A stretch of 64,000 nucleotides of DNA from Cohnella sp. SGD-V74 (GTDB lineage Bacteria; Bacillota; Bacilli; Paenibacillales; Paenibacillaceae): contig NZ_PVYW01000019.1 in the NCBI RefSeq assembly GCF_003001675.1, positions 1 through 64,000 on the forward strand, read 5' to 3'. This document shows, one piece after another, positions 1 through 64,000 of the stretch (its first letter is position 1; each line of letters opens with the position of its first letter). The notes beneath the pieces were generated by a model that had not been told where the DNA came from, did no database searches, and saw nothing but the letters and a program-made list of their open reading frames with translations. A program made the translations under genes and the position numbers.

Positions 1-95
1 TTGGGAGCAAGCCCCCTCCTAACTCCGCTCGACTTGCATGTATTAGGCACGCCGCCAGCGTTCGTCCTGAGCCAGGATCAAACTCTCCATGAAAG
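1..95 (-). rRNA. 16S rRNA gene, 5' end only (window edge)
   Basis: The reverse complement contains the conserved bacterial 16S start, GAGAGTTTGATCCTGGCTC, followed by the GACGAACGCTGGCGGCGTG block and the CATGCAAGTCGA block. Only about the first 95 nt of the gene are inside the window; the rest lies to the left. The exact mature 5' end is estimated from the usual distance upstream of GAGAGTTTGATC. In B. subtilis an rRNA operon also follows lysS in the same orientation, so its position here fits conserved gene order. Confidence 0.97.
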
Positions 96-204
96 TTGAT
101 TAGCTCATTCACTGCTGGTATTGCTTTTGTTTCTTACGCTCAATGTTCAGTTTTCAAGGTGCAATCTGTGTTTCTTTTTCAGTGCCGCCCGAGGCGACTT
201 AAAT

Positions 205-234
205 AATATAGCACAGCACGCTAGGCCTTTGCAA
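205..234 (-). promoter_or_regulatory. Probable rRNA operon promoter, proximal
   Basis: On the minus strand TTGCAA and TATATT are separated by 18 bp, and the -10 lies about 110 bp upstream of the 16S start. Position and sequence fit an rrn sigma-A core promoter. The leader between this site and the 16S gene contains a typical unstructured, A-rich stretch, but I did not assign boxA elements. Confidence 0.6.
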
Positions 235-274
235 CCCCCTTTATGCATGGAATTTTATTGAAGTTGTTTACCTC

Positions 275-302
275 TATATAATGGGTCGACAACACTCAAC
301 AA
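275..302 (-). promoter_or_regulatory. Possible rRNA operon promoter, distal
   Basis: Minus-strand TTGTTG and TATATA are separated by 16 bp, about 70 bp upstream of the proximal candidate. Tandem P1/P2 promoters are common for rRNA operons, but the hexamers are imperfect here. Confidence 0.35.
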
Positions 303-890
303 CCCCTACATCTGTACCGCATCCGATTTTCTCCCCCGCTCCCCCATGTTGTCAGGTCAAGCTCCAGCGAGGGAGCAACGCATTTAGCCAGGAACAGAAC
401 ATCGCTCACGACACCCCATCTTTTTGCACAAAGTTGAGAGGCGGGAACATGGTTATCCTAGGAACAGCTACCGTTGGGTAGTGGTTGTGATAATGTTGGC
501 GCGATCGTGGTAACGGTTGTGATGGTGATGGTTGTGGTCTATGGTTGTGGTGACCACGGCGATGCGGTGATAACGGTAATGGCATAACGTTACGGTGTAA
601 TGCTAAATGACCGACACGGGTCCGGCTAACGGACAATAGAGCGATGGCATAATGTTATTTCCCCATTTGCCCCCCAACATCGCCCAGAACCCATGAAATA
701 ACGTGATGCCGTAACGCTAACCCACGTTCAACCTCCAGGCCCGCAACCAATAACGCTACCCCATCGTCCTATGCCATTCCATGTCGCTCAACGGCAAGCC
801 ATCGCACATAAACCCTCGGGAATTCAGGTTAACCTGACAACATTGCTCCGCCCCCCCCCTTTACTACCCTGCCTGCCGAGCCCAAGCCAA
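303..890. other. Gene-free stretch with degenerate TGG/TGA and TAACG-rich sequence
   Basis: I see no supported gene between the rRNA promoters and the lysS terminator. From about 478 to 620 the plus strand is low-complexity, built from GGTTGTGATGG- and GGTAACGG-like words. Variants of a TAACG/CGTTA word recur to about 755 (for example around 569-590, 647-660, 695-715 and 750-760), several in inverted orientation. A run of nine C residues lies at 851-859. Short open frames here have biased composition and no convincing ribosome binding site. Confidence 0.5.
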
Positions 891-894
891 GCTC

Positions 895-943
895 AAAAAA
901 AGAAGAACAGCCGGTCGCCCGCCCACCAGGCGAACAACCGGCC
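895..943 (-). terminator. Rho-independent terminator of lysS
   Basis: Read on the minus strand, GCCGGT pairs with ACCGGC with further internal pairing, and the stem is followed by a T-rich tract ending in seven T residues. It lies about 70 bp downstream of the lysS stop codon. Confidence 0.75.
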
Positions 944-1011
944 TCTATTAAGATAACGACTGCAACGACTCCTAATGTCGCCGGCACGCGTTACATCCCC
1001 TTAACCACTCA

Positions 1012-2535
<1,524 letters not shown>

Positions 2536-2599
2536 TCATTCGTATCTGGATTTATTCGGCTCGGCCCGGCGCGCTTCAAGCGAATGTCCGCTAACAGGC

Positions 2600-2626
2600 A
2601 AAAAAGCTTCCTAAGGAAGCTTTTTT
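2600..2626 (-). terminator. Terminator between greA and lysS, symmetrical
   Basis: A perfect palindrome: six A, GCTTCC, a short TAA-type loop, GGAAGC, six T. It can act on either strand and lies about 70 bp after the greA stop codon. It is a strong rho-independent terminator by shape. Confidence 0.85.
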
Positions 2627-2697
2627 CTATCCCAGTCAATCGGCTTCTCCGTCCTTATGGGCGGCGACTAACGTCTGAATTGCGGCTGGCCTCGTTG

Positions 2698-3174
2698 CTA
2701 CATCTTGATATCGACAATTTTGTATTGAATGATGCCCGCAGGAACGCTCACTTCAACGGTTGTGCCCTTCTTCTTGCCGATGATGGCTTTACCTACCGGA
2801 CTTTCGTTGGAGATTTTGTTGTTCAGCGGGTCAGACTCGGCGGTGCCGACGATCGTATATTCCATCGTATCGCCATATTCCAAATCTTCCACGACGACCG
2901 TCGAGCCGATGCTCACCGTCTCCAGATCGATTTCTTCGCTGTTAATGATCCGCGCGTTGCGGAGCATCTTCTCCAGCGTAATGATCCGGCCTTCGATGAA
3001 GGCTTGCTCGTTCTTAGCGTCCTCGTATTCCGAGTTTTCGCTAATGTCGCCGTATCCGATGGCTACTTTAATTCGTTCCGCGACTTCGCGGCGTTTGACG
3101 GATTTAAGGTTCTCGAGTTCGTCTTCAAGCCTCTTAAGCCCGTCTTGGGTCAGAAGCACTTCCTTGTCGCTCAT
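2698..3174 (-). CDS. greA: Transcription elongation factor GreA
   Basis: Rescues backtracked RNA polymerase by stimulating cleavage of the transcript 3' end in the secondary channel. The 158 residues match the family length. They show the N-terminal coiled coil (about residues 1-75, with the tip region around [16 protein letters not shown], whose acidic D and E residues act at the polymerase active site) and the C-terminal FKBP-like domain with [13 protein letters not shown]. The start has a good GGTGAGA-type Shine-Dalgarno. A perfect consensus sigma-A promoter lies about 130 bp upstream and a terminator follows, so the gene appears to be a single transcription unit. Confidence 0.96.
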
Positions 3175-3304
3175 CTCACCGATCTCCTGTCATGGAAAAG
3201 ATTTTCGAGGTTGCTAACCAATATATGGTCGGTCATCGCCGACATGACATCTTTATCCGATGTTAGCCTGCGATTTTCCTGATGCTTGGGCGAATATTGG
3301 TACG

Positions 3305-3333
3305 ATTATATTGCAACCCCTTGAAAATGTCAA
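3305..3333 (-). promoter_or_regulatory. Consensus sigma-A promoter of greA
   Basis: Minus-strand TTGACA and TATAAT, both perfect consensus, are separated by 17 bp. The predicted start lies near 3298, leaving a leader of about 120 nt before the greA start codon. Upstream, from 3334 to 3528, there is no gene. Confidence 0.85.
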
Positions 3334-3528
3334 TTCGCGGAAGGGACATGAATGAAACCGCTTCCTCTCAGGGCGTGTATGCAAACCCGCTCAGAGGCAT
3401 CTAGCACCGCCTTTCGCCCCCTGCTTCGTCACTTTTGCTTGACGCACCCCGGTACGCCTTCACAAAAGTTCCTTGCATGGAATGAAAATTCGGCAACATC
3501 TGCTATCTTCGGAGGTTGCATACACACC
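3334..3528. other. Intergenic stretch between dusB and greA with inverted repeats
   Basis: No gene is seen. GTGTATGCAA at 3375-3384 is repeated in inverted orientation as TTGCATACAC at 3516-3525, next to the dusB stop codon. A shorter CCTCT/AGAGG hairpin lies around 3364-3398. None is followed by a convincing T-run, so I do not call a standard terminator for the pab-fol-dusB operon. Confidence 0.45.
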
Positions 3529-4557
3529 CTAGTGTACGAGGATTTCGCCGGATTCAGAAGCTCCGGCCGCTTCGCGAGCCAACATTTCCTCTACCCGGTT
3601 CACATACTCGTCCAGCACGGCCACCACTTCCGCCCGGGATTGCAACTCCATGACCGAATTTTTCGCGGCTGCGGAGTCCGGAAGTCCCTTGAGGTACCAG
3701 GCGAGGTGCTTGCGCATTTCGCGAACGGCGACCCGCTCTCCCCTGAGCTCGGCCAGACGGTCCATGTGCAGCATCGCGATGCGGATTTTCTCGCTTGGAG
3801 CCGGATCGCCCAGCAGCTCACCCGTTGTCAGGAAATGAACGGTACGATACAGCATCCACGGATTGCCCAGCGCCCCCCGTCCGATCATGACACCGTCGCA
3901 ATTTGTGTGCTCCAGCAGGCGCTTCGCGTCCTCGGGCGAGAACACGTCCCCGTTGCCGATCACCGGAATGTTCACCGCCTGCTTCACGTCGCGCAAAATA
4001 TCCCAGTTGGCCTTGCCCGTATACAGCTGCTCACGCGTTCTTCCGTGCACGCTGACGGCCGCGCCTCCGGCCCGCTCCACCGCCTGGGCGTTCTCCACCG
4101 CGTAGATATGCTCGTCGTCCCACCCGATGCGCATCTTGACTGTCACAGGCTTCTTGGCCGCGTCCGCGGCGTAGGACACCATCTCGTAAATTTTTTTCGG
4201 ATCGAGCAGCCACCTGGCGCCCGCGTCGCATTTCGTCACCTTCGGCACGGGACAGCCCATGTTAATGTCGATAATGTCCGCATTCGTGTTCTGGTCGACG
4301 AACTTCACAGCTTCGACGAGAGACTCTTTGTCCCCTCCGAAAATTTGCAGGCTCAGCGGCTTCTCGCGCTCGTCCACGAACAGCATTTCCAGCGTGCGCT
4401 GGTTGCCGTGCAGAATCGCCTTGTCGCTCACCATCTCCGCGCAGACGAGTCCGCAGCCGAATTCCTTGGCGATCAGCCGGAACGCCGGGTTGCAGACGCC
4501 CGCCATCGGAGCCAGCACGACGTTATTGTTCATCGTCACATTGCCGATCTTCAGCAT
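3529..4557 (-). CDS. dusB: tRNA-dihydrouridine synthase, DusB type
   Basis: An FMN enzyme that reduces specific uridines in the tRNA D-loop to dihydrouridine. The 342-residue protein has the Dus TIM-barrel signatures: an N-terminal APMAGVCNPAFR, NMGCPVPKVTKCDAG with the catalytic Cys, the VKMRIGWDD strand, and a phosphate-binding NGDVFSPEDA / GVMIGRGALGNPW segment. A C-terminal helical tRNA-binding domain follows. It is the last gene of the pabB-to-dusB run, 6 bp after folK, matching the B. subtilis yacF position. The small HTH gene yazB that sits between folK and dusB in B. subtilis is absent here. Confidence 0.95.
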   Translation of the reverse strand: MLKIGNVTMNNNVVLAPMAGVCNPAFRLIAKEFGCGLVCAEMVSDKAILHGNQRTLEMLFVDEREKPLSLQIFGGDKESLVEAVKFVDQNTNADIIDINMGCPVPKVTKCDAGARWLLDPKKIYEMVSYAADAAKKPVTVKMRIGWDDEHIYAVENAQAVERAGGAAVSVHGRTREQLYTGKANWDILRDVKQAVNIPVIGNGDVFSPEDAKRLLEHTNCDGVMIGRGALGNPWMLYRTVHFLTTGELLGDPAPSEKIRIAMLHMDRLAELRGERVAVREMRKHLAWYLKGLPDSAAAKNSVMELQSRAEVVAVLDEYVNRVEEMLAREAAGASESGEILVH

Positions 4558-4563
4558 GATTCC

Positions 4564-5070
4564 TTACTCCTTTCCTAACCCCTCTTGATCCTGCGCCTCG
4601 AAGCGCGAAATGCCCTCATCCCGCAGAGACATAGCCGACAACTGCTTCTCCCATGGAAAAGGGGACTCCTCCGGCCAGATGTCCTTCAGCGGCACCAATA
4701 CGAACGCCCGCTCCCCCATACGGGGATGCGGGATCGTCAATTCCGGCGTATCCATCGCAACCGCGTCGTACGCCAGCAAATCCAGGTCGATATTCCGGGG
4801 ACCCCAGCGGATGTCCCTTATCCGTCCCATGTCCCGCTCGATCGCGAGCAGGCGGCGAAGCAGGTCTACGGGGCCGATGGCCGTTTTCAACCCGATCGTC
4901 ATATTGAGAAAAGAAGGCTGGTCGGTATACCCTACCGGAGCCGTCTCGTAAATCGGAGAAATCCGATGCAGCTCGAGATCCGGTTCCGCCCGCAGCCTTC
5001 GTATCGCTTCCTTCAGCGAGGCTTCCCGGTCTCCCAGGTTGGCGCCCAGCGCCACGTATGCTTCATGCAA
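4564..5070 (-). CDS. folK: 2-amino-4-hydroxy-6-hydroxymethyldihydropteridine pyrophosphokinase (HPPK)
   Basis: Transfers pyrophosphate from ATP to the pterin alcohol, giving the substrate of dihydropteroate synthase. The 168 residues match the family. Signatures are the N-terminal YVALGANLGDREASL, a central PVGYTDQPSFLNM, and the C-terminal RDIRWGPRNIDLDLLAYD with the metal-binding DLD, followed by IPHPRMGERAFVLVPL. It starts 6 bp after the folB stop codon and is clearly co-transcribed with folB and folP. Confidence 0.97.
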   Translation of the reverse strand: MHEAYVALGANLGDREASLKEAIRRLRAEPDLELHRISPIYETAPVGYTDQPSFLNMTIGLKTAIGPVDLLRRLLAIERDMGRIRDIRWGPRNIDLDLLAYDAVAMDTPELTIPHPRMGERAFVLVPLKDIWPEESPFPWEKQLSAMSLRDEGISRFEAQDQEGLGKE

Positions 5071-5076
5071 CTCAGT

Positions 5077-5469
5077 TCAATCCTCCGCAGGGACGATGCT
5101 CCCGTCCGGTCCTCTCCGTCTGGACAGCTCCACGGTCACTCCGTCGAAGGTAATGTCGAACGGCGGGTTCGGCTTCGTCACCGATACCGTCGCTTTATGG
5201 ATACTAGTATACGTTCCGAGAACGGCCGAAGCAATATTTGCGGCCAGCGTCTCGATCAGCTTGACCGGAGGTCCTTCCACAATCCGCTTGACCAAGGCAT
5301 GGATCTCCGCGTAATTCACCGTATCCTCGACGTCGTCGCTAAGCGCGGCGCGGGCGAGATCCAGCCGCAAGTCGAGATCCACGCAGTATTTTTGCCCGAG
5401 CTTGTTTTCTTCCGGGTATACGCCGTGATATCCATAAAACACCATGCGCTTCAGCTGCATTCTATCCAT
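5077..5469 (-). CDS. folB: Dihydroneopterin aldolase
   Basis: Cleaves dihydroneopterin to hydroxymethyldihydropterin and glycolaldehyde in folate synthesis. From the chosen start (MDRMQLKRMVFYGYHG) it is 130 residues, normal for FolB; the open frame extends 15 codons further but that part lies inside folP and has no family similarity. Visible features are the FYGYHGVYPEENKLGQ substrate segment and the conserved PVKLIETLAANIA stretch. The start overlaps the folP end by 8 bp, suggesting translational coupling. Confidence 0.95.
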   Translation of the reverse strand: MDRMQLKRMVFYGYHGVYPEENKLGQKYCVDLDLRLDLARAALSDDVEDTVNYAEIHALVKRIVEGPPVKLIETLAANIASAVLGTYTSIHKATVSVTKPNPPFDITFDGVTVELSRRRGPDGSIVPAED

Positions 5470-6331
5470 TCGCGGCCACCGCCTTTCCCGATTTGTCCCG
5501 GTACGCGACCGCATCCGTCATCGCGGCCACGCGTTTCGACAGCAGCACGTCGTGCACCCGCACGATCTGACAGCCTTGAACGATGCCCAGCGCCGTCGTC
5601 GCGCCGGTGCCTTCCGCCGCTTCCGCAGCCGTCACGCCGAGCGCCCGCTGGATGAACCGCTTGCGGGAAGCGGCCAGCAGCACGGGATACCCCAGAGCGA
5701 CCACCTCTTCCAAACGGCCCATCATCTCCAGATTTTCCTCGTATTCCTTGGCGAAGCCCATTCCGGGGTCCAGCCAGACGTTCTCCTCGGCAACGCCGCC
5801 CTCACGGGCAATCCGCACGCTCTCGCGCAGATCGTTCAAGGCATCTTCCATAAAATCTCCGTAGTCGCGTTTGTCGCGATTATGCGTCAGGATGACCGGG
5901 CAGCCGAATTCCGCCGCCACGCGCGCCATCTCCGGGTCGCGCTTGAAGCCCCATACGTCGTTGATGATGTGGGCTCCCGCCTCCAGCGCCCGCCGCGCCG
6001 TCTCCGCCTTGTACGTGTCGACGCTGATCGGCAGCTTGACCCGAGCCTTGACCGCCCGGATCACCGGAAGAATGCGGGCCAGCTCCTCTTCCGCGGAGAT
6101 CGGATCATGGCCGGGACGCGTCGATTCCCCGCCGATATCGATGATATCCGCGCCTTCCGCCGCCATCTGCTCGGCTCTCGCGGCCGCCGCTTCCGCTTCA
6201 TTGTAGCGGCCCCCGTCGGAGAACGAGTCGGGCGTTGCATTCAGTATTCCCATAATCAGGGTTCTTCGTCCAAGCTCCAGCTCGATCCCGTCCCGGAACT
6301 TGTAGCTGCGTTGATAAAAAGTCGGATTCAT
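5462..6331 (-). CDS. folP: Dihydropteroate synthase
   Basis: Joins p-aminobenzoate to the pterin pyrophosphate; this is the sulfonamide target. The 289 residues show the canonical MGILNATPDSFSDGG pterin-binding motif, GADIIDIGGESTRPG, SVDTYKAETARRAL, INDVWGFKRDPEMA and the C-terminal RVHDV. It overlaps pabC upstream by 4 bp (ATGA) and folB downstream by 8 bp, which places it within a tightly coupled pab-fol operon where PABA made by PabABC is used directly. Confidence 0.97.
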   Translation of the reverse strand: MNPTFYQRSYKFRDGIELELGRRTLIMGILNATPDSFSDGGRYNEAEAAAARAEQMAAEGADIIDIGGESTRPGHDPISAEEELARILPVIRAVKARVKLPISVDTYKAETARRALEAGAHIINDVWGFKRDPEMARVAAEFGCPVILTHNRDKRDYGDFMEDALNDLRESVRIAREGGVAEENVWLDPGMGFAKEYEENLEMMGRLEEVVALGYPVLLAASRKRFIQRALGVTAAEAAEGTGATTALGIVQGCQIVRVHDVLLSKRVAAMTDAVAYRDKSGKAVAANG

Positions 6332-7209
6332 TCGTTGTCATTCCTCTCCGCCGCATTGCGATACAGCTTCATTAGGCAGGCGGTCATCTCCCCGGCCTCT
6401 TCGCCGCTCCAATTCGTCCGTTGTCCTTGATCGTTCTCCAGCCGCACGACGGGCACGATCTCCTGCACGGAATTCGTGACGAAGATTTCGTCCGCTTCGA
6501 GCAGCGCCTCCCAGCCGTAAAGCCCTTCCTCCACGGGAAGGTCTTCCGCGCGCGCCAGCCGTATGACGTACTCCCGCGTTACGCCTTCGAGCAGACCGGT
6601 GTCTGAAGAAGGCGTGTACAGCTTGCCCGCCTTCACCCAGAACACGTTGCTGACCATCCCTTCCGCGACATCGCCGTTCCCATCGAGAAACAGCCCTTCC
6701 GTTCCCGGAGCCGCCCCTGCCGCCTGCAACTCTCTCTTGGCTACGATATTATTCATATAATGAAACGATTTTAGTCGGAACGCGCCTTCCGGCGTGCTTC
6801 TCCGCAGCTTCAGCAGGCGCAGCGTCTTGCCTTGCCGCGTCGCCGGCTCGTCCGGAGCGAGCGCCTTGGCGTAGACGATCTCATGCGGTCGTTCGTAGTC
6901 TCCGGCAGGAAGACCGATTTCGCCTTCTCCCGCCGACACCGACCACCGGATATACCCGTCGCTCAGTCCGTTAGCCGCGAGCAGCTCCGCAACGCCCCGC
7001 TCCATCCGGCCCGCGTCCGGCTCATAGCGGATGCCCAGCAGCTCGCAGCCCCGTTGCAACCGCGCGGCATGCTCCCGCAACAGCCACGGCCGCCCTCCGT
7101 ACGTGCGGAACGTCTCGAACAAGCCCATCCCGTACAAAAAACCGTGATCGAATGCGGAGATCACGGCTTCGCTCTGGCTAGTCAGTTGTCCGTCGAATAA
7201 AAACTTCAT
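6328..7209 (-). CDS. pabC: Aminodeoxychorismate lyase (PLP fold type IV)
   Basis: Converts 4-amino-4-deoxychorismate to p-aminobenzoate and pyruvate. I start it at [16 protein letters not shown] (293 residues) because the ATG overlaps the pabA stop as ATGA and the longer open frame upstream lies within pabA. Fold-type IV aminotransferase features are [17 protein letters not shown] near residue 20, the [13 protein letters not shown] segment with the PLP lysine region, GNVAEG-like ([13 protein letters not shown]) and the [12 protein letters not shown] helix. It could be annotated as a branched-chain aminotransferase-like protein, but the neighbours make PabC the sensible call. Confidence 0.93.
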
Positions 7210-7787
7210 GCCCTTACGCCCGATTTCTGATCGAGGAAATTGCGCAGAATTTTCAGCCCGTAATCGGTCATGATCGACTCCGGGTGGAACTGTACGCCCT
7301 CCACGACGTACTCCTTGTGCCGCAGCCCCATGATCAGGCCTTCTTCCGTCTCCGCGCTGATCTCCAGACAGTCCGGAAGCGTCTCGCGCTTCACGATCAA
7401 GGAATGGTAGCGAGTCGCCGTGAACGGAGAGGGCAGACCCGCGAAGATCGTCTTGCCGTCGTGCTTGATCTCGGACGTCTTGCCGTGCATAAGCTGATCC
7501 GCGCGAATGACGTCTCCGCCGAACGCTTGTCCGATCGATTGATGCCCCAGGCATACGCCGAAAATCGGGATCTCTCCCTTGAACCGCTCCAGCAGCGCGA
7601 GGCTGATGCCCGCTTCGTTAGGCGTGCACGGTCCCGGAGAAATCAAAATATGGTCGGGCGCAAGCTTGGCGATGCCGTCCAGATCGATCTCGTCGTTGCG
7701 ATGAACGACGATCTCTTCGCCGAGCTCTCCTAAATACTGCACCAGGTTATACGTGAAAGAATCGTAGTTGTCGATCACCAGGATCAT
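7206..7787 (-). CDS. pabA: Aminodeoxychorismate/anthranilate synthase glutamine amidotransferase subunit
   Basis: Supplies ammonia from glutamine to PabB; in Bacillus-type organisms the same subunit often also serves anthranilate synthase (trpG). The 193 residues form a class I glutamine amidotransferase: N-terminal [26 protein letters not shown], the nucleophile elbow [15 protein letters not shown], and the C-terminal His-Glu pair in [13 protein letters not shown]. The start overlaps the pabB stop by 4 bp and its stop overlaps the pabC start by 4 bp. Confidence 0.96.
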
Positions 7788-9373
7788 GTCGGTTCAACCT
7801 GCCCTTCGCTGTACTGCACCGCTTTCCAAAGCGCCTTGGCCTTGTTCAGGGATTCATGGAATTCCCGCTCCGGCACGGAATCGATGACGATGCCGGCCCC
7901 CGCTTGAATATGACAAACCCCGTCCTGTACGGCGATCGTACGAATAATTATATTAAATTCCATATTTCCGCTGTAGTCAATCCATCCGATCGAGCCCGTG
8001 TACGAACCTCTGCGGGTCGGTTCCAGTTCTTCGATGATTTCCATCGTGCGGATTTTGGGCGCTCCGGTAATCGTGCCCCCGGGGAACGTCGCCGCCAGCA
8101 CGTCCAGCGCGTCCTTCCCGTCCGCCAGCGTCGCCTCCACCTGGGAGACGAGATGCATCACGTGGGAATACCTCTCCACCGTCAGCAGCTCCGGCACCCT
8201 GACTGTCCCATACTTCGCGACCCGCCCCAGGTCGTTGCGCTCCAGATCGACGAGCATGACGTGCTCGGCCCGCTCCTTCTCGTTGCCGAGAAGCTCGTCC
8301 TCCAGCGCGCGATCCTCCTCGGGCGTTCTGCCCCGACGGCGCGTGCCGGCGATCGGCCTCGTGGACAACCTCCGCCCGTCCACCTTCACGAGCAGTTCGG
8401 GAGAGGCGCTGACCAGCGAGAAAGACGGCGTCCTCAGCATTCCCATGTAAGGAGACGGATTTACGACGCGCAGCCATTCGTACAGCGTCTCGGGCGCGAC
8501 GTCGGTGCGGCGGCTCTGCCGCAGCGCCAGATTGACCTGAAACACATCTCCCTGCCCGATGTAGCGCTGAACCTGCCTGACCGCCTCCTCGTACTGCGCC
8601 TTGCTCATCGACGTGATCAGTCCCGGCAGCCGTTCGATGTCGATCTCCAGGCGGTCATCGGCCATCCTCTCCCGCATCCTCGCCGCGCGTTCCCGACTTG
8701 TCGGGCTCTCTCCCTCGGCCAGCCAACTGAGCCACTGCCGTTCCATCTCCTCGGCGCGTTCCCGGGCCGAGCGGTGCAACCGCTCCAAGCCCTCGCGATC
8801 CGTATCCGATCCGACGCCAGCATGCACCGCAACGTATACTTCCCCTTCCGCATGGTCGGCAATCCACAGCTCCTCGAAACGCTGGAACACGTAGTCCGGC
8901 AGCCCAAGATCGTCCTGTGCGATAACAGGTAGCTTCTCCAGGCTTCGCACGACGTCGTAGCTCCAGAATCCGATGACGCCGCCGATACAGTCTGGCACGC
9001 CTTCCGGGCGGGGTCCCCGCCACGGCCTCAGCCATTCCCGCACCACGTCGAGCGGGCGGCCGTTCATGCGTCCGGTTTCCGTCCATTCCTCGCCGGACCC
9101 ATGGACGGGCGACCATACGCTCGCCTCGTCTCCCTTGCCCGCGATTGCGGCGACCGGCCGCAGGCCGACGATCGTGTATCGGCCTCCCTTGCCGCTCTCG
9201 AGCACGCTCGCATGCGCCGATGCCTGCGCCCATGCGCCTTCCCAGAAAGCCGGCAGAACGCCGATGTCCGACTCCATCTTTATTTTCCTTATATAGGGCA
9301 GCAAAGTGTAACCCTCGCCCGAATTATGCCAAAGCTCCCACTGATCCAACGCCATCCATTCCACACTGCGCAC
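7784..9373 (-). CDS. pabB: Aminodeoxychorismate synthase component I
   Basis: Aminates chorismate at C4 using ammonia from PabA. The 529-residue frame has the TrpE/PabB N-terminal domain and the chorismate-binding domain: [80 protein letters not shown] and [16 protein letters not shown]. The longest version starts with GTG at 9373; ATG at 9355 is an alternative. Neither has a strong Shine-Dalgarno site, while a very strong one lies 60 bp upstream in front of a short overlapping frame. It begins the pab-fol operon. Confidence 0.93.
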
Positions 9374-9429
9374 TCTTTCCGCCCCTTCAGCCGGTCGCGG
9401 CTGTCTGTCTTTTTTAGAAAGAATACCAT
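9289..9429 (-). CDS. Short upstream ORF (46 aa) overlapping the start of pabB
   Basis: An ATG at 9429 follows GGAGGAGG with ideal spacing, the best ribosome binding site in front of the pab operon. The frame runs 46 codons to TAA at 9289, overlapping the first 85 bp of pabB in another frame. The predicted peptide starts MVFFLKKTDSRDRLKG and holds three Trp within six residues (VWNGWRWIS), partly because the same DNA also encodes Trp in pabB. It could be a leader peptide or a coupling ORF, or the sign of a misplaced pabB start. I do not recognise a family. Confidence 0.35.
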   Translation of the reverse strand: MVFFLKKTDSRDRLKGRKECAVWNGWRWISGSFGIIRARVTLCCPI

Positions 9430-9469
9430 AAATGCCTCCTCCTTGCTTAAAAGAAATGCGAAGGACGGC

Positions 9470-9512
9470 AAAAAGCGGCGGGACGGAGGAATGATCCCCC
9501 GCTCCGCCGCTT
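9470..9512 (-). terminator. Terminator after the SLH protein gene pair
   Basis: Starting 5 bp after the stop codon at 9518 the minus strand forms an imperfect but long GC-rich hairpin (AAGCGGCG with CGCCGCTT, plus internal GGGGGA/TCC pairing) followed by five T residues. It isolates the SLH gene pair from pabB. Confidence 0.75.
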
Positions 9513-9517
9513 CCGGC

Positions 9518-12500
9518 TTACTTCTCGATTAATTGAAGAGCGCGATACAGGAACGTCGCCGCTTCCGCTCTGCTGGTCATGCTCTTCGGCATCATATTGC
9601 CGTTGGAGCCCGTAACCAGCCCGTGTTCAAGCATGGTCGCTGCGCTTTCCGCAGCATACGGCGCGATCTGGCTCGCATCGCGATAGCTGTCGAGCGCCGA
9701 GCCGGATGCGGCCGGTTTGACGACACCCGTCGACTGCAGCGCGCGAGTCAGCATGACCATGACGTCCTGACGGCTGATCGGATCTCGCGGAGCGAAGTTG
9801 ACGCCGTTCACTCCGGAGACGATGCCCAATTGTTTGGCAATGGAAACCGCATCATAATAATAGTCCTGCGACCGCACGTCCGCAAAAGTCGATGCAAACT
9901 CGGCGCGCAAATCAAGCAGGTTCACCAGCATCAGGATGAAATCCGCCCGCGTCACCGGACTGGCTGGACTGAAGGCGGCCTTCTCGATCGAAGTGCCTTT
10001 GACGATGCCTCTCTTGGCCAACTCCTCGATTGCCTCGCGCGCCCATTCATGCTTGCCAAGGTCGATGAACGCAGCCGCCGGGGCCGCAATGCCGACGGCA
10101 TATACGCCGGCATGATCCACGGAGAACCGCAGAATCCCCTTATCGTAAACTGCATCCTTGACCTCTGCCGCGCGGTCGCCCGCCGTCAGCTCGTATACGC
10201 GCAGCCATGCCGCTTGCTCGCCCGCCTGCAGCGCATACGGGATTGCGATCCGAATCGCCCCCTTCGAATTGCTCCAAGCCAGAGCCTCTCCGTCCAACTG
10301 CAGCGCCACTTGCACAATCGGCCTGCTGCCGATCCTGCCAGCCGCTTCGTTGCCGCGATAATCGCCCGCACGATCGCTTACCGTGACGAGCAGCTTCCCT
10401 GCATTCGCCGTATTGGCGCCCGCCAGCATGTCGCCGTTGAGCACAAGCTGGCCGTACGGAGTGTCGATATGCAGCAGCAGATGGGATTGACCCGTCAGAT
10501 TAGCCGCCGGAAGCTCCAATGCATAGCTGCCGGCTCCGTTCGCCGGTTTCAATTCAATGTGGACGTGCTTGTCGCCGTTGCTGTCGGCCGTCGCCTTGCG
10601 AATGGCGGCATTCAGATCCGACGCTCCGACCGAGGCCGAAGCCTGTTTGCCGTTCAACATCGGGACGAGCACGGCTTTGACCGAACCGTCCGCTTGCGAG
10701 GTATACGGGTCCGGCGTCGAGCCGCCGCCACCTCTGCCTCCGTTGCCGCCTCCACTATTGCCTCCGCCTCCATTGGTAGGCGGTTTGCGATATTCGAAGG
10801 CGGCCAGCTCGGGAGTCGTCATGTCGTCCGTCTCCAGCTCGACCGTATAACTTCCTTGCGCTTCGCCGGTCAGCGTGAAGGCGAACCCGAAGCTGCCGTC
10901 GTCCTTGGCGGTCCCCTGACCGGTATATTGAATGTTGCCGCTAGGATCGAGCACTTTGACGTACACTTGCTCCAGCTTGCCATTCATGACCAGACCGTCG
11001 ATCGCGACGTTCTTGGTCGGGACGTCCACACCGGCCCGTATGCCGTCCAATGTCTTCATCTCCTGCTGCAGGGCAAGATCGTACACGCCGAATTCATAGA
11101 AGGAATATCCGTAGAACGTTGCCCGGTTCAGTCCGTCGAACTTGATATATCTTGCCGTCGTGGCCGGGAACACCAGCGTGTTCTTGCCGTCCGCCGCTTT
11201 AACCACGCCGTTGGTGCCGACGTTCAAGGGACGCCAATTCTGCTTGTCGTCCGAGACGGTCAGCAGGTATTGGTCCGCGCGAGCATACTCCCAATCGATG
11301 CGGATCGTGTCGAAGGTTTGCGGGCTGCCCAGATCGACCTGGAACCAGGCCGTCTCGCGCACTTCGCTCGCCCATCGTGTGGCCGGAGCGCCGTCCAGCG
11401 CCTTCTCGGGCTCCAACCCCGCCGCTTCCGTCGTGGACGCCTCCGCTTGTTTGTCCTGCGCGACGCTTCCAATCTCGTAATACACGCCTTCCTTCAGCGC
11501 CGTATAAGCGCTCTCCGCCGCGTAGCCGCGATCCTTGGCCTCTTCCAGCTTGGCATTGAAGGCCTTCAGATAGCGCTGGGCCTGCTCGGGATCGCTGGCT
11601 TGCGTACGCCCCATCATGATCAAGGCATTGCGCATAGCGCGGTTCGTCTCGGCATGGCTCAGCTGATTGTTTTCCGCATACTTATCCACGAGCGCCAGAA
11701 GGCCGTCCGCGCCCAAGCGAGCCTCTATGACGAACTTAACCGTCTTCGATTTGGCGGCGGCCACCGTCAACTCCAGCACATGCTTGCCCGGCTTGCCCGT
11801 CAGATCCACTACAGTTCCTTGCGTGTACGGCTTGCCGTCATACTTGGCCGTTACTTTGATAATCCCGCTGCCGTCATCTCCCGGAACGGTCCAGGTGAAA
11901 GCGGCCTGGGTCGTGTCCGGCACGATCTTATGCTCCGAGATCGGCTGCCCGTTCATAAGCGTTACAACATCCGGCGGAACGGCGTCCTGCTTCTGGTAAG
12001 TGCCTTTCGCGAATTGATACAGCCAATCGTAGAGCACGCGAGTAGCGGGGTCTGCGCTGTTAGCCGCGTTGTAAACGGCGTTGTTGCCTTGATAGTATGC
12101 TTTATACCCTTGCTGCATCAGTCCTGTATCCACGCCGCTGTTCAAATACTCGATGAACCGCTCGCGGAAGACGGCGTCGTTGATCATCCTGTCGTCGAAC
12201 TCCAATTCCAGCGACATGCCGTACCGTTTCGCCATATCCGCCGTATCTTCCAGACGCGAAGGGTCCAACTGCTCGAAGAAGTAATTCGGCTGCAGCGATA
12301 TCGCATCAATGCCGACATCCTTCCACATGAATGCCTTGTAGGCCAGAAAATGAGGAATCCAGAACATCTTCAAGCCGGCGGCATGCACGATGTCGCTCGT
12401 CCTCTTGACCATCTCCGGGCCGGTCGCATGCGTGCTGATCTGCTCCTCCAGCCAATACATGCCGACGAGTTCCAGGTTCGAGTAGTTGGCCGCCGCCCAT

Positions 12501-13660
12501 CTGGCTTGCACTTCATCGACCCACCACCGAATCGCTTTCTCCCGATTGTTCAGCGATGCGGCGCTGCCGACCGTGCCGACATTGAAATCCAGATTTTCGC
12601 CGTTAAGGCTGCCGAAGTCGGACTGATACTCGCCCGGTTCCGGAATCATCAGAACGACCTTCGTCTTGCGGTCGGGCTGCCCGAGCTTGGCGCCCGCCTC
12701 GATCGTCGCTTCGTTCAACGCGCTCATATCGCCGCCAATGGCGAACGTTTTATTCAAATACCAGTCCCATTCCTCTTTTCTGGCTTTGCCGGCCGCGTCC
12801 GTCGCTCCGAAGCCTCTGCCGTTCTCCGACGTCAAGCCCAGATACAGCACGCCGTCGAACAGCCAGTCGACCGGTTCGCCCTGCTGGTTCACGTAGCTGA
12901 TATTCGGGATAACCCGCTCCTTCGTCCAAGTTCCCGTGCCATCTCCGTAATGCCCGTTATACAGCAAACCCAGGTTTTGAATACCGCCGGTTGCCACCCC
13001 CGGTTGCTGCAGGGCATAAGGGACGGGCTGCACCGGCTGGGCTTCTGCGAGAAGACCGTCCGCACCGGTAATCGTCACCTCGTCGATCATGCTCCATGCC
13101 CTCGAATGCATGGAGAACACAACCTTCACATACCGTGCGTACACGAGCCCCTCGGCGTAATCGCCCCGTTTCACGACTCCGGTCTCCTCGCTGCCATCCC
13201 ATGAATAGGTCTCGATGGCGGTCTGATCGCCCCACAACAATTGAGTCGCATTATGAGACAATACGCCCCAGTTCACCTGATCGTCGGACGCGTAAAAAGA
13301 AACGGTGAGCGGTACGAGCGTCTCGTTGTTCGGCCAATCGTGCAGGAAGCGCGCGCTGACCTCCTTGATCGTCTTCGGCTCGCCCAGATCGAACACGACC
13401 GAACGGGATTTCTTGTTGCGGTGGCCCACCCAATTGCCGCTGGCGCGTGACGGGTCGGCGCTATTCCCGTCCGTCAGCTTCGTCCCGTCATCCGGGAAAG
13501 CGTCTTCCGGCTGTTCCGACCAGGTATACGTTTTCCCTTGGGCCAAATTGTAGAAAACTGCGCCTCCTCCGCCCGGATCCTCCGCATATACGGACGACAG
13601 CAACGACAGCAGCATGACCGGGACAAGCAGCAAAGCGGTCAAACCTCTTCTTGTTCTCAT
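9518..13660 (-). CDS. Secreted DUF4855-like protein with discoidin domains and three SLH repeats
   Basis: A 1380-residue surface protein. A Sec signal peptide ends near VYA at residue 26. A discoidin-like domain (about 36-200) is followed by a TIM-barrel-like region (about 212-560; LLYNGHYGDGTGTW, DGVLYLGL, MYWLEEQISTHATG, FWIPHFLAYKA, LELEFDDRM) that I recognise as DUF4855-like. Next come an Ig-like region, a helical FIVAR-like segment, a second F5/8 type C domain (about 745-870), a Gly-rich linker near 970, a beta-rich part, and three SLH repeats from about 1195 to the end (ITRADF-, DPISRQD- and TSRAEA-type). The enzymatic function is unknown; a glycan-acting role is inferred from architecture. 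It follows the GH20 gene by 36 bp, so the two are likely an operon. Confidence 0.85.
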   Translation of the reverse strand: MRTRRGLTALLLVPVMLLSLLSSVYAEDPGGGGAVFYNLAQGKTYTWSEQPEDAFPDDGTKLTDGNSADPSRASGNWVGHRNKKSRSVVFDLGEPKTIKEVSARFLHDWPNNETLVPLTVSFYASDDQVNWGVLSHNATQLLWGDQTAIETYSWDGSEETGVVKRGDYAEGLVYARYVKVVFSMHSRAWSMIDEVTITGADGLLAEAQPVQPVPYALQQPGVATGGIQNLGLLYNGHYGDGTGTWTKERVIPNISYVNQQGEPVDWLFDGVLYLGLTSENGRGFGATDAAGKARKEEWDWYLNKTFAIGGDMSALNEATIEAGAKLGQPDRKTKVVLMIPEPGEYQSDFGSLNGENLDFNVGTVGSAASLNNREKAIRWWVDEVQARWAAANYSNLELVGMYWLEEQISTHATGPEMVKRTSDIVHAAGLKMFWIPHFLAYKAFMWKDVGIDAISLQPNYFFEQLDPSRLEDTADMAKRYGMSLELEFDDRMINDAVFRERFIEYLNSGVDTGLMQQGYKAYYQGNNAVYNAANSADPATRVLYDWLYQFAKGTYQKQDAVPPDVVTLMNGQPISEHKIVPDTTQAAFTWTVPGDDGSGIIKVTAKYDGKPYTQGTVVDLTGKPGKHVLELTVAAAKSKTVKFVIEARLGADGLLALVDKYAENNQLSHAETNRAMRNALIMMGRTQASDPEQAQRYLKAFNAKLEEAKDRGYAAESAYTALKEGVYYEIGSVAQDKQAEASTTEAAGLEPEKALDGAPATRWASEVRETAWFQVDLGSPQTFDTIRIDWEYARADQYLLTVSDDKQNWRPLNVGTNGVVKAADGKNTLVFPATTARYIKFDGLNRATFYGYSFYEFGVYDLALQQEMKTLDGIRAGVDVPTKNVAIDGLVMNGKLEQVYVKVLDPSGNIQYTGQGTAKDDGSFGFAFTLTGEAQGSYTVELETDDMTTPELAAFEYRKPPTNGGGGNSGGGNGGRGGGGSTPDPYTSQADGSVKAVLVPMLNGKQASASVGASDLNAAIRKATADSNGDKHVHIELKPANGAGSYALELPAANLTGQSHLLLHIDTPYGQLVLNGDMLAGANTANAGKLLVTVSDRAGDYRGNEAAGRIGSRPIVQVALQLDGEALAWSNSKGAIRIAIPYALQAGEQAAWLRVYELTAGDRAAEVKDAVYDKGILRFSVDHAGVYAVGIAAPAAAFIDLGKHEWAREAIEELAKRGIVKGTSIEKAAFSPASPVTRADFILMLVNLLDLRAEFASTFADVRSQDYYYDAVSIAKQLGIVSGVNGVNFAPRDPISRQDVMVMLTRALQSTGVVKPAASGSALDSYRDASQIAPYAAESAATMLEHGLVTGSNGNMMPKSMTSRAEAATFLYRALQLIEK

Positions 13661-13696
13661 CGTAAGCTCACGCTCTCTTTCCAGGTAAAATGGGAT

Positions 13697-16600
13697 CTAT
13701 TCCTGCGCCTTCATCTTCGCAAGCGCATCGAGCATGTTCAGAATGACGACTGCCGCCTCTGCTCGCGTGGCTGAAACCTCCGGCGCGAACCGGTTGTCCC
13801 CGCGTCCGCTCATGACTCCCGCCTCTTGGGCTGCCGCTACGTACGGCTTCGCCCAAGCCGGAATTTGATCTGCGTCCGCGTAAGAGAGATCAGATCCTTC
13901 CGCAGGCTTCAAGCCCAAGCCGCGAACGATCATCGCTGCCAGCTCCGCGCGGCTGATCGAAGCCTTCGGACGGAAGGTCCGATCCGCATAACCGCTGATC
14001 AGGCCGGATTCCAGCGCTTGCGCAATATACGGCTTCGCCCAGGCTTGAATCGAGCCTGCGTCGGCGAAGTCCAGCGAGCCGTTCGCTCCTTGCAGCTTCA
14101 ACGCTTTGACCAGCATGGCGACGAATTCGTCCCTGCTGACCGTCTTATTGGGCTTGAACGACCCGTCGGTGTAACCGGCCACGAATCCAAGCTCGACGGC
14201 TCGCTTGATCGACGCCTCGGCCCAGTGGCTGGCAATATCGTGCAACCGAATCGTCGACGATCCGCCGCCGTCCGATCCGGAGCCATTCTCAGCGCCGTTG
14301 TCCGAGCCACTCCCGCCGCCATTGCCCTGATCTCCGCCGCTCGGATTTGAACCGCCGCTTTGTCCGCCGTCCGGGCCTGGAGTGACGGGACTCGGAGACC
14401 ATCCGCCTCCGCCGGAGCCGGGCAGCGCTCTGATCATCACCTTAAACGTTTTGTCCGCCGAAGCGGCTCCCTTGCTGATCGTCGCGGTCAGCACAACCTC
14501 GATGTCGCTTGAACCGCCGGACGGACGCTTCAGCAGCTGGCCGTTGGCATTCAAGTAGTCGGGCTTCGAGCTGCTCCAGACGATACGCGTGCCCTGCTGT
14601 CCTTTTTGCGGGAGATAGATATTGGAAGCAAGGCTGCCGTTCACGTTAAGCTCGATCAGGTCCATTACGTCTTCGATCGTCAGACGATCGCGCGCAGCGC
14701 TTAATCCGGCATACGCCTGCTCGGCGTCAGGACGGGACAGCTGCGAATTTTGAATCGCCGCAATCGCATGGCTCATCGCCTGCTGAAGCTGCGACCAGCC
14801 TTCCGGAGAATAATTGGCTTCCACAAGCCGATCGGCTTCGATAGCCGTCAGCAGGTCGATAATCGGCCGAATGTTGCCGAGCTTGTACTGCTCGCCGTAC
14901 ACTTCGAATTCCTCGAAGGAATAGCCGAACATGGTCGCTCTCGTCACGCCTGCGAACTTCACGTATCTGGCCGGCGCGCTCTGGAAAGTCGTGACGACCC
15001 GCCCCTGCTTGCCGTTAATCTCGCCGTTGTTGTCCTTCACGACATTCGTCCAGTTCACCTTGTCCTCGGACACGTAAATGCGGTATTTCGAACCGTAAGC
15101 CGTCTGCCACAGGATGGACACCGTGTCGATGTTCTTCACTTCGCCCAGATCCACCATGAACCACGTATCGTCCACCCAATCGCTGGACCATCGGGTATCT
15201 CCCCTGCCGTCCACCGCCTTGTCCGCCGTGTAGGAAGCGGATTCCGGCTGCGACGATTCCGCTTGCTTGTGCAAAGCCAGGTTTCCATGCAAGTCCATGT
15301 AGGTATTCCATATGACGAGTTCGTCAATCAGGCCTTTGAAGGCATTCGTGGCGCTGCCGATTTTCGCGACCGGCAGCACGAACGTTTCCAGCTTGGAGCC
15401 GTCTTTCAACGTAGCCGTATACTCGCTGCCGTTAATGAAAATCGAGGTGCCGGTGTCGTCCCCGGTCATGACGACTTGCGTCCAGCGGTCGGTCGGCAGC
15501 TTGTAATTGAATTCGCTGACGTAGTTTTCCTTCGCGATGGCGATTTTGCCGCTGCCCCCGATGTTGTATTTCAACTGCCCGTCCGGGGATTCCAGCAACA
15601 CGGTCCCTTGCGGACTGTCGGCGTCCGGCTTGATCCACATGGACAGCGTCCATCCGAACCCGAGCGTACGCAGCGGGGTTTCCACATAGCTGGCGCCGCC
15701 GTTCAGCCTCACCGCCTGTCCGAACATCCCCTTATCCGCGCTCGCATTCACCGCATGGCCGTCAAAGCCGTTGCCCGAACGATCCGCGAAGCCTTCGTCA
15801 AATGTGTAATCCACCACGATATGGCGCTCGTTTTCCACTTGCAGCTTGTGCGAGAGATGCACGTTGGGCGGGTCCGCGTAGCGGGCGGCGTCCGCCTGGA
15901 AGCTCGCGAAGTTCCGATCGATGCGATTGCCTCTCCACAGCTTCTCCGCCAACGCTTGCATGGAAGGCAGAATTCGTTGATGCGAATCCGCCATCGAGAC
16001 GCCCTTTTCCACGGATACATCGTTCCAGAGCGCGAACATGCCGCCTTTGACCTGCGGATGCGCATAGGGAAGCTTCGTCTCCAGCCAATCGTTAGGCTCC
16101 CATTCGTTGTAGATGAAATCGTAATTCAAGTAGCTGCGGTACAGCTGCGGAACGATATAAAGCAAATTGGTATTGGTGTTGATAATGTCGTAGCCGAGTT
16201 CGACCGCCTGCCTCGCGCTGCCGTACGGCTCGTACCAGATGTCCATCGTCGCATTGCTGCTGACCGGCGTCGTGCCGTCGTAGGCGGACAGACTGCCCCA
16301 CAGACGGGCGCGTTTTCCTTTTCCGTCAATATGATGGAGGAGCGTGTCCGTGTAGCTGCGGAAAGCTTCCTTGTCGCTGCCGAAATATTCATCCGTGCCG
16401 ATATGCACGTCCGGGCCGACGAAAGTCGGATTGCCGCCGTCCAAATACTCGTCAAAGAGCGCCTTGACGAAGTCGATCGTCTCGGGACGCGCAATATCCA
16501 GCTGATTGCGGCTGCCCAGCCGCGGATCGTAAGCGATGAACGCGCCGGAGTGGCCCGGCGTATCGATCTCCGGCACGACGTTTACGCCGTACTCCATCCC

Positions 16601-18019
16601 GAGCAGCTGCAAATCCCTGAATTGCTGCTTCGTATAGAAGCCGTCCGTGCTCGTCATTCCGGGGAACGTCTCGCTCTCCAAGCGAAACTTTCCGACATCG
16701 CCGACATCGTCGTTCAAGTGAATCTGGAATCGGTTCATCTTGTAGTAGGACATCAGCTTGACATAGTCCTGCAAAAACTCGATCGTATAAAACTTGCGGG
16801 CCACATCCAGCATGAAGCCCCGATCGGGGTATTTCGGATAATCGCGCGTTTGCCCTTTGGGCATTGCCTTATGATCGGGAGCATGACCGAGCAGCTGCAA
16901 TACCGTCCTCGTGCCGAACATGACTCCCGTTTGATTGGAGGAAGCAATAGAGGCATACTCGCCGATATTCAGCTCATACCCTTCCGTCCCCAATCCCGCT
17001 TGGGCGACATCCAGCGTCAAATAGATATCCCCCGCCTGCGGAGCGCCGGTCGTCACCTCCAGCGACTGCTTGGTTAAATCCAGCAGGTCTTGCTGCAAAA
17101 TGTCGGCCGTCCGCCGCAGAGCGGCCTCATCCTCTGCCCGAATGACGATTCTCGAATGATCCGTCAAACGGAACTCGCCGGTTGCGCCCAGCCACTCGCG
17201 CAGAGAAGGAATGACGCGCGGCTCCGGATTGCGGTCGCTTGTCTGCTTGAATAGGCCGGGTACAGTGACCAGCACATTATCCGTAAGGAAATAAGTCGGA
17301 TCGCTGTCGCTTTCGATTTTCAGCAGCAGCTGAATCTGCGTATCAACCAGCGGCGCATGGATATTGCCCTGCGCATCGATGACCGGCAAGCTGTCCGTGT
17401 TCACCAACGTCAGCGTGTAGTCGGCCGGTACGGGAGGCAGATTCAGTTGGGTATCTCCTTCGTTAACGACGATGCCGCTTTTGACCGCCTCCATCATCGG
17501 CGGCAGCAGCGGCCTGCCTTTGTACACTTCGAACTCCCAGAAGGAGTACCCGTAATAAATGCCTTCAACCGGACGGCGCGTTACTCCCTGGAACTTGACG
17601 TATCGCGCCATTGTCGGCTCAAACTCGATCGTATCTTCAACCGGCCCAGGGGCGACGAGCGTGCGATTGTCCGAGAATACGTTCCGCCAGGACAACGCAT
17701 CGTCGGACACGAGAATTTGATATTGGTCCGCCGGAGTCTGCCAATGGATGACCACTCTTCCGATCTCTGCGGACTCGCCCAGATCTACGTAGAACCACTG
17801 ATCATCCGTTCTTTCCGAAGACCAGCGGCTTAGCCCTTCGGCGCCGCCGTCCACCGCTTTCTCGGGTCCGAAAAAATCTACCTCGTTCGACGAGGAATAA
17901 GCGTCCTTCCCTAAAGCCAGATTCCCTGCCGAGGCGCCGGACTTCTCCGGGGGCAGAGCAATCATTATGAAAGCGGTAACAAGAAGCGCGAAAAAAATAA
18001 CCCTCTGGCGAACACGCAT
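13697..18019 (-). CDS. Secreted GH20 beta-N-acetylhexosaminidase-like enzyme, S-layer anchored
   Basis: A 1440-residue surface protein. Signal peptide to about residue 30 (SGASA); F5/8 type C domain (32-175); GH20 accessory region (about 280-390); GH20 catalytic barrel (about 395-720) with YPKYPDRGFMLDVARKFY, NRFQIHLNDD, VVPEIDTPGHSGAF and the catalytic Asp-Glu in HIGTDEYFG near residue 543. A LamG-like domain (about 755-915), a second F5/8 type C domain (918-1055), a FIVAR-like stretch, a bacterial Ig-like domain (about 1118-1200), a Gly/Ser linker and three SLH repeats follow. It probably removes terminal hexosamine units from host, fungal or bacterial glycans at the cell surface; lacto-N-biosidase activity is an alternative within GH20. 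The AAGGAGG site before ATG sets the start. Confidence 0.9.
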   Translation of the reverse strand: MRVRQRVIFFALLVTAFIMIALPPEKSGASAGNLALGKDAYSSSNEVDFFGPEKAVDGGAEGLSRWSSERTDDQWFYVDLGESAEIGRVVIHWQTPADQYQILVSDDALSWRNVFSDNRTLVAPGPVEDTIEFEPTMARYVKFQGVTRRPVEGIYYGYSFWEFEVYKGRPLLPPMMEAVKSGIVVNEGDTQLNLPPVPADYTLTLVNTDSLPVIDAQGNIHAPLVDTQIQLLLKIESDSDPTYFLTDNVLVTVPGLFKQTSDRNPEPRVIPSLREWLGATGEFRLTDHSRIVIRAEDEAALRRTADILQQDLLDLTKQSLEVTTGAPQAGDIYLTLDVAQAGLGTEGYELNIGEYASIASSNQTGVMFGTRTVLQLLGHAPDHKAMPKGQTRDYPKYPDRGFMLDVARKFYTIEFLQDYVKLMSYYKMNRFQIHLNDDVGDVGKFRLESETFPGMTSTDGFYTKQQFRDLQLLGMEYGVNVVPEIDTPGHSGAFIAYDPRLGSRNQLDIARPETIDFVKALFDEYLDGGNPTFVGPDVHIGTDEYFGSDKEAFRSYTDTLLHHIDGKGKRARLWGSLSAYDGTTPVSSNATMDIWYEPYGSARQAVELGYDIINTNTNLLYIVPQLYRSYLNYDFIYNEWEPNDWLETKLPYAHPQVKGGMFALWNDVSVEKGVSMADSHQRILPSMQALAEKLWRGNRIDRNFASFQADAARYADPPNVHLSHKLQVENERHIVVDYTFDEGFADRSGNGFDGHAVNASADKGMFGQAVRLNGGASYVETPLRTLGFGWTLSMWIKPDADSPQGTVLLESPDGQLKYNIGGSGKIAIAKENYVSEFNYKLPTDRWTQVVMTGDDTGTSIFINGSEYTATLKDGSKLETFVLPVAKIGSATNAFKGLIDELVIWNTYMDLHGNLALHKQAESSQPESASYTADKAVDGRGDTRWSSDWVDDTWFMVDLGEVKNIDTVSILWQTAYGSKYRIYVSEDKVNWTNVVKDNNGEINGKQGRVVTTFQSAPARYVKFAGVTRATMFGYSFEEFEVYGEQYKLGNIRPIIDLLTAIEADRLVEANYSPEGWSQLQQAMSHAIAAIQNSQLSRPDAEQAYAGLSAARDRLTIEDVMDLIELNVNGSLASNIYLPQKGQQGTRIVWSSSKPDYLNANGQLLKRPSGGSSDIEVVLTATISKGAASADKTFKVMIRALPGSGGGGWSPSPVTPGPDGGQSGGSNPSGGDQGNGGGSGSDNGAENGSGSDGGGSSTIRLHDIASHWAEASIKRAVELGFVAGYTDGSFKPNKTVSRDEFVAMLVKALKLQGANGSLDFADAGSIQAWAKPYIAQALESGLISGYADRTFRPKASISRAELAAMIVRGLGLKPAEGSDLSYADADQIPAWAKPYVAAAQEAGVMSGRGDNRFAPEVSATRAEAAVVILNMLDALAKMKAQE

Positions 18020-18104
18020 TAAGATACCTCCTTGTAATCATCTCGCACAGCATTCACAAGCGGTATTGCTTTCCCTCCCCATGCTCATTTGCAACGGCAC
18101 CTTC

Positions 18105-18133
18105 ATTATAAGTAGGGGGCATTCGCGCTTCGA
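18105..18133 (-). promoter_or_regulatory. Possible promoter of the GH20-DUF4855 gene pair
   Basis: A perfect TATAAT on the minus strand lies 85 bp upstream of the GH20 start codon. The best -35 at 17 bp (TCGAAG) is poor, so an activator or another sigma factor may be needed. Confidence 0.4.
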
Positions 18134-18185
18134 TATACTTGTGTTTACATTCCATATACAAATGCGGACTTCTCCCGTCCCGCAA

Positions 18186-18228
18186 TAAAAAAACGACCCC
18201 TCATCCGGTGTACGGATAAGGAGTCGTC
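18186..18228 (-). terminator. Terminator of cysK
   Basis: Minus-strand GACTCCTTATCCG pairs with CGGATGAGGGGTC across a 5-nt loop, with one or two mismatches, and is followed by seven T residues. It lies 20 bp after the cysK stop. Confidence 0.9.
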
Positions 18229-18248
18229 TGTCTTGTTGCGTATAAAAA

Positions 18249-19190
18249 TTAGTTCTCGAAGTTGAACAGAGGCGTGCTCAGGTAACGTTCGCCGTTGGAC
18301 GGAACGACCGCTACGACGCGCTTGCCTTCGCCGAGTTCTTTCGCCACTTTAAGCGCGGCGAAGATAGCGGCGCCGGAAGAGATGCCGACCAGAAGACCTT
18401 CCTTCTTGGCGACGGTGCGAGCCGTCTCGAACGCTTCTTCGTTCTCGATCGTAATAACGCCGTCGTAAACTTCGCGGTTCAGAATCTCAGGGATAAAGTT
18501 CGCTCCGATCCCTTGGATCTTGTGAGGGCCAGGGCCGCCGCCGGACAAGAGCGGGGATGCCGCAGGCTCTACCGCATAGATTTTGATGTTCGGAAAGTTC
18601 TGCTTCAGCACTTCGCCCGCGCCGGAGATCGTGCCGCCCGTGCCGATACCGGCTACGAACGCGTCGATCTTGCCGTCGTAGGAGTTGATCGCTTCAACGA
18701 TTTCCGGACCCGTCGTCTCGCGGTGAATTTTCACGTTCGCTTGGTTCTTGAATTGTTGAGGAATGAAGTAGTCCGGGTTCTCCTTGGCGATCTCTTCCGC
18801 CTTCTTGACGGCGCCGTTCATGCCTTCCGATCCCGGAGTCAGCACCAGCTCAGCCCCGTAAGCGCGAAGCAGATTGCGGCGCTCCAAGCTCATCGTCTCA
18901 GGCATAACGAGAACCGCGCGATATCCTTTCGCAGCGGCGACCAGCGCCAGACCAATACCGGTGTTGCCGCTCGTCGGCTCGACGATCGTGTTGACGCCCG
19001 GCTTGATCAGCCCTTGCTTCTCCGCTTCTTCGATCATGCTGATCGCGATGCGGTCCTTAACGCTGGAGCCCGGGTTCTGATACTCGAGTTTCACGTAGAT
19101 TTCCGCGCTGCCTTCCGGTACGACACGGTTCAAGCGTACAAGCGGCGTATCGCCGATAAGCTGGGTCACGTTCTGAACAATCTTGGCCAT
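18249..19190 (-). CDS. cysK: Cysteine synthase A (O-acetylserine sulfhydrylase)
   Basis: Makes cysteine from O-acetylserine and sulfide; in Bacilli CysK also works with the repressor CymR. The 313 residues are normal for the family. The PLP lysine is in [11 protein letters not shown] near residue 43, with [10 protein letters not shown], the TTGPEI substrate loop (HRETTGPEI), [10 protein letters not shown] phosphate loop and [12 protein letters not shown] strong GGAGGG Shine-Dalgarno precedes ATG. It has its own promoter upstream and a terminator after it, though it keeps the conserved order hslO-yacD-cysK. Confidence 0.97.
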
Positions 19191-19240
19191 TAGAGTTGTT
19201 CCCTCCTACAATATAGCGGCTATGCGCCTTGTTCGTTATT

Positions 19241-19257
19241 CCGACTAAAACAGTCGG
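19241..19257. promoter_or_regulatory. Operator-like palindrome in the cysK leader
   Basis: CCGACT and AGTCGG flank a 5-bp AAAAC core, giving a 17-bp palindrome. It starts about 10 bp downstream of the predicted cysK transcription start. Position and the GTCGGAATA extension are compatible with an Rrf2-family (CymR-like) site, but that assignment is inference. Confidence 0.5.
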
Positions 19258-19273
19258 TTTTCAGTCTGATTTC

Positions 19274-19303
19274 ATCTTATCAAACCTCGGAGAGGATTGT
19301 CAA
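19274..19303 (-). promoter_or_regulatory. Sigma-A promoter of cysK
   Basis: Minus-strand TTGACA (perfect) and TAAGAT are separated by 18 bp. The predicted start near 19266 gives a leader of about 75 nt. Confidence 0.75.
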
Positions 19304-19331
19304 TAGCTGGTTAACAATGGACGCAAATTCG

Positions 19332-20279
19332 TTACGGCCGTAACGCTTGATCCACGATGACCGCGCCGTACTTATCGAGCAGCGCCTGCTCCATATCGCC
19401 GACCGGCACGGCCTTGCCCAGCGCGATCAGCTTCTTCGCTTCAAGACGGATGTCCTCTTCGGTGCGAGTCTGCACTTCGCTGACCCCGTCCAGCCGAACG
19501 ATCGCGAAGCCTTGCTCTGTCCGGACCGGACCGGTAATGTCTCCGACCTGCATCCGCGCAGCCTGCTCCAACACCGCTGCAGCCTCGAACGGATCGTTCG
19601 ACTCGATCCACCCCGCATCCCCGCCCTGATCCGCGGTGAATTCGTCAATGGAATGCGTTCTGGCCAGCTCCGCGAAGTCGTCTCCCTGACCCAGCTTGTC
19701 CAGAAGTCCCCTTGCCAATTCGTCCGTCTGCACGATGATTTTGGATAAGCGGTATTGCCTGACCGGTTGGAATTCCGCCCAATGCTCGCCCAGATAACGT
19801 TCGATTTCGTCTGAGGACACTTCAACGTTGTACGTGGTCAGCTTCTCCAGCAGAAGCCGGTAGCGCGCGTCTTCCCGGACTTCGTCGCGGCTCATGCCGA
19901 GCTGCTCCCTCATGGAGCGATAGAAGTCGTCTTCATTCTCGTAGCCCTGGCTCATCCATCTTAATTCCTGCTCCAGTTCCTCGCCCGTCACTTCAATGCT
20001 CAGCGCTCTGGCTTCTTCGTTTACGGCTTCCGCCAGCATCATGCTTCTGAGCGTCTGGGAACCATAAGAAGCCAACAGTCGATCCATCAACTGTTGGCGG
20101 GTAATGGATGTTGTTCCTACCGAGGCCACGACGTCGTCTCCTCCGGATGCCGACTCCGACGGCTCATGATCGTCGGGCGCAAGCGCATTGTCATCCTTGG
20201 TGCAGCCTGATGCAAGCATCAGCGTCGCTAAGAGGGCCAGCAGTACGAGCGGCGGCATACGCCGTATCGTCTCCCTCAT
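19332..20279 (-). CDS. PpiC-type peptidyl-prolyl isomerase lipoprotein (YacD/PrsA-like)
   Basis: A membrane-anchored extracytoplasmic foldase. The 315-residue protein has a lipoprotein signal peptide with lipobox LASGC at about residue 26. A SurA-like helical N-domain with a long charged stretch follows (about 50-165), then a parvulin domain (about 170-270) with RLSKIIVQT, DDFAELARTHSID, GGDAGWI and GDITGPVRTEQGFAIVRL. It lies between hslO and cysK as yacD does in B. subtilis. Substrates are unknown. Its start is 17 bp after the hslO stop, so the two genes are co-transcribed. Confidence 0.9.
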   Translation of the reverse strand: MRETIRRMPPLVLLALLATLMLASGCTKDDNALAPDDHEPSESASGGDDVVASVGTTSITRQQLMDRLLASYGSQTLRSMMLAEAVNEEARALSIEVTGEELEQELRWMSQGYENEDDFYRSMREQLGMSRDEVREDARYRLLLEKLTTYNVEVSSDEIERYLGEHWAEFQPVRQYRLSKIIVQTDELARGLLDKLGQGDDFAELARTHSIDEFTADQGGDAGWIESNDPFEAAAVLEQAARMQVGDITGPVRTEQGFAIVRLDGVSEVQTRTEEDIRLEAKKLIALGKAVPVGDMEQALLDKYGAVIVDQALRP

Positions 20280-20296
20280 TGGAGATCATCCCTTCT

Positions 20297-21184
20297 TTAA
20301 TCCCGGTCGGCGAGGCGGTAGAGAGCTTCCAGCTCTTCGCCGTCGAACAAGTATTTCTCATTGCAGAAGTGGCAATGCGTCTCCGCCTGGCCGTCCTCGT
20401 CGATCAGATTCCTCAGCTCGCTCTTGCCGATCGTAAGCAGCGCACGCTCGAATCGTTCCCGCGAACAGTGGCATTGAAAAACCGGTTCGATCGTCTGGTG
20501 AATCGTCAGGTCGTCTCCTACGAGAAACCGAAGCAGCCCTTCCGGGCTCTCTCCCTGATCCATCAAAGCCGTCACATGCGGCATCGCCCCAATCGCCTGC
20601 TCCAGACGAACGAGCCTTGCCTCCGGAAGGCCGGGCATGACCTGAACGACGAACCCGCCCGCATGGAGAACGGAGTTGTCGGTCTCTACAAGCACGCCGA
20701 GCCCTACCGCGGAAGGAGTCTGCTCCGATTCCGCGAAATACAAAGTAAAATCTTCGGCAATCTCGCCGGAGATGATCGGCACGCTGCCCCTGTAAGGATC
20801 TTTAAGCCCCAAGTCCTTCGTGACATGAAGCTGTCCCGTGCGACCGACGACTCCGGCAACATCCAGCTTGCCCTGGCCGTTGCTCGGCAGATGGACGTGC
20901 GGATGATCGACGTATCCTCTGACTTCGCCCGCCGCGTTGGCGTCCACGACGATCTGGCCGATCGGTCCGTCGCCCTTCACCTGCACCGTCAGCTTCTCCT
21001 GCCCTTTCAGCATAATGCCCAGCATCGCGGCAGCCGTCGCCGTACGCCCAAGGGCAGCCGTCGCCGTCGGAAACGTATCCTGTCTGCGCTGAAGCTCCGA
21101 TACGAGCACCGTCGTGCGCGCGGCGAACACCCGCAAGCCGCCGTCCCATGCGGTACCGCGTATGATTTCATCCTTCAAAGCCAT
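20297..21184 (-). CDS. hslO: Redox-regulated chaperone Hsp33
   Basis: A holdase activated by oxidation, protecting unfolded proteins in the cytoplasm. The 295 residues show the N-terminal domain (FPTATAALGRTATAAAML; VKGDGPIGQI; GYVDHP) and the C-terminal zinc switch with four Cys as FQCHCS and HCHFCN. Spacing of the CxC and CxxC pairs (about 32 residues apart) is normal. It lies between coaX and the yacD-like foldase, as in B. subtilis. Confidence 0.96.
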   Translation of the reverse strand: MALKDEIIRGTAWDGGLRVFAARTTVLVSELQRRQDTFPTATAALGRTATAAAMLGIMLKGQEKLTVQVKGDGPIGQIVVDANAAGEVRGYVDHPHVHLPSNGQGKLDVAGVVGRTGQLHVTKDLGLKDPYRGSVPIISGEIAEDFTLYFAESEQTPSAVGLGVLVETDNSVLHAGGFVVQVMPGLPEARLVRLEQAIGAMPHVTALMDQGESPEGLLRFLVGDDLTIHQTIEPVFQCHCSRERFERALLTIGKSELRNLIDEDGQAETHCHFCNEKYLFDGEELEALYRLADRD

Positions 21185-21235
21185 ATTCCGTCAACCTCCC
21201 TCGGCGGAAAATCCAATCCGGCCGACAATCTATTG

Positions 21236-22000
21236 TTACCTATTGCGTTCGTATACTATCCGCAAGCCTTCCAGCGTAAGCAGCGGATCTACCGTCTCGA
21301 TCGTCTCCGATTCTCCGGCGATCAGCTCGGCCAGCCCCCCGGTCGCGATCACTCTCGGCTGCACGCCGAACTCTTGGCGAATACGCTTGACGATGCCGTC
21401 CACTTGCCCGGCATAACCGTAAATGATGCCGGACTGCATCGCCGCCACCGTATTGCGCCCGATGACCGTCTTCGGCTTGGACAGCTCGATCCGCGGCAGC
21501 TTCGCCGCCCGCTGATAGAGCGCTTCGGCGGAGATGCCGATGCCCGGCACGATCGCGCCTCCCAGATAAGCGCCGGTGCCATCGATATAATCGAAGGTCG
21601 TTGCCGTGCCGAAATCCACGACGACCAGCGGCGTACCGTATTGTTCGATACCCGCGACCGCGTTGACGATCCGGTCCGCCCCGACTTCCCGGGGATTCTC
21701 GTACCGGATGTTAAGGCCCGTCTTGATGCCGGGACCGACGACAAGCGCTTGCTTGCCTACATAAGCTTCGAACAGCCGCTCCAGCGTGTTCATAATGGGA
21801 GGAACGACGCAAGACAGAATAACGCCTTCGATCTGCTCCGCCTTCACTCCCGCGATTTGAAACAGGTTGTGGATCAGCACGCCGTATTCGTCCACCGTAG
21901 CGGAGCGATTCGTGCCAAGCCGCCAGTGATGCGTCAGCGTGCGTCCCTTGTACAGCCCCAGCACGATATTCGTATTGCCGACATCGACGACGAGAATCAT
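21236..22000 (-). CDS. coaX: Type III pantothenate kinase
   Basis: Phosphorylates pantothenate in the first step of CoA synthesis; feedback-insensitive class with a high ATP Km. The 254 residues carry the family motifs [14 protein letters not shown] (phosphate loop), the GADRIVNA motif, [12 protein letters not shown] and the [19 protein letters not shown] segment. The start overlaps the nadC stop by 4 bp, linking CoA and NAD synthesis in one transcript. Confidence 0.96.
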
Positions 22001-22896
22001 GGCGCACCTCCCGTCTTCTTCTCATTCAGATCGAGACTGATATCAAGCGCTTGAAAGGAATGCGTCAAGCTGCCGACCGAGATGACGTCGACGCCGCAGC
22101 GCGCGATTTCGCTTACTCGCTCCGGCGTAATGCCGCCCGAAGCCTCGATCACGATATGTGGCGCAATGTCCCTGATCGCCTTAACCGTCTCGGTCATGGC
22201 CGCCGTGCTCATATTGTCGAGCATGACGATATGGGCGCCCGCCCGAACCGCTTCTTCCGCCTGAGTCAGCGACTCGGCTTCCACCTCGATCATCATCGTG
22301 TGGGGAATGCGGGCTTTGGCCCCCTGCACGGCTGCCGTAATTCCGCCGGCCGCCTTAATATGATTATCCTTGATCATGACCGCATCATAGAGCCCGAAGC
22401 GATGATTCGCTCCGCCGCCAATCCGCACCGCGTACTTCTCCAGCGTGCGGTGCCCGGGCGTCGTCTTGCGCGTATCGGTCACGCGGACCGGCGTCCCCTG
22501 CGCTCCTGCCGCGTACTCGCTCGTCTTCGTCGCGATGCCGGACAGCCGCTGAAGCAGGTTGAGAGCCAATCTCTCCCCCGTCAGTACGCTGTGCGAGGAG
22601 CCTTCGACGACGGCAAGCACCGTTCCTTTTTCTACGCGGTCTCCGTCCGACGCCAGCGCTTCGAACTTCAGAGCCGGATCGACCGTCTCGAATACGAGAC
22701 GAGCCAGAGGAATGCCCGCCAATACGCCCGATTGCTTGGCGTGGATGATGCCCTTGGATTGATGGCCGGCCGGTATCGTCGACATCGTCGTCACGTCGCC
22801 CGAGCCGATATCCTCCGCCAGCCAGGCCCGAAGCTGCGCCTTCACCGCTTCGACGGCCGGACCTCCGATCGCCCAATCGCTTTCCCGTTCAAACAT
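21997..22896 (-). CDS. nadC: Nicotinate-nucleotide pyrophosphorylase (quinolinate phosphoribosyltransferase)
   Basis: Converts quinolinate and PRPP to nicotinate mononucleotide. The 299 residues include [10 protein letters not shown] near the N-terminus, [17 protein letters not shown], the [28 protein letters not shown] active-site stretch (split here by description: the TRKT and HR residues bind phosphates), and the C-terminal [11 protein letters not shown] barrel segment. It overlaps nadB by 8 bp and coaX by 4 bp. Confidence 0.96.
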
Positions 22897-24505
22897 TGTC
22901 GTCGACCCTTTCTATGCGGATGCCTTTTTCCCGATGCAATATCGTATGCACCCGCCAATTCATATCGTCTCTGCCCGGATAGTCCTCGCGATAGTGTCCG
23001 CCGCGACTCTCTTCCCGATTCAAAGCTCCCTCGGCGACAAGCAGCGCGCAAGTCAGCAAGTTCGCGTATTCCAGTTCCTCTCTCTTCGTCAGGTTCATCT
23101 GGAATAGAGGCAGCTGCTTCTTCAAATCTTCGAGCCCTTTCAGCAGGCCCGTCCGGTCTCTGCGCAGTCCTACGTAACGAACCATCGTCTTCTGCAGCTT
23201 CAGCCTTCTCTCAATCAGCGTTCCCGTCAGCACGGCATGCCGATCCGAACCCGGGCCGTTATCCGCAACGGCAGATTGCTCCGGCAGCTTGTTGATCGCA
23301 TCCACGATTCGTTGGCCGAAGACGATCGCCTCTGACAGGGAGTTGCTCGCCAACCGGTTGGCGCCGTGCACGCCCGTCGACGAAGCTTCGCCGCAAGCGT
23401 ACAGACGGCGGATGCTCGTCTCCCCGTGCAGATCCGTCTTGACTCCGCCCATCATATAATGTGCGGCAGGCGCGACCGGAATCCAATCCGTCGTCATATC
23501 GAGACCGAATTTCAAGCAGTATTCGTGAATGGTCGGGAACCGATGCCGGATCAAGTCCGGAGACTCGTGCGTAATATCGATATAGACGTAGGTCGATTTG
23601 GTTGCTTCCATCTCGCTGACGATCGCTCTGGCCACGACGTCTCTCGGAGCCAGCTCGAGCTGGGGATGGTAATTTTCCATAAACCGATCTCCGCGGATAT
23701 TTCTCAGATAAGCGCCTTCGCCTCTTACGGCTTCCGAGATGAGAAATCTCGGAGCGCCCGGGTAGCAGAGGGACGTCGGATGAAACTGGTTGAACTCCAT
23801 GTCCCGAATGTCCGCGCCCGCGCGATAAGCCATAGCGACGCCGTCGCCGGTCGCCACCTCGGGATTCGTCGTGTAGCGATAGAGCTGGCCCGTTCCGCCC
23901 GTGCACAGTATGGTCGCTTTGCCGAACACCGCGACCCGCGATCCGTCCGGCTTCTGTACGAGAGCGCCGCGGCATTCGCCGTCTTCCGTGAGCAGGTCCA
24001 GCACGAAATGATCGTCCCACAGCTCGATGCCGGGACTGACCTTCACTTTCTCTGCCAGAGCTCGAACGATCTCGTAGCCGGTCGCGTCCCCGTTCGCGTG
24101 CAGAATTCGCCGCTGACTGTGCGCGCCTTCCTTGGTCAAGGCGTAATGCCCGTCTTCCTCGTCGAACATCGTCCCGTAGCGAATCAGCTCCTGAACGCCC
24201 TGAGGACCTTCGTGGACGAGAACGTCCACCGCCGCGGTCTCGCATAGACCGGCTCCGGCGATCAACGTATCCTGCGCGAGAAATTCGGGAGAATCGTCGT
24301 CCGACATGACGGCGGCGATGCCTCCCTGGGCGTACCGGGTGTTGCTGTCGAACAGCGACTTCTTCGTGATCATGAGCACCCGCTGCGTCTCGCTCGATTT
24401 AAGCGCCGTAAAAAGGCCGGCGATGCCGGCCCCGATCACGATGACGTCCGTCTCTATGCGAGGAAGCTTGTCCAGATCAAAATCGACAACGTATCGTGGA
24501 ATCAT
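22889..24505 (-). CDS. nadB: L-aspartate oxidase
   Basis: An FAD enzyme that oxidises aspartate to iminoaspartate for quinolinate synthesis. I start at MIPRYVVDFDLDKLP (538 residues); the frame extends 34 codons upstream but that part overlaps nadA and has no homology. Seen are the FAD motif VIVIGAGIAGLFTAL, NTRYAQGGIAAVMS, ATGYEIVRAL, CTGGTGQLYRYTTNP, MEFNQFHPTSL, APAAHYMMGGV with the FAD/substrate loop, and GANRLASNSLSEAIVFG. A C-terminal helical domain follows. Confidence 0.95.
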   Translation of the reverse strand: MIPRYVVDFDLDKLPRIETDVIVIGAGIAGLFTALKSSETQRVLMITKKSLFDSNTRYAQGGIAAVMSDDDSPEFLAQDTLIAGAGLCETAAVDVLVHEGPQGVQELIRYGTMFDEEDGHYALTKEGAHSQRRILHANGDATGYEIVRALAEKVKVSPGIELWDDHFVLDLLTEDGECRGALVQKPDGSRVAVFGKATILCTGGTGQLYRYTTNPEVATGDGVAMAYRAGADIRDMEFNQFHPTSLCYPGAPRFLISEAVRGEGAYLRNIRGDRFMENYHPQLELAPRDVVARAIVSEMEATKSTYVYIDITHESPDLIRHRFPTIHEYCLKFGLDMTTDWIPVAPAAHYMMGGVKTDLHGETSIRRLYACGEASSTGVHGANRLASNSLSEAIVFGQRIVDAINKLPEQSAVADNGPGSDRHAVLTGTLIERRLKLQKTMVRYVGLRRDRTGLLKGLEDLKKQLPLFQMNLTKREELEYANLLTCALLVAEGALNREESRGGHYREDYPGRDDMNWRVHTILHREKGIRIERVDDNV

Positions 24506-24557
24506 AATGGTATTCGTCTCCCACTCCGACAATAGAGTAGCGCAGGCGGCTGGTCGA

Positions 24558-25496
24558 TTACTTGACCAGCAGCATGCGCTCCAGCGATAAACGGGCTTTG
24601 TCCGCAACGTCCTGCGGCACGTAGATTTCCGGTTGCATCGTCTCCAACGCTTTGACGACCTTCTTGAGGTTGTTGACCTTCATATTCGGGCACACCAGGA
24701 ACTTCGAGGCGAAGTGGAACTTCTTGTTCGGGCTGTCGAGCCGAAGCTGGTATCCCGTGCCGTCTTCCGTTCCGACGATGAATTCGTCATGGCTCGATTC
24801 GCGGCAATATTTCAGAATGCCGGTCGTGCTGCCTACGAAATCGGCCATCTCCACCACTTCCGGGCGGCATTCAGGGTGTACGACGAATTGAGCGTTCGGA
24901 TATTTCGCGCGCATCTCCACGACGTCCTTGATCGTGAGCATGTCATGAGTGTTGCAGTAGCCTTCCCAGATGATCATCTTCTTGTCGGTATGCTGGGAGA
25001 CGTAGTGACCGAGGTTCTTATCCGGACACCAGATTACTTCCTCCGCATCGACCGAATTGACGACCTTCACGGCATTGGCCGACGTGCAGCAGATGTCGGT
25101 CTCGGCCTTCACGTCGGCGGACGAGTTGATGTACGTGACCACCTTCGCGTTCGGGTGCTTCGCTTTGAGCTCCCTCAAGCCAATGGGGTTGACCATGTCG
25201 GCCATCGGGCAGCCCGCGCGTTCGTCAGGGACGAGCACGGTCTTGTGCGGAGCGAGGATCTTGGCGCTCTCGCCCATGAAATGAACCCCGCAAAAGACGA
25301 TAACGTCGGCATCCGTAGACGCGGCTTTCTGAGCGAGGAGGAACGAGTCCCCCCGGAAGTCCGCGACTTCCTGTATTTCATCTCGCTGATAATAATGGGC
25401 GAGGATAATGGCGTTGCGTTCCTTCTTGAGCTGCATCAGCCGTTCGCGCAGTTCGCGGTTCTGCTCGGCTTTACGCTCCAAGGCCAGGGCCTCCAT
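24558..25496 (-). CDS. nadA: Quinolinate synthase, 4Fe-4S type
   Basis: Condenses iminoaspartate with dihydroxyacetone phosphate to quinolinate. The 312 residues show AIILAHYYQRDEIQEVAD, DVIVFCGVHFMGESAKIL, a Cys in PDERAGCPMADM, YINSSADVKAETDICCTSANAV, VHPECRPEV and the closing CPNMK region, giving the Cys ligands of the cluster. A GGAGGAG Shine-Dalgarno precedes ATG. It heads the nadABC-coaX-hslO-foldase run, with its own promoter upstream and the ftsH terminator separating it from ftsH. Confidence 0.96.
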   Translation of the reverse strand: MEALALERKAEQNRELRERLMQLKKERNAIILAHYYQRDEIQEVADFRGDSFLLAQKAASTDADVIVFCGVHFMGESAKILAPHKTVLVPDERAGCPMADMVNPIGLRELKAKHPNAKVVTYINSSADVKAETDICCTSANAVKVVNSVDAEEVIWCPDKNLGHYVSQHTDKKMIIWEGYCNTHDMLTIKDVVEMRAKYPNAQFVVHPECRPEVVEMADFVGSTTGILKYCRESSHDEFIVGTEDGTGYQLRLDSPNKKFHFASKFLVCPNMKVNNLKKVVKALETMQPEIYVPQDVADKARLSLERMLLVK

Positions 25497-25589
25497 GCGA
25501 AATCTCCTCCCTTGACTACCGTTGTTTGTGAATCAATGCACAAACATGGCGGGAATGCTGTCTTTATTGTGGACGAAAAGCACTTCGTT

Positions 25590-25629
25590 CATTAACACTT
25601 AATTTACACTTGCGGGATAGGACTGTCAA
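25590..25629 (-). promoter_or_regulatory. nadA promoter with overlapping direct repeat
   Basis: Minus-strand TTGACA (perfect, 25624-25629) and TAAATT (25601-25606) are separated by 17 bp. An 11-bp direct repeat (AAGTGTAAATT then AAGTGTTAATG on the minus strand, 25590-25611) covers the -10 and the start site. NAD genes in Firmicutes are often repressed by NiaR at sites with TGT/ACA words; a NiaR-type operator here is inference. Confidence 0.55.
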
Positions 25630-25752
25630 TTGATCTGTAGCGGATTTTTCCAAGCAAAAACGGCCTCTGGCTTCCTCTAGACGCAGAATTCAGTTTTTGT
25701 CGGAGGTGATCCAGAAAAGTTTAGCGAATTGTATACTTTATGGATCGCACAC

Positions 25753-25799
25753 AAAAAAAGGGATGCTCCCGCGCGCTGCTGCAGCGCGGTGCATCCCTT
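25753..25799 (-). terminator. Terminator of ftsH
   Basis: Minus-strand AAGGGATGC pairs with GCATCCCTT, continued by GCGC pairing around a short loop, and ends in seven T residues. It starts about 12 bp after the ftsH stop. Confidence 0.92.
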
Positions 25800-25811
25800 C
25801 TTCTTATCCGA

Positions 25812-27815
25812 TTATTTCGGTTCTTCGGAGTCGCCGTCTCCCTTGCGCAAATCCAAGCCCGACGGGTACGGGTCTCCGTCCTCGCGAGTTTGAATCCGAA
25901 CCTTGACGTTGCCCAGCGTATCCACAACCGGCTCCGCATGGGATTCCTCCGAGCTCGATCCGCCTTCCCCGCTGTCGACTACGATGGCGCCCTTCTCCAT
26001 CAGAGACTTGATCTGATCCAGATCGAGCGTCTCTTCCTCGAGCAGCGTCTTCGCGATCAGATGCATCTCTGCGCTCTTCTCGGTAAGAAGCTTCTTGGCC
26101 CGGTCGTAGCAGTCGCGAGTGATGCTCTGCATCTCCTGGTCGATCTCGTACGCGATCTTGTCGGAATAGTTCTGCTCGTGTCCGATGTCGCGGCCAAGGA
26201 ATACCTGTCCTTGCGAGTTGCCGAACTGCATCGTGCCGAGCTTCTCGCTCATTCCGTATTCCATGATCATCGCGCGAACGATGCTCGTCGCTTGCTTGAA
26301 GTCGCTGTAAGCGCCGGTGCCGATCTCTCCGATGAAGATTTCCTCAGCCGCGCGTCCCGCGAGCAAGCCCGTGACCTTGTCGAGCAGCTCCTGCTTGGTG
26401 ACGAGCATCCGATCTTCCTTAGGAAGCATGATGACGTATCCGCCCGCTTTGCCCCGTGGAATAATCGTAACCTTGTGCACCGTGTCGGCATGCTCCAGGA
26501 AGTAGCCTGCGATCGTGTGACCCGCTTCGTGATAAGCGACGATGCGCTTCTCGCGGTCGCTGATGATGCGGCTCTTCTTCTCGGTACCGACGATAACGCG
26601 GTCGATCGCTTCGTCGACCTCGATCATGGCGATGTCCTTCTTGTTGCGGCGAGCGGCCAGCAGCGCCGCTTCGTTCAGCAGGTTCTCCAGATCGGCGCCG
26701 GTAAAACCGGTCGTCCGCTTGGCGATCGTGCCGAGCTTGACGTCTTTGTTCAGAGGCTTGTTGCGGGCATGAACTTTCAGCACCGCTTCGCGGCCCTTGA
26801 CGTCCGGACGGTCTACCGTAATCTGACGGTCGAAACGTCCCGGACGGAGCAAAGCAGGGTCAAGAATGTCCGGACGGTTGGTCGCCGCAACGATGATGAT
26901 GCCTTCGTTGGCGCCGAAGCCGTCCATCTCGACGAGCAATTGGTTCAGCGTCTGCTCGCGCTCGTCGTGTCCGCCGCCGAGGCCTGCGCCCCGCTGACGG
27001 CCGACGGCGTCAATCTCGTCGATGAAGATGATGCACGGCGAGTTCTTCTTCGCGTTCTCGAACAAGTCCCGTACGCGGGATGCGCCGACGCCGACGAACA
27101 TCTCCACGAAGTCCGAACCGGAGATCGTGAAGAACGGCACGCCGGCTTCCCCGGCAACCGCGCGGGCCAGCAACGTTTTACCGGTACCCGGAGGCCCTAC
27201 GAGAAGCACGCCTTTCGGAATGCGCGCGCCGACCGCGGCGAACTTGCGGGGATCCTTCAGGAATTCGACGACCTCGACGAGCTCCTGCTTCTCCTCGTCC
27301 GCTCCGGCGACGTCCTCGAACGTGACCCGCTTTTTCTCTTCATTATAAAGACGGGCGCGGCTCTTGCCGAAGTTCATCACCTTGCCGCCGCCGCCCTGCG
27401 CCTGATTGATCAGGAAGAAGAACAGAACGAACATGATGATGAACGGAATGATGGAAGTTAGGAAAGTCAGCCAGAAGCTTTGTCCCGGCATTTTCTTGGA
27501 TAACACTTCGAAGTTCTTCTCGATCCCGAGGTTCGTGAACAGCTCCGGCACGTAGTCGGCCAGAGGCGCCCGTCCTGTGAAGACTTCGCCCTTCTCTTGT
27601 CCCGGTTTCGGTTTGAATTCGCCGGCGATGAGGTAGGTTCCGTTCTGAACCTGCAAAGTCATCGTCTGCACGTTGCCTTGCTGCGCTGCCGCGACGAGTT
27701 CGTTGTAGCTCAGTTCCTTAGTCGTGTCTTGCTTTCCGATAAAAAATTGAACGATCCCGACAGTCACCAAAAAGATAAGTAAGTAAAAGCCTGTGTTCCG
27801 GATGAACCGATTCAT
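25812..27815 (-). CDS. ftsH: ATP-dependent zinc metalloprotease FtsH
   Basis: Membrane AAA protease that removes regulators and misfolded membrane proteins and in Bacilli influences sporulation. The 667 residues comprise a first membrane helix (about 7-26), an extracytoplasmic loop, a second helix (about 113-133), and an AAA module with [26 protein letters not shown] and the [12 protein letters not shown]. The peptidase domain has the zinc motif HEAGH near residue 430. A hydrophilic acidic tail with [10 protein letters not shown] follows. It has its own promoter and terminator, and keeps the conserved position after hpt. Confidence 0.97.
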
Positions 27816-27844
27816 CCCCGACCTCCTCTCGACACGCTCACATC

Positions 27845-27874
27845 ATTTTACCATAGCCTGTCTCGCCAATCCAA
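27845..27874 (-). promoter_or_regulatory. ftsH promoter
   Basis: Minus-strand TTGGAT and TAAAAT are separated by 18 bp, with a TG one base before the -10 (extended -10). It lies in the short gap after hpt, 30 bp upstream of the ftsH start. Confidence 0.6.
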
Positions 27875-27898
27875 GTAAGACGGCGCGCCGGCTATGGG

Positions 27899-28438
27899 TC
27901 AGCTCGAATAAACTTCCGGCTTCAGCACTCCGACGTAGGGCAGGTTGCGGTATTTCTCCGCGTAATCGAGCCCGTAACCGACGACGAAGGCATCCGGTAT
28001 GGTAAAGCCGGTGTAGTCCGCGTTCAAGTCGACCGTCCGCCGTCCCGGTTTGTCGAACAGGGCGACGACGTTGACGGACAGCGCGTTCCGGCGTTCCAGC
28101 ACGTCGATCAAGTAACTCAGCGTCAATCCGCTGTCGATAATGTCTTCGACGATGAGCACGTCGCGACCTTCCACGGAAGCGTCCAAATCTTTAATAATCT
28201 TCACTTCCCCGGACGAACGCGTGGAGTTGCCGTAGCTCGACACCGCCATAAAATCCAGTTCGATCGGGATCGCGATGCTCTTGGACAAGTCCGCCATAAA
28301 AATAAAAGCGCCTTTCAACACGCAGATAACGAGCGGATTGCGTCCTTCGTAATCGCGGCTGATCGCCGCGCCAAGCTCCTGTACCTTCTGCTGAATCGTT
28401 TCTTGCGAGTAGAGAACTTCTTGAATGTCGTTTTGCAA
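27899..28438 (-). CDS. hpt: Hypoxanthine-guanine phosphoribosyltransferase, TTG start
   Basis: Salvages hypoxanthine and guanine using PRPP. A TTG codon at 28438 lies 8 bp after GGGAGG and gives [12 protein letters not shown] as N-terminus and 179 residues, the family length; the longer frame upstream is inside tilS and meaningless. Motifs are [13 protein letters not shown], the [11 protein letters not shown] strand, the PRPP loop [14 protein letters not shown] and a C-terminal [20 protein letters not shown]. In B. subtilis Hpt forms a complex with TilS that regulates ftsH; the conserved order tilS-hpt-ftsH fits that. Confidence 0.94.
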
Positions 28439-28497
28439 AGAAGGTGCCTCCCAGTGAGATTTATTACACGGTATGATTGCTTTACTCCGATCATGCC

Positions 28498-29913
28498 CTA
28501 GTTTTCCGCTTCGTACGTCGCCCGAAGCGTCGTTCGGGTGTGCTCGCGGACAAGGGCGTGACCCGATCTCCGCAATCCGGGAATCCAGAGGATGCGGCCG
28601 TCGCCGTCCGCCAGCAGCGGCAGCTTGTCGCGCCGCGATCGCGGCACTTTGGCATCGACGAACATATCTTGCACTTTTTTGGTGCCGTTTAGTCCGTATG
28701 GCCGCATGGTATCGCCCGCCAGCCGATTGCGCACAAGGAGCGGATAGCGAAGCTCCTCCGCGTCGAAGCAGGCTTCGCCGCGATTGCCGGGTCGGCCTTG
28801 CACGGCCCCTTCGAGCCGTTCCAAGCGAATGCGGCCTCCCGCTTCCGGGATGGCGACCTCGGTCGCAAGCTCGTCGGCGCGATACGCGAAGCGCATCGTC
28901 TCCGGCTGCTCCGGTCCGATATAAGTCTCTTCGTATTCCCTTCTCAGCACCCAACCGTCCCCGATGTCCACCCGGACCGTTGCCGGGCGTTCTTGCGACA
29001 GCGCCTCCGAAATTTCCTCCACAAGGCGGAAATCCAGCATTTGGCGCGGGTTCGCGGAACAGTTTAATATTAATTTAATCAATCTGCGTTGTAAAGCGAC
29101 GTGGAGGCCGCGGAACCGTCGTCGCTCCAACCGGAAGCCGTCCCCGGACGGGGTTACCGCCTCGCGGAAGACGCGAACGGCCTGCTCTTCCATATAATCG
29201 TCATCCGCCGCCGCCAGATCGGCCAGCCGGGCCAGCGAATCCTTCAGACGCGGATTGTACTGCTCCAGCGCCGGCAGGACGTCGAGCCGGACGACATTGC
29301 GAAAATAATGCCGGTCGGCATTGCTGCTGTCAACCGCGTAAGGCACCCCGTTTCGCTTACAATACTCCAGAAGCTCACATTTGGTTATACGCAGCAGAGG
29401 GCGAATCAGTTCCAACCGATCTTCCCTCCTGCGATAAGGGATTCCGGCCAAGCCGCCAATTCCGGTCCCGCGCAGCACTCTCATCAGCACCGTCTCGGCC
29501 TGATCGCCGGCATGATGGGCGGTCAGCAGATAAGGACTGCCGTGCTTGTCCGCCACCTCGCCGAGGAATGCGTAACGCTTCTCCCTTGAAGCGCTCTGTG
29601 CGTTCTGGCCCGTTTCTTCTATGTAATCCGGCATGCCGAGCGACGCAGTCTCGAAAGCCATGCCCCATTCTTCCGCCACCTTGCGCACCAGCTCCGCTTC
29701 GGCGTCGGATTCGGCGCCGCGGAATTGGTGGTTCGCGTGAGCGACCACGACGCGCATCGGCTCCGACTCCGCCATCTCCTTCAGCAGGCGCAGCAGCGCC
29801 ATCGAATCCGGTCCTCCGGATACCGCGGCAACGACCGCGCCTCCCGCGCGCCACCAGCCTTCTTCCTTCGCCTGCGCTTTGACGTCCTCCGTCCAGTGTT
29901 CATGCCGTCGCAT
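28498..29913 (-). CDS. tilS: tRNA(Ile)-lysidine synthase
   Basis: Adds lysine to C34 of the AUA-decoding tRNA-Ile, an essential change of codon and aminoacylation identity. The 471 residues begin with the PP-loop [14 protein letters not shown], followed by [10 protein letters not shown] and the [21 protein letters not shown] segment (HH and D.AET residues conserved). TilS substrate-binding and C-terminal domains follow ([20 protein letters not shown] near residue 410). A good AAAGGAG Shine-Dalgarno is 8 bp before ATG. Confidence 0.96.
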
Positions 29914-30016
29914 CTTCGCAGCTCCTTTATTCGTCCGACAGGCTGACGCTCCCTGTTCGATGGCGGCCGAGATCCGTACATCTCAATTGCTGCGCCATCG
30001 CCGGCCCCGCTCTGTC

Positions 30017-30940
30017 CTAGTCCAGCAGCCAGACTGCCGCCAGCGTCGTGCTGAGCACGATCGCGGCTCCGAGCAATCCGGCCATCCAGCCCGGCACCCG
30101 GTCGTCGGCCGGCTTCGGCCGCTGCGAGATTCGCACGGCCTCGCGCCATTCCTTGGTCGATTCCCGAGTGCTGGCGAACTGGCCCGTGAGCGCCTTCTCG
30201 ATCCAGCCTTCCACCGGCTGGAGCTTGGGATTGCTTTTTACCAGCTTCATCAGCTCGCGGGGATGCCGGTTTTGCGGAATCAGCGTCCGGGTAAGCTGGA
30301 CGAGCCTCTTCCCGTCCAGGGCGTGCAGCCAGAGCAGACCGACCGCGAACAGATCGTAAGCCGGGTCCGCAACGCGGCTCCCGGCGGACCAGTATCCCCG
30401 ATCGTAGATTTCCGTGAACTGCCGCACGCTGCGCCCGATCGCCGAAGCGCCGCCGTAATCGACCAGTTCCACTCTTCCGTATTCTCCGACCAGTATATTA
30501 TCGCTTTTAATATCCCCGAACACCCAGCCCGCCTCGTGCAGATGGGAGAGCCTCTCCAGCAGACGGTAGCCGATGACGCCCATCCAGTGGGAACCGTGTT
30601 CCTTCAAGTAGGCTTTCAACGGCACTCCGGGAACATACCTCATGACGTAGAAAGGAATTTTCCTCCCGTCAATGACCGCATCGTCGACATCGAGCAGGAA
30701 CGGCTGTCTCCCTTTCTCGGAATGATCCAGCGAAGCCAGAATGTTGACTTCGCCTTGGAGCTCCGCCGCCTCATGGCCGATCTTGATGGCGCAGATTACC
30801 CTGGGACCCGCCGAAGCCAAATAAACCTGACCGTTGGACCCCAGCCCGAGCAGCCGTTCCAGACGATAGACTTTCCCGTTCCACTTGCCGCGAATCTCCG
30901 TGCCTCTGGGCAATGTCTCTTTCTCAGACGACGTTGTCAC
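30017..30940 (-). CDS. yabT: Serine/threonine protein kinase, YabT-like, C-terminal membrane anchor
   Basis: A Hanks-type kinase; B. subtilis YabT acts in sporulation and DNA damage and is DNA-activated. I take GTG at 30940 as start because it sits 7 bp after GAGG; the product is about 307 residues. The glycine loop is GLGSNGQVYLA, the lysine is in ICAIKIG, the catalytic loop reads FGDIKSDN (no HRD arginine) and the metal loop is VDYGG in place of DFG. A single membrane helix forms the C-terminus (WMAGLLGAAIVLSTTLAAVW). The start overlaps yabS by 17 bp. Confidence 0.9.
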   Translation of the reverse strand: MTTSSEKETLPRGTEIRGKWNGKVYRLERLLGLGSNGQVYLASAGPRVICAIKIGHEAAELQGEVNILASLDHSEKGRQPFLLDVDDAVIDGRKIPFYVMRYVPGVPLKAYLKEHGSHWMGVIGYRLLERLSHLHEAGWVFGDIKSDNILVGEYGRVELVDYGGASAIGRSVRQFTEIYDRGYWSAGSRVADPAYDLFAVGLLWLHALDGKRLVQLTRTLIPQNRHPRELMKLVKSNPKLQPVEGWIEKALTGQFASTRESTKEWREAVRISQRPKPADDRVPGWMAGLLGAAIVLSTTLAAVWLLD

Positions 30941-31682
30941 TCCGCACCTCGCTCGACCCGCCGCCCGAAGCATGCGGCTCGTCCATAAGCTCTATTTTGC
31001 CTATTTTACCACAAGTCTCGCGGATGTAATCAACCACCTGAAGCAAAGCGGGCCCCGTCGGAGTCGTGCCGCGCATGCGGATCTTGCCGAACAGGGAGCC
31101 GAGATTGGAAGCGTTCGAGTGCCAGCCGGCGTCCATTACGCAATAGGAATACTGGGAGTCCCCGGGAAAATGGAATACGGACACCTGGCTTCTGCCCGTG
31201 CGGGCTTGCAGGCTCAGCGTCAAATCCCGAATCGCTTCCTCCACGGCGTGCAGCTTCGGCTTCATGCTGGCGCTGGCGTCGATGAGCAGCGCGACCGAGA
31301 GAGACATCGTCTCCTCCATCTCTTCCATGACTTTAACGACCTCGCCCCGCTTGGGAGGAGGCAGCGACCCGACGTCGTTCACCCCGAACAGTTGGCGGAG
31401 CTCCTGATTGACCGCCTGCCGTATCGTACCCGCCACCGTCTGCCTCGTCATCATCTGCACCGTCTTGGACAACTGCCGGCTCGTCACAATCTGGCTGATG
31501 CCTCCGCCGGCCCGCGCAATGTCGGCGATCTCCGTCACGCCGTACTCCCCGATCGTCCCTTCGTCCACCACGCCCGCCACGTTCACCGTAATGCCTTCCG
31601 CATACGCCTGCGCCGCAGCGGTCACCGGGCTTTCCCCGACGTTCGAGCCTCCATCCGTAATCAGTAAAATTTGCTTCATCAT
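30924..31682 (-). CDS. yabS: von Willebrand factor A domain protein, YabS-like
   Basis: A predicted cytoplasmic VWA protein of about 252 residues of unknown function, expressed during sporulation in B. subtilis. It has two VWA-like halves: the N-terminal KQILLITDGGSNVGES with GVVDEGTIGEYG, and a second part with the metal-site VALLIDASASMKPKL and a later TTPTGPALL. AGGAGG precedes two consecutive ATG codons (31682 and 31679) by 10 and 13 bp; longer frames upstream run into the repeat array. It is co-transcribed with yabT. Confidence 0.87.
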   Translation of the reverse strand: MMKQILLITDGGSNVGESPVTAAAQAYAEGITVNVAGVVDEGTIGEYGVTEIADIARAGGGISQIVTSRQLSKTVQMMTRQTVAGTIRQAVNQELRQLFGVNDVGSLPPPKRGEVVKVMEEMEETMSLSVALLIDASASMKPKLHAVEEAIRDLTLSLQARTGRSQVSVFHFPGDSQYSYCVMDAGWHSNASNLGSLFGKIRMRGTTPTGPALLQVVDYIRETCGKIGKIELMDEPHASGGGSSEVRSDNVV

Positions 31683-31760
31683 TCCTGACACTCCTCCTAT
31701 CAGATCTAGCATCTGGTAGAGCGATTCAGAATAGGCTTCGGTCGAAGCCGATACAGCCGG

Positions 31761-32160
31761 GTTGCAGCTCTGCAATTCGATGCGCCGGCGCTATAGCCCG
31801 ATTCGGTCGGGTTGCAGCCTCGCCGAAGCGATTTCTCCTGCTGCAGCCCGGTGAAATCGGGTTGCAGCTCTGCAATTCGATGCGCCGCCGCTGTAGCCCG
31901 ATTCGGTAGGGTTGCAGCCTCGCCGAAGCGATTTCTCCTGCTGCAGCCCGGTGAAATCGGGTTGCAGCTCTGCAATTCGATGCGCCGCCGCTATAGCCCG
32001 ATTCGGTCGGGTTGCAGCCTCGCCGAAGCGATTTCTCCTGCTGCAGCCCGGTGAAATCGGGTTGCAGCTCTGCAATTCGATGCGCCGCCGCTGTAGCCCG
32101 ATTCGGTAGGGTTGCAGCCTCGCCGAAGCGATTTCTCCTGCTGCAGCCCGGTGAAATCGG
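31761..32160. repeat. Tandem array of alternating 50-bp hairpin repeats
   Basis: Eight 50-bp units lie head to tail, all beginning GTTGCAGC and ending CGG or AGG. Two types alternate: A (GTTGCAGCTCTGCAATTCG...) and B (GTTGCAGCCTCGCCGAAGCG...). The four B units are identical; A units come in two forms that alternate, so 31761-31960 and 31961-32160 differ by only one base. A ninth unit starts at 32161 and breaks off after 10 bp, and a decayed copy lies just left of 31761. Each unit can form a hairpin, because GCTGCAGCCCG pairs with CGGGTTGCAGC. Open frames in the array shift register every 100 bp and are not credible genes. Confidence 0.95.
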
Positions 32161-32170
32161 GTTGCAGCTC

Positions 32171-32341
32171 AGTCACACCGACATTTGCTCACTCTAACCC
32201 GACGCTATCAGCTTGCAAATCTCCGACCCGTTGGTTACATTGCTTCTGAATTGCTCTACTATACAAGTTGAAACAGCATCTAGTAGAAGTGTCGCCCAAA
32301 AATGCGAGATTTAATCTTTCCGGGACTGATCGCGAGCGAGT
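32171..32341. other. Gene-free, more AT-rich flank of the repeat array
   Basis: No gene seen. Base composition is clearly lower in GC than in the neighbouring genes. It leads into the promoter of the rightward small gene. Confidence 0.4.
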
Positions 32342-32350
32342 TGATATAAT
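32342..32350 (+). promoter_or_regulatory. Extended -10 promoter of the small rightward gene
   Basis: TGATATAAT gives a perfect TATAAT with the TGn extension; no good -35 is present at 17 bp. The leader of about 80 nt contains GCTGCA and TGCAGC arms (32388-32411), which resemble the arms of the neighbouring repeats. Confidence 0.5.
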
Positions 32351-32439
32351 ATTTAAAGAAGAGACCGTCGAACGGAATAACAAGGGCTGCAATCCGGCGA
32401 TAATGCAGCTAGAGAAGGGTGTGAGGAGTCTTGAGGAAA

Positions 32440-32721
32440 ATGAGCTTGTCCGATATTCAAGATCAGAAGCGCGGAAGCGATGCCTCGGTGCGCTTCTCTA
32501 TCGACCACTCCGTCAATCTGTTTCGCGCTCTCGCGAATCCGCAGCAGGATCTTCCCGCAATCGCGCCTCCGAGGGATTCCGACGAGATCAAGGCGCTTAA
32601 CGCCTTGGCCCGCCGCAAGCTATTGACCGCTATGAGGAGCGGAGAAGTGAAATACGACGCCGAAAGGCGGGTGCTGACGATTGCTAAGTATACAAGATTA
32701 AAAAGCTCCGAAAGCCTCTGA
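32440..32721 (+). CDS. Small hypothetical protein, 93 aa
   Basis: I do not recognise a family. The product is hydrophilic, without signal peptide or membrane helix. It has a central Pro/Asp-rich turn (LPAIAPPRDSDEI) and a helical, basic second half (LNALARRKLLTAMRSGEV). GAGG lies 4 bp before ATG at 32440, with a second AGGAG further up; TTG at 32431 is a less likely start. It is one of few plus-strand genes in the left half and converges on spoIIE. Its last codons form the left arm of the terminator hairpin. Codon use looks like the neighbours, so I believe it is a real gene. Confidence 0.6.
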   Translation: MSLSDIQDQKRGSDASVRFSIDHSVNLFRALANPQQDLPAIAPPRDSDEIKALNALARRKLLTAMRSGEVKYDAERRVLTIAKYTRLKSSESL

Positions 32722-32746
32722 ATGTTCCAGAAGCTTCCGGAGCTTT
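32700..32746. terminator. Bidirectional terminator between the small gene and spoIIE
   Basis: AAAGCTCCG pairs with CGGAGCTTT, with AAGC/GCTT pairing further in. On the minus strand the stem is followed by TTTTTAA and would stop spoIIE transcription; on the plus strand by TTTG only. The left arm overlaps the 3' end of the small gene. Confidence 0.75.
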
Positions 32747-32817
32747 GTAATTGTCACCCCCTTCCCCCTTATCCCATCAGGCGTCAGCGCCGGAATAGTA
32801 AGCACCCGCTCCCAACC

Positions 32818-35364
32818 TCAGCTCACCGTCCTCGGCCGTTCCATCCGGGCGAGACCCGGCCAGCGGAAGGCGGCCCACTCCGGACGATGGCGCGAGATGC
32901 GCGTGACGATGACGGTCATGTCGTCCTTGATGCCGCCGGGGTATTGACGCAGCGCCGTGTCGAGCAGCGAATCCGCGATCTCCTGAGGATCGTCCTCGTC
33001 CAGCTCCTGCAGCACCCTTTTCATCCACTGTTCCTTGTTGATCGCATGGCCCGGCGCGTCGAGAATGCCATCCGTCATCATGATCAGCGTATCCCCCGGC
33101 TGCAGCTGCACCCGCAGCAGGTCGATCTCGATATCGTGCAGAATGCCGATCGGCAGGTTGTTGGCCGCAATCGGAATAATCTCCCTCCCCCTCTTGATAA
33201 AGCTCGGCGTCGAGCCGATCTTGAGCATCGTCGCGTGCGCGGTGTACAGATCGATCAACGCGAGGTCGACCGTCGCGAACATCTCGTCCGGCGATCGGAG
33301 CAGCAGAATCGAGTTGACCGACTTCACCGCCAGCCGCTCGTCGATGCCCGATTGGAGCAGCTGCTCCAGCATCGACAGCGCCGCGCTGCTCTCCGCTCGC
33401 GCCCGGACGCCGTTGCCCATTCCGTCGCTCAGCGCTACCGCGAACTTGCCGTTGCCGAGCTCCACCATACTGAAGCTGTCTCCCGACAGCAGATCGCCGT
33501 CCTTGGCCGCTCCCGCCACCCCCGTCTCCACTTCGTAAATTTTTGCTGAGGCAAACGTCACCGTGCTCAGATGCGCGGCCGGCTCCCCGGTTCTCTCGCT
33601 GCTGACCGTGACCGTCTCCCCGAGAATTTCCGTCAGGATCGGCGCAATCATTTTGCGGCATTCGTCGTACCCGGTGCGAAAAGCGTGCACCATCTCGATC
33701 TCGATATGTCCCTCCTCCAGACTCAAAATATCTATGCTCTGAATCGCCAGCCCCAGATGGTCGAGGGCATCCCGGATTTGCCTCTCCTGCGCTTCCATCT
33801 GCTTGGCTTCGCGACGGATTTCCTTGACCAGGTCGTCCATGACCTGCGACACTCCGGACAGCTGATCGGCGACGAGGAACCGGCTGTCCTGCAGCTGCTG
33901 CCGCCAATGAAGGTCGTGGCGGTAGATCTCGTACTGCCGCTTCATCACGTCCAGCACGAGCGGCGTCTTCACGCACACCCGGCCCCAGGACTTCGGGAGC
34001 TGCGAAGCCATCAAGTCCGGATTGTGCTCCACGGCGGTCATCATGTCGGTCATCAGCTTGTACGTCTGAATAAATTGGCTGTCCCAGCACAGGTTGCGCC
34101 GGTGGCAGCCGGCGCAAGCCCGCTCGTGCACCTCGTTGACGAAATGATCGAAATCGCGGTTTTGCGCGGGAGCGTCGCCCGTCTGGGTCATCTGACGAAA
34201 GCTTCGGGACAGCTGGCGGAACACTTCGGAAAATTTCTCCACCCGCTCGGCCGTCAAATCCCGGACTTTCTGAGCATATTCCTGCTGGTGCTGAGCATAG
34301 TTTGTAGTACCGGGAACGAATCGGGACAAAGATTCCGTGACCGATCGGGGCGTGAACAGCAGCATAACGGATGCCGCCACCGTCGCCCACGTCGAAGCCA
34401 TCGTGTCGGCCGCGGTCGCTCCGAACAAAGCGAAGACCGAAGTGCCGAGCAGCAGGCCGAACACCGACGCCGCTTTGCCCCCTTCGCGCAGCAGCCCTGC
34501 CATCAGTCCGCCGAAGGCGAGCAGACCAATCTCCGCCGTCGCCCCCAAATTGGACAAGCTCAGGATCATGCCGGCGATGACGCCCGCGGACGTGCCCAGA
34601 GCGGCCCCGCCGACGTAGGCGCTTACCGCCACGAAATATCTGGACAGCACGCCGGCCAAGGCTACGCCGTAGATCTCCCATCCGGTCAGCCCCGTGAGCA
34701 GGCAAGCGAGCAAGATCGCCACCCCGACCCATTCCTCGTGCCGCATCTCGGACGGTCTCTTCGTCCGCGTCAGAACAGGCAGCGCATGAACGAACAGCAG
34801 CGTGAGCACGAAGGCAAGGGAAGCTTCCACCAGCGTTAACAAATACGGCATCCATCCCGCGCTCTCGGCGAGCAGCACCGCGAACACTTTGACGATTAGC
34901 GTTGCGGCGAAGACGACGACGGGCGCCTGGGACAGCTCGGCTTTCTCATAGAGCACCAAGGCTCGATAGAGAAGATAGATGACTCCGATCTCCGCGCAGA
35001 TGACCGCCGGCATCGGATCGATCGCCCAGAAGCTGCCCGCCGTCAAGGATAACATCGCCCAGAAGGCCATATCTCTCCTCAAGTAAAGCACGACCCCGAA
35101 GAACGCCGCCGCGAACGGCGCGATCCCCTCCAGCATGGCCGCCCTCCCAAGCAGAAATCCCGCCGCGATAATGAGAAGCACCCACTGCTGTTCTTTGACG
35201 GCAGCCCCCCAGCGGAGCAGCAAGGAAGATTCTCGGGTTACTCCTCCGGAAGCTTGCGCGGAACGTTTCCGCTTCTTGAACCAACTCTTGCGACCTTTGT
35301 CCGGAGCAACAGCAGGTCCGGTCCCCATGCGAGGAACGAAAGGAACGACGGACGGCTTGTCCAT
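32818..35364 (-). CDS. spoIIE: Stage II sporulation protein E, membrane-bound PP2C phosphatase
   Basis: Dephosphorylates SpoIIAA to activate sigma-F in the forespore and takes part in asymmetric septation with FtsZ. From ATG at 35364 (6 bp after GGGGTG) it is 848 residues; a GTG at 35382 is possible. The N-terminal third has about ten membrane helices (from about residue 60 to 320), then a helical oligomerisation region with Cys-rich HERACAGCHRRNLCW. A C-terminal PP2C domain follows, with ALSDGMGNGVRARAESS and MMTDGILDA holding the metal-binding Asp residues. Size and order match the family. Confidence 0.96.
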   Translation of the reverse strand: MDKPSVVPFVPRMGTGPAVAPDKGRKSWFKKRKRSAQASGGVTRESSLLLRWGAAVKEQQWVLLIIAAGFLLGRAAMLEGIAPFAAAFFGVVLYLRRDMAFWAMLSLTAGSFWAIDPMPAVICAEIGVIYLLYRALVLYEKAELSQAPVVVFAATLIVKVFAVLLAESAGWMPYLLTLVEASLAFVLTLLFVHALPVLTRTKRPSEMRHEEWVGVAILLACLLTGLTGWEIYGVALAGVLSRYFVAVSAYVGGAALGTSAGVIAGMILSLSNLGATAEIGLLAFGGLMAGLLREGGKAASVFGLLLGTSVFALFGATAADTMASTWATVAASVMLLFTPRSVTESLSRFVPGTTNYAQHQQEYAQKVRDLTAERVEKFSEVFRQLSRSFRQMTQTGDAPAQNRDFDHFVNEVHERACAGCHRRNLCWDSQFIQTYKLMTDMMTAVEHNPDLMASQLPKSWGRVCVKTPLVLDVMKRQYEIYRHDLHWRQQLQDSRFLVADQLSGVSQVMDDLVKEIRREAKQMEAQERQIRDALDHLGLAIQSIDILSLEEGHIEIEMVHAFRTGYDECRKMIAPILTEILGETVTVSSERTGEPAAHLSTVTFASAKIYEVETGVAGAAKDGDLLSGDSFSMVELGNGKFAVALSDGMGNGVRARAESSAALSMLEQLLQSGIDERLAVKSVNSILLLRSPDEMFATVDLALIDLYTAHATMLKIGSTPSFIKRGREIIPIAANNLPIGILHDIEIDLLRVQLQPGDTLIMMTDGILDAPGHAINKEQWMKRVLQELDEDDPQEIADSLLDTALRQYPGGIKDDMTVIVTRISRHRPEWAAFRWPGLARMERPRTVS

Positions 35365-35402
35365 GATGCACACCCCATTCACCAGATTGAATTGTGCTCT
35401 TA

Positions 35403-35436
35403 ATTATAGGCGGGGGTTTTCATGAAGTTTGTCAGA
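35403..35436 (-). promoter_or_regulatory. spoIIE promoter with 21-bp spacing and Spo0A-like box
   Basis: Minus-strand TATAAT (35403-35408) lies 21 bp downstream of CTGACA (35430-35435), the same unusual spacing known from the Spo0A-dependent sigma-A promoter of B. subtilis spoIIE. TCTGACAAA (35428-35436) overlaps the -35 and matches 8 of 9 bases of the Spo0A box complement (TTYGACAAA). Confidence 0.75.
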
Positions 35437-35823
35437 AACGGTTGGCGGGGGAAAAGTTTTTTCCGACAGGATCGGAGGCGCTGTGGCGACGGCTTGCGCG
35501 AATCGGCGAAACCTTCGGCGCCCATAAGCCCGCCCGCGATTTCCACGCGCCGCCGTCCCGGTATTCCCTTGAATTGCGACAGCGAAAAAACGCGCTCATC
35601 CGACGGAGAATGGCGCTACGCGCGATCCGCTTCAGACGCGATCCGCGCGGGCTTGCCGGATGGACGCGAAGGATGCGGGCACGAAACGCCGCGTTCGGCC
35701 TCCCGCTTCCGCTAACTTGCGGGCAAGCCGCTGATCGGCGCACCGCGGCCTCCTCTCGAACGAGATCGCCCCCCTCTTAAACGAGGCCTGGGCCTCCTCC
35801 CAAACTTTCGAACAACACAGCAA
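35437..35823. other. GC-rich gap between yabR and spoIIE, no gene seen
   Basis: About 390 bp of GC-rich sequence. B. subtilis has tRNA genes near spoIIE, but no GTTCGAA-type T-arm with a CCA-compatible stem is visible here. Overlapping frames exist on both strands but lack ribosome binding sites and family similarity; they look like products of high GC. Confidence 0.5.
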
Positions 35824-35845
35824 AGCCGGACCCATAGGTCCGGCT
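35824..35845 (-). terminator. Terminator of yabR
   Basis: AGCCGGACC and GGTCCGGCT form a 9-bp stem with a 4-nt loop, 27 bp after the yabR stop codon. The T tract is short (TTTG), so efficiency is uncertain. Confidence 0.7.
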
Positions 35846-35872
35846 ATAATAAGTTGTAGCATAGCTTATATC

Positions 35873-36316
35873 TTACGAACGACGTCCGCCGCGTCCGCCA
35901 CGTTTGGATTCGGTGCTTTTCTTAAGAGTAGAAATTCGTTCTTCGCTGTCCTTGAGGAAGCGAGACAATTTGTCATCAAAAGAGGGAGACCTTCCGAAAC
36001 CGCCCGGCTTGGAGGGACGACCGCCGCGCTCGCGGGGTCCGCGTTGTTGCGTTTGTTGCGAGTATTGCTGTTCCGGCGGTTTGTCCACGGCTTGACGAAT
36101 GGACAGTCCGATCTTGCCGTCCTTGTCCACATTAATGACCTTGACCTTAACCATGTCATTAATCTTCAAGTGCTCGTGAACGTCTTTCACGTAGCTGTCT
36201 GCAATCTCGGAAATGTGGACGAGCCCCGTAACGCCGCCCGTTAAATCCACGAACGCTCCGAAATGCGTAATGCCGGTAACCTTGCCCTCCAGTTTGGTTC
36301 CCACTTCGATGGCCAT
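35873..36316 (-). CDS. yabR: S1-domain RNA-binding protein, YabR-like
   Basis: A 147-residue protein with one S1 domain at the N-terminus (about 1-75): MAIEVGTKLEGKVTGITHFGAF, TGLVHISEIAD and VKVINVDKDGKIGLSIRQA. A disordered basic tail follows, rich in Gln, Gly, Pro and Arg and ending GGRGGRRS. I choose ATG at 36316 because B. subtilis YabR starts at the equivalent place; the 25 upstream codons fall in the promoter and leader. GGGAGG lies 13 bp upstream, a little far. It likely binds RNA or ribosomes; its role is not known precisely. Confidence 0.9.
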   Translation of the reverse strand: MAIEVGTKLEGKVTGITHFGAFVDLTGGVTGLVHISEIADSYVKDVHEHLKINDMVKVKVINVDKDGKIGLSIRQAVDKPPEQQYSQQTQQRGPRERGGRPSKPGGFGRSPSFDDKLSRFLKDSEERISTLKKSTESKRGGRGGRRS

Positions 36317-36350
36317 AAAAACGGATGTTCCTCCCTGAACCTGAGTATGC

Positions 36351-36407
36351 CCGGACTTTACACGTCCGGTTATGCAAATTATAAACGACAAGCGGAAGCA
36401 AGGTCAA
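36351..36407 (-). promoter_or_regulatory. yabR promoter and 5' hairpin
   Basis: Minus-strand TTGACC (36402-36407) and TATAAT (36378-36383) are separated by 18 bp. Directly at the predicted RNA 5' end, CCGGAC and GTCCGG (36351-36369) form a stem with a 7-nt loop, which may protect the transcript. Confidence 0.7.
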
Positions 36408-36442
36408 CAGACGTTAGACTACCCGGGAGGCTAATCGGGAAG

Positions 36443-36751
36443 TTATTTCGTCTTGATCGGCACTTCGCCCGGAAGGCCGAGTCCATGTTCTTTGCGGGCA
36501 AGCTGCCCTATGTATTCGTCGTCGTTCAGGCGTGCGATCTGCAGCTTTAACTCTTCGTTCTTCGCTTGGGCATCGGCGAGCTTGCGATTGGCTTCTTCCA
36601 ATTGAGCCGAACGATCGTTGATCTGTCCGGATTGGGTGATCCATACGTAACCGGCCCAGCTTAGAAATAAAATGACGACAAACAGCAGTAATTTCAACCT
36701 TCTGCGCGCGCCCGTCGCCGCGGGGGTCGCGGCCTTTGTACGCGAAGTCAA
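36443..36751 (-). CDS. divIC: Cell division protein DivIC (FtsB family), TTG start
   Basis: Septum protein that partners FtsL and DivIB. A TTG at 36751 is placed 8 bp after AAGGAGG and gives a 102-residue protein; the longer frame upstream covers the promoter. The topology is a short basic N-terminus (ARRRLK), one membrane helix (LLLFVVILFLSWAGYVWI), then an extracytoplasmic coiled coil (about residues 40-80: RSAQLEEANRKLADAQAKNEELKLQ) and the conserved DDEYIGQLARKEHGL end. It is located after yabQ as in B. subtilis. Confidence 0.92.
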   Translation of the reverse strand: MTSRTKAATPAATGARRRLKLLLFVVILFLSWAGYVWITQSGQINDRSAQLEEANRKLADAQAKNEELKLQIARLNDDEYIGQLARKEHGLGLPGEVPIKTK

Positions 36752-36809
36752 TCCCGATGCCTCCTTCCCAAGCAAGCTTGCGCTCCGAGAGTTAGGGAGC
36801 GACGCGATC

Positions 36810-36818
36810 ATTATAGCA
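36810..36818 (-). promoter_or_regulatory. divIC extended -10 promoter
   Basis: The minus strand reads TATGCTATAAT, a perfect -10 with the TGn extension, 58 bp upstream of the TTG start. No good -35 is seen. It allows divIC expression in vegetative cells independent of the sporulation genes yabP and yabQ. Confidence 0.6.
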
Positions 36819-36906
36819 TACTGGACATACGGAGAAATATCCTTCTTCGGATTCAATTCCGGCAAGAACGTTGTCGAACCAAAGCAACACGAACGTCATG
36901 CGAACG

Positions 36907-37500
36907 CTAACTTTTTTTCCGGAAAATGTCCCGAATTTGCCTTAATCGATCGCGAAACCGCCGGTATGCGTCCGCGACGGGAGCCAGTCTTCTTCTTGCG
37001 GGAAGGAGCTTGATCCACAGCCAGCGGCCAAGCGCGCCGAACGGTTTGAACAGCAGCTTGCCCGTCCACAGCAGCGTTGCGGCCGTCACGACGAACAGAA
37101 TATCCAACAGCTTGGCCAACAATCGGACAACCCAAAGCACGGGAACGATCAGCAGCGCGCGAACAAGCCTCCATACGAACAGGGACAGCGACTTCACGAT
37201 GTCGATCAGCTTCCCCGTGAATCGAACCATCCATGGGCTTAGCAGTCCGAAGTAGCCGGTCACGCCGATCCCGAGGCCGAGAAAGACGTACATCCGGACC
37301 TCTCCCTGATTGCTGGCGAGCAGCACCGAGAATACGCCCAATGTAGCTGCCGCCCAATAAGCCACGTCCAATGCGGGCAAGAGCCATCTGGCGACGTGAA
37401 ACCGATGGGAAGCCACCCGGTAGACGTCGAATGCCAGTCCCATGGCCAGGCCGCACAGCATCATGGTGGCAATCGTCATGCCTTGCGCCGCCGCGTTCAC
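36907..37500 (-). CDS. yabQ: Spore cortex biosynthesis protein YabQ
   Basis: A multi-spanning membrane protein needed for the spore cortex in B. subtilis, made in the mother cell. The start GTG at 37500 overlaps the yabP stop (AAGTGA), giving 197 residues; the frame continues upstream inside yabP. The N-terminal QGMTIATMMLCGLAMGLAFDVYR is typical, followed by about three membrane helices up to residue 85, then an amphipathic region with further hydrophobic stretches and a very basic tail (RRFRDRLRQIRDIFRKKS). Translational coupling to yabP is likely. Confidence 0.9.
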   Translation of the reverse strand: MNAAAQGMTIATMMLCGLAMGLAFDVYRVASHRFHVARWLLPALDVAYWAAATLGVFSVLLASNQGEVRMYVFLGLGIGVTGYFGLLSPWMVRFTGKLIDIVKSLSLFVWRLVRALLIVPVLWVVRLLAKLLDILFVVTAATLLWTGKLLFKPFGALGRWLWIKLLPARRRLAPVADAYRRFRDRLRQIRDIFRKKS

Positions 37501-37781
37501 TTGAACAACTTCCCGAACAGGCCTTTGGATTTCGTTCCCGCCGTGCTGCCGTCCAGGTAAACCAGGGAATGGATCGTGCCCTCGATCGAGACGAGTCCTT
37601 GATCCAGGCTTAAGTTCTTCATATGCAGGTTCTGTCCGCGAACGGTCAAGTAGCCGCATTCCGTCTCCAGCAGAAACTCTTCGTTGTCGAAGCTGTCCAC
37701 GTTGCTGATGCCGGTAATATCCAGCGTCTTGCGGTTCAGCATCCGGATTTCCTGATGCTTGGTGCCTTTCGCATGTTCCAT
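37497..37781 (-). CDS. yabP: Sporulation protein YabP
   Basis: A 94-residue protein of the YabP/YqfC family needed for sporulation. From ATG at 37781 the sequence reads MEHAKGTKHQEIRML, then the family core LDITGISNVDSFDNEEFLLET and a TVRGQNLHMKNLSLDQGLVSIEG stretch (described in part). GGGGAGGGGAA precedes the start. In B. subtilis it follows yabO (rqcP); here the lactonase gene and a 25-kb block intervene. Confidence 0.92.
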   Translation of the reverse strand: MEHAKGTKHQEIRMLNRKTLDITGISNVDSFDNEEFLLETECGYLTVRGQNLHMKNLSLDQGLVSIEGTIHSLVYLDGSTAGTKSKGLFGKLFK

Positions 37782-37807
37782 GGAGTTCCCCTCCCCTGCT
37801 AGCGGTA

Positions 37808-37850
37808 GTTCAAAAAGTCCGGTTTTGATCACGAAGCGAACTTTTTGAAC
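37808..37850. repeat. Perfect 11-bp inverted repeat upstream of yabP
   Basis: GTTCAAAAAGT (37808-37818) and ACTTTTTGAAC (37840-37850) flank a 21-bp loop. It stands at the exact junction between the conserved yabP-yabQ genes and the accessory block. It may act as a terminator in either direction because each arm contains five T or A residues; it also looks like a dispersed intergenic element. Confidence 0.65.
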
Positions 37851-37905
37851 ACATATTTAAGACTAGCCTATGGGCATGGGAGTTAAATTAGAACCGGCTT
37901 GCGCT

Positions 37906-38982
37906 CTATCGGATAACGACGCTCACCGGCTTCGTAACGGTCAGCTCGGCGCCTGCGTATACAGGAAGGCCGGACTGCGGCTCGATGCGGAACAGGACGA
38001 CCGAATCCGAGTTCTGATTCGCCGCGACCAGCCACTTCCCGTCCGGGGAGAGGGCGAAGTGCCGCGGAAATTTGCCGCGCGTGGAGACGTAACCGGCGGG
38101 GCTCAGCTTGCCCGTCTGCTCGTCGATCGCAAGGACGCCGATGCTGTCGTGGCCGCGGTTGGAGACGTACAGGAAACGTCCGTCCTTCGATGCGGCGATC
38201 TCGGCGCACCAGCTCTCTCCCGTGAAGGAAGGCGGCAGCGTGGACAGCGTCTCTTGGCGTGTCAGCTTGCCCGCCTCATATGCGAACCGGGTAACGGTGC
38301 TGTCCAGCTCGTTAACGGCATAGACGGCGCTGCCCGACGGATGGAAAGCGAGATGGCGCGGGCCTGCGCCCGGCTCCAGCGAAGCTGCGTCGTGAGCGAC
38401 CCACTGGCTGCCTTCCGTGTCGCGGGCATACGTCATGATCTTGTCCATGCCCAAGTCGGCGACGAGCAAATATTGCCCGTCCGGGCTGAACGTGACGGAA
38501 TGCGGGTGCGGCCCTAGCTGCCGATCCTGATTCGGTCCCGAACCAGTGTGACGGAAGCGGATCGACGGAGGTCCCGGACGCTCGTCCGAACGGACCGGAT
38601 ACAGCATGACGGACTCCCCGCTGTAGTTGGAGACGGCCAGCCAATCTTCCGAAGGCGTGAGCGACAGATGGCACGGATGGGCGCCATGGGTCGGATGGTA
38701 TTGGCCCGGTCCCAGCTTGCGAGTGTCCGCGTCGATCGGGAACGAAGCAAGCTGACCGCCCTCCGCCTTGTCTCCGTCCACGTCGATATGCTCTTCCACC
38801 TCGCTGACCGCATAGAGGCGAGTCCCGCTCTTGTTCACGCGCAGAAACGACGGATTCTCGATATTCCCATACTCCGCCGTCTTCACCAGTTCCCCCGTCT
38901 CCGTCAACAGTTCCGCCCTCGTAATGCCGACTTCATTTTTCGCGCCGTAGGCGCCGATCCATATTTCGTAGGTTTTGGTCAT
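37906..38982 (-). CDS. Lactonase-family beta-propeller protein (6-phosphogluconolactonase-like)
   Basis: A 358-residue cytoplasmic seven-bladed propeller of the YbhE/Pgl (YkgB) type, which hydrolyse 6-phosphogluconolactone in some bacteria. Repeated blade motifs are NPSFLRVNKSGTRLYAVSE, GAHPCHLSLTPSEDWLAVSNY, GPHPHSVTFSPDGQYLLVADLG, GPRHLAFHPSGSAVYAVNEL and FPRHFALSPDGKWLVAANQ, with regularly spaced His and Asp residues. There is no signal peptide. Isolated in the block: the next genes upstream (MocR) and downstream (yabP) are not obvious partners. Substrate unproven. Confidence 0.85.
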   Translation of the reverse strand: MTKTYEIWIGAYGAKNEVGITRAELLTETGELVKTAEYGNIENPSFLRVNKSGTRLYAVSEVEEHIDVDGDKAEGGQLASFPIDADTRKLGPGQYHPTHGAHPCHLSLTPSEDWLAVSNYSGESVMLYPVRSDERPGPPSIRFRHTGSGPNQDRQLGPHPHSVTFSPDGQYLLVADLGMDKIMTYARDTEGSQWVAHDAASLEPGAGPRHLAFHPSGSAVYAVNELDSTVTRFAYEAGKLTRQETLSTLPPSFTGESWCAEIAASKDGRFLYVSNRGHDSIGVLAIDEQTGKLSPAGYVSTRGKFPRHFALSPDGKWLVAANQNSDSVVLFRIEPQSGLPVYAGAELTVTKPVSVVIR

Positions 38983-39139
38983 GGTAAAATGGCTCCTTAG
39001 ATGAAAATAGAGTTCCGCCCGCGAAGGGAAAAGCCCCTATTATCATACAACATTTAGAAATAATTCCATAGTGATCGGAGGCGATTTGACCCGAGCACGA
39101 TGTTCCCGAAACTACCTGATTGGCGCAATGCTACTCATC

Positions 39140-39300
39140 AGTTGCACGTATAATTGCCTCGTGCTATCTATAAGAATAGAAATAAGGAGCCGGACGCCAT
39201 CCGACTCCCCTGTACAACATCTTGGATGGGAAACCTCCGAGCAAACCCGAAAATAACCCGTTCCCCTGGCGTCAACCTGGGCGGGTTATTTTCGCTTTTT
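39140..39300 (+). ncRNA. Candidate small RNA ending in a strong terminator
   Basis: A possible plus-strand promoter (TTGCAC, 17 bp, TATCTA, near 39142-39170) is followed by a hairpin (GGAGCCGGA with TCCGACTCC, about 39187-39210) and by the terminator at 39248-39300. No protein frame with a ribosome binding site is evident. This could equally be just the 3' end region of the MocR gene. Confidence 0.25.
39248..39300. terminator. Terminator with perfect 13-bp stem
   Basis: CGAAAATAACCCG (39248-39260) pairs perfectly with CGGGTTATTTTCG (39282-39294). On the plus strand it is followed by CTTTTT. On the minus strand it can terminate the MocR gene, whose stop is at 39370. Confidence 0.8.
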
Positions 39301-39369
39301 CAGATAAGTGAGCAACGCCAGCAAGAACATGCCGAGCATAATCACTTCCGTAAACTTGTGCAACTCCGA

Positions 39370-40713
39370 CTACCAGTTGCCTCCGCGCTTGATTTCCTCG
39401 ATGATCGCCTTAACCCCTGCGTCGATCTGCTCCGGCTGCGTCTGCGAGATGCTGATGCGCAGAAATTTCTCCCGCTCCAGATAGTCCGACAGGTAGTACG
39501 CTTTGTCCGAAACAACGTTGACATTCCTGGCTGCAAGACGCTTGATCAGACGGTCCACATTCACCGTCGGCTGCAGTTTAAATTGCATATAGATGCCCGA
39601 ACGAATGTCCGGCACTTCGATCAGACCCGCTTCGTTGTACCGTTCTACCGCCTCGTTCAACGCCTGCATCCTCGATGCGTACAAGCTGCATATTTTGTGC
39701 TTGTGCCGCTCGTACATGCCGTTCTTGATATACACCTCGAGCGCCGCCTGGGACAGCAGCGACGTGTCGGGGTAGACTTTATACGCGTGGAACGTCTTGA
39801 GCAGCCGCTCCGGCAGCACGATAGCTCCCAACCTTAGGCCGGGGAAAATGATTTTGGAGAAGCTTTTCACGTAAACGACGTGCGAGCTCGTATCGTAAGC
39901 ATAGATCGGGTCGAATTTGCGATCCGCGCCGAGGTCCGCCATATAGTCGTCCTCCAGGACGTACACGTCGTATTTGCCCGCCAATCTGGCGATCGCTTTC
40001 CTCTCCTCCGCGCTGTAGGTAGTGCCGAGCGGATTGTGGAATCTGCACATCGTGTAGAAAAATTTAATGTCTTCGCTTCGGAATTTCCGCTCCAATTCCG
40101 CCAAATCGATCCCCGCGCCCGTACGCGCGATGCCGGATACCGGTATGCCTTCCGTCTCCAGCAGCCGCAAGTAGCCGTCATAGCTCGGCTGCTCGACCAG
40201 AACCGTCTTTTTGCCGCTGGGAAACGGCATTCTCGCCATAATCTCCAGCGCCTGATACGCGCCCGGGGTGACGATGATTCGCTCCGGCTTGGCGAATACT
40301 TGATCCTCGGCCAGATGAGTCGCCAGCGTCCGTCGGAAGGACTCCAGCCCTTTGGGATCGCCGTAAGTAAATAAATCGTACTTATAGATATCGATCGCTC
40401 TGTTCAGACAGTGTTGAAAATCCAAATACGGAAACACGTCCAAGTCCGGCAGCACCGTGGCAAAATTGATCTCCGTCCCGTCCCTCTCGTCGCGCCAGTC
40501 CCCGGGTTTCTCGACGACGTAGAAGCCGCTTTGGGGGACGGAATACACGACGTGGCGCTTCTCCAGCTCCGCGTAGGCGCGCGCGATCGTGCTGACGCTG
40601 CACCCGTACGATTCCGCGGCGCTGCGGACGGAAGGCAGCTTCTGCCCGGGAACGTACTGCTTCTCCCGAATCTTGTTCTCCATATCGGACAGAATCGAAA
40701 AGTACTTTTTCAC
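39370..40713 (-). CDS. MocR-type regulator: GntR helix-turn-helix fused to an aminotransferase domain
   Basis: A 447-residue PLP-dependent transcription factor. Residues 1-70 form a winged helix (PGQKLPSVRSAAESYGCSVSTIARAYAELEKRHVVYSVPQSGFYV in part). Residues 100-440 form a fold-type I aminotransferase with TPGAYQALEIMARM, NPLGTTYS, LEDDYMADL and the PLP lysine in VKSFSKIIFPGLRLG. Such proteins usually control a neighbouring divergent or nearby gene. A downstream-facing remnant monooxygenase gene lies just upstream on the same strand and an EamA exporter is divergent; an 18-bp palindrome lies between them. Effector unknown. Confidence 0.93.
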   Translation of the reverse strand: MKKYFSILSDMENKIREKQYVPGQKLPSVRSAAESYGCSVSTIARAYAELEKRHVVYSVPQSGFYVVEKPGDWRDERDGTEINFATVLPDLDVFPYLDFQHCLNRAIDIYKYDLFTYGDPKGLESFRRTLATHLAEDQVFAKPERIIVTPGAYQALEIMARMPFPSGKKTVLVEQPSYDGYLRLLETEGIPVSGIARTGAGIDLAELERKFRSEDIKFFYTMCRFHNPLGTTYSAEERKAIARLAGKYDVYVLEDDYMADLGADRKFDPIYAYDTSSHVVYVKSFSKIIFPGLRLGAIVLPERLLKTFHAYKVYPDTSLLSQAALEVYIKNGMYERHKHKICSLYASRMQALNEAVERYNEAGLIEVPDIRSGIYMQFKLQPTVNVDRLIKRLAARNVNVVSDKAYYLSDYLEREKFLRISISQTQPEQIDAGVKAIIEEIKRGGNW

Positions 40714-40755
40714 GCGCGCCCCTCCTTTCTCCCGACTGCGGTTGCCGATTTCGCC

Positions 40756-42073
40756 CTATTCCCGACGGAGGGGACGAGCAAGTCCCAGATGGTCGCGCAA
40801 GGTGTTTCCCATATAAGCGGAACGGTAGACGCCCCGATTTTGCAATTCCGGAACGACCAGCTCGACGAAGTCGTCAAGCTCGCCCGGCAAATGCCGGGGG
40901 AGAAGATTAAACCCATCCGCACCGTATTCCATGAGCCACCTTGTCAACTCATCGGCGATCTGCGACGGCGTCCCTTTCAAGGTCAAATGGCCCGCATCGC
41001 TCATGACGTGCCGGTAGAGCTCGGCGATAGTCCGCAAGCCCAGAGCTGCCGCCTGCGCTTTAAGCTCCCTATACCGCGCTCCCGGAGGCGCGCCGTTCGA
41101 GTCTGCATCGGGCAGGAGAGCGTCCAGCGGGTAATCTCGAACATCCAGACCGATCGCCAGAGAGACATGGTCCTTCCGAATGGTATCCCCCATAGCGCGC
41201 TGCCAGAGCTGTTCCTTCTCGCGCACCTCGGCTTCCGTCCGGCCGACGGTCACCTGAAGTCCGGGCATGATGACCAGATCGTTAGGGGAACGGCCATACT
41301 TGCCCATACGCGATTTCACGTCCTGATAAAATTGCTTGGCGTCCTGGAACGAAGGCTGCGCCGTAAAAATCATATCCGCATTACGCGCCGCTCTTTCTTT
41401 GAAGGTGTCCGATTCCCCGGCCTGAATCATCACCGGATGACCCTGCGGCGGTCGGGCCAGCGTAAGCGGACCTCGTGTCCGTCATGATTGATCGGATGCA
41501 CCTTCGACGGCGTCATATAACGTCCGTCCGATCGATCTTGTCTGAACGCATCGTCTTCCCAGCTATCCCACAGCGCCTTCACCACCGAGACGAACTCCTC
41601 CGAATATATTCGTGACGCTTGTCGAGCGGAATCCGGTTGCCGTATGTAAAGTTGTGCGCATAGGCGTCTCCGCGCGAAGTTACGATGTTCCACGCGGCTC
41701 GGCCGCCGCTCAAATGGTCCATGGAAGCAAGCATTCTCGCCAGATGGTAAGGCTCTTGGTAAGTGGTCGAGACGGTCGCCGCCAAGCCGATGCGCCTGGT
41801 GATCCCGATCATCGACGATAACAGCGTAATAGGCTCCGGCCAGGCGTTCACGCCGCGGCCTAACGCATCTTCCTCCTGCACGTTGGACATCGCGTACTTG
41901 TCGGACAGGAACAGCATGTCGAATAATCCCTCTTCCGCCTTCTTCGCGGTCCGGCTGTGGAACTCCAATCCCAGCAGTCCGTCCGCCGCCGCTCCCGGAT
42001 ACCGCCATCCGCCGCCCAGATGGGCTGGCGACACCAACAAGGAAGACATCTTCAATTGCCTGTATACTCCCAT
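40756..42073 (-). pseudogene. LLM-class flavin-dependent monooxygenase (NtaA/SnaA/DszA type), two frameshifts
   Basis: Three consecutive frames together make one full-length protein. Frame one (42073 to about 41610) has LLVSPAHLGGGWRYPGA, SDKYAMSNV and AAWNIVTSRGDAYAHNF...RHEY. Frame two (to about 41470) continues SEEFVSVVKALWDSWEDDA. Frame three (to 40756) resumes at GPLTLARPPQGHPVMIQAGES and runs to the usual C-terminus. The first shift is at ATATATT (41603-41611), where two extra bases AT break the frame. The second, near 41465-41475, looks like loss of a few bases at GGTCCGC. Two independent lesions argue against sequencing error alone. Confidence 0.85.
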
Positions 42074-42138
42074 TTTCTCATTCGTCCTCTCCGCTCTTTC
42101 TACTCATTATACTATACGTCCAGCAGTACGCTCACCCT

Positions 42139-42156
42139 AACTGTATCGATACAGTT
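42139..42156. promoter_or_regulatory. Perfect 18-bp palindrome between divergent genes
   Basis: AACTGTATCGATACAGTT is its own reverse complement. It lies between the monooxygenase pseudogene (minus, start 42073) and the EamA transporter (plus, start 42260). On the minus side a TATAAT lies near 42112-42117, so the palindrome is upstream of that promoter. A GntR/MocR operator is the natural reading. Confidence 0.7.
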
Positions 42157-42259
42157 GGAGCAAAAAGGCGTTGTTCCGACCTTGGTTCTGGCTTATCTTC
42201 AATACAACGGTTGAAACGTTCGCGAACACCTGCCGTTTGTTGGAGAGGATGATGTCCCC

Positions 42260-43234
42260 ATGAATCGCAAAGAATTAAGGCTCGCATATTCCTTCGCCGT
42301 GCTGAACGCCGTCATTATTGGGCTGTCCTTCTTATTTGCCAAGGTCGCGCTCGAACATGCCGATCCGCTCGACACGCTGGCGTTCCGGTTTGCCGCTTCG
42401 TTCTTGGTCATGTCCGTGCCGGTGGCGCTCGGCTGGTTTAAGCTGTCGTACCGGGGCAAGCCGTTGTACAAAGTGCTGCTGCTGGCCTCGATGTACCCGC
42501 TTGGCTTTTTCACGCTTCAGGCGTACGGCCTGCAGCATGCGACCTCGGCGGAGGGAGGCATTCTGTACGCGTTCACCCCGATTGTCACGATGATCATCGC
42601 CGCCGTGTTTTTGAAGGAATCGACTTCCGTCCTGCAGAAGCTGTCGATCTTCCTATCGGTGTTCGGCGTCGTGTTCATCTTCGTGATGAAAGGCAGCGGC
42701 ATCGATTGGTCGAATCTGACGGGGATCTCCTTGTTACTGTTGACGTGCTTCGCTTTCGCCGGGTATACCGTGCTGGTCCGTTCGCTCTCGAAGCAATTCA
42801 GTCCGGCGGAACTCACTTATTTGACGCTCGGAGTCGGGTTCGTCGTCTTTATGATCGTATCGTTCTCCAGCCATGCGGCGGGCGGAACGCTTGATCGCTT
42901 TTTCGCGCCGCTCTCCAGCACCCCCTTCGTCCTGTCCATCCTCTTCCTGGGCGTGGTGTCCTCGCTGGTCACGTCATTGTTGGCCAACTACATCCTGTCC
43001 AAAATGGAAGCGTCGAAGATGAGCGTATTCGCCAATCTCTCCACAATCGTCTCCATGGGGGCCGGAGCGATGTTCCTCGGAGAGGAATTGACAATGTATC
43101 ATCTGATCGGGTCGGTACTGATTATCGCCGGGGTCATCGGAACGAACCGTTTGGGTCGTAAAAGAGCGGCCGGGATTCCCTCGGATGAAAGCCGTGCGAA
43201 CAAGGGCATGAAAGCTTCTGCTATTAAAAATTAA
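42260..43234 (+). CDS. EamA/DMT-family transporter (RhaT-like, ten membrane helices)
   Basis: A 324-residue inner-membrane permease with two EamA repeats (about residues 10-145 and 160-300), ten predicted helices and characteristic motifs: GLSFLFAKVAL, the ATSAEGGILYAFTPIVTMI stretch, and SLLANYILSKMEASKMSVFANLSTIV. These proteins usually export amino acids or metabolites; the substrate here is not known. GGAGAGGATGATG precedes ATG. A possible promoter is TTGTTC, 17 bp, TATCTT upstream. Adjacent MocR regulators commonly control such exporters. Confidence 0.9.
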   Translation: MNRKELRLAYSFAVLNAVIIGLSFLFAKVALEHADPLDTLAFRFAASFLVMSVPVALGWFKLSYRGKPLYKVLLLASMYPLGFFTLQAYGLQHATSAEGGILYAFTPIVTMIIAAVFLKESTSVLQKLSIFLSVFGVVFIFVMKGSGIDWSNLTGISLLLLTCFAFAGYTVLVRSLSKQFSPAELTYLTLGVGFVVFMIVSFSSHAAGGTLDRFFAPLSSTPFVLSILFLGVVSSLVTSLLANYILSKMEASKMSVFANLSTIVSMGAGAMFLGEELTMYHLIGSVLIIAGVIGTNRLGRKRAAGIPSDESRANKGMKASAIKN

Positions 43235-43262
43235 CCAAAGAAGATCGAGGAGTGTGGAGTAT

Positions 43263-43895
43263 ATGTTATCTGCTGCGCAAACTGATTTTTTCGCCATCGT
43301 TCGGGAACGTCGTTCCGTTAAACAATATGACGTCTCGCACCGTCTAAGCGAACAAGAGATTAAAGAGCTGCTGGAGATTGCCGGAAGCGCGCCTTCCGCC
43401 TGGAATCTTCAGCACTGGAAATTCCTCGTGCTCAACGACAAGAAGGCCCAAGCGAAGCTGCTGCCTATCGCCTACGACCAACGGCAAGTAGCGGAAGCTT
43501 CCGTCGTCATCGCCGTATTGGGCGACCTCGAAGCCCATCTGAACGCCGAAGAGGTCTACGGACCTGATGTGAAAGCCGGAAAGCTGTCGGAGGAGATCAA
43601 GTCGGGTCTGGTCAGCCAAATTGAAGAGGCCTACGCGGACGCTTCAGCCTTCCCGCGCGACGAGGCGATCCGCAACGCATCGCTTGCCGCGATGCAGCTC
43701 ATGCTCGCGGCAAAGGCGGCGGGGCTCGATTCGTGCCCGCTTGGCGGTTTCGACCCTGATCAATTCACGGAAGCGTTCGGCGTTCCTTCGCGCTATGTGC
43801 CGGTCATGCTAGTCGCGATCGGCAAGGCGGCCGCTCCGGCTCGTCCTTCTCCCAGGTTCAAGGCCGAACGGACGGCGGTCTGGAATCGTTTCTGA
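43263..43895 (+). CDS. Nitroreductase-family flavoprotein
   Basis: A 210-residue FMN-dependent oxidoreductase. ATG at 43263 lies 10 bp after GAGGAG; a GTG at 43254 is less likely. Motifs are RERRSVKQYD at the N-terminus (FMN phosphate), APSAWNLQHWKFLVL (FMN-binding), SLAAMQLMLAAKAAGLDSCPLGGFD and the C-terminal basic region. It has a B. subtilis YodC/YdgI-type size. It follows the EamA gene by 28 bp, so both may be in one transcript that ends at the terminator downstream. Physiological substrate unknown. Confidence 0.9.
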   Translation: MLSAAQTDFFAIVRERRSVKQYDVSHRLSEQEIKELLEIAGSAPSAWNLQHWKFLVLNDKKAQAKLLPIAYDQRQVAEASVVIAVLGDLEAHLNAEEVYGPDVKAGKLSEEIKSGLVSQIEEAYADASAFPRDEAIRNASLAAMQLMLAAKAAGLDSCPLGGFDPDQFTEAFGVPSRYVPVMLVAIGKAAAPARPSPRFKAERTAVWNRF

Positions 43896-43914
43896 CCTCT
43901 TGCAGAAACTTCAA

Positions 43915-43958
43915 AAGTCCCCCGGACCGGAGAATGACTCTCCCGGACCGGGGGACTT
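43915..43958. terminator. Bidirectional terminator between nitroreductase and lacI
   Basis: AAGTCCCCCGG pairs with CCGGGGGACTT around a 20-nt centre that itself contains CCGG pairs. It serves the rightward nitroreductase gene and the leftward LacI gene (stop at 43972). Confidence 0.8.
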
Positions 43959-43971
43959 CAATTTAGGGCGC

Positions 43972-44979
43972 TTACGGAACCTTTCGGCAGCTCTCGCGAA
44001 CAACCAGCTCGTGCGGAAGAATAATGTCTCCCTTCGCGGCTTCGGGGTCCGAAATCTGTTTCAGCAAGGTTTCCATGGTGATTTTGCCCATGTGATGGAT
44101 GGGCTGCTCCATCGAGGTCAGACGGGGGCGGACGAGCTCCGTCATCTGGCTGCCGTCGAACCCCATGACGGAGATGTCCTCGGGAATGCGCAGGCCGTGG
44201 TCCCAGATGCAATTCATCGCACCGATCGCCATATCGTCGCTCACGACGAACACCGCGCCGGGCCGCTGCTTGTTGTTCAGCAGCTCCTTCATGAGCTCGT
44301 AACCGCTCTTGACCTTGTAGTCGCCGAACCGAATGTTCTCATAGACGATCTTGACCGAATGGTCGGCGAGCGCATTGCGGTAACCGCTGTAGCGGTTCTG
44401 TCCGGAGGTCACGTCGCGCAGGTCGCCGCCGATAAACCCGATGCTGTCGTGGCCCAGCTCGATTAAATATTTCGTGGCGTCGTAAGCCGCCTGATAGTCG
44501 TCGATGATAATGGAAGTGAAGTCCTGATCCATCGGCTTGACACTGGAAAATACGACCGGGATGTTCGTCTTGTGGATTTGCGCGCGAATGTCTTCGTTGA
44601 TTTTCTCGTGCATGATAATGATGCCTTCCACGCGCATTTCCGTAAAGACGTTAAGGTACTTCAGCTCCTTGTCGATGTCCTCTATAATGTTGCACACCAG
44701 CAGATTATAGCCGTTCGAGCTCGCGGCTTCCTCGACACTGCTCAGGATGGTCGAATAGAAGCTGGAGGTCAAATCGGGCACGATGACGCCGATCAGGTTC
44801 GTCTTCTTGAGCACCAGGCTGCGCGCGATATGGCTCGGCGCGTACCCCAGCTGTTCGATCGCCTTATTGACCTTCCTTCGCATCTCGTCCTTGACGTATT
44901 TCTCGCCGTTCAACACTCTCGATACCGTGGTCACAGAGACTCCGGCCACTCGGGCCACGTCTTTGATTTTCGCTTGCAA
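43972..44979 (-). CDS. LacI-family transcriptional regulator at the end of the iol operon
   Basis: A 335-residue repressor. TTG at 44979 is well placed after AAAGGGTGA; GTG at 44988 is the alternative. The N-terminal HTH reads KIKDVARVAGVSVTTVSRVLNG, with the hinge helix APSHIARSLVLKK. The periplasmic-binding-like core follows (VIVPDLTSSFYSTIL, GHDSIGFIGGD, AVFVVSDDMAIGAMN, VMGFDGSQMTELV). It is the last gene after iolB (41 bp), so it is probably transcribed with the genes it controls. The effector could be an inositol intermediate or the imported glycoside; unknown. Confidence 0.92.
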   Translation of the reverse strand: MQAKIKDVARVAGVSVTTVSRVLNGEKYVKDEMRRKVNKAIEQLGYAPSHIARSLVLKKTNLIGVIVPDLTSSFYSTILSSVEEAASSNGYNLLVCNIIEDIDKELKYLNVFTEMRVEGIIIMHEKINEDIRAQIHKTNIPVVFSSVKPMDQDFTSIIIDDYQAAYDATKYLIELGHDSIGFIGGDLRDVTSGQNRYSGYRNALADHSVKIVYENIRFGDYKVKSGYELMKELLNNKQRPGAVFVVSDDMAIGAMNCIWDHGLRIPEDISVMGFDGSQMTELVRPRLTSMEQPIHHMGKITMETLLKQISDPEAAKGDIILPHELVVRESCRKVP

Positions 44980-45020
44980 TAGACTCACCCTTTAATTCTC
45001 GTCAGTAAACATGGTCATGG

Positions 45021-45896
45021 TTAGTTTCGACGAATTCCTCCGGAATTCCTCTTCGTTGCCTCGTCGATGGCTCCCTCTCCGACAGGGGCCCCGGGTACGA
45101 GCCAGGCGTGAGCGGGATCGTTGGCGATTCTCCAAGTCCGTCTAGGTCCGGCCATCACGTTCAAATAATAGACTTCGTAGCCGGGTGGAGCCGACACCGG
45201 GTGGTACCCTTCCGGTACGAGAACGACCTCTCCGTCGTTCACGGCCAGCGTCTCGTCCAACGAGCGATCGTCGGTATAGACTCTCTGAACGGCAAACCCT
45301 TGCTTCGGGCTGACCTCATAGTAATAGGTCTCCTCTAGCAGGGATTCGTCCGGCAGCGCGTCGCGATCATGCTTGTGCGGAGGAAAGCTCGACCAGTGGC
45401 CGGCCGGCGTGAATACCTCCACCACGAGCAAGCTGTCCGCGGCTTCCGTCTCCGGCAGAATATGATGGATGAGCCGAGCGGTGACGCCTTCGCCTCGATG
45501 CTCGACCGCCGTTTGCTCGGGGGAGATCAACCGAGCTTCCGCGCTTCCCATGCCGGGCGCCCAGCAAACCGCAAGCCGCAGCTCCGAACGTGCGGTCAGC
45601 GTAAACTCGTCTCCGGAGGGAACGTAGACGGAGAACGGGGGAATTTTCTCGAAGACGCTCATCCGGCGTCCGATCCGCTGCCATTGCGATCCGGAGGAGG
45701 TCGTCACGTCCGCCACGCCTCCCAGGAGAACGAGGCAAGCTTCGCGCTCTTCGGTGGCTCGCCGCAGCGTCGCCCCGGGCTCCAGCCGGTACACCTCGAA
45801 TCCGACGTGCGCCCAGCCGGCCGATTCCGGGGTAATGCGAAGCACATTGCCTTCGTCGTCCGGAGCCGGGCGGGGTTTTACGATTAGTTTGCTCAT
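45021..45896 (-). CDS. iolB: 5-deoxy-glucuronate isomerase
   Basis: Converts 5-deoxy-D-glucuronate to 2-deoxy-5-keto-D-gluconate in inositol catabolism. From ATG at 45896 (8 bp after AAGG) it is 291 residues, the usual length; the longer frame upstream is in iolA. It is a bicupin: N-terminal FEVYRLEPGATLRRATEEREACLVLLGG, then HWSSFPPHKHDRD with the metal-binding His residues, ETYYYEVSPKQGFAVQRVYTDDRSLDE and EGYHPVSAPPGYEVYYLNVMAG. It is separated from iolA by 38 bp. Confidence 0.96.
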   Translation of the reverse strand: MSKLIVKPRPAPDDEGNVLRITPESAGWAHVGFEVYRLEPGATLRRATEEREACLVLLGGVADVTTSSGSQWQRIGRRMSVFEKIPPFSVYVPSGDEFTLTARSELRLAVCWAPGMGSAEARLISPEQTAVEHRGEGVTARLIHHILPETEAADSLLVVEVFTPAGHWSSFPPHKHDRDALPDESLLEETYYYEVSPKQGFAVQRVYTDDRSLDETLAVNDGEVVLVPEGYHPVSAPPGYEVYYLNVMAGPRRTWRIANDPAHAWLVPGAPVGEGAIDEATKRNSGGIRRN

Positions 45897-45934
45897 CCTA
45901 GCAGCCTTCTTTCCCGTAGAGGTTGGGGCCGGTT

Positions 45935-47389
45935 CTACCAGCGGGAGGTGACCATTTTCTTTCTCGTATAAAATTCCACTCCGTCCGTGCCGTTGGCATG
46001 CAGGTCTCCGTAAAACGATTTTTTCCACCCGGAGAACGGGAAGAAGGCCATGGGAGCCGGAACGCCCAGATTGACGCCCAGCATGCCGGCATCGATCGTC
46101 TCGCGGAATTGCCGCACGTTGGAGCCGTCCTGCGTGAAAATGCAAGCCCCGTTGGCCAGCTCGGAACGGTTGGCGATCTCGATCGCCTGCTCCAGCGAAT
46201 CGGCGCGAACGATCGACAGCACCGGCGCGAAAATCTCTTCCTGCCATATTTTCATCTCGCAGGTCACTTGATCGAAGATCGTCGGTCCGACGAAATAGCC
46301 CTCGCCGCCGCTTGTCGCGTCCCGACGCCCGTCTCTGAGGAGAACCGCCCCTTCGCTCTCGCCCGATTCGATGTAGCCCAGCGTACGATCCTTATGCGGG
46401 CCGCGAATGACCGGTCCAAGGAAAACCTCCTTGTCCATTCCGTTGCCGACGACCAGTCGGTCGGCCGCAGCCACGAGCTTCCCGACCAGCAAATCGTAGG
46501 CCTCCGCAACGGGAACGACGACCGCGCAAGCCATGCATCGCTCTCCGGCGGAGCCGAATGCGGCGTTCATAATTTGCGAGACCGCCCCGTCCATGTCCGC
46601 GTCCGGCATGACGATGGTATGATTTTTGGCGCCGGCCAGCGCTTGCACTCTCTTGCCCCGCGCCGAGGCCGTCTTGTAGACGTGTTCGGCGACCGGCTGG
46701 GAGCCGACGAAAGAGATCGCGATTACGTCCGGATGCTCCAACAGGCCGTTCACGATGTCATGCGAGCCGTGAACGACGTTTAGTACTCCGTCCGGCAGAC
46801 CGGCCTCCCGGATGAGCTCGGCCAGACGATTGGCAAGCAGCGGTGTGCGTTCGGACGGCTTCAATACGAAGGCGTTGCCGCAGGCGATCGCAAGAGGGAA
46901 CATCCAACAGGGGACCATCATGGGGAAGTTGAACGGGGTAATGCCGCCAATGACGCCAATCGGGTAACGATACATCCCCGACTCCACGTTCGTCGCGATG
47001 TCCGGAAGCTGCTTGCCCATCATCAGCGAAGGCGCTCCGGCCGCGAATTCCACGCATTCGATGCCGCGCAGCACCTCCCCGTGCGCTTCGTGGTAGCTCT
47101 TCCCGTTTTCCTTCGTAATGATCTCGGCCAGCTCTTCCCAATGCTCCGTCAGCAGCTGCTGGTACTTGAACAAGATTCGGGCTCTGCGAGGGACGGGAGT
47201 TTTGCTCCAGGTTTTGAACTGCTCCTTCGCCGCCGCGACGGCGCGATCCAGATCCGTCTTTGAGGAGATCGGAACATGAGCCAGAACCTCCTCGGTCGCC
47301 GGATTGTATACGGGTTCGGTTACGGTCGAATCGGAGGCGACCCACTCGCCCCCGATGAAGTTTTTCAAGATTGCGGCTGTTTGAATCAT
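45935..47389 (-). CDS. iolA: Methylmalonate/malonate-semialdehyde dehydrogenase (CoA acylating)
   Basis: Oxidises malonate semialdehyde to acetyl-CoA at the end of inositol catabolism; also valine degradation (mmsA). From ATG at 47389 after GAGGTGG it is 484 residues. Aldehyde dehydrogenase features: [42 protein letters not shown], the catalytic Cys in [14 protein letters not shown], and [20 protein letters not shown]. The residue pattern is that of the MSDH subgroup. It lies between iolC (20 bp) and iolB (38 bp). Confidence 0.96.
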
Positions 47390-47409
47390 TTCGGATACCA
47401 CCTCTCGCA

Positions 47410-48405
47410 TTATTGACGTTGCGCCGACCGCATGAAATCCTCGACCTGCCGAAGCCTCGGCATGGCGTCGGAACAGCTGTGGCTGGAGATGACGATCGAA
47501 GCGCACGCGCTGCCGAAGGCCATGCTGCGGCCGACTTCCCAGCCCTGCATCAAACCATAGATGAATCCGGCGGCATAGGAGTCGCCCGCGCCGAACGTCT
47601 TGACGACCTTCGCCGGGAAGATCGAGCCCCGCTCCGCGCTCCCATCCTTGCCGTAGGCGATCGAACCGTCCTTGCCGTGCTTGATGACGACGATCTCCGC
47701 GCAATGATCGAACCACGCTTTCGCCGTCGCATCGTCGCTGCGCTCGCGATCGCCGTCAAACCGCTCCAGCCTATCGAACTCCTCGCGCGTGCCGATGATA
47801 ATGTCGCTCTTCTCCGCTGCGAGCTGATAATAAACCGCCGTCTCCTCCGGGGATTTCCATGTATAGGGCCGATAGTCAATGTCGAAAACGACTTTGACGC
47901 CGTGCTTGCGGGCATAGCGAAGCGCCAGCAGCACCGCCTCGCGAGACGGGCTCTTCGCGAGCGCCGTACCCGAGACCAGCAGCGTCTTGCTGCGCGCGAT
48001 CAGCGCCTCGTCGACCTCGTCCGGCGCGAGCAGCAGGTCGGCAGCGTTATCCCGGTACATCAGAATGCTGCAGTCCTCGGGGCTCTTGATTTCTGTGAAG
48101 GCCAGTCCTGTAACCGCCCCGGTCCGATCCGTGACGACGCCTGACAGGTCGATGCCGCAATCGCGCAAATATTGCGCGATGAACCGGCCCATCTGATCGT
48201 CCGCCACTTTGCCGATAAACCCGGATTTCATGCCCAGACGGGACATTCCGATGCAGATGTTGGCCGGCGAGCCGCCGACGTACTTGGTGAAGGTGACTGT
48301 CTCCTCCATCGGACGATGGATTTCGTTCGCGTTCAGGTCGATGCACAGTCGTCCTATCGCCACGAAATCGAGCTCTCTGTCGGAATTGAATCGTACCGCG
48401 TTCAT
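47410..48405 (-). CDS. iolC: 5-dehydro-2-deoxygluconokinase
   Basis: Phosphorylates 2-deoxy-5-keto-gluconate. From ATG at 48405, 5 bp after GGGAGGGG, it has 331 residues; upstream codons belong to iolD. PfkB-family features are [14 protein letters not shown], the first signature [26 protein letters not shown] and the ATP/catalytic loop [15 protein letters not shown] near residue 275. The next enzyme, the IolJ aldolase, is not in this window. Confidence 0.95.
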
Positions 48406-48419
48406 GTCTTCCCCTCCCG

Positions 48420-50288
48420 TTAATAAGGGCGAGCGGCCTCGACTCGCTGCCGCATTCTCCCGTGTGCCTCCAGCACCTTGCCGCTGGCTGACGCTGCGGG
48501 CACGCCCACGTGCCACCACGATTCGTAACCGCCCGTATTCGTTCCCGCGAGCACCTTGATCTCGATCAGCGCCGGACCTCGCTCCGCCTTCGCGTCGTTC
48601 AACGCCCGCTTCAGCTGCTCGGCGTCGCGCGCCGTGTAAGCCGCCGCCCCGAGACCGCGCGCGATCGTCGCGAAATCGATGGGCAGACGAGCGCCGTCCA
48701 GCTTTCCGCTCTCCTTGGAGCGGAAGCGGAACTCGTTGCCGAAGCCGTCGCTGCCATGCTCTCTCTGCAGATTGTGAATGCACTGGAAGCCGCTGTTGTC
48801 GAAGAGCAGAACGGTCAGCTTGACCCCTTCCTGAATGGCGGTCACCAGCTCCGAATGCAGCATCAGGAAGCTGCCGTCGCCGACGATCGCGTAGACGTCA
48901 CGCTCCGGCTCCGCGAGCGCGGCTCCGAACGCGCCGGAAATCTCGTAGCCCATGCAAGAGAAGCCGTATTCCAGGTGATAGGTTTTCGGCTCGCTGCAGC
49001 GCCAGAGCCGATGCAGATCGCCCGGAAGGCTCCCGGCCGCGCCGACCGCGACGGCCCTCGGACCGGCGAATTCGTTGACGATGCCCAGCGCCCTCGTCTG
49101 CGTCAGCCCCTCCGGCGACTCCAGGCCGTATAGCCGATCGACCTCCCGATCCCACTCCGCCTTGCTCTCTCTAATGGATTCCGCCTCATAGCCGGACCGA
49201 TAGCCGCGTTCCGATAACCGCTCCCGGAGCGCAACGAGCGTAAGCTTGGCATCCGCCGTCACGGCCGCCGCGTCCAGCTTCGCCGTGTCGAACGAGCTGA
49301 CGTTCAGACTCAGGAAGGCCGCTTCCGGGTTCCGGAACGCCGATTTGGAGGCCGTCGTAAAATCGGTAAACCGCGTGCCGACCCCAATGATCAGATCGGC
49401 TTCAGCGGCGAATCGGTTCGCCGCCAGAGTGCCGGTCGTGCCGACTCCTCCGAGGCTCAGCGGATGATTCCAGGCCATCGCGCTCTTGCCCGCCTGCGTC
49501 TCCGCGACCGGAATGCCGAAATCCTCGGCGAAAGCCAGCAGCTCCTTGGTCGCGTCCGCGTAGTGAACGCCTCCGCCCGCAACCAGCAGCGGCCTCCGCT
49601 TGCTCGCGACCAGCTCGACCGCCCGCTGTAAGGCGTCCGGAGCCGGCGGACGGCGCTCCAGGCAGTGGACGCGCTTCGCGAAGAAGCTCTCCGGATAATC
49701 GTAAGCTTCCGCCTGGACGTCCTGCGGCAACGCGAGCGTCACGGCCCCCGTATCGGCCGGATCGGTCAGCACGCGCATGGCGTGCAGCAGCGACTGCATC
49801 AGCTGCTCGGGACGGACGATACGATCCCAGAAGCGGCTGACCGCCTTGAACGAATCGTTGGCCGATACCGTGTAGTCTCCGGGAACCTCCAGTTGCTGAA
49901 GCACCGGGTCGGGCTGCCGGGAAGCGAAGTTGTCTCCGGGCAGCAGCAGGACGGGAATCCGGTTCACCGTCGCCGTAGCGGCTCCCGTTACCATATTGAG
50001 CGCGCCCGGTCCGATGGAGGACGTGCACGCGAAGATTTGCCTGCGGTTCTTTTGTTTCGCATAGGCCGTCGCCGCGTGCACCATCCCTTGCTCGTTCTTC
50101 CCCTGAATGAAGGCCAGGCTGCCGGCGGCACCCCGCTCCAGCGCCTCGCCGATGCCCGTAACGTTGCCGTGACCGAATATGCCCATCACCCCGGCGACGA
50201 ATTTCGTTTCCTCGCCGTCCACGGATACGTATTGCCGATCCAGAAATTTCAACAGCGCTTGCGCCATGGTCAATCGAATTTTGTTCAT
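48420..50288 (-). CDS. iolD: 3D-(3,5/4)-trihydroxycyclohexane-1,2-dione hydrolase
   Basis: A thiamine-diphosphate enzyme that hydrolyses the six-membered ring of the inositol-derived dione to 5-deoxyglucuronate. The 622 residues match IolD. The N-terminal PYR domain includes [18 protein letters not shown] with the conserved Glu, and [29 protein letters not shown] in part. The central domain holds [16 protein letters not shown]. The C-terminal PP domain has the diphosphate motif [16 protein letters not shown]...LLFDN. It starts 48 bp after the GH38 gene. Confidence 0.96.
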
Positions 50289-50336
50289 TGCCGTCCCTCG
50301 ATTTGTATGGTTTGAACGTGCTTCGCGGGCTGCGTC

Positions 50337-53300
50337 CTACGCCAGCTTCACGATGAACGTCTTGATCTCGTAAGGCTTGATCTCGAAGCTTGCGGACTCG
50401 GATTCGGCCGCGCCGGACATGGGCTGCTCCATCAAGGTACACTCCCGCAAGGACACGATCCGGCAGTCTCCGGTCATCTCCACCCGGCTGCGCAGGCCCG
50501 CGTATTCATGAACGCGCACGACGAGCCGTTCGCCGTCCTCCGACTTCTTCACGGCGTCGACCATCACGTTCGGAGCCGACAGCGTCAGCAAGGAGAAGCC
50601 GCCTGGCTTCGCGCCGGAGCCCTTCCGGGCGGTAAGCGGATTGTTGAGGCTCCACGCTTCCCGAACCGTGCCTGCCGAATACCAGTCTCCCTCGTGCGGG
50701 TAAAGGGCATAGACAAACGAGTGCTCGCCGATGTCCGCGTCCGGATCGGGATGAACGGCCGATTTGATCAGGGACAGCCGCATCACGTTGTCCTTGATGT
50801 CGTAGCCGTATTTGCAATCGTTCAACAGGCTGACGCCGTAGCCGCGCTCGGACAGGTCGGCCCATTGATGTCCGACCGTCTCGAAGCGCGCCCAGTCCCA
50901 GCTCGTATTCCAGTGCGTAGGGCGCTTGACGTTGCCGAACTGAATGTCGTAGGTCGCCTCCGTCGCGCGCACGTCCACAGGGAAAGCGACCTTGAGCAGC
51001 CGCTGACGCTCCCGCCAGTCGACGCGCGTCTTGAAGTCGATGCGCCGGCTATCGGCGTAGACGGTCATCCTCTGGATGACGACGGATTGCCCGCAGCGCC
51101 ATTCGAATTCGACCGCGGCCGCCAGCGGCCCCGTCCCCACCAGCTCGGCGGAAACCAGATCGGACACCTCCTTCATCTTCTCCCGGTAGAAGATGTCGAT
51201 GTCCCAGGCATCGAAATGGAGCGGCTTATCCTCGAACACTTGCAGCACGTTGCCCCGCTGCCCGCTCGCCAGCACGTCGCGTCCGTGATCCTTGTCGTAG
51301 ATTCGGGTCAGTTGGCCCGCTTCGTTCCACGCCAGCTCGTAATACGGCGTCTGCAGCGAACGGCCGTCCAATCGAAAGGGAATGCGCTCTCCGTCTCCAT
51401 CGCCAGCCCCCGCCGACTTCGGCGCGCAATGAATGTGGGCCAGACCCAGCGAGGGGATGACCGGCGTCTCGATGCGCCATGTTCCCTCGGCCAACTGCGC
51501 CCGCAGCGGGCGGCCCTCGGCATCCGTCCAAGCGCTGCCGGAGGCCGCGGCGCTCCCGTCCAGCTCCAGCACATCCCGTCTGGCCCACGAAGAACTGTTG
51601 AAGACGACGAACGTTCTTTCCGTCGCCGCGCCGCCGACGGACTGCGCGGCTTCTTCCCAGACCTTCGCCGCGATGGCCTCGGCCTCGGCGTACTCTTCCC
51701 GGCTGTCCTGATAGACCTCCGCGATCGAGGAGCCCGGAATAATGTCATGGAACTGGTTGCGCAGAAGGATCGTCCAGCCCTCGTTCAGCTGACGCTGCCG
51801 ATAGCCGTTCCAGTCCCCTTGCACGGTCGCGGCGACCGCGCTCAGCCATTCGGTCTCGCGGTACAGCAATTCGAGCTTGCGGTTCATCTTCTTGTTGTAA
51901 GCCTGGCTGGTGTACGTTCCGCGGTGATATTCCAAATACAGCTCGCCGTCCCACGTATGCACGTATCGATCAGACTCTTCGACCGTCTTCTGAAGCCGCT
52001 CGAAATAATCGTCCGCGCGGCCCGGCTTCACGTGCGGCAGACCGGGAAGCTTGTCGAGCCTGCGGCACATCTCCAGCATCTCCCGGTTGACGCCGCCCCC
52101 TCCGTCCCCGTAGCCGTAGGACAGCAGAAGCTCCTGGTTGATCTCCTTGTCGCTGTAGGCGTTCCAGGCCCCTTGCACCGTCTCCGCGGTCAGAAGGCCG
52201 TTATACGTATAGAAGAAGGCGTTGGCCTCTTCCCAATCGTCCGGCGTCGTAATGAAATGCGTCAGCACCTCCGAGCCGTCGAGTCCGCGCCAGCGGAACG
52301 TATCGTGCGGCATCCGGTTGTATTGGTTCCAGCTGATCTTCGTCGTCATGAACGTATCGAAGCCGGATTTGCGCAGAATTTGCGGCAGCGCCCAACTGTA
52401 GCCGAACACGTCCGGCAGCCACAGGTACTTGCTCTCCGCTCCGAACTCCTCGCGCATGAAGCGCGTGCCGAACAGAAACTGCCGGACAAGCGATTCCCCG
52501 GAGGTCAGGTTACAGTCCGCTTCCAGCCACATGCCTCCGCCGATCTCCCAACGTCCTTCGCGAATCCGCTCGCGGATCTGCTCGTAGATTTGCGGATAAT
52601 CCTGCTTGAGGTACGCGTAGAGCTGAGGCTGCGTCTGCAAAAATACGTATTCCGGGAACCGCTCCATCAGGCGCAGCACCGTAGAGAACGAGCGGGCGCT
52701 CTTCTCCCTCGTATGCTTAAGCCGCCACAGCCAGGCGACGTCGATATGCGTATGCCCGACTGCCGTTACCGTAACCGCGGAATGCTTGTCGAGCTTGGAC
52801 AGCTCTTCGTGCAGGCGCTCCCTCGCCTCGCAGACGGAAGCATAGAAAGCTTCCGATTCCGGATAGGACCAGTCGATCGCCAGCAGCGCACGATCCAGCG
52901 CCTTGGTCAGAGCGATGCGGTCGGAGCAACCGTTCTCCAGTACCCGAATCGTATCCAGCACCGCTGTCCCCGTGTAATACAGATCGTCCGTTTGCTCGTC
53001 CAGCCAACAGAGCTCGGCGCGGCGAATCGTGTGCGCCCTCTCCCGGGGCGGGCCTCCGCCTTCCAGCCCCGACCATAGCCGAATATCCAGCCTTCCCGTC
53101 GAACCGGCCGAGCCGGTCGGCAGGAACACCTCTTGGTGATTGCTGTCCACGCCCTGGTACGGCGCTCCGTTCCAATAGAGCAGCGCTTCGAAGCCTTCGT
53201 TGTTGCCCCCGCCCGTCTCTCCGAAGTCGAAGCGCCCGAGCGCGGTCTTACCCGCCCATTCCGACGGAATCTCGACCGAACGCGTCAGCCAGACATAGCG

Positions 53301-53486
53301 GTCGCGGCCTTTCCAGGTTTCCCCGAGCCTAAGCTCGAATTCGGGCTCTCCCGCAGGAGGCGCTTCTCCGATCTCTCCATGCCTGTCCTCAACGGCTCCG
53401 AATGCCGTCAGCGGAATGGCATCGCGATAGCGCGCTTCGCTCAGCTGCTTTAATCGGGCGTTTAATTTCGATTCGGTGAAAAACAT
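50337..53486 (-). CDS. Alpha-mannosidase, glycoside hydrolase family 38
   Basis: A 1049-residue cytoplasmic GH38 enzyme (no signal peptide). An N-terminal beta domain is followed by the catalytic domain with the zinc motif GHTHIDVAWLWRLKHTREK (about residues 245-263), EIGGGMWLEADCNLTSGE and the nucleophile Asp in YLWLPDVFGYSWALPQIL near residue 358. Then come a central helical domain and beta domains with DKDHGRDVL and KRPTHWNTSWDWARFE. It would cleave terminal alpha-linked mannose from an imported oligosaccharide. Its place directly ahead of iolD, with an ABC importer upstream, suggests a substrate with mannose and perhaps inositol. Confidence 0.94.
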   Translation of the reverse strand: MFFTESKLNARLKQLSEARYRDAIPLTAFGAVEDRHGEIGEAPPAGEPEFELRLGETWKGRDRYVWLTRSVEIPSEWAGKTALGRFDFGETGGGNNEGFEALLYWNGAPYQGVDSNHQEVFLPTGSAGSTGRLDIRLWSGLEGGGPPRERAHTIRRAELCWLDEQTDDLYYTGTAVLDTIRVLENGCSDRIALTKALDRALLAIDWSYPESEAFYASVCEARERLHEELSKLDKHSAVTVTAVGHTHIDVAWLWRLKHTREKSARSFSTVLRLMERFPEYVFLQTQPQLYAYLKQDYPQIYEQIRERIREGRWEIGGGMWLEADCNLTSGESLVRQFLFGTRFMREEFGAESKYLWLPDVFGYSWALPQILRKSGFDTFMTTKISWNQYNRMPHDTFRWRGLDGSEVLTHFITTPDDWEEANAFFYTYNGLLTAETVQGAWNAYSDKEINQELLLSYGYGDGGGGVNREMLEMCRRLDKLPGLPHVKPGRADDYFERLQKTVEESDRYVHTWDGELYLEYHRGTYTSQAYNKKMNRKLELLYRETEWLSAVAATVQGDWNGYRQRQLNEGWTILLRNQFHDIIPGSSIAEVYQDSREEYAEAEAIAAKVWEEAAQSVGGAATERTFVVFNSSSWARRDVLELDGSAAASGSAWTDAEGRPLRAQLAEGTWRIETPVIPSLGLAHIHCAPKSAGAGDGDGERIPFRLDGRSLQTPYYELAWNEAGQLTRIYDKDHGRDVLASGQRGNVLQVFEDKPLHFDAWDIDIFYREKMKEVSDLVSAELVGTGPLAAAVEFEWRCGQSVVIQRMTVYADSRRIDFKTRVDWRERQRLLKVAFPVDVRATEATYDIQFGNVKRPTHWNTSWDWARFETVGHQWADLSERGYGVSLLNDCKYGYDIKDNVMRLSLIKSAVHPDPDADIGEHSFVYALYPHEGDWYSAGTVREAWSLNNPLTARKGSGAKPGGFSLLTLSAPNVMVDAVKKSEDGERLVVRVHEYAGLRSRVEMTGDCRIVSLRECTLMEQPMSGAAESESASFEIKPYEIKTFIVKLA

Positions 53487-53514
53487 CGCGACGCTCCCCG
53501 CTTTCTATCCGATT

Positions 53515-54270
53515 TCATCCCAACGTTTTTTCCAGCTTCAACAAATGTTCCAGGCTCATCGCCAAGCTGTCGAACGGACTTCCCGAGCAGTAGTCCTGCT
53601 CCACCGCGAACCATTCGACGCCATTCTGCAGTCCCCATTGGAGGATAGGCGCAAAATCGATGACCCCCGCTCCGATCTCGGCGAACGTCTGCCTGTCGTC
53701 CGCCGTCATATCCTTGAGATGCAGAATCGGCATGCGGTTCGCGTATTGGCGAATGAAAGATAGCGGGTCGTGTCCGGCTTTGCGCACCCAATACGTATCG
53801 ATCTCCGCATAGACGGACGGATCGTCCAGCAAATATTCGAGGGCGAATTTGTTCTCGATTGTCGTATGGAATTCGAAATCATGGTTATGATAGCCTGCGC
53901 GATAGCGCGTCCCCTTGATGTTGGAGGCGACCTCCAGCAAATCCTTCTTAACGCTGATGTAACCCTCCACGTTTTGGAGTCCGTCAGGAAGCGAGTGGCA
54001 GATGAAATCCGGAGTTTCGAAGAGATCGGCTTCCTCCAGCACGGCCTTCAAGTCGTTCTTCATCCGCTCCAGCCCGACGTGCATTCCCGCCGCTCTCAGC
54101 CCCAACTCCTTCATGACGGCGGCAATATCGCGCGCGGGATAACCGTGCAGCCCGTCGATCTGGACGGCCGCCCAGCCCATCTCCTTCAATCGCCTCAAGA
54201 CGCCGGGGAAATCCTTCTTCGCTTCGTTCCTGAGCGTGTACAGTTGCGCGGCCAGCTTATGTCTGATCAT
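53515..54270 (-). CDS. Sugar phosphate isomerase/epimerase, TIM barrel (IolE/IolI-like)
   Basis: A 251-residue xylose-isomerase-like barrel. Visible are AAQLYTLRNEAKKDFPGVLRRLKEMGW, CHSLPDG, the YHNHDFEF motif, the metal ligand region EIDTYWVRKAG, HLKDMTADDRQTFAEIGAG and the closing WFAVEQDYC with the metal-binding Glu. Inosose dehydratase (IolE), inosose isomerase (IolI) and ketose epimerases share this fold, so it might supply one of the missing inositol steps; that is inference. Its ATG overlaps the preceding aldo/keto reductase stop by 4 bp. Confidence 0.85.
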   Translation of the reverse strand: MIRHKLAAQLYTLRNEAKKDFPGVLRRLKEMGWAAVQIDGLHGYPARDIAAVMKELGLRAAGMHVGLERMKNDLKAVLEEADLFETPDFICHSLPDGLQNVEGYISVKKDLLEVASNIKGTRYRAGYHNHDFEFHTTIENKFALEYLLDDPSVYAEIDTYWVRKAGHDPLSFIRQYANRMPILHLKDMTADDRQTFAEIGAGVIDFAPILQWGLQNGVEWFAVEQDYCSGSPFDSLAMSLEHLLKLEKTLG

Positions 54271-55208
54271 CGTCCAATCTCCTCCGTTCTCAGATCGAGC
54301 CAGTCGACCTCTTGTTGGGTGAGCCGCAAATTCATGGCCTTAACGGAATCCTCAAGCTCCGCCGGATTGCGGGGGCCGATAATGGCTCCTGTGGGAAAAG
54401 CCTGGTAGAGCACATAGGCCAGCGAGATTCGAATAGGCGGAACACCCATGCGCTCCGCCAACTCCATCGCCCGCCGGTACCGTTCCCAGTTCTCTTCGCT
54501 GTAATAGACGCGGACCATCTCGGAGTCCGACCGATTATCCGGCGTAAAGTGGCCCGAGAAAAAACCGCCCGCCTGCGCCGACCAGGACAGCAGCGGAATC
54601 CGCGTGCGCGCATGCCAGTCGACCGTCGGCCGATCGGCGGAGATGCAGCCTTCCCACCTGGGTTCGTTGGCCTTGGCCAGGCTCAAGTTCGTGCTGCTGA
54701 ACGCAAATCCCGTCAGTCCGCGCGCCTCGGCATATTCGTTCGCCTCCTGAACTCGCCGGTACGCCCAGTTGGATGCGCCGATCGCCCGGATTTTCCCGGC
54801 GGCGAGCTGCTCGTTCAGCTCTTCGACGATCGGTCCGACCTCCACGGTCGGATCGTCGCGATGGAGCATGTAGAGATCGATATAGTCGGTGCCTAATCTC
54901 TCCAGGCTTTCGGACAAATCCTTGCGAATGGCTCCCGGATTGACGCGGGGCCCCGGACTTCCGTCGTCGTGATGGGCGCCCTTGCACAGAATGACGACCC
55001 GGTCGCGAATCTTCTTCTCCGCGATCCAGTCTCCGAGTATTTTTTCTTTGCCGCGATATTGATGGGCGGTATCGAACGCGTTGCCCCCGGCGGCGATATA
55101 CGCATCGAACATCTGCCGCTTGGGTTCGTCCATCACCCTCAAATCTCCCGTGCCCATAATCAGCCGCGACATTTTTTTGCCCGCGCCCGGAATTTCAATG
55201 GTTTGCAT
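54267..55208 (-). CDS. Aldo/keto reductase
   Basis: A 313-residue NADPH-type oxidoreductase barrel. Motifs: SRLIMGTGDLRV, GGNAFDTAHQYRGKEKILGDWI with catalytic Asp and Tyr, the catalytic Lys in VVILCKGAHHD, the His in LYMLHRDDPTVEV, GASNWAYRRVQEA and the cofactor loop GAIIGPRNPAELEDSV. Substrate unknown; in this operon it may oxidise or reduce a sugar or cyclitol, possibly standing in for the missing inositol dehydrogenase IolG. Good GGAG Shine-Dalgarno (AAGGAGAATGCGGC). Confidence 0.9.
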   Translation of the reverse strand: MQTIEIPGAGKKMSRLIMGTGDLRVMDEPKRQMFDAYIAAGGNAFDTAHQYRGKEKILGDWIAEKKIRDRVVILCKGAHHDDGSPGPRVNPGAIRKDLSESLERLGTDYIDLYMLHRDDPTVEVGPIVEELNEQLAAGKIRAIGASNWAYRRVQEANEYAEARGLTGFAFSSTNLSLAKANEPRWEGCISADRPTVDWHARTRIPLLSWSAQAGGFFSGHFTPDNRSDSEMVRVYYSEENWERYRRAMELAERMGVPPIRISLAYVLYQAFPTGAIIGPRNPAELEDSVKAMNLRLTQQEVDWLDLRTEEIGR

Positions 55209-55240
55209 GCCGCATTCTCCTTAAGTATCGCGAGTTGTAT

Positions 55241-56212
55241 TCAAAGCTGGCTTCCATGCGCCACCGTCTGCGACTGGGACAGCTCGGAATCGTGTTCCCG
55301 AATGAAATCTTCCAGGCCGGCCAAATCCTTCGCGCCCGTGCTTCCTCCGTAAGCCCCGACGGACAGGGCGCCGCTGGCATTACCGTACTTCAAGCAGGCG
55401 GCGATATCCAACCCGGACAAGAAGCCGTACAAATAGCCGGAGTTGAACGAGTCGCCTGCTCCCGTCGTATCCACGAGCCGCACAGGATAAGCCGTGCACG
55501 AGTATTGCACGCCGTCCATCACGGCGGCTGCGCCTCTGGCGCCCAGCTTAATGACGACTTGCTTGCCGTACTCGCCCATATAGCGCAGGCAATCCTCTAC
55601 TTTCTCAAGCCGGGTGTAATGACGCGCCTCCGTTTCGTTCATGAAGAAGACGTCCATATGGCTCATCAGCTCGAACACGCCCTCGTACCATTCCTCCGTA
55701 TCGTCCCAGCCTACATCGCAGGACAGCGTCAGTCCTCGTTCCTTCAACCGCTTGACCGCAGTCAAGTAGCGCTCGTGATTGCTTCTTCCCTTGTATCCGG
55801 TAATGTGGACATGGCCGCCTAGCGCCATTTCCTCCAGATCGATATGGTCCATGCGCAGTTCCTGGTTGGAGCCGGCATAGGAAATGAAGGAGCGGTCCGA
55901 ATCCGTGTTGAAAGCAATGGAGATGCCGGTATGGTGGATCGCGCTCGTCTTGATAAAAGAGGTATCTATCCCGTGCAGGGCGAACTCCTCGCGAATGAAT
56001 CTTCCCAAATGATCGTCGCCGAGAATGCCGTTAAAGGCGACGCGAAGGCCAAGCTTGGCCAGCGAGATCGCGAACAGGGCCGCGCCGCCTCCGACGTTCA
56101 TCAGCATATTGTCCACGAAGATTTCCTGCCCTTTGGCCGGAACTTGATTGCCGCCCACCACGATCAGATCGATGTTGGCGTCCCCGATCACAATGACATC
56201 AAACTTTTTCAA
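55241..56212 (-). CDS. PfkB-family carbohydrate kinase
   Basis: A 323-residue ribokinase-like enzyme. DVIVIGDANIDLIV at the N-terminus, MNVGGGAALFAISLAKLG as first PfkB signature, SYAGSNQELR, and the second signature LVDTTGAGDSFNSGYLYGFLSG with the catalytic Asp. It lacks the IolC-specific residues and is distinct from iolC in the same operon, so two sugar kinases act in the pathway. It overlaps the permease gene by 4 bp. A hexose such as mannose or fructose released by the mannosidase is a possible substrate. Confidence 0.9.
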   Translation of the reverse strand: MKKFDVIVIGDANIDLIVVGGNQVPAKGQEIFVDNMLMNVGGGAALFAISLAKLGLRVAFNGILGDDHLGRFIREEFALHGIDTSFIKTSAIHHTGISIAFNTDSDRSFISYAGSNQELRMDHIDLEEMALGGHVHITGYKGRSNHERYLTAVKRLKERGLTLSCDVGWDDTEEWYEGVFELMSHMDVFFMNETEARHYTRLEKVEDCLRYMGEYGKQVVIKLGARGAAAVMDGVQYSCTAYPVRLVDTTGAGDSFNSGYLYGFLSGLDIAACLKYGNASGALSVGAYGGSTGAKDLAGLEDFIREHDSELSQSQTVAHGSQL

Positions 56213-57036
56213 CTTTTTACTGCCCCTTCCATAATGCCCGCGATGAATTGACGACTGATGATCAAGAAGAAAACAATGAGTGGAATCGTCGCCAACAGCG
56301 TCCCCGTCATCACCATCGAGTAATCGGCCGTATGCACCGATTTTAATTGCTGCAGCACGAGCATCAGCGTGAACTTGGAGGAATCGTTAAGGATGATGAG
56401 CGGCCATAAGTAATCCTCCCACACGCCCATGAACGTCGTAATCGCCAAGAAAGCCAGAGCCGGCTTCAGAATCGGCAGCGCGATGCGCCAATACAGCCCG
56501 AACTTGCTGCACCCGTCGATCGTGGCCGCCTCCAGCAGCTCGTCGTGAATGGCCATTGCGTACTGCCGGATCCAGAAAATGCCGAAGGCTGTGGCGATGC
56601 CCGGTACGATTAATGCGTAATAGCTGCCGATCCAGCCGATCTCCTTCATGATGATAAACTGCGGAACGAGCAGCATCTGGCCCGGGATCATCATCGTGGC
56701 CATCATCAGGAAAAACAGAAGGTGCCGTCCCGGAAACTTGAATTTGGAGAAGGTAAAGCCCGTTAAGGAATTAAAGAAGAGCTGCAGCGCGGTACTGACC
56801 GACGCGACGAACAGCGTATTCAGCAGCGCTCGCCAGAAGTCGATGCTGTCCATGACTTTCCCGAAGTTGGTCGCGAACGAATCGCCGAAGGTAAACCTGG
56901 GCGGGACAGCAAAGATCGCGGCCGTTTCATTGGTGGACATGACCACCAGCCAATAGAACGGGAATATGGACAGCAACACGCCGATGACCAAAAAGGCATG
57001 AGCAAATGTTTTGCTGATCAGCAGGTTATGACGCAT
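56209..57036 (-). CDS. ABC transporter permease, MalG type
   Basis: The second integral-membrane subunit of a carbohydrate importer. From ATG at 57036 (9 bp after GGGGTG) it has 275 residues; TTG at 57060 is an alternative. Six helices are predicted, with the EAA loop EAATIDGCSKFGLYWRIALPILKPAL in part near residue 180, which contacts the ATPase. No ATP-binding gene is present here; such importers in Firmicutes share an MsmX-type ATPase. It overlaps the kinase gene by 4 bp. Confidence 0.94.
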   Translation of the reverse strand: MRHNLLISKTFAHAFLVIGVLLSIFPFYWLVVMSTNETAAIFAVPPRFTFGDSFATNFGKVMDSIDFWRALLNTLFVASVSTALQLFFNSLTGFTFSKFKFPGRHLLFFLMMATMMIPGQMLLVPQFIIMKEIGWIGSYYALIVPGIATAFGIFWIRQYAMAIHDELLEAATIDGCSKFGLYWRIALPILKPALAFLAITTFMGVWEDYLWPLIILNDSSKFTLMLVLQQLKSVHTADYSMVMTGTLLATIPLIVFFLIISRQFIAGIMEGAVKS

Positions 57037-57056
57037 GAATTTGTTCACCCCTTGTC

Positions 57057-57944
57057 TCAATCATCGGACTTATTGAATAGCTTCCAATTAATGATCGATA
57101 TGATGCCGATAATAACGAACAGCACCCACGATACCGCGGCCGCATACCCGTAATTCTGGTAAATAAAGCCTTCGCGGAACATATACAGCACGATCGTGTC
57201 CGAGCCCGGATACGGCGAACTGTTGTTGCCGGCCAGCACCTGCGGTTCGGTGAAGATCTGGAAGCCGCCGATCGTCGACATCATGACGGCGAACAGGATG
57301 ATCGGCCTGAGCATCGGCAGCGTAATTCTCCAGAAAACCTGATGCGTTCTGGCGCCGTCCAGCTCGGCCGCTTCGTAAAGATCCTTCGGTATTCGCTGCA
57401 ATCCGGCGAGGAAAATGATCGCGTTGTAGCCCATGTACCTCCAGCCGATCATCGCGGCAATGATGGTGCGAACTCCGAATTCGGTGTTGAACCACGGAAT
57501 TTTGCCCAGGCCCAGCTTCTCCAGCACAAAATTGATCAGGCCGTATTCATTGCCGAACAGGGATTGAAATATAATAACGACTGCGACCATAGCCGTAATA
57601 TTCGGAAGAAAAAAGGCGATCTTGAAAAAACCTTTGAAGCGGACAATGGACAGGTTGATGACGAAAGCCACGACCAGGGCGCAGAACAACTGAGGAGCGT
57701 TGCCCATCACCCATAACGCCAAGTTATTGACCAGCGCTTGCCAGAAGGACGGATCGGTCAGCATATACTTGAAATTGTTCAAACCGACGCTCTTCATCTC
57801 GCCTATGCCGTCCCACTTCTGCGTGGAGAGATACATGGAGAAGAAAATCGGAAATACCGAAAAGATCAAAAACAAAATATAGAATGGAGAAATAAACAAA
57901 TACAGTATTCGGTTTTTGATAATCTCCTTGAATAGAGCTCCCAT
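57057..57944 (-). CDS. ABC transporter permease, MalF type
   Basis: The first membrane subunit of the same importer. The start at 57944 lies 6 bp after GGGGGA; ATG at 57950 is too close to it. The 295 residues have six helices, the N-terminal ILYLFISPFYILFLIFSVFPIFFSMYLS in part, and the EAA loop EAAELDGARTHQVFWRITLPMLRPI in part near residue 190. It is located 90 bp after the binding-protein gene and 20 bp before the second permease. Confidence 0.94.
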   Translation of the reverse strand: MGALFKEIIKNRILYLFISPFYILFLIFSVFPIFFSMYLSTQKWDGIGEMKSVGLNNFKYMLTDPSFWQALVNNLALWVMGNAPQLFCALVVAFVINLSIVRFKGFFKIAFFLPNITAMVAVVIIFQSLFGNEYGLINFVLEKLGLGKIPWFNTEFGVRTIIAAMIGWRYMGYNAIIFLAGLQRIPKDLYEAAELDGARTHQVFWRITLPMLRPIILFAVMMSTIGGFQIFTEPQVLAGNNSSPYPGSDTIVLYMFREGFIYQNYGYAAAVSWVLFVIIGIISIINWKLFNKSDD

Positions 57945-58033
57945 GCTCATTCCCCCGTGAATTTGACGAGGCAGGGTCCGACTTGCCGGTCCCCGCCCCC
58001 GTCTCCTATTTCGTTCCTAGGATAAGAATCGAA

Positions 58034-59338
58034 TTACCGAGAAAGCTGTCGCTTGATTTTGTCCTGGGCGCTCGTCCAAGCCTTCTCCGAGTCCTGCTTC
58101 TGCACGTCGACCAGCTTCAACGATTCGACGAGCGAATTGCCGACCATATCGTCGTTGGCGTTCGTGTGCGGAATTTGGACGTCCTTGGCCGCGTCGGCGA
58201 ATACCGCGCTCAAGTCCTGACCTCCGAAAAACTCATGCTCGTTCACCATATCCGGCGAATCGTAAATTTCCGGCGTGGACGGATAGTTGCCGAATTCCTT
58301 GTAGCTCGCAATCTGATTGTCCGGTCCGAGCAGGAATTTAAGTACGTCGTACGCTTCCTGCGGGTACTTGGTCGATTTCAGCACTCCGAAGAAGGAGCCG
58401 CCCTGGTTGCCAACTCCGCCTGGAGGGTACGCGATTTTCCACTTCCCGTTCGTATCCGGAGCCGCACCCAGCAGGTCGCCCACGACCCAGCTCGCGCCGA
58501 TCATAGATGTGATAGCGCCGTTGTTCAGGGACGCGTTGATCTCGCTGTCGTTGGACGCCGGGAAGGTCAAGCCTTCCTGGTAAGCCTTCACGGAGAGATC
58601 CCAAGCTCTCTTGATGTGCTCCTGATCGCCGATATAGTTGCCTTCGAGATCAAAGAAGCCTTCGCTGTTCTGGCCGATAATGCTGCGGAACACATCCACC
58701 AGCGTCATCGTCTGGGTGCCGGTCGAATCCTTCACCTTCTTCAGGAGCTCGAAGAAGTCTTCCCAGGTCGCGATTTGACCTTTGACGTCCTCGGGCGCAC
58801 TGGAAAGGCCGGCTTGCTCGTAAACGTCGCCGCGATAATACAGCACGACCGGCGCGACGTCGATCGGCAGGCCGATCAAGTATTCGTCCTTGGCGTCGGC
58901 GGCCATCTTCCACTTCCAGTCCAAATACTGGCTTTGAATGTCTCTGGCCCCGTGATCGTACAGATTGACGAACTTTTCTTTGTACTCCAGCATCGATGCG
59001 ACCCAGCTGTCCATTGCGACAATGTCCGGACCGCTGCCTCCGCCGGAAATCGTCGTCTTCAGCTTAGTCAGATAATCGCCGCCCGAAGGAAGCTTCTCCG
59101 CATTCAGCTCGACATTGGGGAATTTCTGCCTCGCCGCCTCGATGACGGAATCCGAGATCGCGCCGTTCCAGTACCACAGTTTAAGGGAAACTTTCTCGTT
59201 GGATCCCGCCGCATTCGACGGACTGGAAGGACTGGGAGCGGAGCTGGCGTTATTTTTGTTGTTGGACGAACTGCAAGCGCTGACCACCAAAATGACGCAG
59301 AGAACCAGAATGAACCCGAGATAAGATTTTGTTTTCAC
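58034..59338 (-). CDS. Extracellular solute-binding lipoprotein of a sugar ABC importer
   Basis: A family 1 sugar-binding lipoprotein of 434 residues. GTG at 59338 is 8 bp after GGGGGA (GTG at 59344 also possible). The signal peptide ends in lipobox VVSAC, followed by a Ser/Asn-rich linker. The mature part has SLKLWYWNGAISDSVIEAA, DIVAMDSWVASML, GLPIDVAPVVLYYRGDVYEQAGL and TSMIGASWVVGDL, typical of oligosaccharide binders. It is the first gene of the proposed operon, with two LacI-type operators upstream. The ligand is unknown. Confidence 0.94.
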   Translation of the reverse strand: MKTKSYLGFILVLCVILVVSACSSSNNKNNASSAPSPSSPSNAAGSNEKVSLKLWYWNGAISDSVIEAARQKFPNVELNAEKLPSGGDYLTKLKTTISGGGSGPDIVAMDSWVASMLEYKEKFVNLYDHGARDIQSQYLDWKWKMAADAKDEYLIGLPIDVAPVVLYYRGDVYEQAGLSSAPEDVKGQIATWEDFFELLKKVKDSTGTQTMTLVDVFRSIIGQNSEGFFDLEGNYIGDQEHIKRAWDLSVKAYQEGLTFPASNDSEINASLNNGAITSMIGASWVVGDLLGAAPDTNGKWKIAYPPGGVGNQGGSFFGVLKSTKYPQEAYDVLKFLLGPDNQIASYKEFGNYPSTPEIYDSPDMVNEHEFFGGQDLSAVFADAAKDVQIPHTNANDDMVGNSLVESLKLVDVQKQDSEKAWTSAQDKIKRQLSR

Positions 59339-59445
59339 CGACACGTTCCCCCTACTTGGATTTTGTTAATCGCATTGCTCAGATGCTCTTCCGCTTACTT
59401 GGCGCTGTCGATTTAAGGGCGATCACCACCTTTTCGTAATCAACC

Positions 59446-59467
59446 TTTATGGTACCGATACCATAAA
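59446..59467. promoter_or_regulatory. LacI-type operator O1
   Basis: Arms TTTATGGTA and TACCATAAA are perfect inverted repeats separated by CCGA (22 bp). The site lies about 110 bp upstream of the binding-protein gene and 220 bp downstream of the lacI stop codon at 59686. Confidence 0.8.
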
Positions 59468-59543
59468 TTCGTGCGTAATCCCCTCTAATGACATCAGTTA
59501 AACCCTTTAATTTCGGCATTATCCAACAAAAGACCTCAATAAC

Positions 59544-59565
59544 TTTCTGGTACCGATTCCATAAA
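59544..59565. promoter_or_regulatory. LacI-type operator O2
   Basis: A second copy of the 22-bp site with two changes, left arm TTTCTGGTA, right arm TTCCATAAA, same CCGA centre and same orientation. It lies 98 bp from O1, compatible with looping by a tetramer or with two dimers. Confidence 0.75.
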
Positions 59566-59621
59566 AGAATGGAAACGGTCTTTGCTTCTTGTTCTCAAGT
59601 ATAATGCGTTGCGCCTCGGGT

Positions 59622-59635
59622 TGCAAGCGCTTTAA
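59622..59635. promoter_or_regulatory. Possible cre site (CcpA)
   Basis: TGCAAGCGCTTTAA matches the catabolite-responsive element consensus with two mismatches. It sits upstream of both LacI operators, near the lacI 3' end. Catabolite repression of a sugar operon is expected, but this site is weak. Confidence 0.35.
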
Positions 59636-59685
59636 TTGTTGAGCCGCAAAATCCCTTGCGGGATTCTGCAGTCCTCTTCAACGGC

Positions 59686-60681
59686 TTATTCTTCGACCGG
59701 CAGCGCCAACGTTCCGGGAATGACCACTTTGCCGACCAGAGTGTTTCCCTTGACCGCCTCGACGAGAAACCGGACGGACATCTGGCCGACCTCGAAGCGG
59801 GGAATATTCACGGTGGCGATCTTCTCGGCCATTCCCTGGCTTCCCCCGATATTGTCGCATCCGATCAGTTCGATCGGCTCTTCGTTCGTTAAGCCCGCTT
59901 CGTTCATCGCTTGCAGGGCGCCGAATGCCGCTCGGTCGCTGACCGCGAATACCGCGGTCGGCCTCTCCGGAAGCTCGAGCAGATAGTTCATCTCTTTATA
60001 GCCTTTAATATAGCTATCGTCGAAATTCGGAGTGACATACCGCGGATCGAGCGGCATTCCGTGCGCCATCAGCGCGGCGCAGTAGCCGGCATACCGATCG
60101 ACCAGCGACTTGTACTTCACGGGGCCGCTGATGAATCCGATCCGCCGATGCCCGCGTCCGATTAAATATTCCGTCGCCAGAAACCCTGCTCCGTAATGAT
60201 CGGAATGAACGGACAGAACATCCCCTTTGTACGTATAGTTATCGACGAGAACGAGAGGAATCTCCGACTGCCGCAGTTCTCCGACAAGCGCGTCGGTAAT
60301 CAGACCCCCTCCCAGCGCGATCAGCCCGCCGACCTGGTTCAGCCAAGCCCGGGAGTCATAGCCTTCCCGAACGAAGGTGAGCACCATCTCGTAACCGAGC
60401 AGGCTGCATTCCTTCTCGATACCTTGAATGATCTCGCTGTAGTACGGATCGTTCTCGAAGGAAGCATACTGTTCGATCAGCACTCGAATGAACAGTCTCC
60501 CCTCCGCGAGCGCCCGGTCATGGCTGAGCTCCGCGTAAGCTTGGCGAATCAGATGCTTCGTTTCGTCGGAGAAGGAGCCTTTCCGATTGAGCACAAGCGA
60601 TACCGTCGCCGGCGAGAATCCCGTCCGGTCGGCGATCTCCTTGATGCTGGGCTTCTTTCTGTTCTCGTTCTTCTCGTTCAT
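59686..60681 (-). CDS. LacI-family transcriptional regulator
   Basis: A 331-residue regulator starting at ATG 60681 after AAAGGTG; codons further up lie inside the GH116 gene end and spacer. The HTH is SIKEIADRTGFSPATVSLVLNRKGSFS, with an unusual long linker. The ligand-binding core has YEMVLTFVREG, IPLVLVDNYTYKGDVLSVHSDHYGAG in part, GHRRIGFISGPVKY, AVFAVSDRAAFGALQA and IELIGCDNIGGSQGM. It follows the GH116 gene by 20 bp and precedes the operators and the ABC operon, so it is the best candidate to bind O1 and O2. Confidence 0.9.
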   Translation of the reverse strand: MNEKNENRKKPSIKEIADRTGFSPATVSLVLNRKGSFSDETKHLIRQAYAELSHDRALAEGRLFIRVLIEQYASFENDPYYSEIIQGIEKECSLLGYEMVLTFVREGYDSRAWLNQVGGLIALGGGLITDALVGELRQSEIPLVLVDNYTYKGDVLSVHSDHYGAGFLATEYLIGRGHRRIGFISGPVKYKSLVDRYAGYCAALMAHGMPLDPRYVTPNFDDSYIKGYKEMNYLLELPERPTAVFAVSDRAAFGALQAMNEAGLTNEEPIELIGCDNIGGSQGMAEKIATVNIPRFEVGQMSVRFLVEAVKGNTLVGKVVIPGTLALPVEE

Positions 60682-60701
60682 GTTTTCACCTTTCGGACCG
60701 A

Positions 60702-63164
60702 CTAGTTCAACTTGATCTGTTTGACGGGAATCCGCCCGGATCGAACCTCGACGTAGGGCTGTCCTCCCCTTATACCAGCTATACCATATCCTTCGTTCGT
60801 GCACAAGAAGCTGCGATAGTCCCCATCCCCTCTTGCGGCCACGTACAGCGTTTCGTCGACCGCATCGTAGCGGATTCCGCTCCAGGCTTGAATCAGTCCG
60901 TAGGAAGCCAGCGCGCGGGCATACCAGTGTCCGCATTCGTATTCATCGAACGGATTGCGAACGATCCCGTCGTATCTGTCGCGGCAGATCCGCACGATCT
61001 CCAGCCCCTCTTCGACGCAGCCCAAGGCGATCAGATGCGAGGCGACCTGGTACTCGATTCCCGTCCACACTTCGTTGCTGTAGACGAACGGCAGCGAGAG
61101 CCGCCCGCCCTTAGGCCAGGTGCACAGGAGCAGTCCTCCTTCCCGGCCCAGCGCGTATCCTGGACGCTGAGGATTGGCATGCTCGGAGAGATCCCCCTTC
61201 AGATTGTACTTATGCACGCTCAGCAGGTGACTCTTTACTTTTTCCCGGTCCAGAATGTCTCCCAGTCCGCACATTTCCGCCAGCCACGCTCCGATAATCC
61301 CGTCGGACAGACACCCTTTGCCATACTGGTATTTAGGGCCTTCCTTGCGGAGCAGTTCCATCGCTTCGGGGGAGTAATCCAGATTCCTGTCGGAATCGGT
61401 GTCGGCATGAACGGGGGCTGGAGCCCGGAGCCCCTCCCAAACGACTTTCTGTTCGAAATATTCCCCATTGAACAGTTCCGTCTCCAAGTAATCTCTGCCC
61501 TTGCGATAGATTTCCTCATACCGCCCCTTGTCGTCTCCAAGCGCTTCGGCCATGAGGGATGCCGCCTTCAGCGCTCCCAGATAGATGGAGGAACACATGC
61601 CGTCGGGACCCCAAAACTCGATATCGTACGTGTTATGATGCGGCTCGGTCAACGCGCCCGCTTCATCGGGATCCCAGGTTCTGATGCAGTAGTCCAGGCT
61701 CCCCTTGACTTTGGGCCACAGGGCCTCCAGCCACTGCGTATCCCCGACGATCCTCCACTCCCGGTAAACCTTCATGATTCCGCCGAGCTGGCCGTCGCTG
61801 GCTGCGTGGAACAAGTGAGTCGCAGGCTGTATAGGCAGCGGGATGCGGAAGTTCTGATGCCCTTCGCCATTCTGGCCTTCGTTGAATTCCGTCAGGCGAA
61901 GACCGCGCTCCAATTCGGGAAAAAGGTGCGGGATCGCCTGGGCATAGTTCCAGACGTGGGTGCAAGTGCCGTGACAGCTGCCCCACGAATCGTCGCAGCC
62001 TTCGAACGCCCACAGCTTGCCGTCGGATTGTCTGAGTACGGTCGGCGACCTCAGGATCGATAAGTTGGCGGTTACCGCCTCCTTCACCTCGTCCGGAAGC
62101 GTCGTATCGTTAACGGCATGGTAAAAGCTTTCGCTCTCTTCTCTTAATCTATCGTATTGGCTTGTCCAGTACTCCGAGACGGACGCGATACCGTCGAATT
62201 TCCCTGCGTACCAGGGCTTGTGAAACGCTTTCGATTGGCGGTTTGGCGTATCCTCGTTCGATAGCGGATCGTCTACGTCTCCCTGCGCCAGGTTTGATTC
62301 CGGAACGTACCACGACAGCATCAGCTTGATCGTCCGGCTCTCGCCAGGCTGCAGCTCGATCGGCACGTAGAGGCTCCCGCCGGGGCTTGCCCGGCCTTCC
62401 TCGAATGCCGGCTTATCGACCGCGCTCCCCTCTTCCACCGATTTCCATACCATGGTGATCGGATCGAACCAGCTTCCCCTGAACCAGGCGCAATCGACTT
62501 TGACGTCGGCCTGATCCGTTACGGCGGAGAAGGAACCCTGCGCCCACGGTTTATCCTTTGTCGGAGACTGATGAAGAACAAAACCTTTGTCCATTCGATG
62601 GACGCAGTGATCTCCCTCCCCCTCGACCTGCATGAAATGGACGGCATGGAAGGAATACACGAGCTCCAGAGGCCGATCCGACGTATTCGTAAAAGCGAAC
62701 TCCAACCCGGCGACGGGGAGACTGGAATCATCGGCGTTCAGCGGAATGAACGGGCTCCAGCCCGTGATCGCGACTTCGATCGGCAGCTTCGGATCCGTAA
62801 GCTCGACGGTCCCGAACGGGAACCGGCTTTGAAAAGAACTGTTCGCAAAACGCGGCAGTCCGTACGTTCTGCCCATTAAGCCGACTCCCGAACCCGGCGT
62901 CGACGTCGTGCGAATGCCCATCACTTTCCATAACGGAACTTGACCCTCAAGCACGCGAGCGACGTTTCCATTCTCGCCTTTTATGCAGACGGTCGAGAAT
63001 ACGGCGGGTTCGTTCCCCGTATCCGGCGCATGGCGCAGCGAAAACTGCGATAACGCGCCGGTTCCCTCCAGGCAAAACATGCCGGCGCCGATTCCTCCAA
63101 GCGGGAACGCCACTCGGGAGTTGCTCTCTCCCGTGTACGCGGCGTTGTAGGCTTTCTTCGCCAT
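60702..63164 (-). CDS. GH116-family glycosidase (GBA2-like beta-glucosidase/xylosidase)
   Basis: An 820-residue protein without signal peptide. An N-terminal beta domain (about 1-330; RVAFPLGGIGAGMFCLEGTGALSQFSLRH in part) is followed by a catalytic alpha/alpha domain (about 350-815) with WAFEGCDDSWGSCHGTCTHVWNYAQAIPHLFPELERGLR in part, a conserved GH116 stretch, and later DGQLGGIMKVYREWR and NTYDIEFWGPDGMCSSIYLGALKA. Related enzymes hydrolyse beta-glucosides, beta-xylosides or glucosylceramide. Substrate here unknown. GGAGG lies 9 bp before ATG. Confidence 0.9.
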   Translation of the reverse strand: MAKKAYNAAYTGESNSRVAFPLGGIGAGMFCLEGTGALSQFSLRHAPDTGNEPAVFSTVCIKGENGNVARVLEGQVPLWKVMGIRTTSTPGSGVGLMGRTYGLPRFANSSFQSRFPFGTVELTDPKLPIEVAITGWSPFIPLNADDSSLPVAGLEFAFTNTSDRPLELVYSFHAVHFMQVEGEGDHCVHRMDKGFVLHQSPTKDKPWAQGSFSAVTDQADVKVDCAWFRGSWFDPITMVWKSVEEGSAVDKPAFEEGRASPGGSLYVPIELQPGESRTIKLMLSWYVPESNLAQGDVDDPLSNEDTPNRQSKAFHKPWYAGKFDGIASVSEYWTSQYDRLREESESFYHAVNDTTLPDEVKEAVTANLSILRSPTVLRQSDGKLWAFEGCDDSWGSCHGTCTHVWNYAQAIPHLFPELERGLRLTEFNEGQNGEGHQNFRIPLPIQPATHLFHAASDGQLGGIMKVYREWRIVGDTQWLEALWPKVKGSLDYCIRTWDPDEAGALTEPHHNTYDIEFWGPDGMCSSIYLGALKAASLMAEALGDDKGRYEEIYRKGRDYLETELFNGEYFEQKVVWEGLRAPAPVHADTDSDRNLDYSPEAMELLRKEGPKYQYGKGCLSDGIIGAWLAEMCGLGDILDREKVKSHLLSVHKYNLKGDLSEHANPQRPGYALGREGGLLLCTWPKGGRLSLPFVYSNEVWTGIEYQVASHLIALGCVEEGLEIVRICRDRYDGIVRNPFDEYECGHWYARALASYGLIQAWSGIRYDAVDETLYVAARGDGDYRSFLCTNEGYGIAGIRGGQPYVEVRSGRIPVKQIKLN

Positions 63165-63293
63165 CTCGTTCAGCCTCCTAATAGTAACTGGCTGATTTTA
63201 TTATAGCTCATTATTAATTTTAGTAAATATAGTTTTTAATAAATTTATTAAAATCAATAAAATAAAATTCCAATGGATTTATTGCCTAAATAA
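63165..63293 (-). promoter_or_regulatory. AT-rich upstream region of the GH116 gene with a 20-bp palindrome
   Basis: A perfect TATAAT on the minus strand (63200-63205) lies 35 bp upstream of the GH116 start, without a good -35. About 45 bp further upstream the halves TTTTAATAAA and TTTATTAAAA form a perfect 20-bp palindrome (63234-63253), centred about 50 bp before the predicted start site, an activator-like position. Base composition is far more AT-rich than any neighbour. Confidence 0.5.
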
Positions 63294-63341
63294 AGACGGC
63301 GCATGCCGCTCTCCATGTGATGGATGCGGCATGCGCCGTCT
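63294..63341 (-). terminator. Terminator of the hbs-rqcP transcript
   Basis: AGACGGCGCATGCCGC pairs perfectly over 16 bp with GCGGCATGCGCCGTCT around a 16-nt centre. The minus-strand stem is followed by TTTATTTA. It lies 9 bp after the rqcP stop. Confidence 0.88.
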
Positions 63342-63349
63342 ATTACGTG

Positions 63350-63634
63350 TTATGGAAGTCCGAAAGGATCGTCCTCGCGCTTGCGAACCTCTTCTTTCAG
63401 AACGGTGTACAGCCCGGCGACGTCTTCCTTGCGGGTAGACTCCGTCAAACGTTCGATCCGCACGGTTAGCGTGCGCTGACCGAATTGGATGTCCAGCTCA
63501 TCCCCGACTTTGACGGTCGCGCTAGGCTTGGCTTCCCTGCCATTGAGAAGGACGCGCCCTTGATCGGACACGTCCTTCGCGACGGTGCGGCGCTTGATGA
63601 GGCGCGACACCTTCAGGAATTTATCAAGACGCAT
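63350..63634 (-). CDS. rqcP: RNA-binding S4 domain protein RqcP (YabO)
   Basis: A ribosome-quality-control factor that works with RqcH in adding C-terminal alanine tails to stalled nascent chains. The 94 residues begin with the S4 fold MRLDKFLKVSRLIKRRTVAKD, then GRVLLNGREAKPSATVKVGDELDI and an acidic, Arg-containing tail. It starts 3 bp after the hbs stop codon. In B. subtilis the next gene would be yabP; here it is 25.6 kb away. Confidence 0.93.
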   Translation of the reverse strand: MRLDKFLKVSRLIKRRTVAKDVSDQGRVLLNGREAKPSATVKVGDELDIQFGQRTLTVRIERLTESTRKEDVAGLYTVLKEEVRKREDDPFGLP

Positions 63635-63637
63635 GAA

Positions 63638-63910
63638 TTATTTTACAGCGTCTTTCAGTTTGTTGCCCGCTTTGAAAGCAGGAACCTTGGAAGCTGGAAT
63701 CGTGATGGAGTTGCCCGTTTGCGGGTTGCGGCCTACGCGGCCGGAACGGCTGCGAGTTTCGAATGTGCCGAAGCCGATCAGTTGTACTTTGTCGCCTTTG
63801 GACAGAGCGTCGGTTACTTCGCCCAGGAAGCTGTTCAGTACGGATTCTACGTCTTTCTTAGTCAAGCCGCTTTTGTCTGCGATGTTGTTGATCAGATCTG
63901 TTTTGTTCAT
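63638..63910 (-). CDS. hbs: DNA-binding protein HU
   Basis: The main nucleoid histone-like protein, 90 residues. MNKTDLINNIADKSGLTKKD forms the dimer core, VQLIGFGTFETRSRSGRVGRNPQTG leads into the DNA-binding arm with the intercalating Pro (NPQTGNSITIPASKVPAFKAG, given in part), then the C-terminal helix. GGAGG lies 11 bp before ATG. It is in one transcript with rqcP. The gene is highly expressed in most Bacilli, as the strong codon bias here also suggests. Confidence 0.97.
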   Translation of the reverse strand: MNKTDLINNIADKSGLTKKDVESVLNSFLGEVTDALSKGDKVQLIGFGTFETRSRSGRVGRNPQTGNSITIPASKVPAFKAGNKLKDAVK

Positions 63911-63944
63911 GGTACGGAATTCCTCCTATGGTTGAACCTTTATT

Positions 63945-63979
63945 CGTTTCCGTGCGCCGCTCTTGGGGCGCTGGAAACG
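63945..63979. other. Hairpin in the hbs leader
   Basis: CGTTTCC with GGAAACG and GCGCC with GGCGC form a long interrupted stem 35 bp upstream of hbs. On the minus strand no T-run follows, so it is more likely a leader structure than a terminator; on the plus strand TTGATTTTTTT follows it. Confidence 0.4.
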
Positions 63980-64000
63980 TTGATTTTTTTGATGCACGAT

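Follow-up and report, generated by a model that had tools for sequence, protein, structure and literature searches.

An alpha-mannosidase and inositol operon of Cohnella sp. SGD-V74 with a conserved aldo/keto reductase–TIM-barrel pair as a putative second entry into IolD

IolD does not take inositol itself; oxidation by IolG and dehydration by IolE come first. In Cohnella sp. SGD-V74, genes for IolD, IolC, IolA and IolB lie together with genes for a sugar importer and a GH38 alpha-mannosidase, and this raises the question of how IolD would be supplied. We analyzed this locus in a 64,000-nucleotide stretch of the genome (the window). The original prediction held that the importer takes up an alpha-mannosylated inositol compound, that the mannosidase frees inositol to feed IolD-C-A-B, and that a PfkB-family kinase handles the released sugar.

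Gene content of the operon

As predicted, the locus is a twelve-gene operon on the minus strand (43972-59344), with genes, order and strand as first described. Beginning at the sugar-binding lipoprotein, the genes are:

58034..59344, minus strand: ABC sugar-binding lipoprotein (SBP; SBP_bac_8), lipobox VSAC
57057..57950, minus strand: ABC permease 1 (BPD_transp_1)
56209..57060, minus strand: ABC permease 2 (BPD_transp_1)
55241..56212, minus strand: PfkB-family kinase (PfkB), 25% identical to IolC and hence distinct from it
54267..55208, minus strand: aldo/keto reductase (AKR), proposed substitute for inositol dehydrogenase
53515..54270, minus strand: TIM-barrel enzyme (TIM), keto-glycoside eliminase-like, proposed substitute for IolE
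50337..53486, minus strand: GH38 alpha-mannosidase, Ams1-like, 1049 aa, conserved GH38 domains
48420..50288, minus strand: IolD, trihydroxycyclohexane-1,2-dione hydrolase (NCBIfam 940 bits, cut-off 715)
47410..48405, minus strand: IolC, 5-dehydro-2-deoxygluconokinase (NCBIfam 418 bits, cut-off 300)
45935..47389, minus strand: IolA, (methyl)malonate-semialdehyde dehydrogenase (NCBIfam 624 bits, cut-off 448.5, subfamily MMSDH)
45021..45896, minus strand: IolB, 5-deoxyglucuronate isomerase (NCBIfam 349 bits, cut-off 205)
43972..44988, minus strand: LacI-family regulator, proposed to read the operator

Intergenic gaps are at most 83 bp, the value between the SBP and permease 1 genes. There are three 4-bp overlaps (permease 1/permease 2, permease 2/PfkB and AKR/TIM), and the other gaps are 32 bp (PfkB-AKR), 28 bp (TIM-GH38), 48 bp (GH38-IolD), 14 bp (IolD-IolC), 20 bp (IolC-IolA), 38 bp (IolA-IolB) and 32 bp (IolB-LacI). 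The SBP gene has alternative starts at 59344 or 59338. Neither promoter-like sites (9, versus 5.5 with sd 2.1 in shuffles) nor terminator-like sites (10, versus 14.5 with sd 4.1) gave a clear signal.

The predicted identities of the four Iol proteins were borne out, as each exceeded its curated NCBIfam cut-off, and so was the assignment of the putative mannosidase to GH38. The latter has four GH38-type Pfam domains over cut-off, with the GH38N, middle and C domains above the gathering score, and HTHID, WLPDVFG and FHDIIPG, which we take to be the metal/nucleophile motifs of GH38, did not vary among the 16 sequences aligned. Its best solved relatives are Ams1-type enzymes (7vqo, 6lz1, 7dd9, 5jm0 and 7ufr), from which this predicted alpha-mannosidase differs in being bacterial and encoded within an inositol operon. 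It has no lipobox, and no signal peptide was seen by eye.

Compared to the canonical iol operon of the Bacillus subtilis type, this operon shares IolD, IolB, IolC and IolA, lacks IolG, IolE and IolJ, and carries AKR, TIM, the extra PfkB, the ABC importer, GH38 and an operator of its own. No Gfo/Idh/MocA-type match was found among its 12 proteins, and no scanned protein matched IolE over the NCBIfam cut-off: nine others were unmatched, and TIM reached 28.9 bits against an equivalog cut-off of 290, so that we rejected TIM as an ordinary IolE. The predicted direct flow from GH38 to IolD is thus not supported, because it skips the oxidation and dehydration steps whose enzymes the operon does not encode. 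Contig C16 of this genome carries a canonical iol operon as well, which encodes IolE and the IolG orthologue and likewise lies beside a LacI-type regulator; AKR-TIM is therefore not strictly required in this host.

Distribution of the AKR-TIM pair and the operator

Named genomes of Cohnella and Paenibacillus, and further family members, have largely the same genes together. GH38 near iolD is shared by several genera and extends to other orders (Neobacillus, Bacillus). We therefore rejected chance adjacency of iolDCAB and GH38; the link between alpha-mannosidase and inositol breakdown is conserved and not an accident. GH38 was present in 24 of 46 TIM neighborhoods and thus looks accessory to the system and not its center. 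On this count, and because the AKR-TIM label requires 5 changes on a GH38 tree, we discarded GH38 as a marker of the system. The AKR-TIM pair, rather than GH38, is the more novel element of the operon. The 46 TIM loci come from 43 genomes, the window's own being excluded, and were mapped by BLAST with identity floors of our choosing, for five glycosidase types and about 10 kb per side. Some stretches were off-center and one ended at a contig end; the named and other loci overlap, so that counts of the two are not additive. BLAST maps were used for the counts because gene calling with a codon model overlooked some TIM genes (none was called in 4 of the 46 loci).

TIM, at 59% identity or more, was found in 44 of 295 family genomes, including G087, where the match is in two pieces. 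All 44 possess iolD, compared to 147 of the 251 others (Fisher 7e-10). Eight of 191 family iolD genomes had no IolE match at E <= 1e-60, and all eight have TIM (Fisher 5e-6) and keep the AKR-TIM pair; both Fisher values overstate independence because the surveyed genomes are related. The lists of TIM (44), iolD (191) and IolE (184) genomes were transcribed by hand from the searches. None of the eight has the IolG orthologue (E <= 1e-60), which is a weaker test than the absence of IolE, as six further genomes that do have IolE (G137, G047, G108, G023, G004 and G007) also lack this orthologue. In G141 and G260, divergent IolE-like proteins of 105-114 bits might act as IolE.

One explanation for these observations is that GH38 frees myo-inositol for IolG and IolE of the other operon, that the extra IolD-C-A-B adds capacity, and that AKR and TIM are minor. 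The complete canonical operon on C16 fits this idea, as do the presence of IolE over cut-off in 36 of 44 TIM genomes and of AKR-TIM beside iolD, iolE and iolG in 8 of 46 neighborhoods. We consider it quite improbable, however: ten genomes, eight of this family and two of another, have iolD and no IolE match over cut-off, each of them with TIM or its orthologue, and 21 of the 29 neighborhoods with iolD near TIM had neither iolE nor iolG by BLAST. Three of those 21 (L148, L160 and L161) have iolD close to where the stretch ends, but in these genomes as a whole no IolE exceeded the cut-off. The other 17 of the 46 neighborhoods had no iolD within about 10 kb, and those genomes carry it elsewhere. 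Of seven TIM relatives that are more distant (49-54% identity), five had no iolD within 10 kb.

In the two genomes of the other family, the order is PTS EIIC, a hexosamine-6-phosphate deaminase-like protein, AKR, TIM and IolB-C-A-D, and no glycosidase was found in these operons. One of them (L197) has an IolD of 945 bits and a best IolE match of 36 bits, under the cut-off; in the family around G594, 2 of 23 surveyed genomes match.

A 14-bp LacI-type operator, TGGTATCGATACCA, is common to the orthologous neighborhoods. It matches only twice in the 8.2-Mb genome, both times ahead of this operon:

59450..59463, no strand assigned: operator copy 1, TGGTACCGATACCA, upstream of the SBP gene
59548..59561, no strand assigned: operator copy 2, TGGTACCGATTCCA, upstream of the SBP gene

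The operator was found in 43 of 44 TIM genomes (169 sites, compared to 4 for the reversed pattern) and in 15 of 44 hand-picked iolD genomes without TIM (21 sites, compared to 11); L023 belongs to neither comparison group. The survey of distal sites covered 19 stretches from 13 genomes among the matches listed. With a more general half-site pattern of the LacI type there were 4 matches, a number reached in 16 of 100 shuffles. We propose that the LacI-family regulator, as the candidate reader, binds the 14-bp operator.

Relationships of TIM and AKR

TIM falls just under the Pfam gathering score (29.3 versus 31.1). Its residues His128, Asp158, His184 and Glu224 are invariant in two overlapping alignments, of 56 and 17 sequences; His130, the proposed catalytic residue, is invariant in the larger one and kept in 16 of the 17 sequences of the smaller, the exception being Neobacillus L049 with Glu. 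The predicted structure (pLDDT 95) gave lowest-E Foldseek matches that include the keto-glycoside lyases AL1, BT1 and AtOGE, with the first IolE at rank 13, while TM-scores do not separate IolE (9zmv, 0.79) from AL1 (0.77-0.80). The Mn-site and catalytic residues described for AtOGE (PMC10628242) align with conserved residues of TIM. TIM has the fold, metal residues and catalytic His of a keto-glycoside beta-eliminase of the AtOGE/AL1 kind, the L049 relative excepted, and such enzymes are its best characterized relatives, ahead of IolE, by sequence and Foldseek E-value. It differs from them in being linked to iol genes, in having AKR as partner and no identified hydratase partner, and in its proposed keto-inositol substrate.

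AKR has an invariant Asp46-Tyr51-Lys76-His116 (16 of 16 aligned sequences), presumably the tetrad of the aldo/keto reductase superfamily. Among solved structures, the closest to AKR is that of a macrolide-related AKR12D reductase, so that AKR may instead work reductively or on the sugar side.

It could be speculated that AKR simply serves as an inositol dehydrogenase and TIM as an inosose dehydratase for a free cyclitol, perhaps another isomer, with glycosidases such as GH38 doing all of the deglycosylation. The gene logic would be the same, TIM and IolE have the His-Asp-His-Glu metal residues in common, TM-scores place TIM about equally near IolE and AL1, and 18 of 46 neighborhoods had none of the five sought glycosidase types. 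We regard this possibility as rather unlikely, given the closer kinship of TIM to the eliminases by sequence and Foldseek E-value and the retention of a possible kinase slot where the sought glycosidases were not found (PfkB; ROK-family genes, by cluster, in L155/L158; PTS in L197/L199), which suggests release of a sugar. The predicted role of PfkB in simply handling mannose from GH38 may not hold, as no mannosidase was detected in 12 of 34 PfkB loci.

Another possibility is that AKR and TIM form a sugar-side 3-keto-glycoside pathway and leave freed inositol to IolG and IolE. This would agree with the characterized structures nearest to TIM (AL1, BT1, AtOGE) and AKR (AKRtyl, of AKR12D, and DepB reductases) and with TIM relatives at 42-50% identity that sit outside iol loci. 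It is nevertheless improbable in view of the genomes with iolD and AKR-TIM and no IolE match, and of iolD in every TIM genome. Furthermore, AtOGE left an alpha-linked keto-disaccharide uncleaved, according to PMC10628242, while the supposed glycans are alpha-linked.

A proposed route for bound inositol

The reading that we favor, by a slight balance, is a LacI-controlled operon for alpha-mannosylated inositol (perhaps inositol-phosphate) glycans in which AKR and TIM replace IolG and IolE. We infer each of its reactions, as well as the substrate, the binding of the regulator and the role of PfkB. A soluble glycan would be imported by the ABC importer and stripped of alpha-mannose by cytosolic GH38. 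AKR would oxidize the inositol unit to a keto-inositol, from which TIM, as a metal-dependent eliminase, would remove the group beta to the ketone to leave a diketone. IolD would open the diketone, IolB, IolC and IolA, with IolJ encoded elsewhere, would finish the breakdown, and PfkB would phosphorylate the released sugar. Of 46 related neighborhoods, 7 include an IolJ-like class II aldolase in the cluster.

The substrates are possibly head groups of inositol phospholipids of the GPI, PIM or fungal inositolphosphoceramide type. Similarity searches with SBP and PfkB pointed to no substrate. Orthologous neighborhoods include GH125 (a second alpha-mannosidase family), GH2, glycerophosphodiesterase (GDPD) and metallophosphoesterase (Metallophos) genes, and those of L049/L052 an Exo_endo_phos gene; cluster c17 appeared PHP-like by eye, and Pfam gave nothing significant for its representatives. 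The GH125 and phosphoesterase partners would fit mannosylated inositol-phosphate material, although neither kind is present in the Cohnella sp. SGD-V74 operon itself. Together with the conserved mannosidase-inositol link, they partly support the original idea of a mannosylated-inositol substrate, which is itself still a prediction.

A more tentative proposal, which we think unlikely, is that TIM eliminates a sugar instead of water from an AKR-made 2-keto-inositol, at position 6 of D-myo-inositol. By our derivation from cyclitol rules, loss of the D-6 substituent would give the 3D dione and loss of that at D-4 its mirror image. The sugar at position 6 is glucosamine in the case of GPI anchors and mannose in that of PIMs. 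Such cleavage of glucosaminyl-inositol would predict operons like the PTS-deaminase-like-AKR-TIM-IolB-C-A-D ones that have no found glycosidase. If true, one step would both break the sugar-inositol bond and yield the natural diketone of IolD, with no need for IolG, IolE or the last glycosidase.

Much of the inositol in soil is expected to be part of glycolipids and glycan anchors. Our searches of open-license PMC papers turned up no bacterial route dedicated to bound inositol, and nothing on inositol with GH125, GH38 or phosphodiesterase or on glucosaminyl-inositol catabolism; among the papers listed for PIM with GH125 and for AKR with inosose dehydratase, none was of use here. The nearest precedent is Geobacillus, in which, according to PMC4428132, an alpha-mannoside cluster adjoins an inositol-phosphate cluster. 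As in our operon, an ABC importer and an intracellular alpha-mannosidase adjoin iol genes, and the G. thermodenitrificans GH38 (L038) is 61% identical to ours. In contrast to the single operon described here, the Geobacillus genes form two clusters, each under its own regulator, and IolG/IolE are canonical; the L038 stretch gave no AKR-TIM match.

The AKR-TIM pair and the 14-bp operator provide simple genomic markers. If the pair is a second entry into IolD, the lack of IolE or IolG does not prevent a genome from using inositol, and such genomes may carry wrong annotations.

Gene content of the operon and its two unusual enzymes

The twelve closely packed minus-strand genes of the original prediction are present where it had placed them. 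The operon and its surroundings comprise:

40756-42073, minus: luciferase-like monooxygenase reading frame, split in two
43972-59344, minus: operon, from the ABC sugar-binding lipoprotein (SBP) to the LacI regulator
53515-54270, minus: TIM-barrel enzyme (TIM)
54267-55208, minus: aldo/keto reductase (AKR)
59450-59463 and 59548-59561: copies of the putative operator
59622-59635: TGCAAGCGCTTTAA, in the same spacer
59686-60936, minus: LacI-family regulator gene
60702-63164, minus: GH116-family glycosidase gene

IolA, IolB, IolC and IolD all scored above their NCBIfam cut-offs, and the GH38, the ABC components, LacI, AKR and PfkB gave clear Pfam matches, as had been proposed. The predicted isomerase held as a xylose-isomerase-like TIM barrel, although it scored slightly below the Pfam gathering score and far off the IolE model. 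The SBP has a lipobox; the GH38 has none and, by eye, no signal peptide. IolG, IolE and IolJ were not found among the operon genes. Another contig of the host genome carries a canonical operon, iolD-E-C-A-G-B, with a LacI gene after it.

The GH116 and LacI genes directly upstream of the operon were assigned by Pfam and are possibly linked to glycolipids. The split monooxygenase frame may be a broken gene: the 40756-41430 piece matches Bac_luciferase, and the 41579-42073 piece resembles, by eye, the N-terminal part of such a protein.

The predicted TIM structure (pLDDT 95) had as its lowest-E Foldseek matches in the PDB two 3-keto-beta-glucopyranoside-1,2-lyases, AL1 from Alistipes and BT1 from Bacteroides, together with AtOGE and uncharacterised isomerases from Parabacteroides; IolE first appeared at rank 13. 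Query-normalised TM-scores did not separate the classes (AL1 0.77-0.80, AtOGE 0.69-0.73, IolE 0.77-0.79, Art22 isomerase 0.81). Identity in the structural matches did separate keto-glycoside enzymes from IolE (20-29% versus 15-17%).

By sequence, the best solved relative was AtOGE (E 5e-26). Its metal residues His132, Asp163, His189 and Glu233 and catalytic His134, as named in PMC10628242, align with TIM His128, Asp158, His184, Glu224 and His130. One alignment kept all five in 56/56 TIM orthologues; in a second, of 17 sequences, His130 was Glu in Neobacillus and the other four were invariant. This Neobacillus orthologue (locus L049, 14983-15747) carries Glu at the proposed catalytic His, though AKR and iol genes adjoin it. 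Canonical IolE shares the His-Asp-His-Glu set with TIM, but the two are only ~20% identical. The chemistry of IolE and the eliminases is comparable: a ketone is present, a neighbouring proton is lost, and the next oxygen substituent leaves.

The AKR has a complete tetrad. Its nearest relative is AKRtyl of subfamily AKR12D (PMC10923870), and IolS (1pyf) was the fourth sequence hit.

Distribution of AKR, TIM, GH38 and iolD

The core of the system is AKR-TIM plus iolD. We searched 295 Paenibacillaceae genomes for TIM, IolD and IolE. TIM, at a threshold of at least 59% identity, was found in 44, once as a split hit; iolD occurred in all 44, as compared to 147 of the remaining 251. Taking no match at E <= 1e-60 as absence, 8 of 191 iolD genomes lacked IolE. 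These eight span four genera, all possess TIM and none has the IolG orthologue, which is likewise missing from six TIM genomes that possess IolE. Two of the eight, G141 and G050, are single-contig assemblies. Weak IolE-like proteins occur in G141 and G260 (105-114 bits versus a cut-off of 290), and in G050 and G163 iolD is grouped with iolJ-, iolC-, iolB- and iolA-like genes, apart from AKR-TIM.

In a class-level sample, TIM was matched (threshold 1e-60) in 10 of 398 genomes, seven from other families. Two of these, G594 and G554, encode PTS EIIC, a hexosamine-6-phosphate deaminase-like protein, AKR, TIM and IolB-C-A-D in that order (L197 6400-15626; L199 4343-13391), with no IolE above cut-off (best 36 bits). 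The deaminase-like protein exceeds the Pfam cut-off and falls below that of each NCBIfam model. No glycosidase was found among ten L197 operon-region genes scanned by HMM. These are candidate glucosaminyl-inositol operons. None of the other five (49-54% identity) showed iolD in the surrounding 10 kb. Genome G000 contains a second TIM paralogue at 45% identity (L165, G000:C9:212500-232400), outside any mapped iol context.

The association of GH38 with iol genes was upheld: among 80 named loci whose GH38 enzymes are the closest, 18 carry AKR, TIM and GH38 (L009, L010, L012-L022, L024, L025, L046, L049, L052), 11 of them with iol genes in the stretch. L011 has AKR and no TIM match. Gene order varies:

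Cohnella, Paenibacillus: perm-perm-LacI-PfkB-AKR-TIM-GH38-IolD-C-A-B
Bacillus FJAT-27245: GH38-AKR-TIM-IolB-C-A-D
P. baekrokdamisoli: AKR-TIM-GH38 adjoining a complete canonical operon

Among the 91 rows of a GH38 tree, the 29 enzymes linked to AKR-TIM fell into three supported groups (19/20, 8/9 and 2/4 rows), the label changing 5 times versus 24.9 with shuffled labels.

Gene neighbours and a putative operator

The 46 TIM neighbourhoods from the 43 TIM genomes other than the host's contained AKR (44), LacI (36), PfkB (34), iolD (29), GH38 (24), GH125 (18), GH2 (14), GDPD (14) and metallophosphoesterase (6). Where iolD was present, iolE and iolG were both missing from the stretch in 21 of 29 neighbourhoods and both present in the other eight. 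The GH125, GH2, GDPD and metallophosphoesterase were assigned by Pfam on cluster representatives, which also revealed GH4, another type of GH38 and a class II aldolase; L052 adds a member of the endonuclease/exonuclease/phosphatase family. Cluster c37, which resembles a ~522-aa protein of L245, occurs near TIM in L128, L146, L149 and L150.

Two palindromes of the form TGGWAYCGRTWCCA occupy the spacer preceding the SBP gene and are the only such sites in the host genome. The motif occurred in 39/46 TIM loci and 16/19 related named loci (genomes partly shared), as compared to 0/60 other GH38 loci, 0/14 loci of another TIM lineage and 0/3 stretches surrounding the canonical operon. Genome-wide, it was present in 43/44 TIM genomes (169 sites versus 4 for the reversed pattern) and in 15 of 44 genomes hand-picked from the 147 with iolD and no TIM (21 versus 11). 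We infer that LacI binds this motif. TGCAAGCGCTTTAA has one mismatch to a LacI/CcpA-type half-site pattern, is not significant alone, and could be a catabolite-repression site.

Among the matches listed, further sites lay in 19 stretches of 13 genomes. Among these, ABC-LacI-PfkB-metallophosphoesterase clusters occur in L242, L243 and L247. GDPD is also present in L242 and L247, and L247 further encodes an M17 aminopeptidase and a fucosidase and borders on a canonical iol operon. L252 and L256 contain metallophosphoesterase genes, L255 has GH2 together with an esterase and GDPD, and L253 and L257 carry a second LacI-PfkB-GH125-AKR-GH38 cluster that lacks TIM. An S-layer-domain protein is found in L246, and the site in L258 is apparently unrelated. 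L241, L244, L248 and L249 share a separate cluster that encodes a LacI of only ~30% identity, an isomerase-like protein and two permeases. It lies under matching palindromes, TGGTACCGGTACCA among them, and is perhaps a related yet distinct regulon. The L245 protein (6022-7590) has an operator upstream; its sole match is a weak X25 (22.4 versus 27 bits).

An M17 aminopeptidase gene adjoins AKR in L160 and L161 and recurs in the L247 phosphoesterase cluster (Pfam for L160 and L247, cluster membership for L161); speculatively, it may trim a peptide remnant.

Proposed substrate and route into the inositol pathway

No mannosidase was detected in 12 of 34 PfkB loci, and none of five glycosidase types sought was found in 18 of 46 TIM neighbourhoods. 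Where PfkB was not seen, ROK-family genes (kinase or regulator; L155/L158) and the PTS (L197/L199) are sugar-phosphorylating candidates. Because phosphorylating candidates persist where no glycosidase was detected, we infer that the core itself releases a sugar. TIM would eliminate water, a sugar or a phosphate; the stereochemical case for a sugar at position 6 is our derivation from nomenclature. Phosphoesterases in related loci suggest that the substrate includes inositol-phosphate head groups; none is encoded among the operon genes of the window.

Of the published arrangements found, the closest is in Geobacillus, where an alpha-mannoside cluster is paired with one for inositol phosphate (PMC4428132). 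The canonical pathway steps are given in PMC9603128. An alternative aldolase has been proposed in PMC9007349 at a later step of the pathway, whereas our alternative lies at its entrance. With moderate confidence, we propose alpha-mannosylated inositol glycans as the substrates of the operon, and AKR and TIM, standing in for IolG and IolE, as an alternative entrance to IolD.
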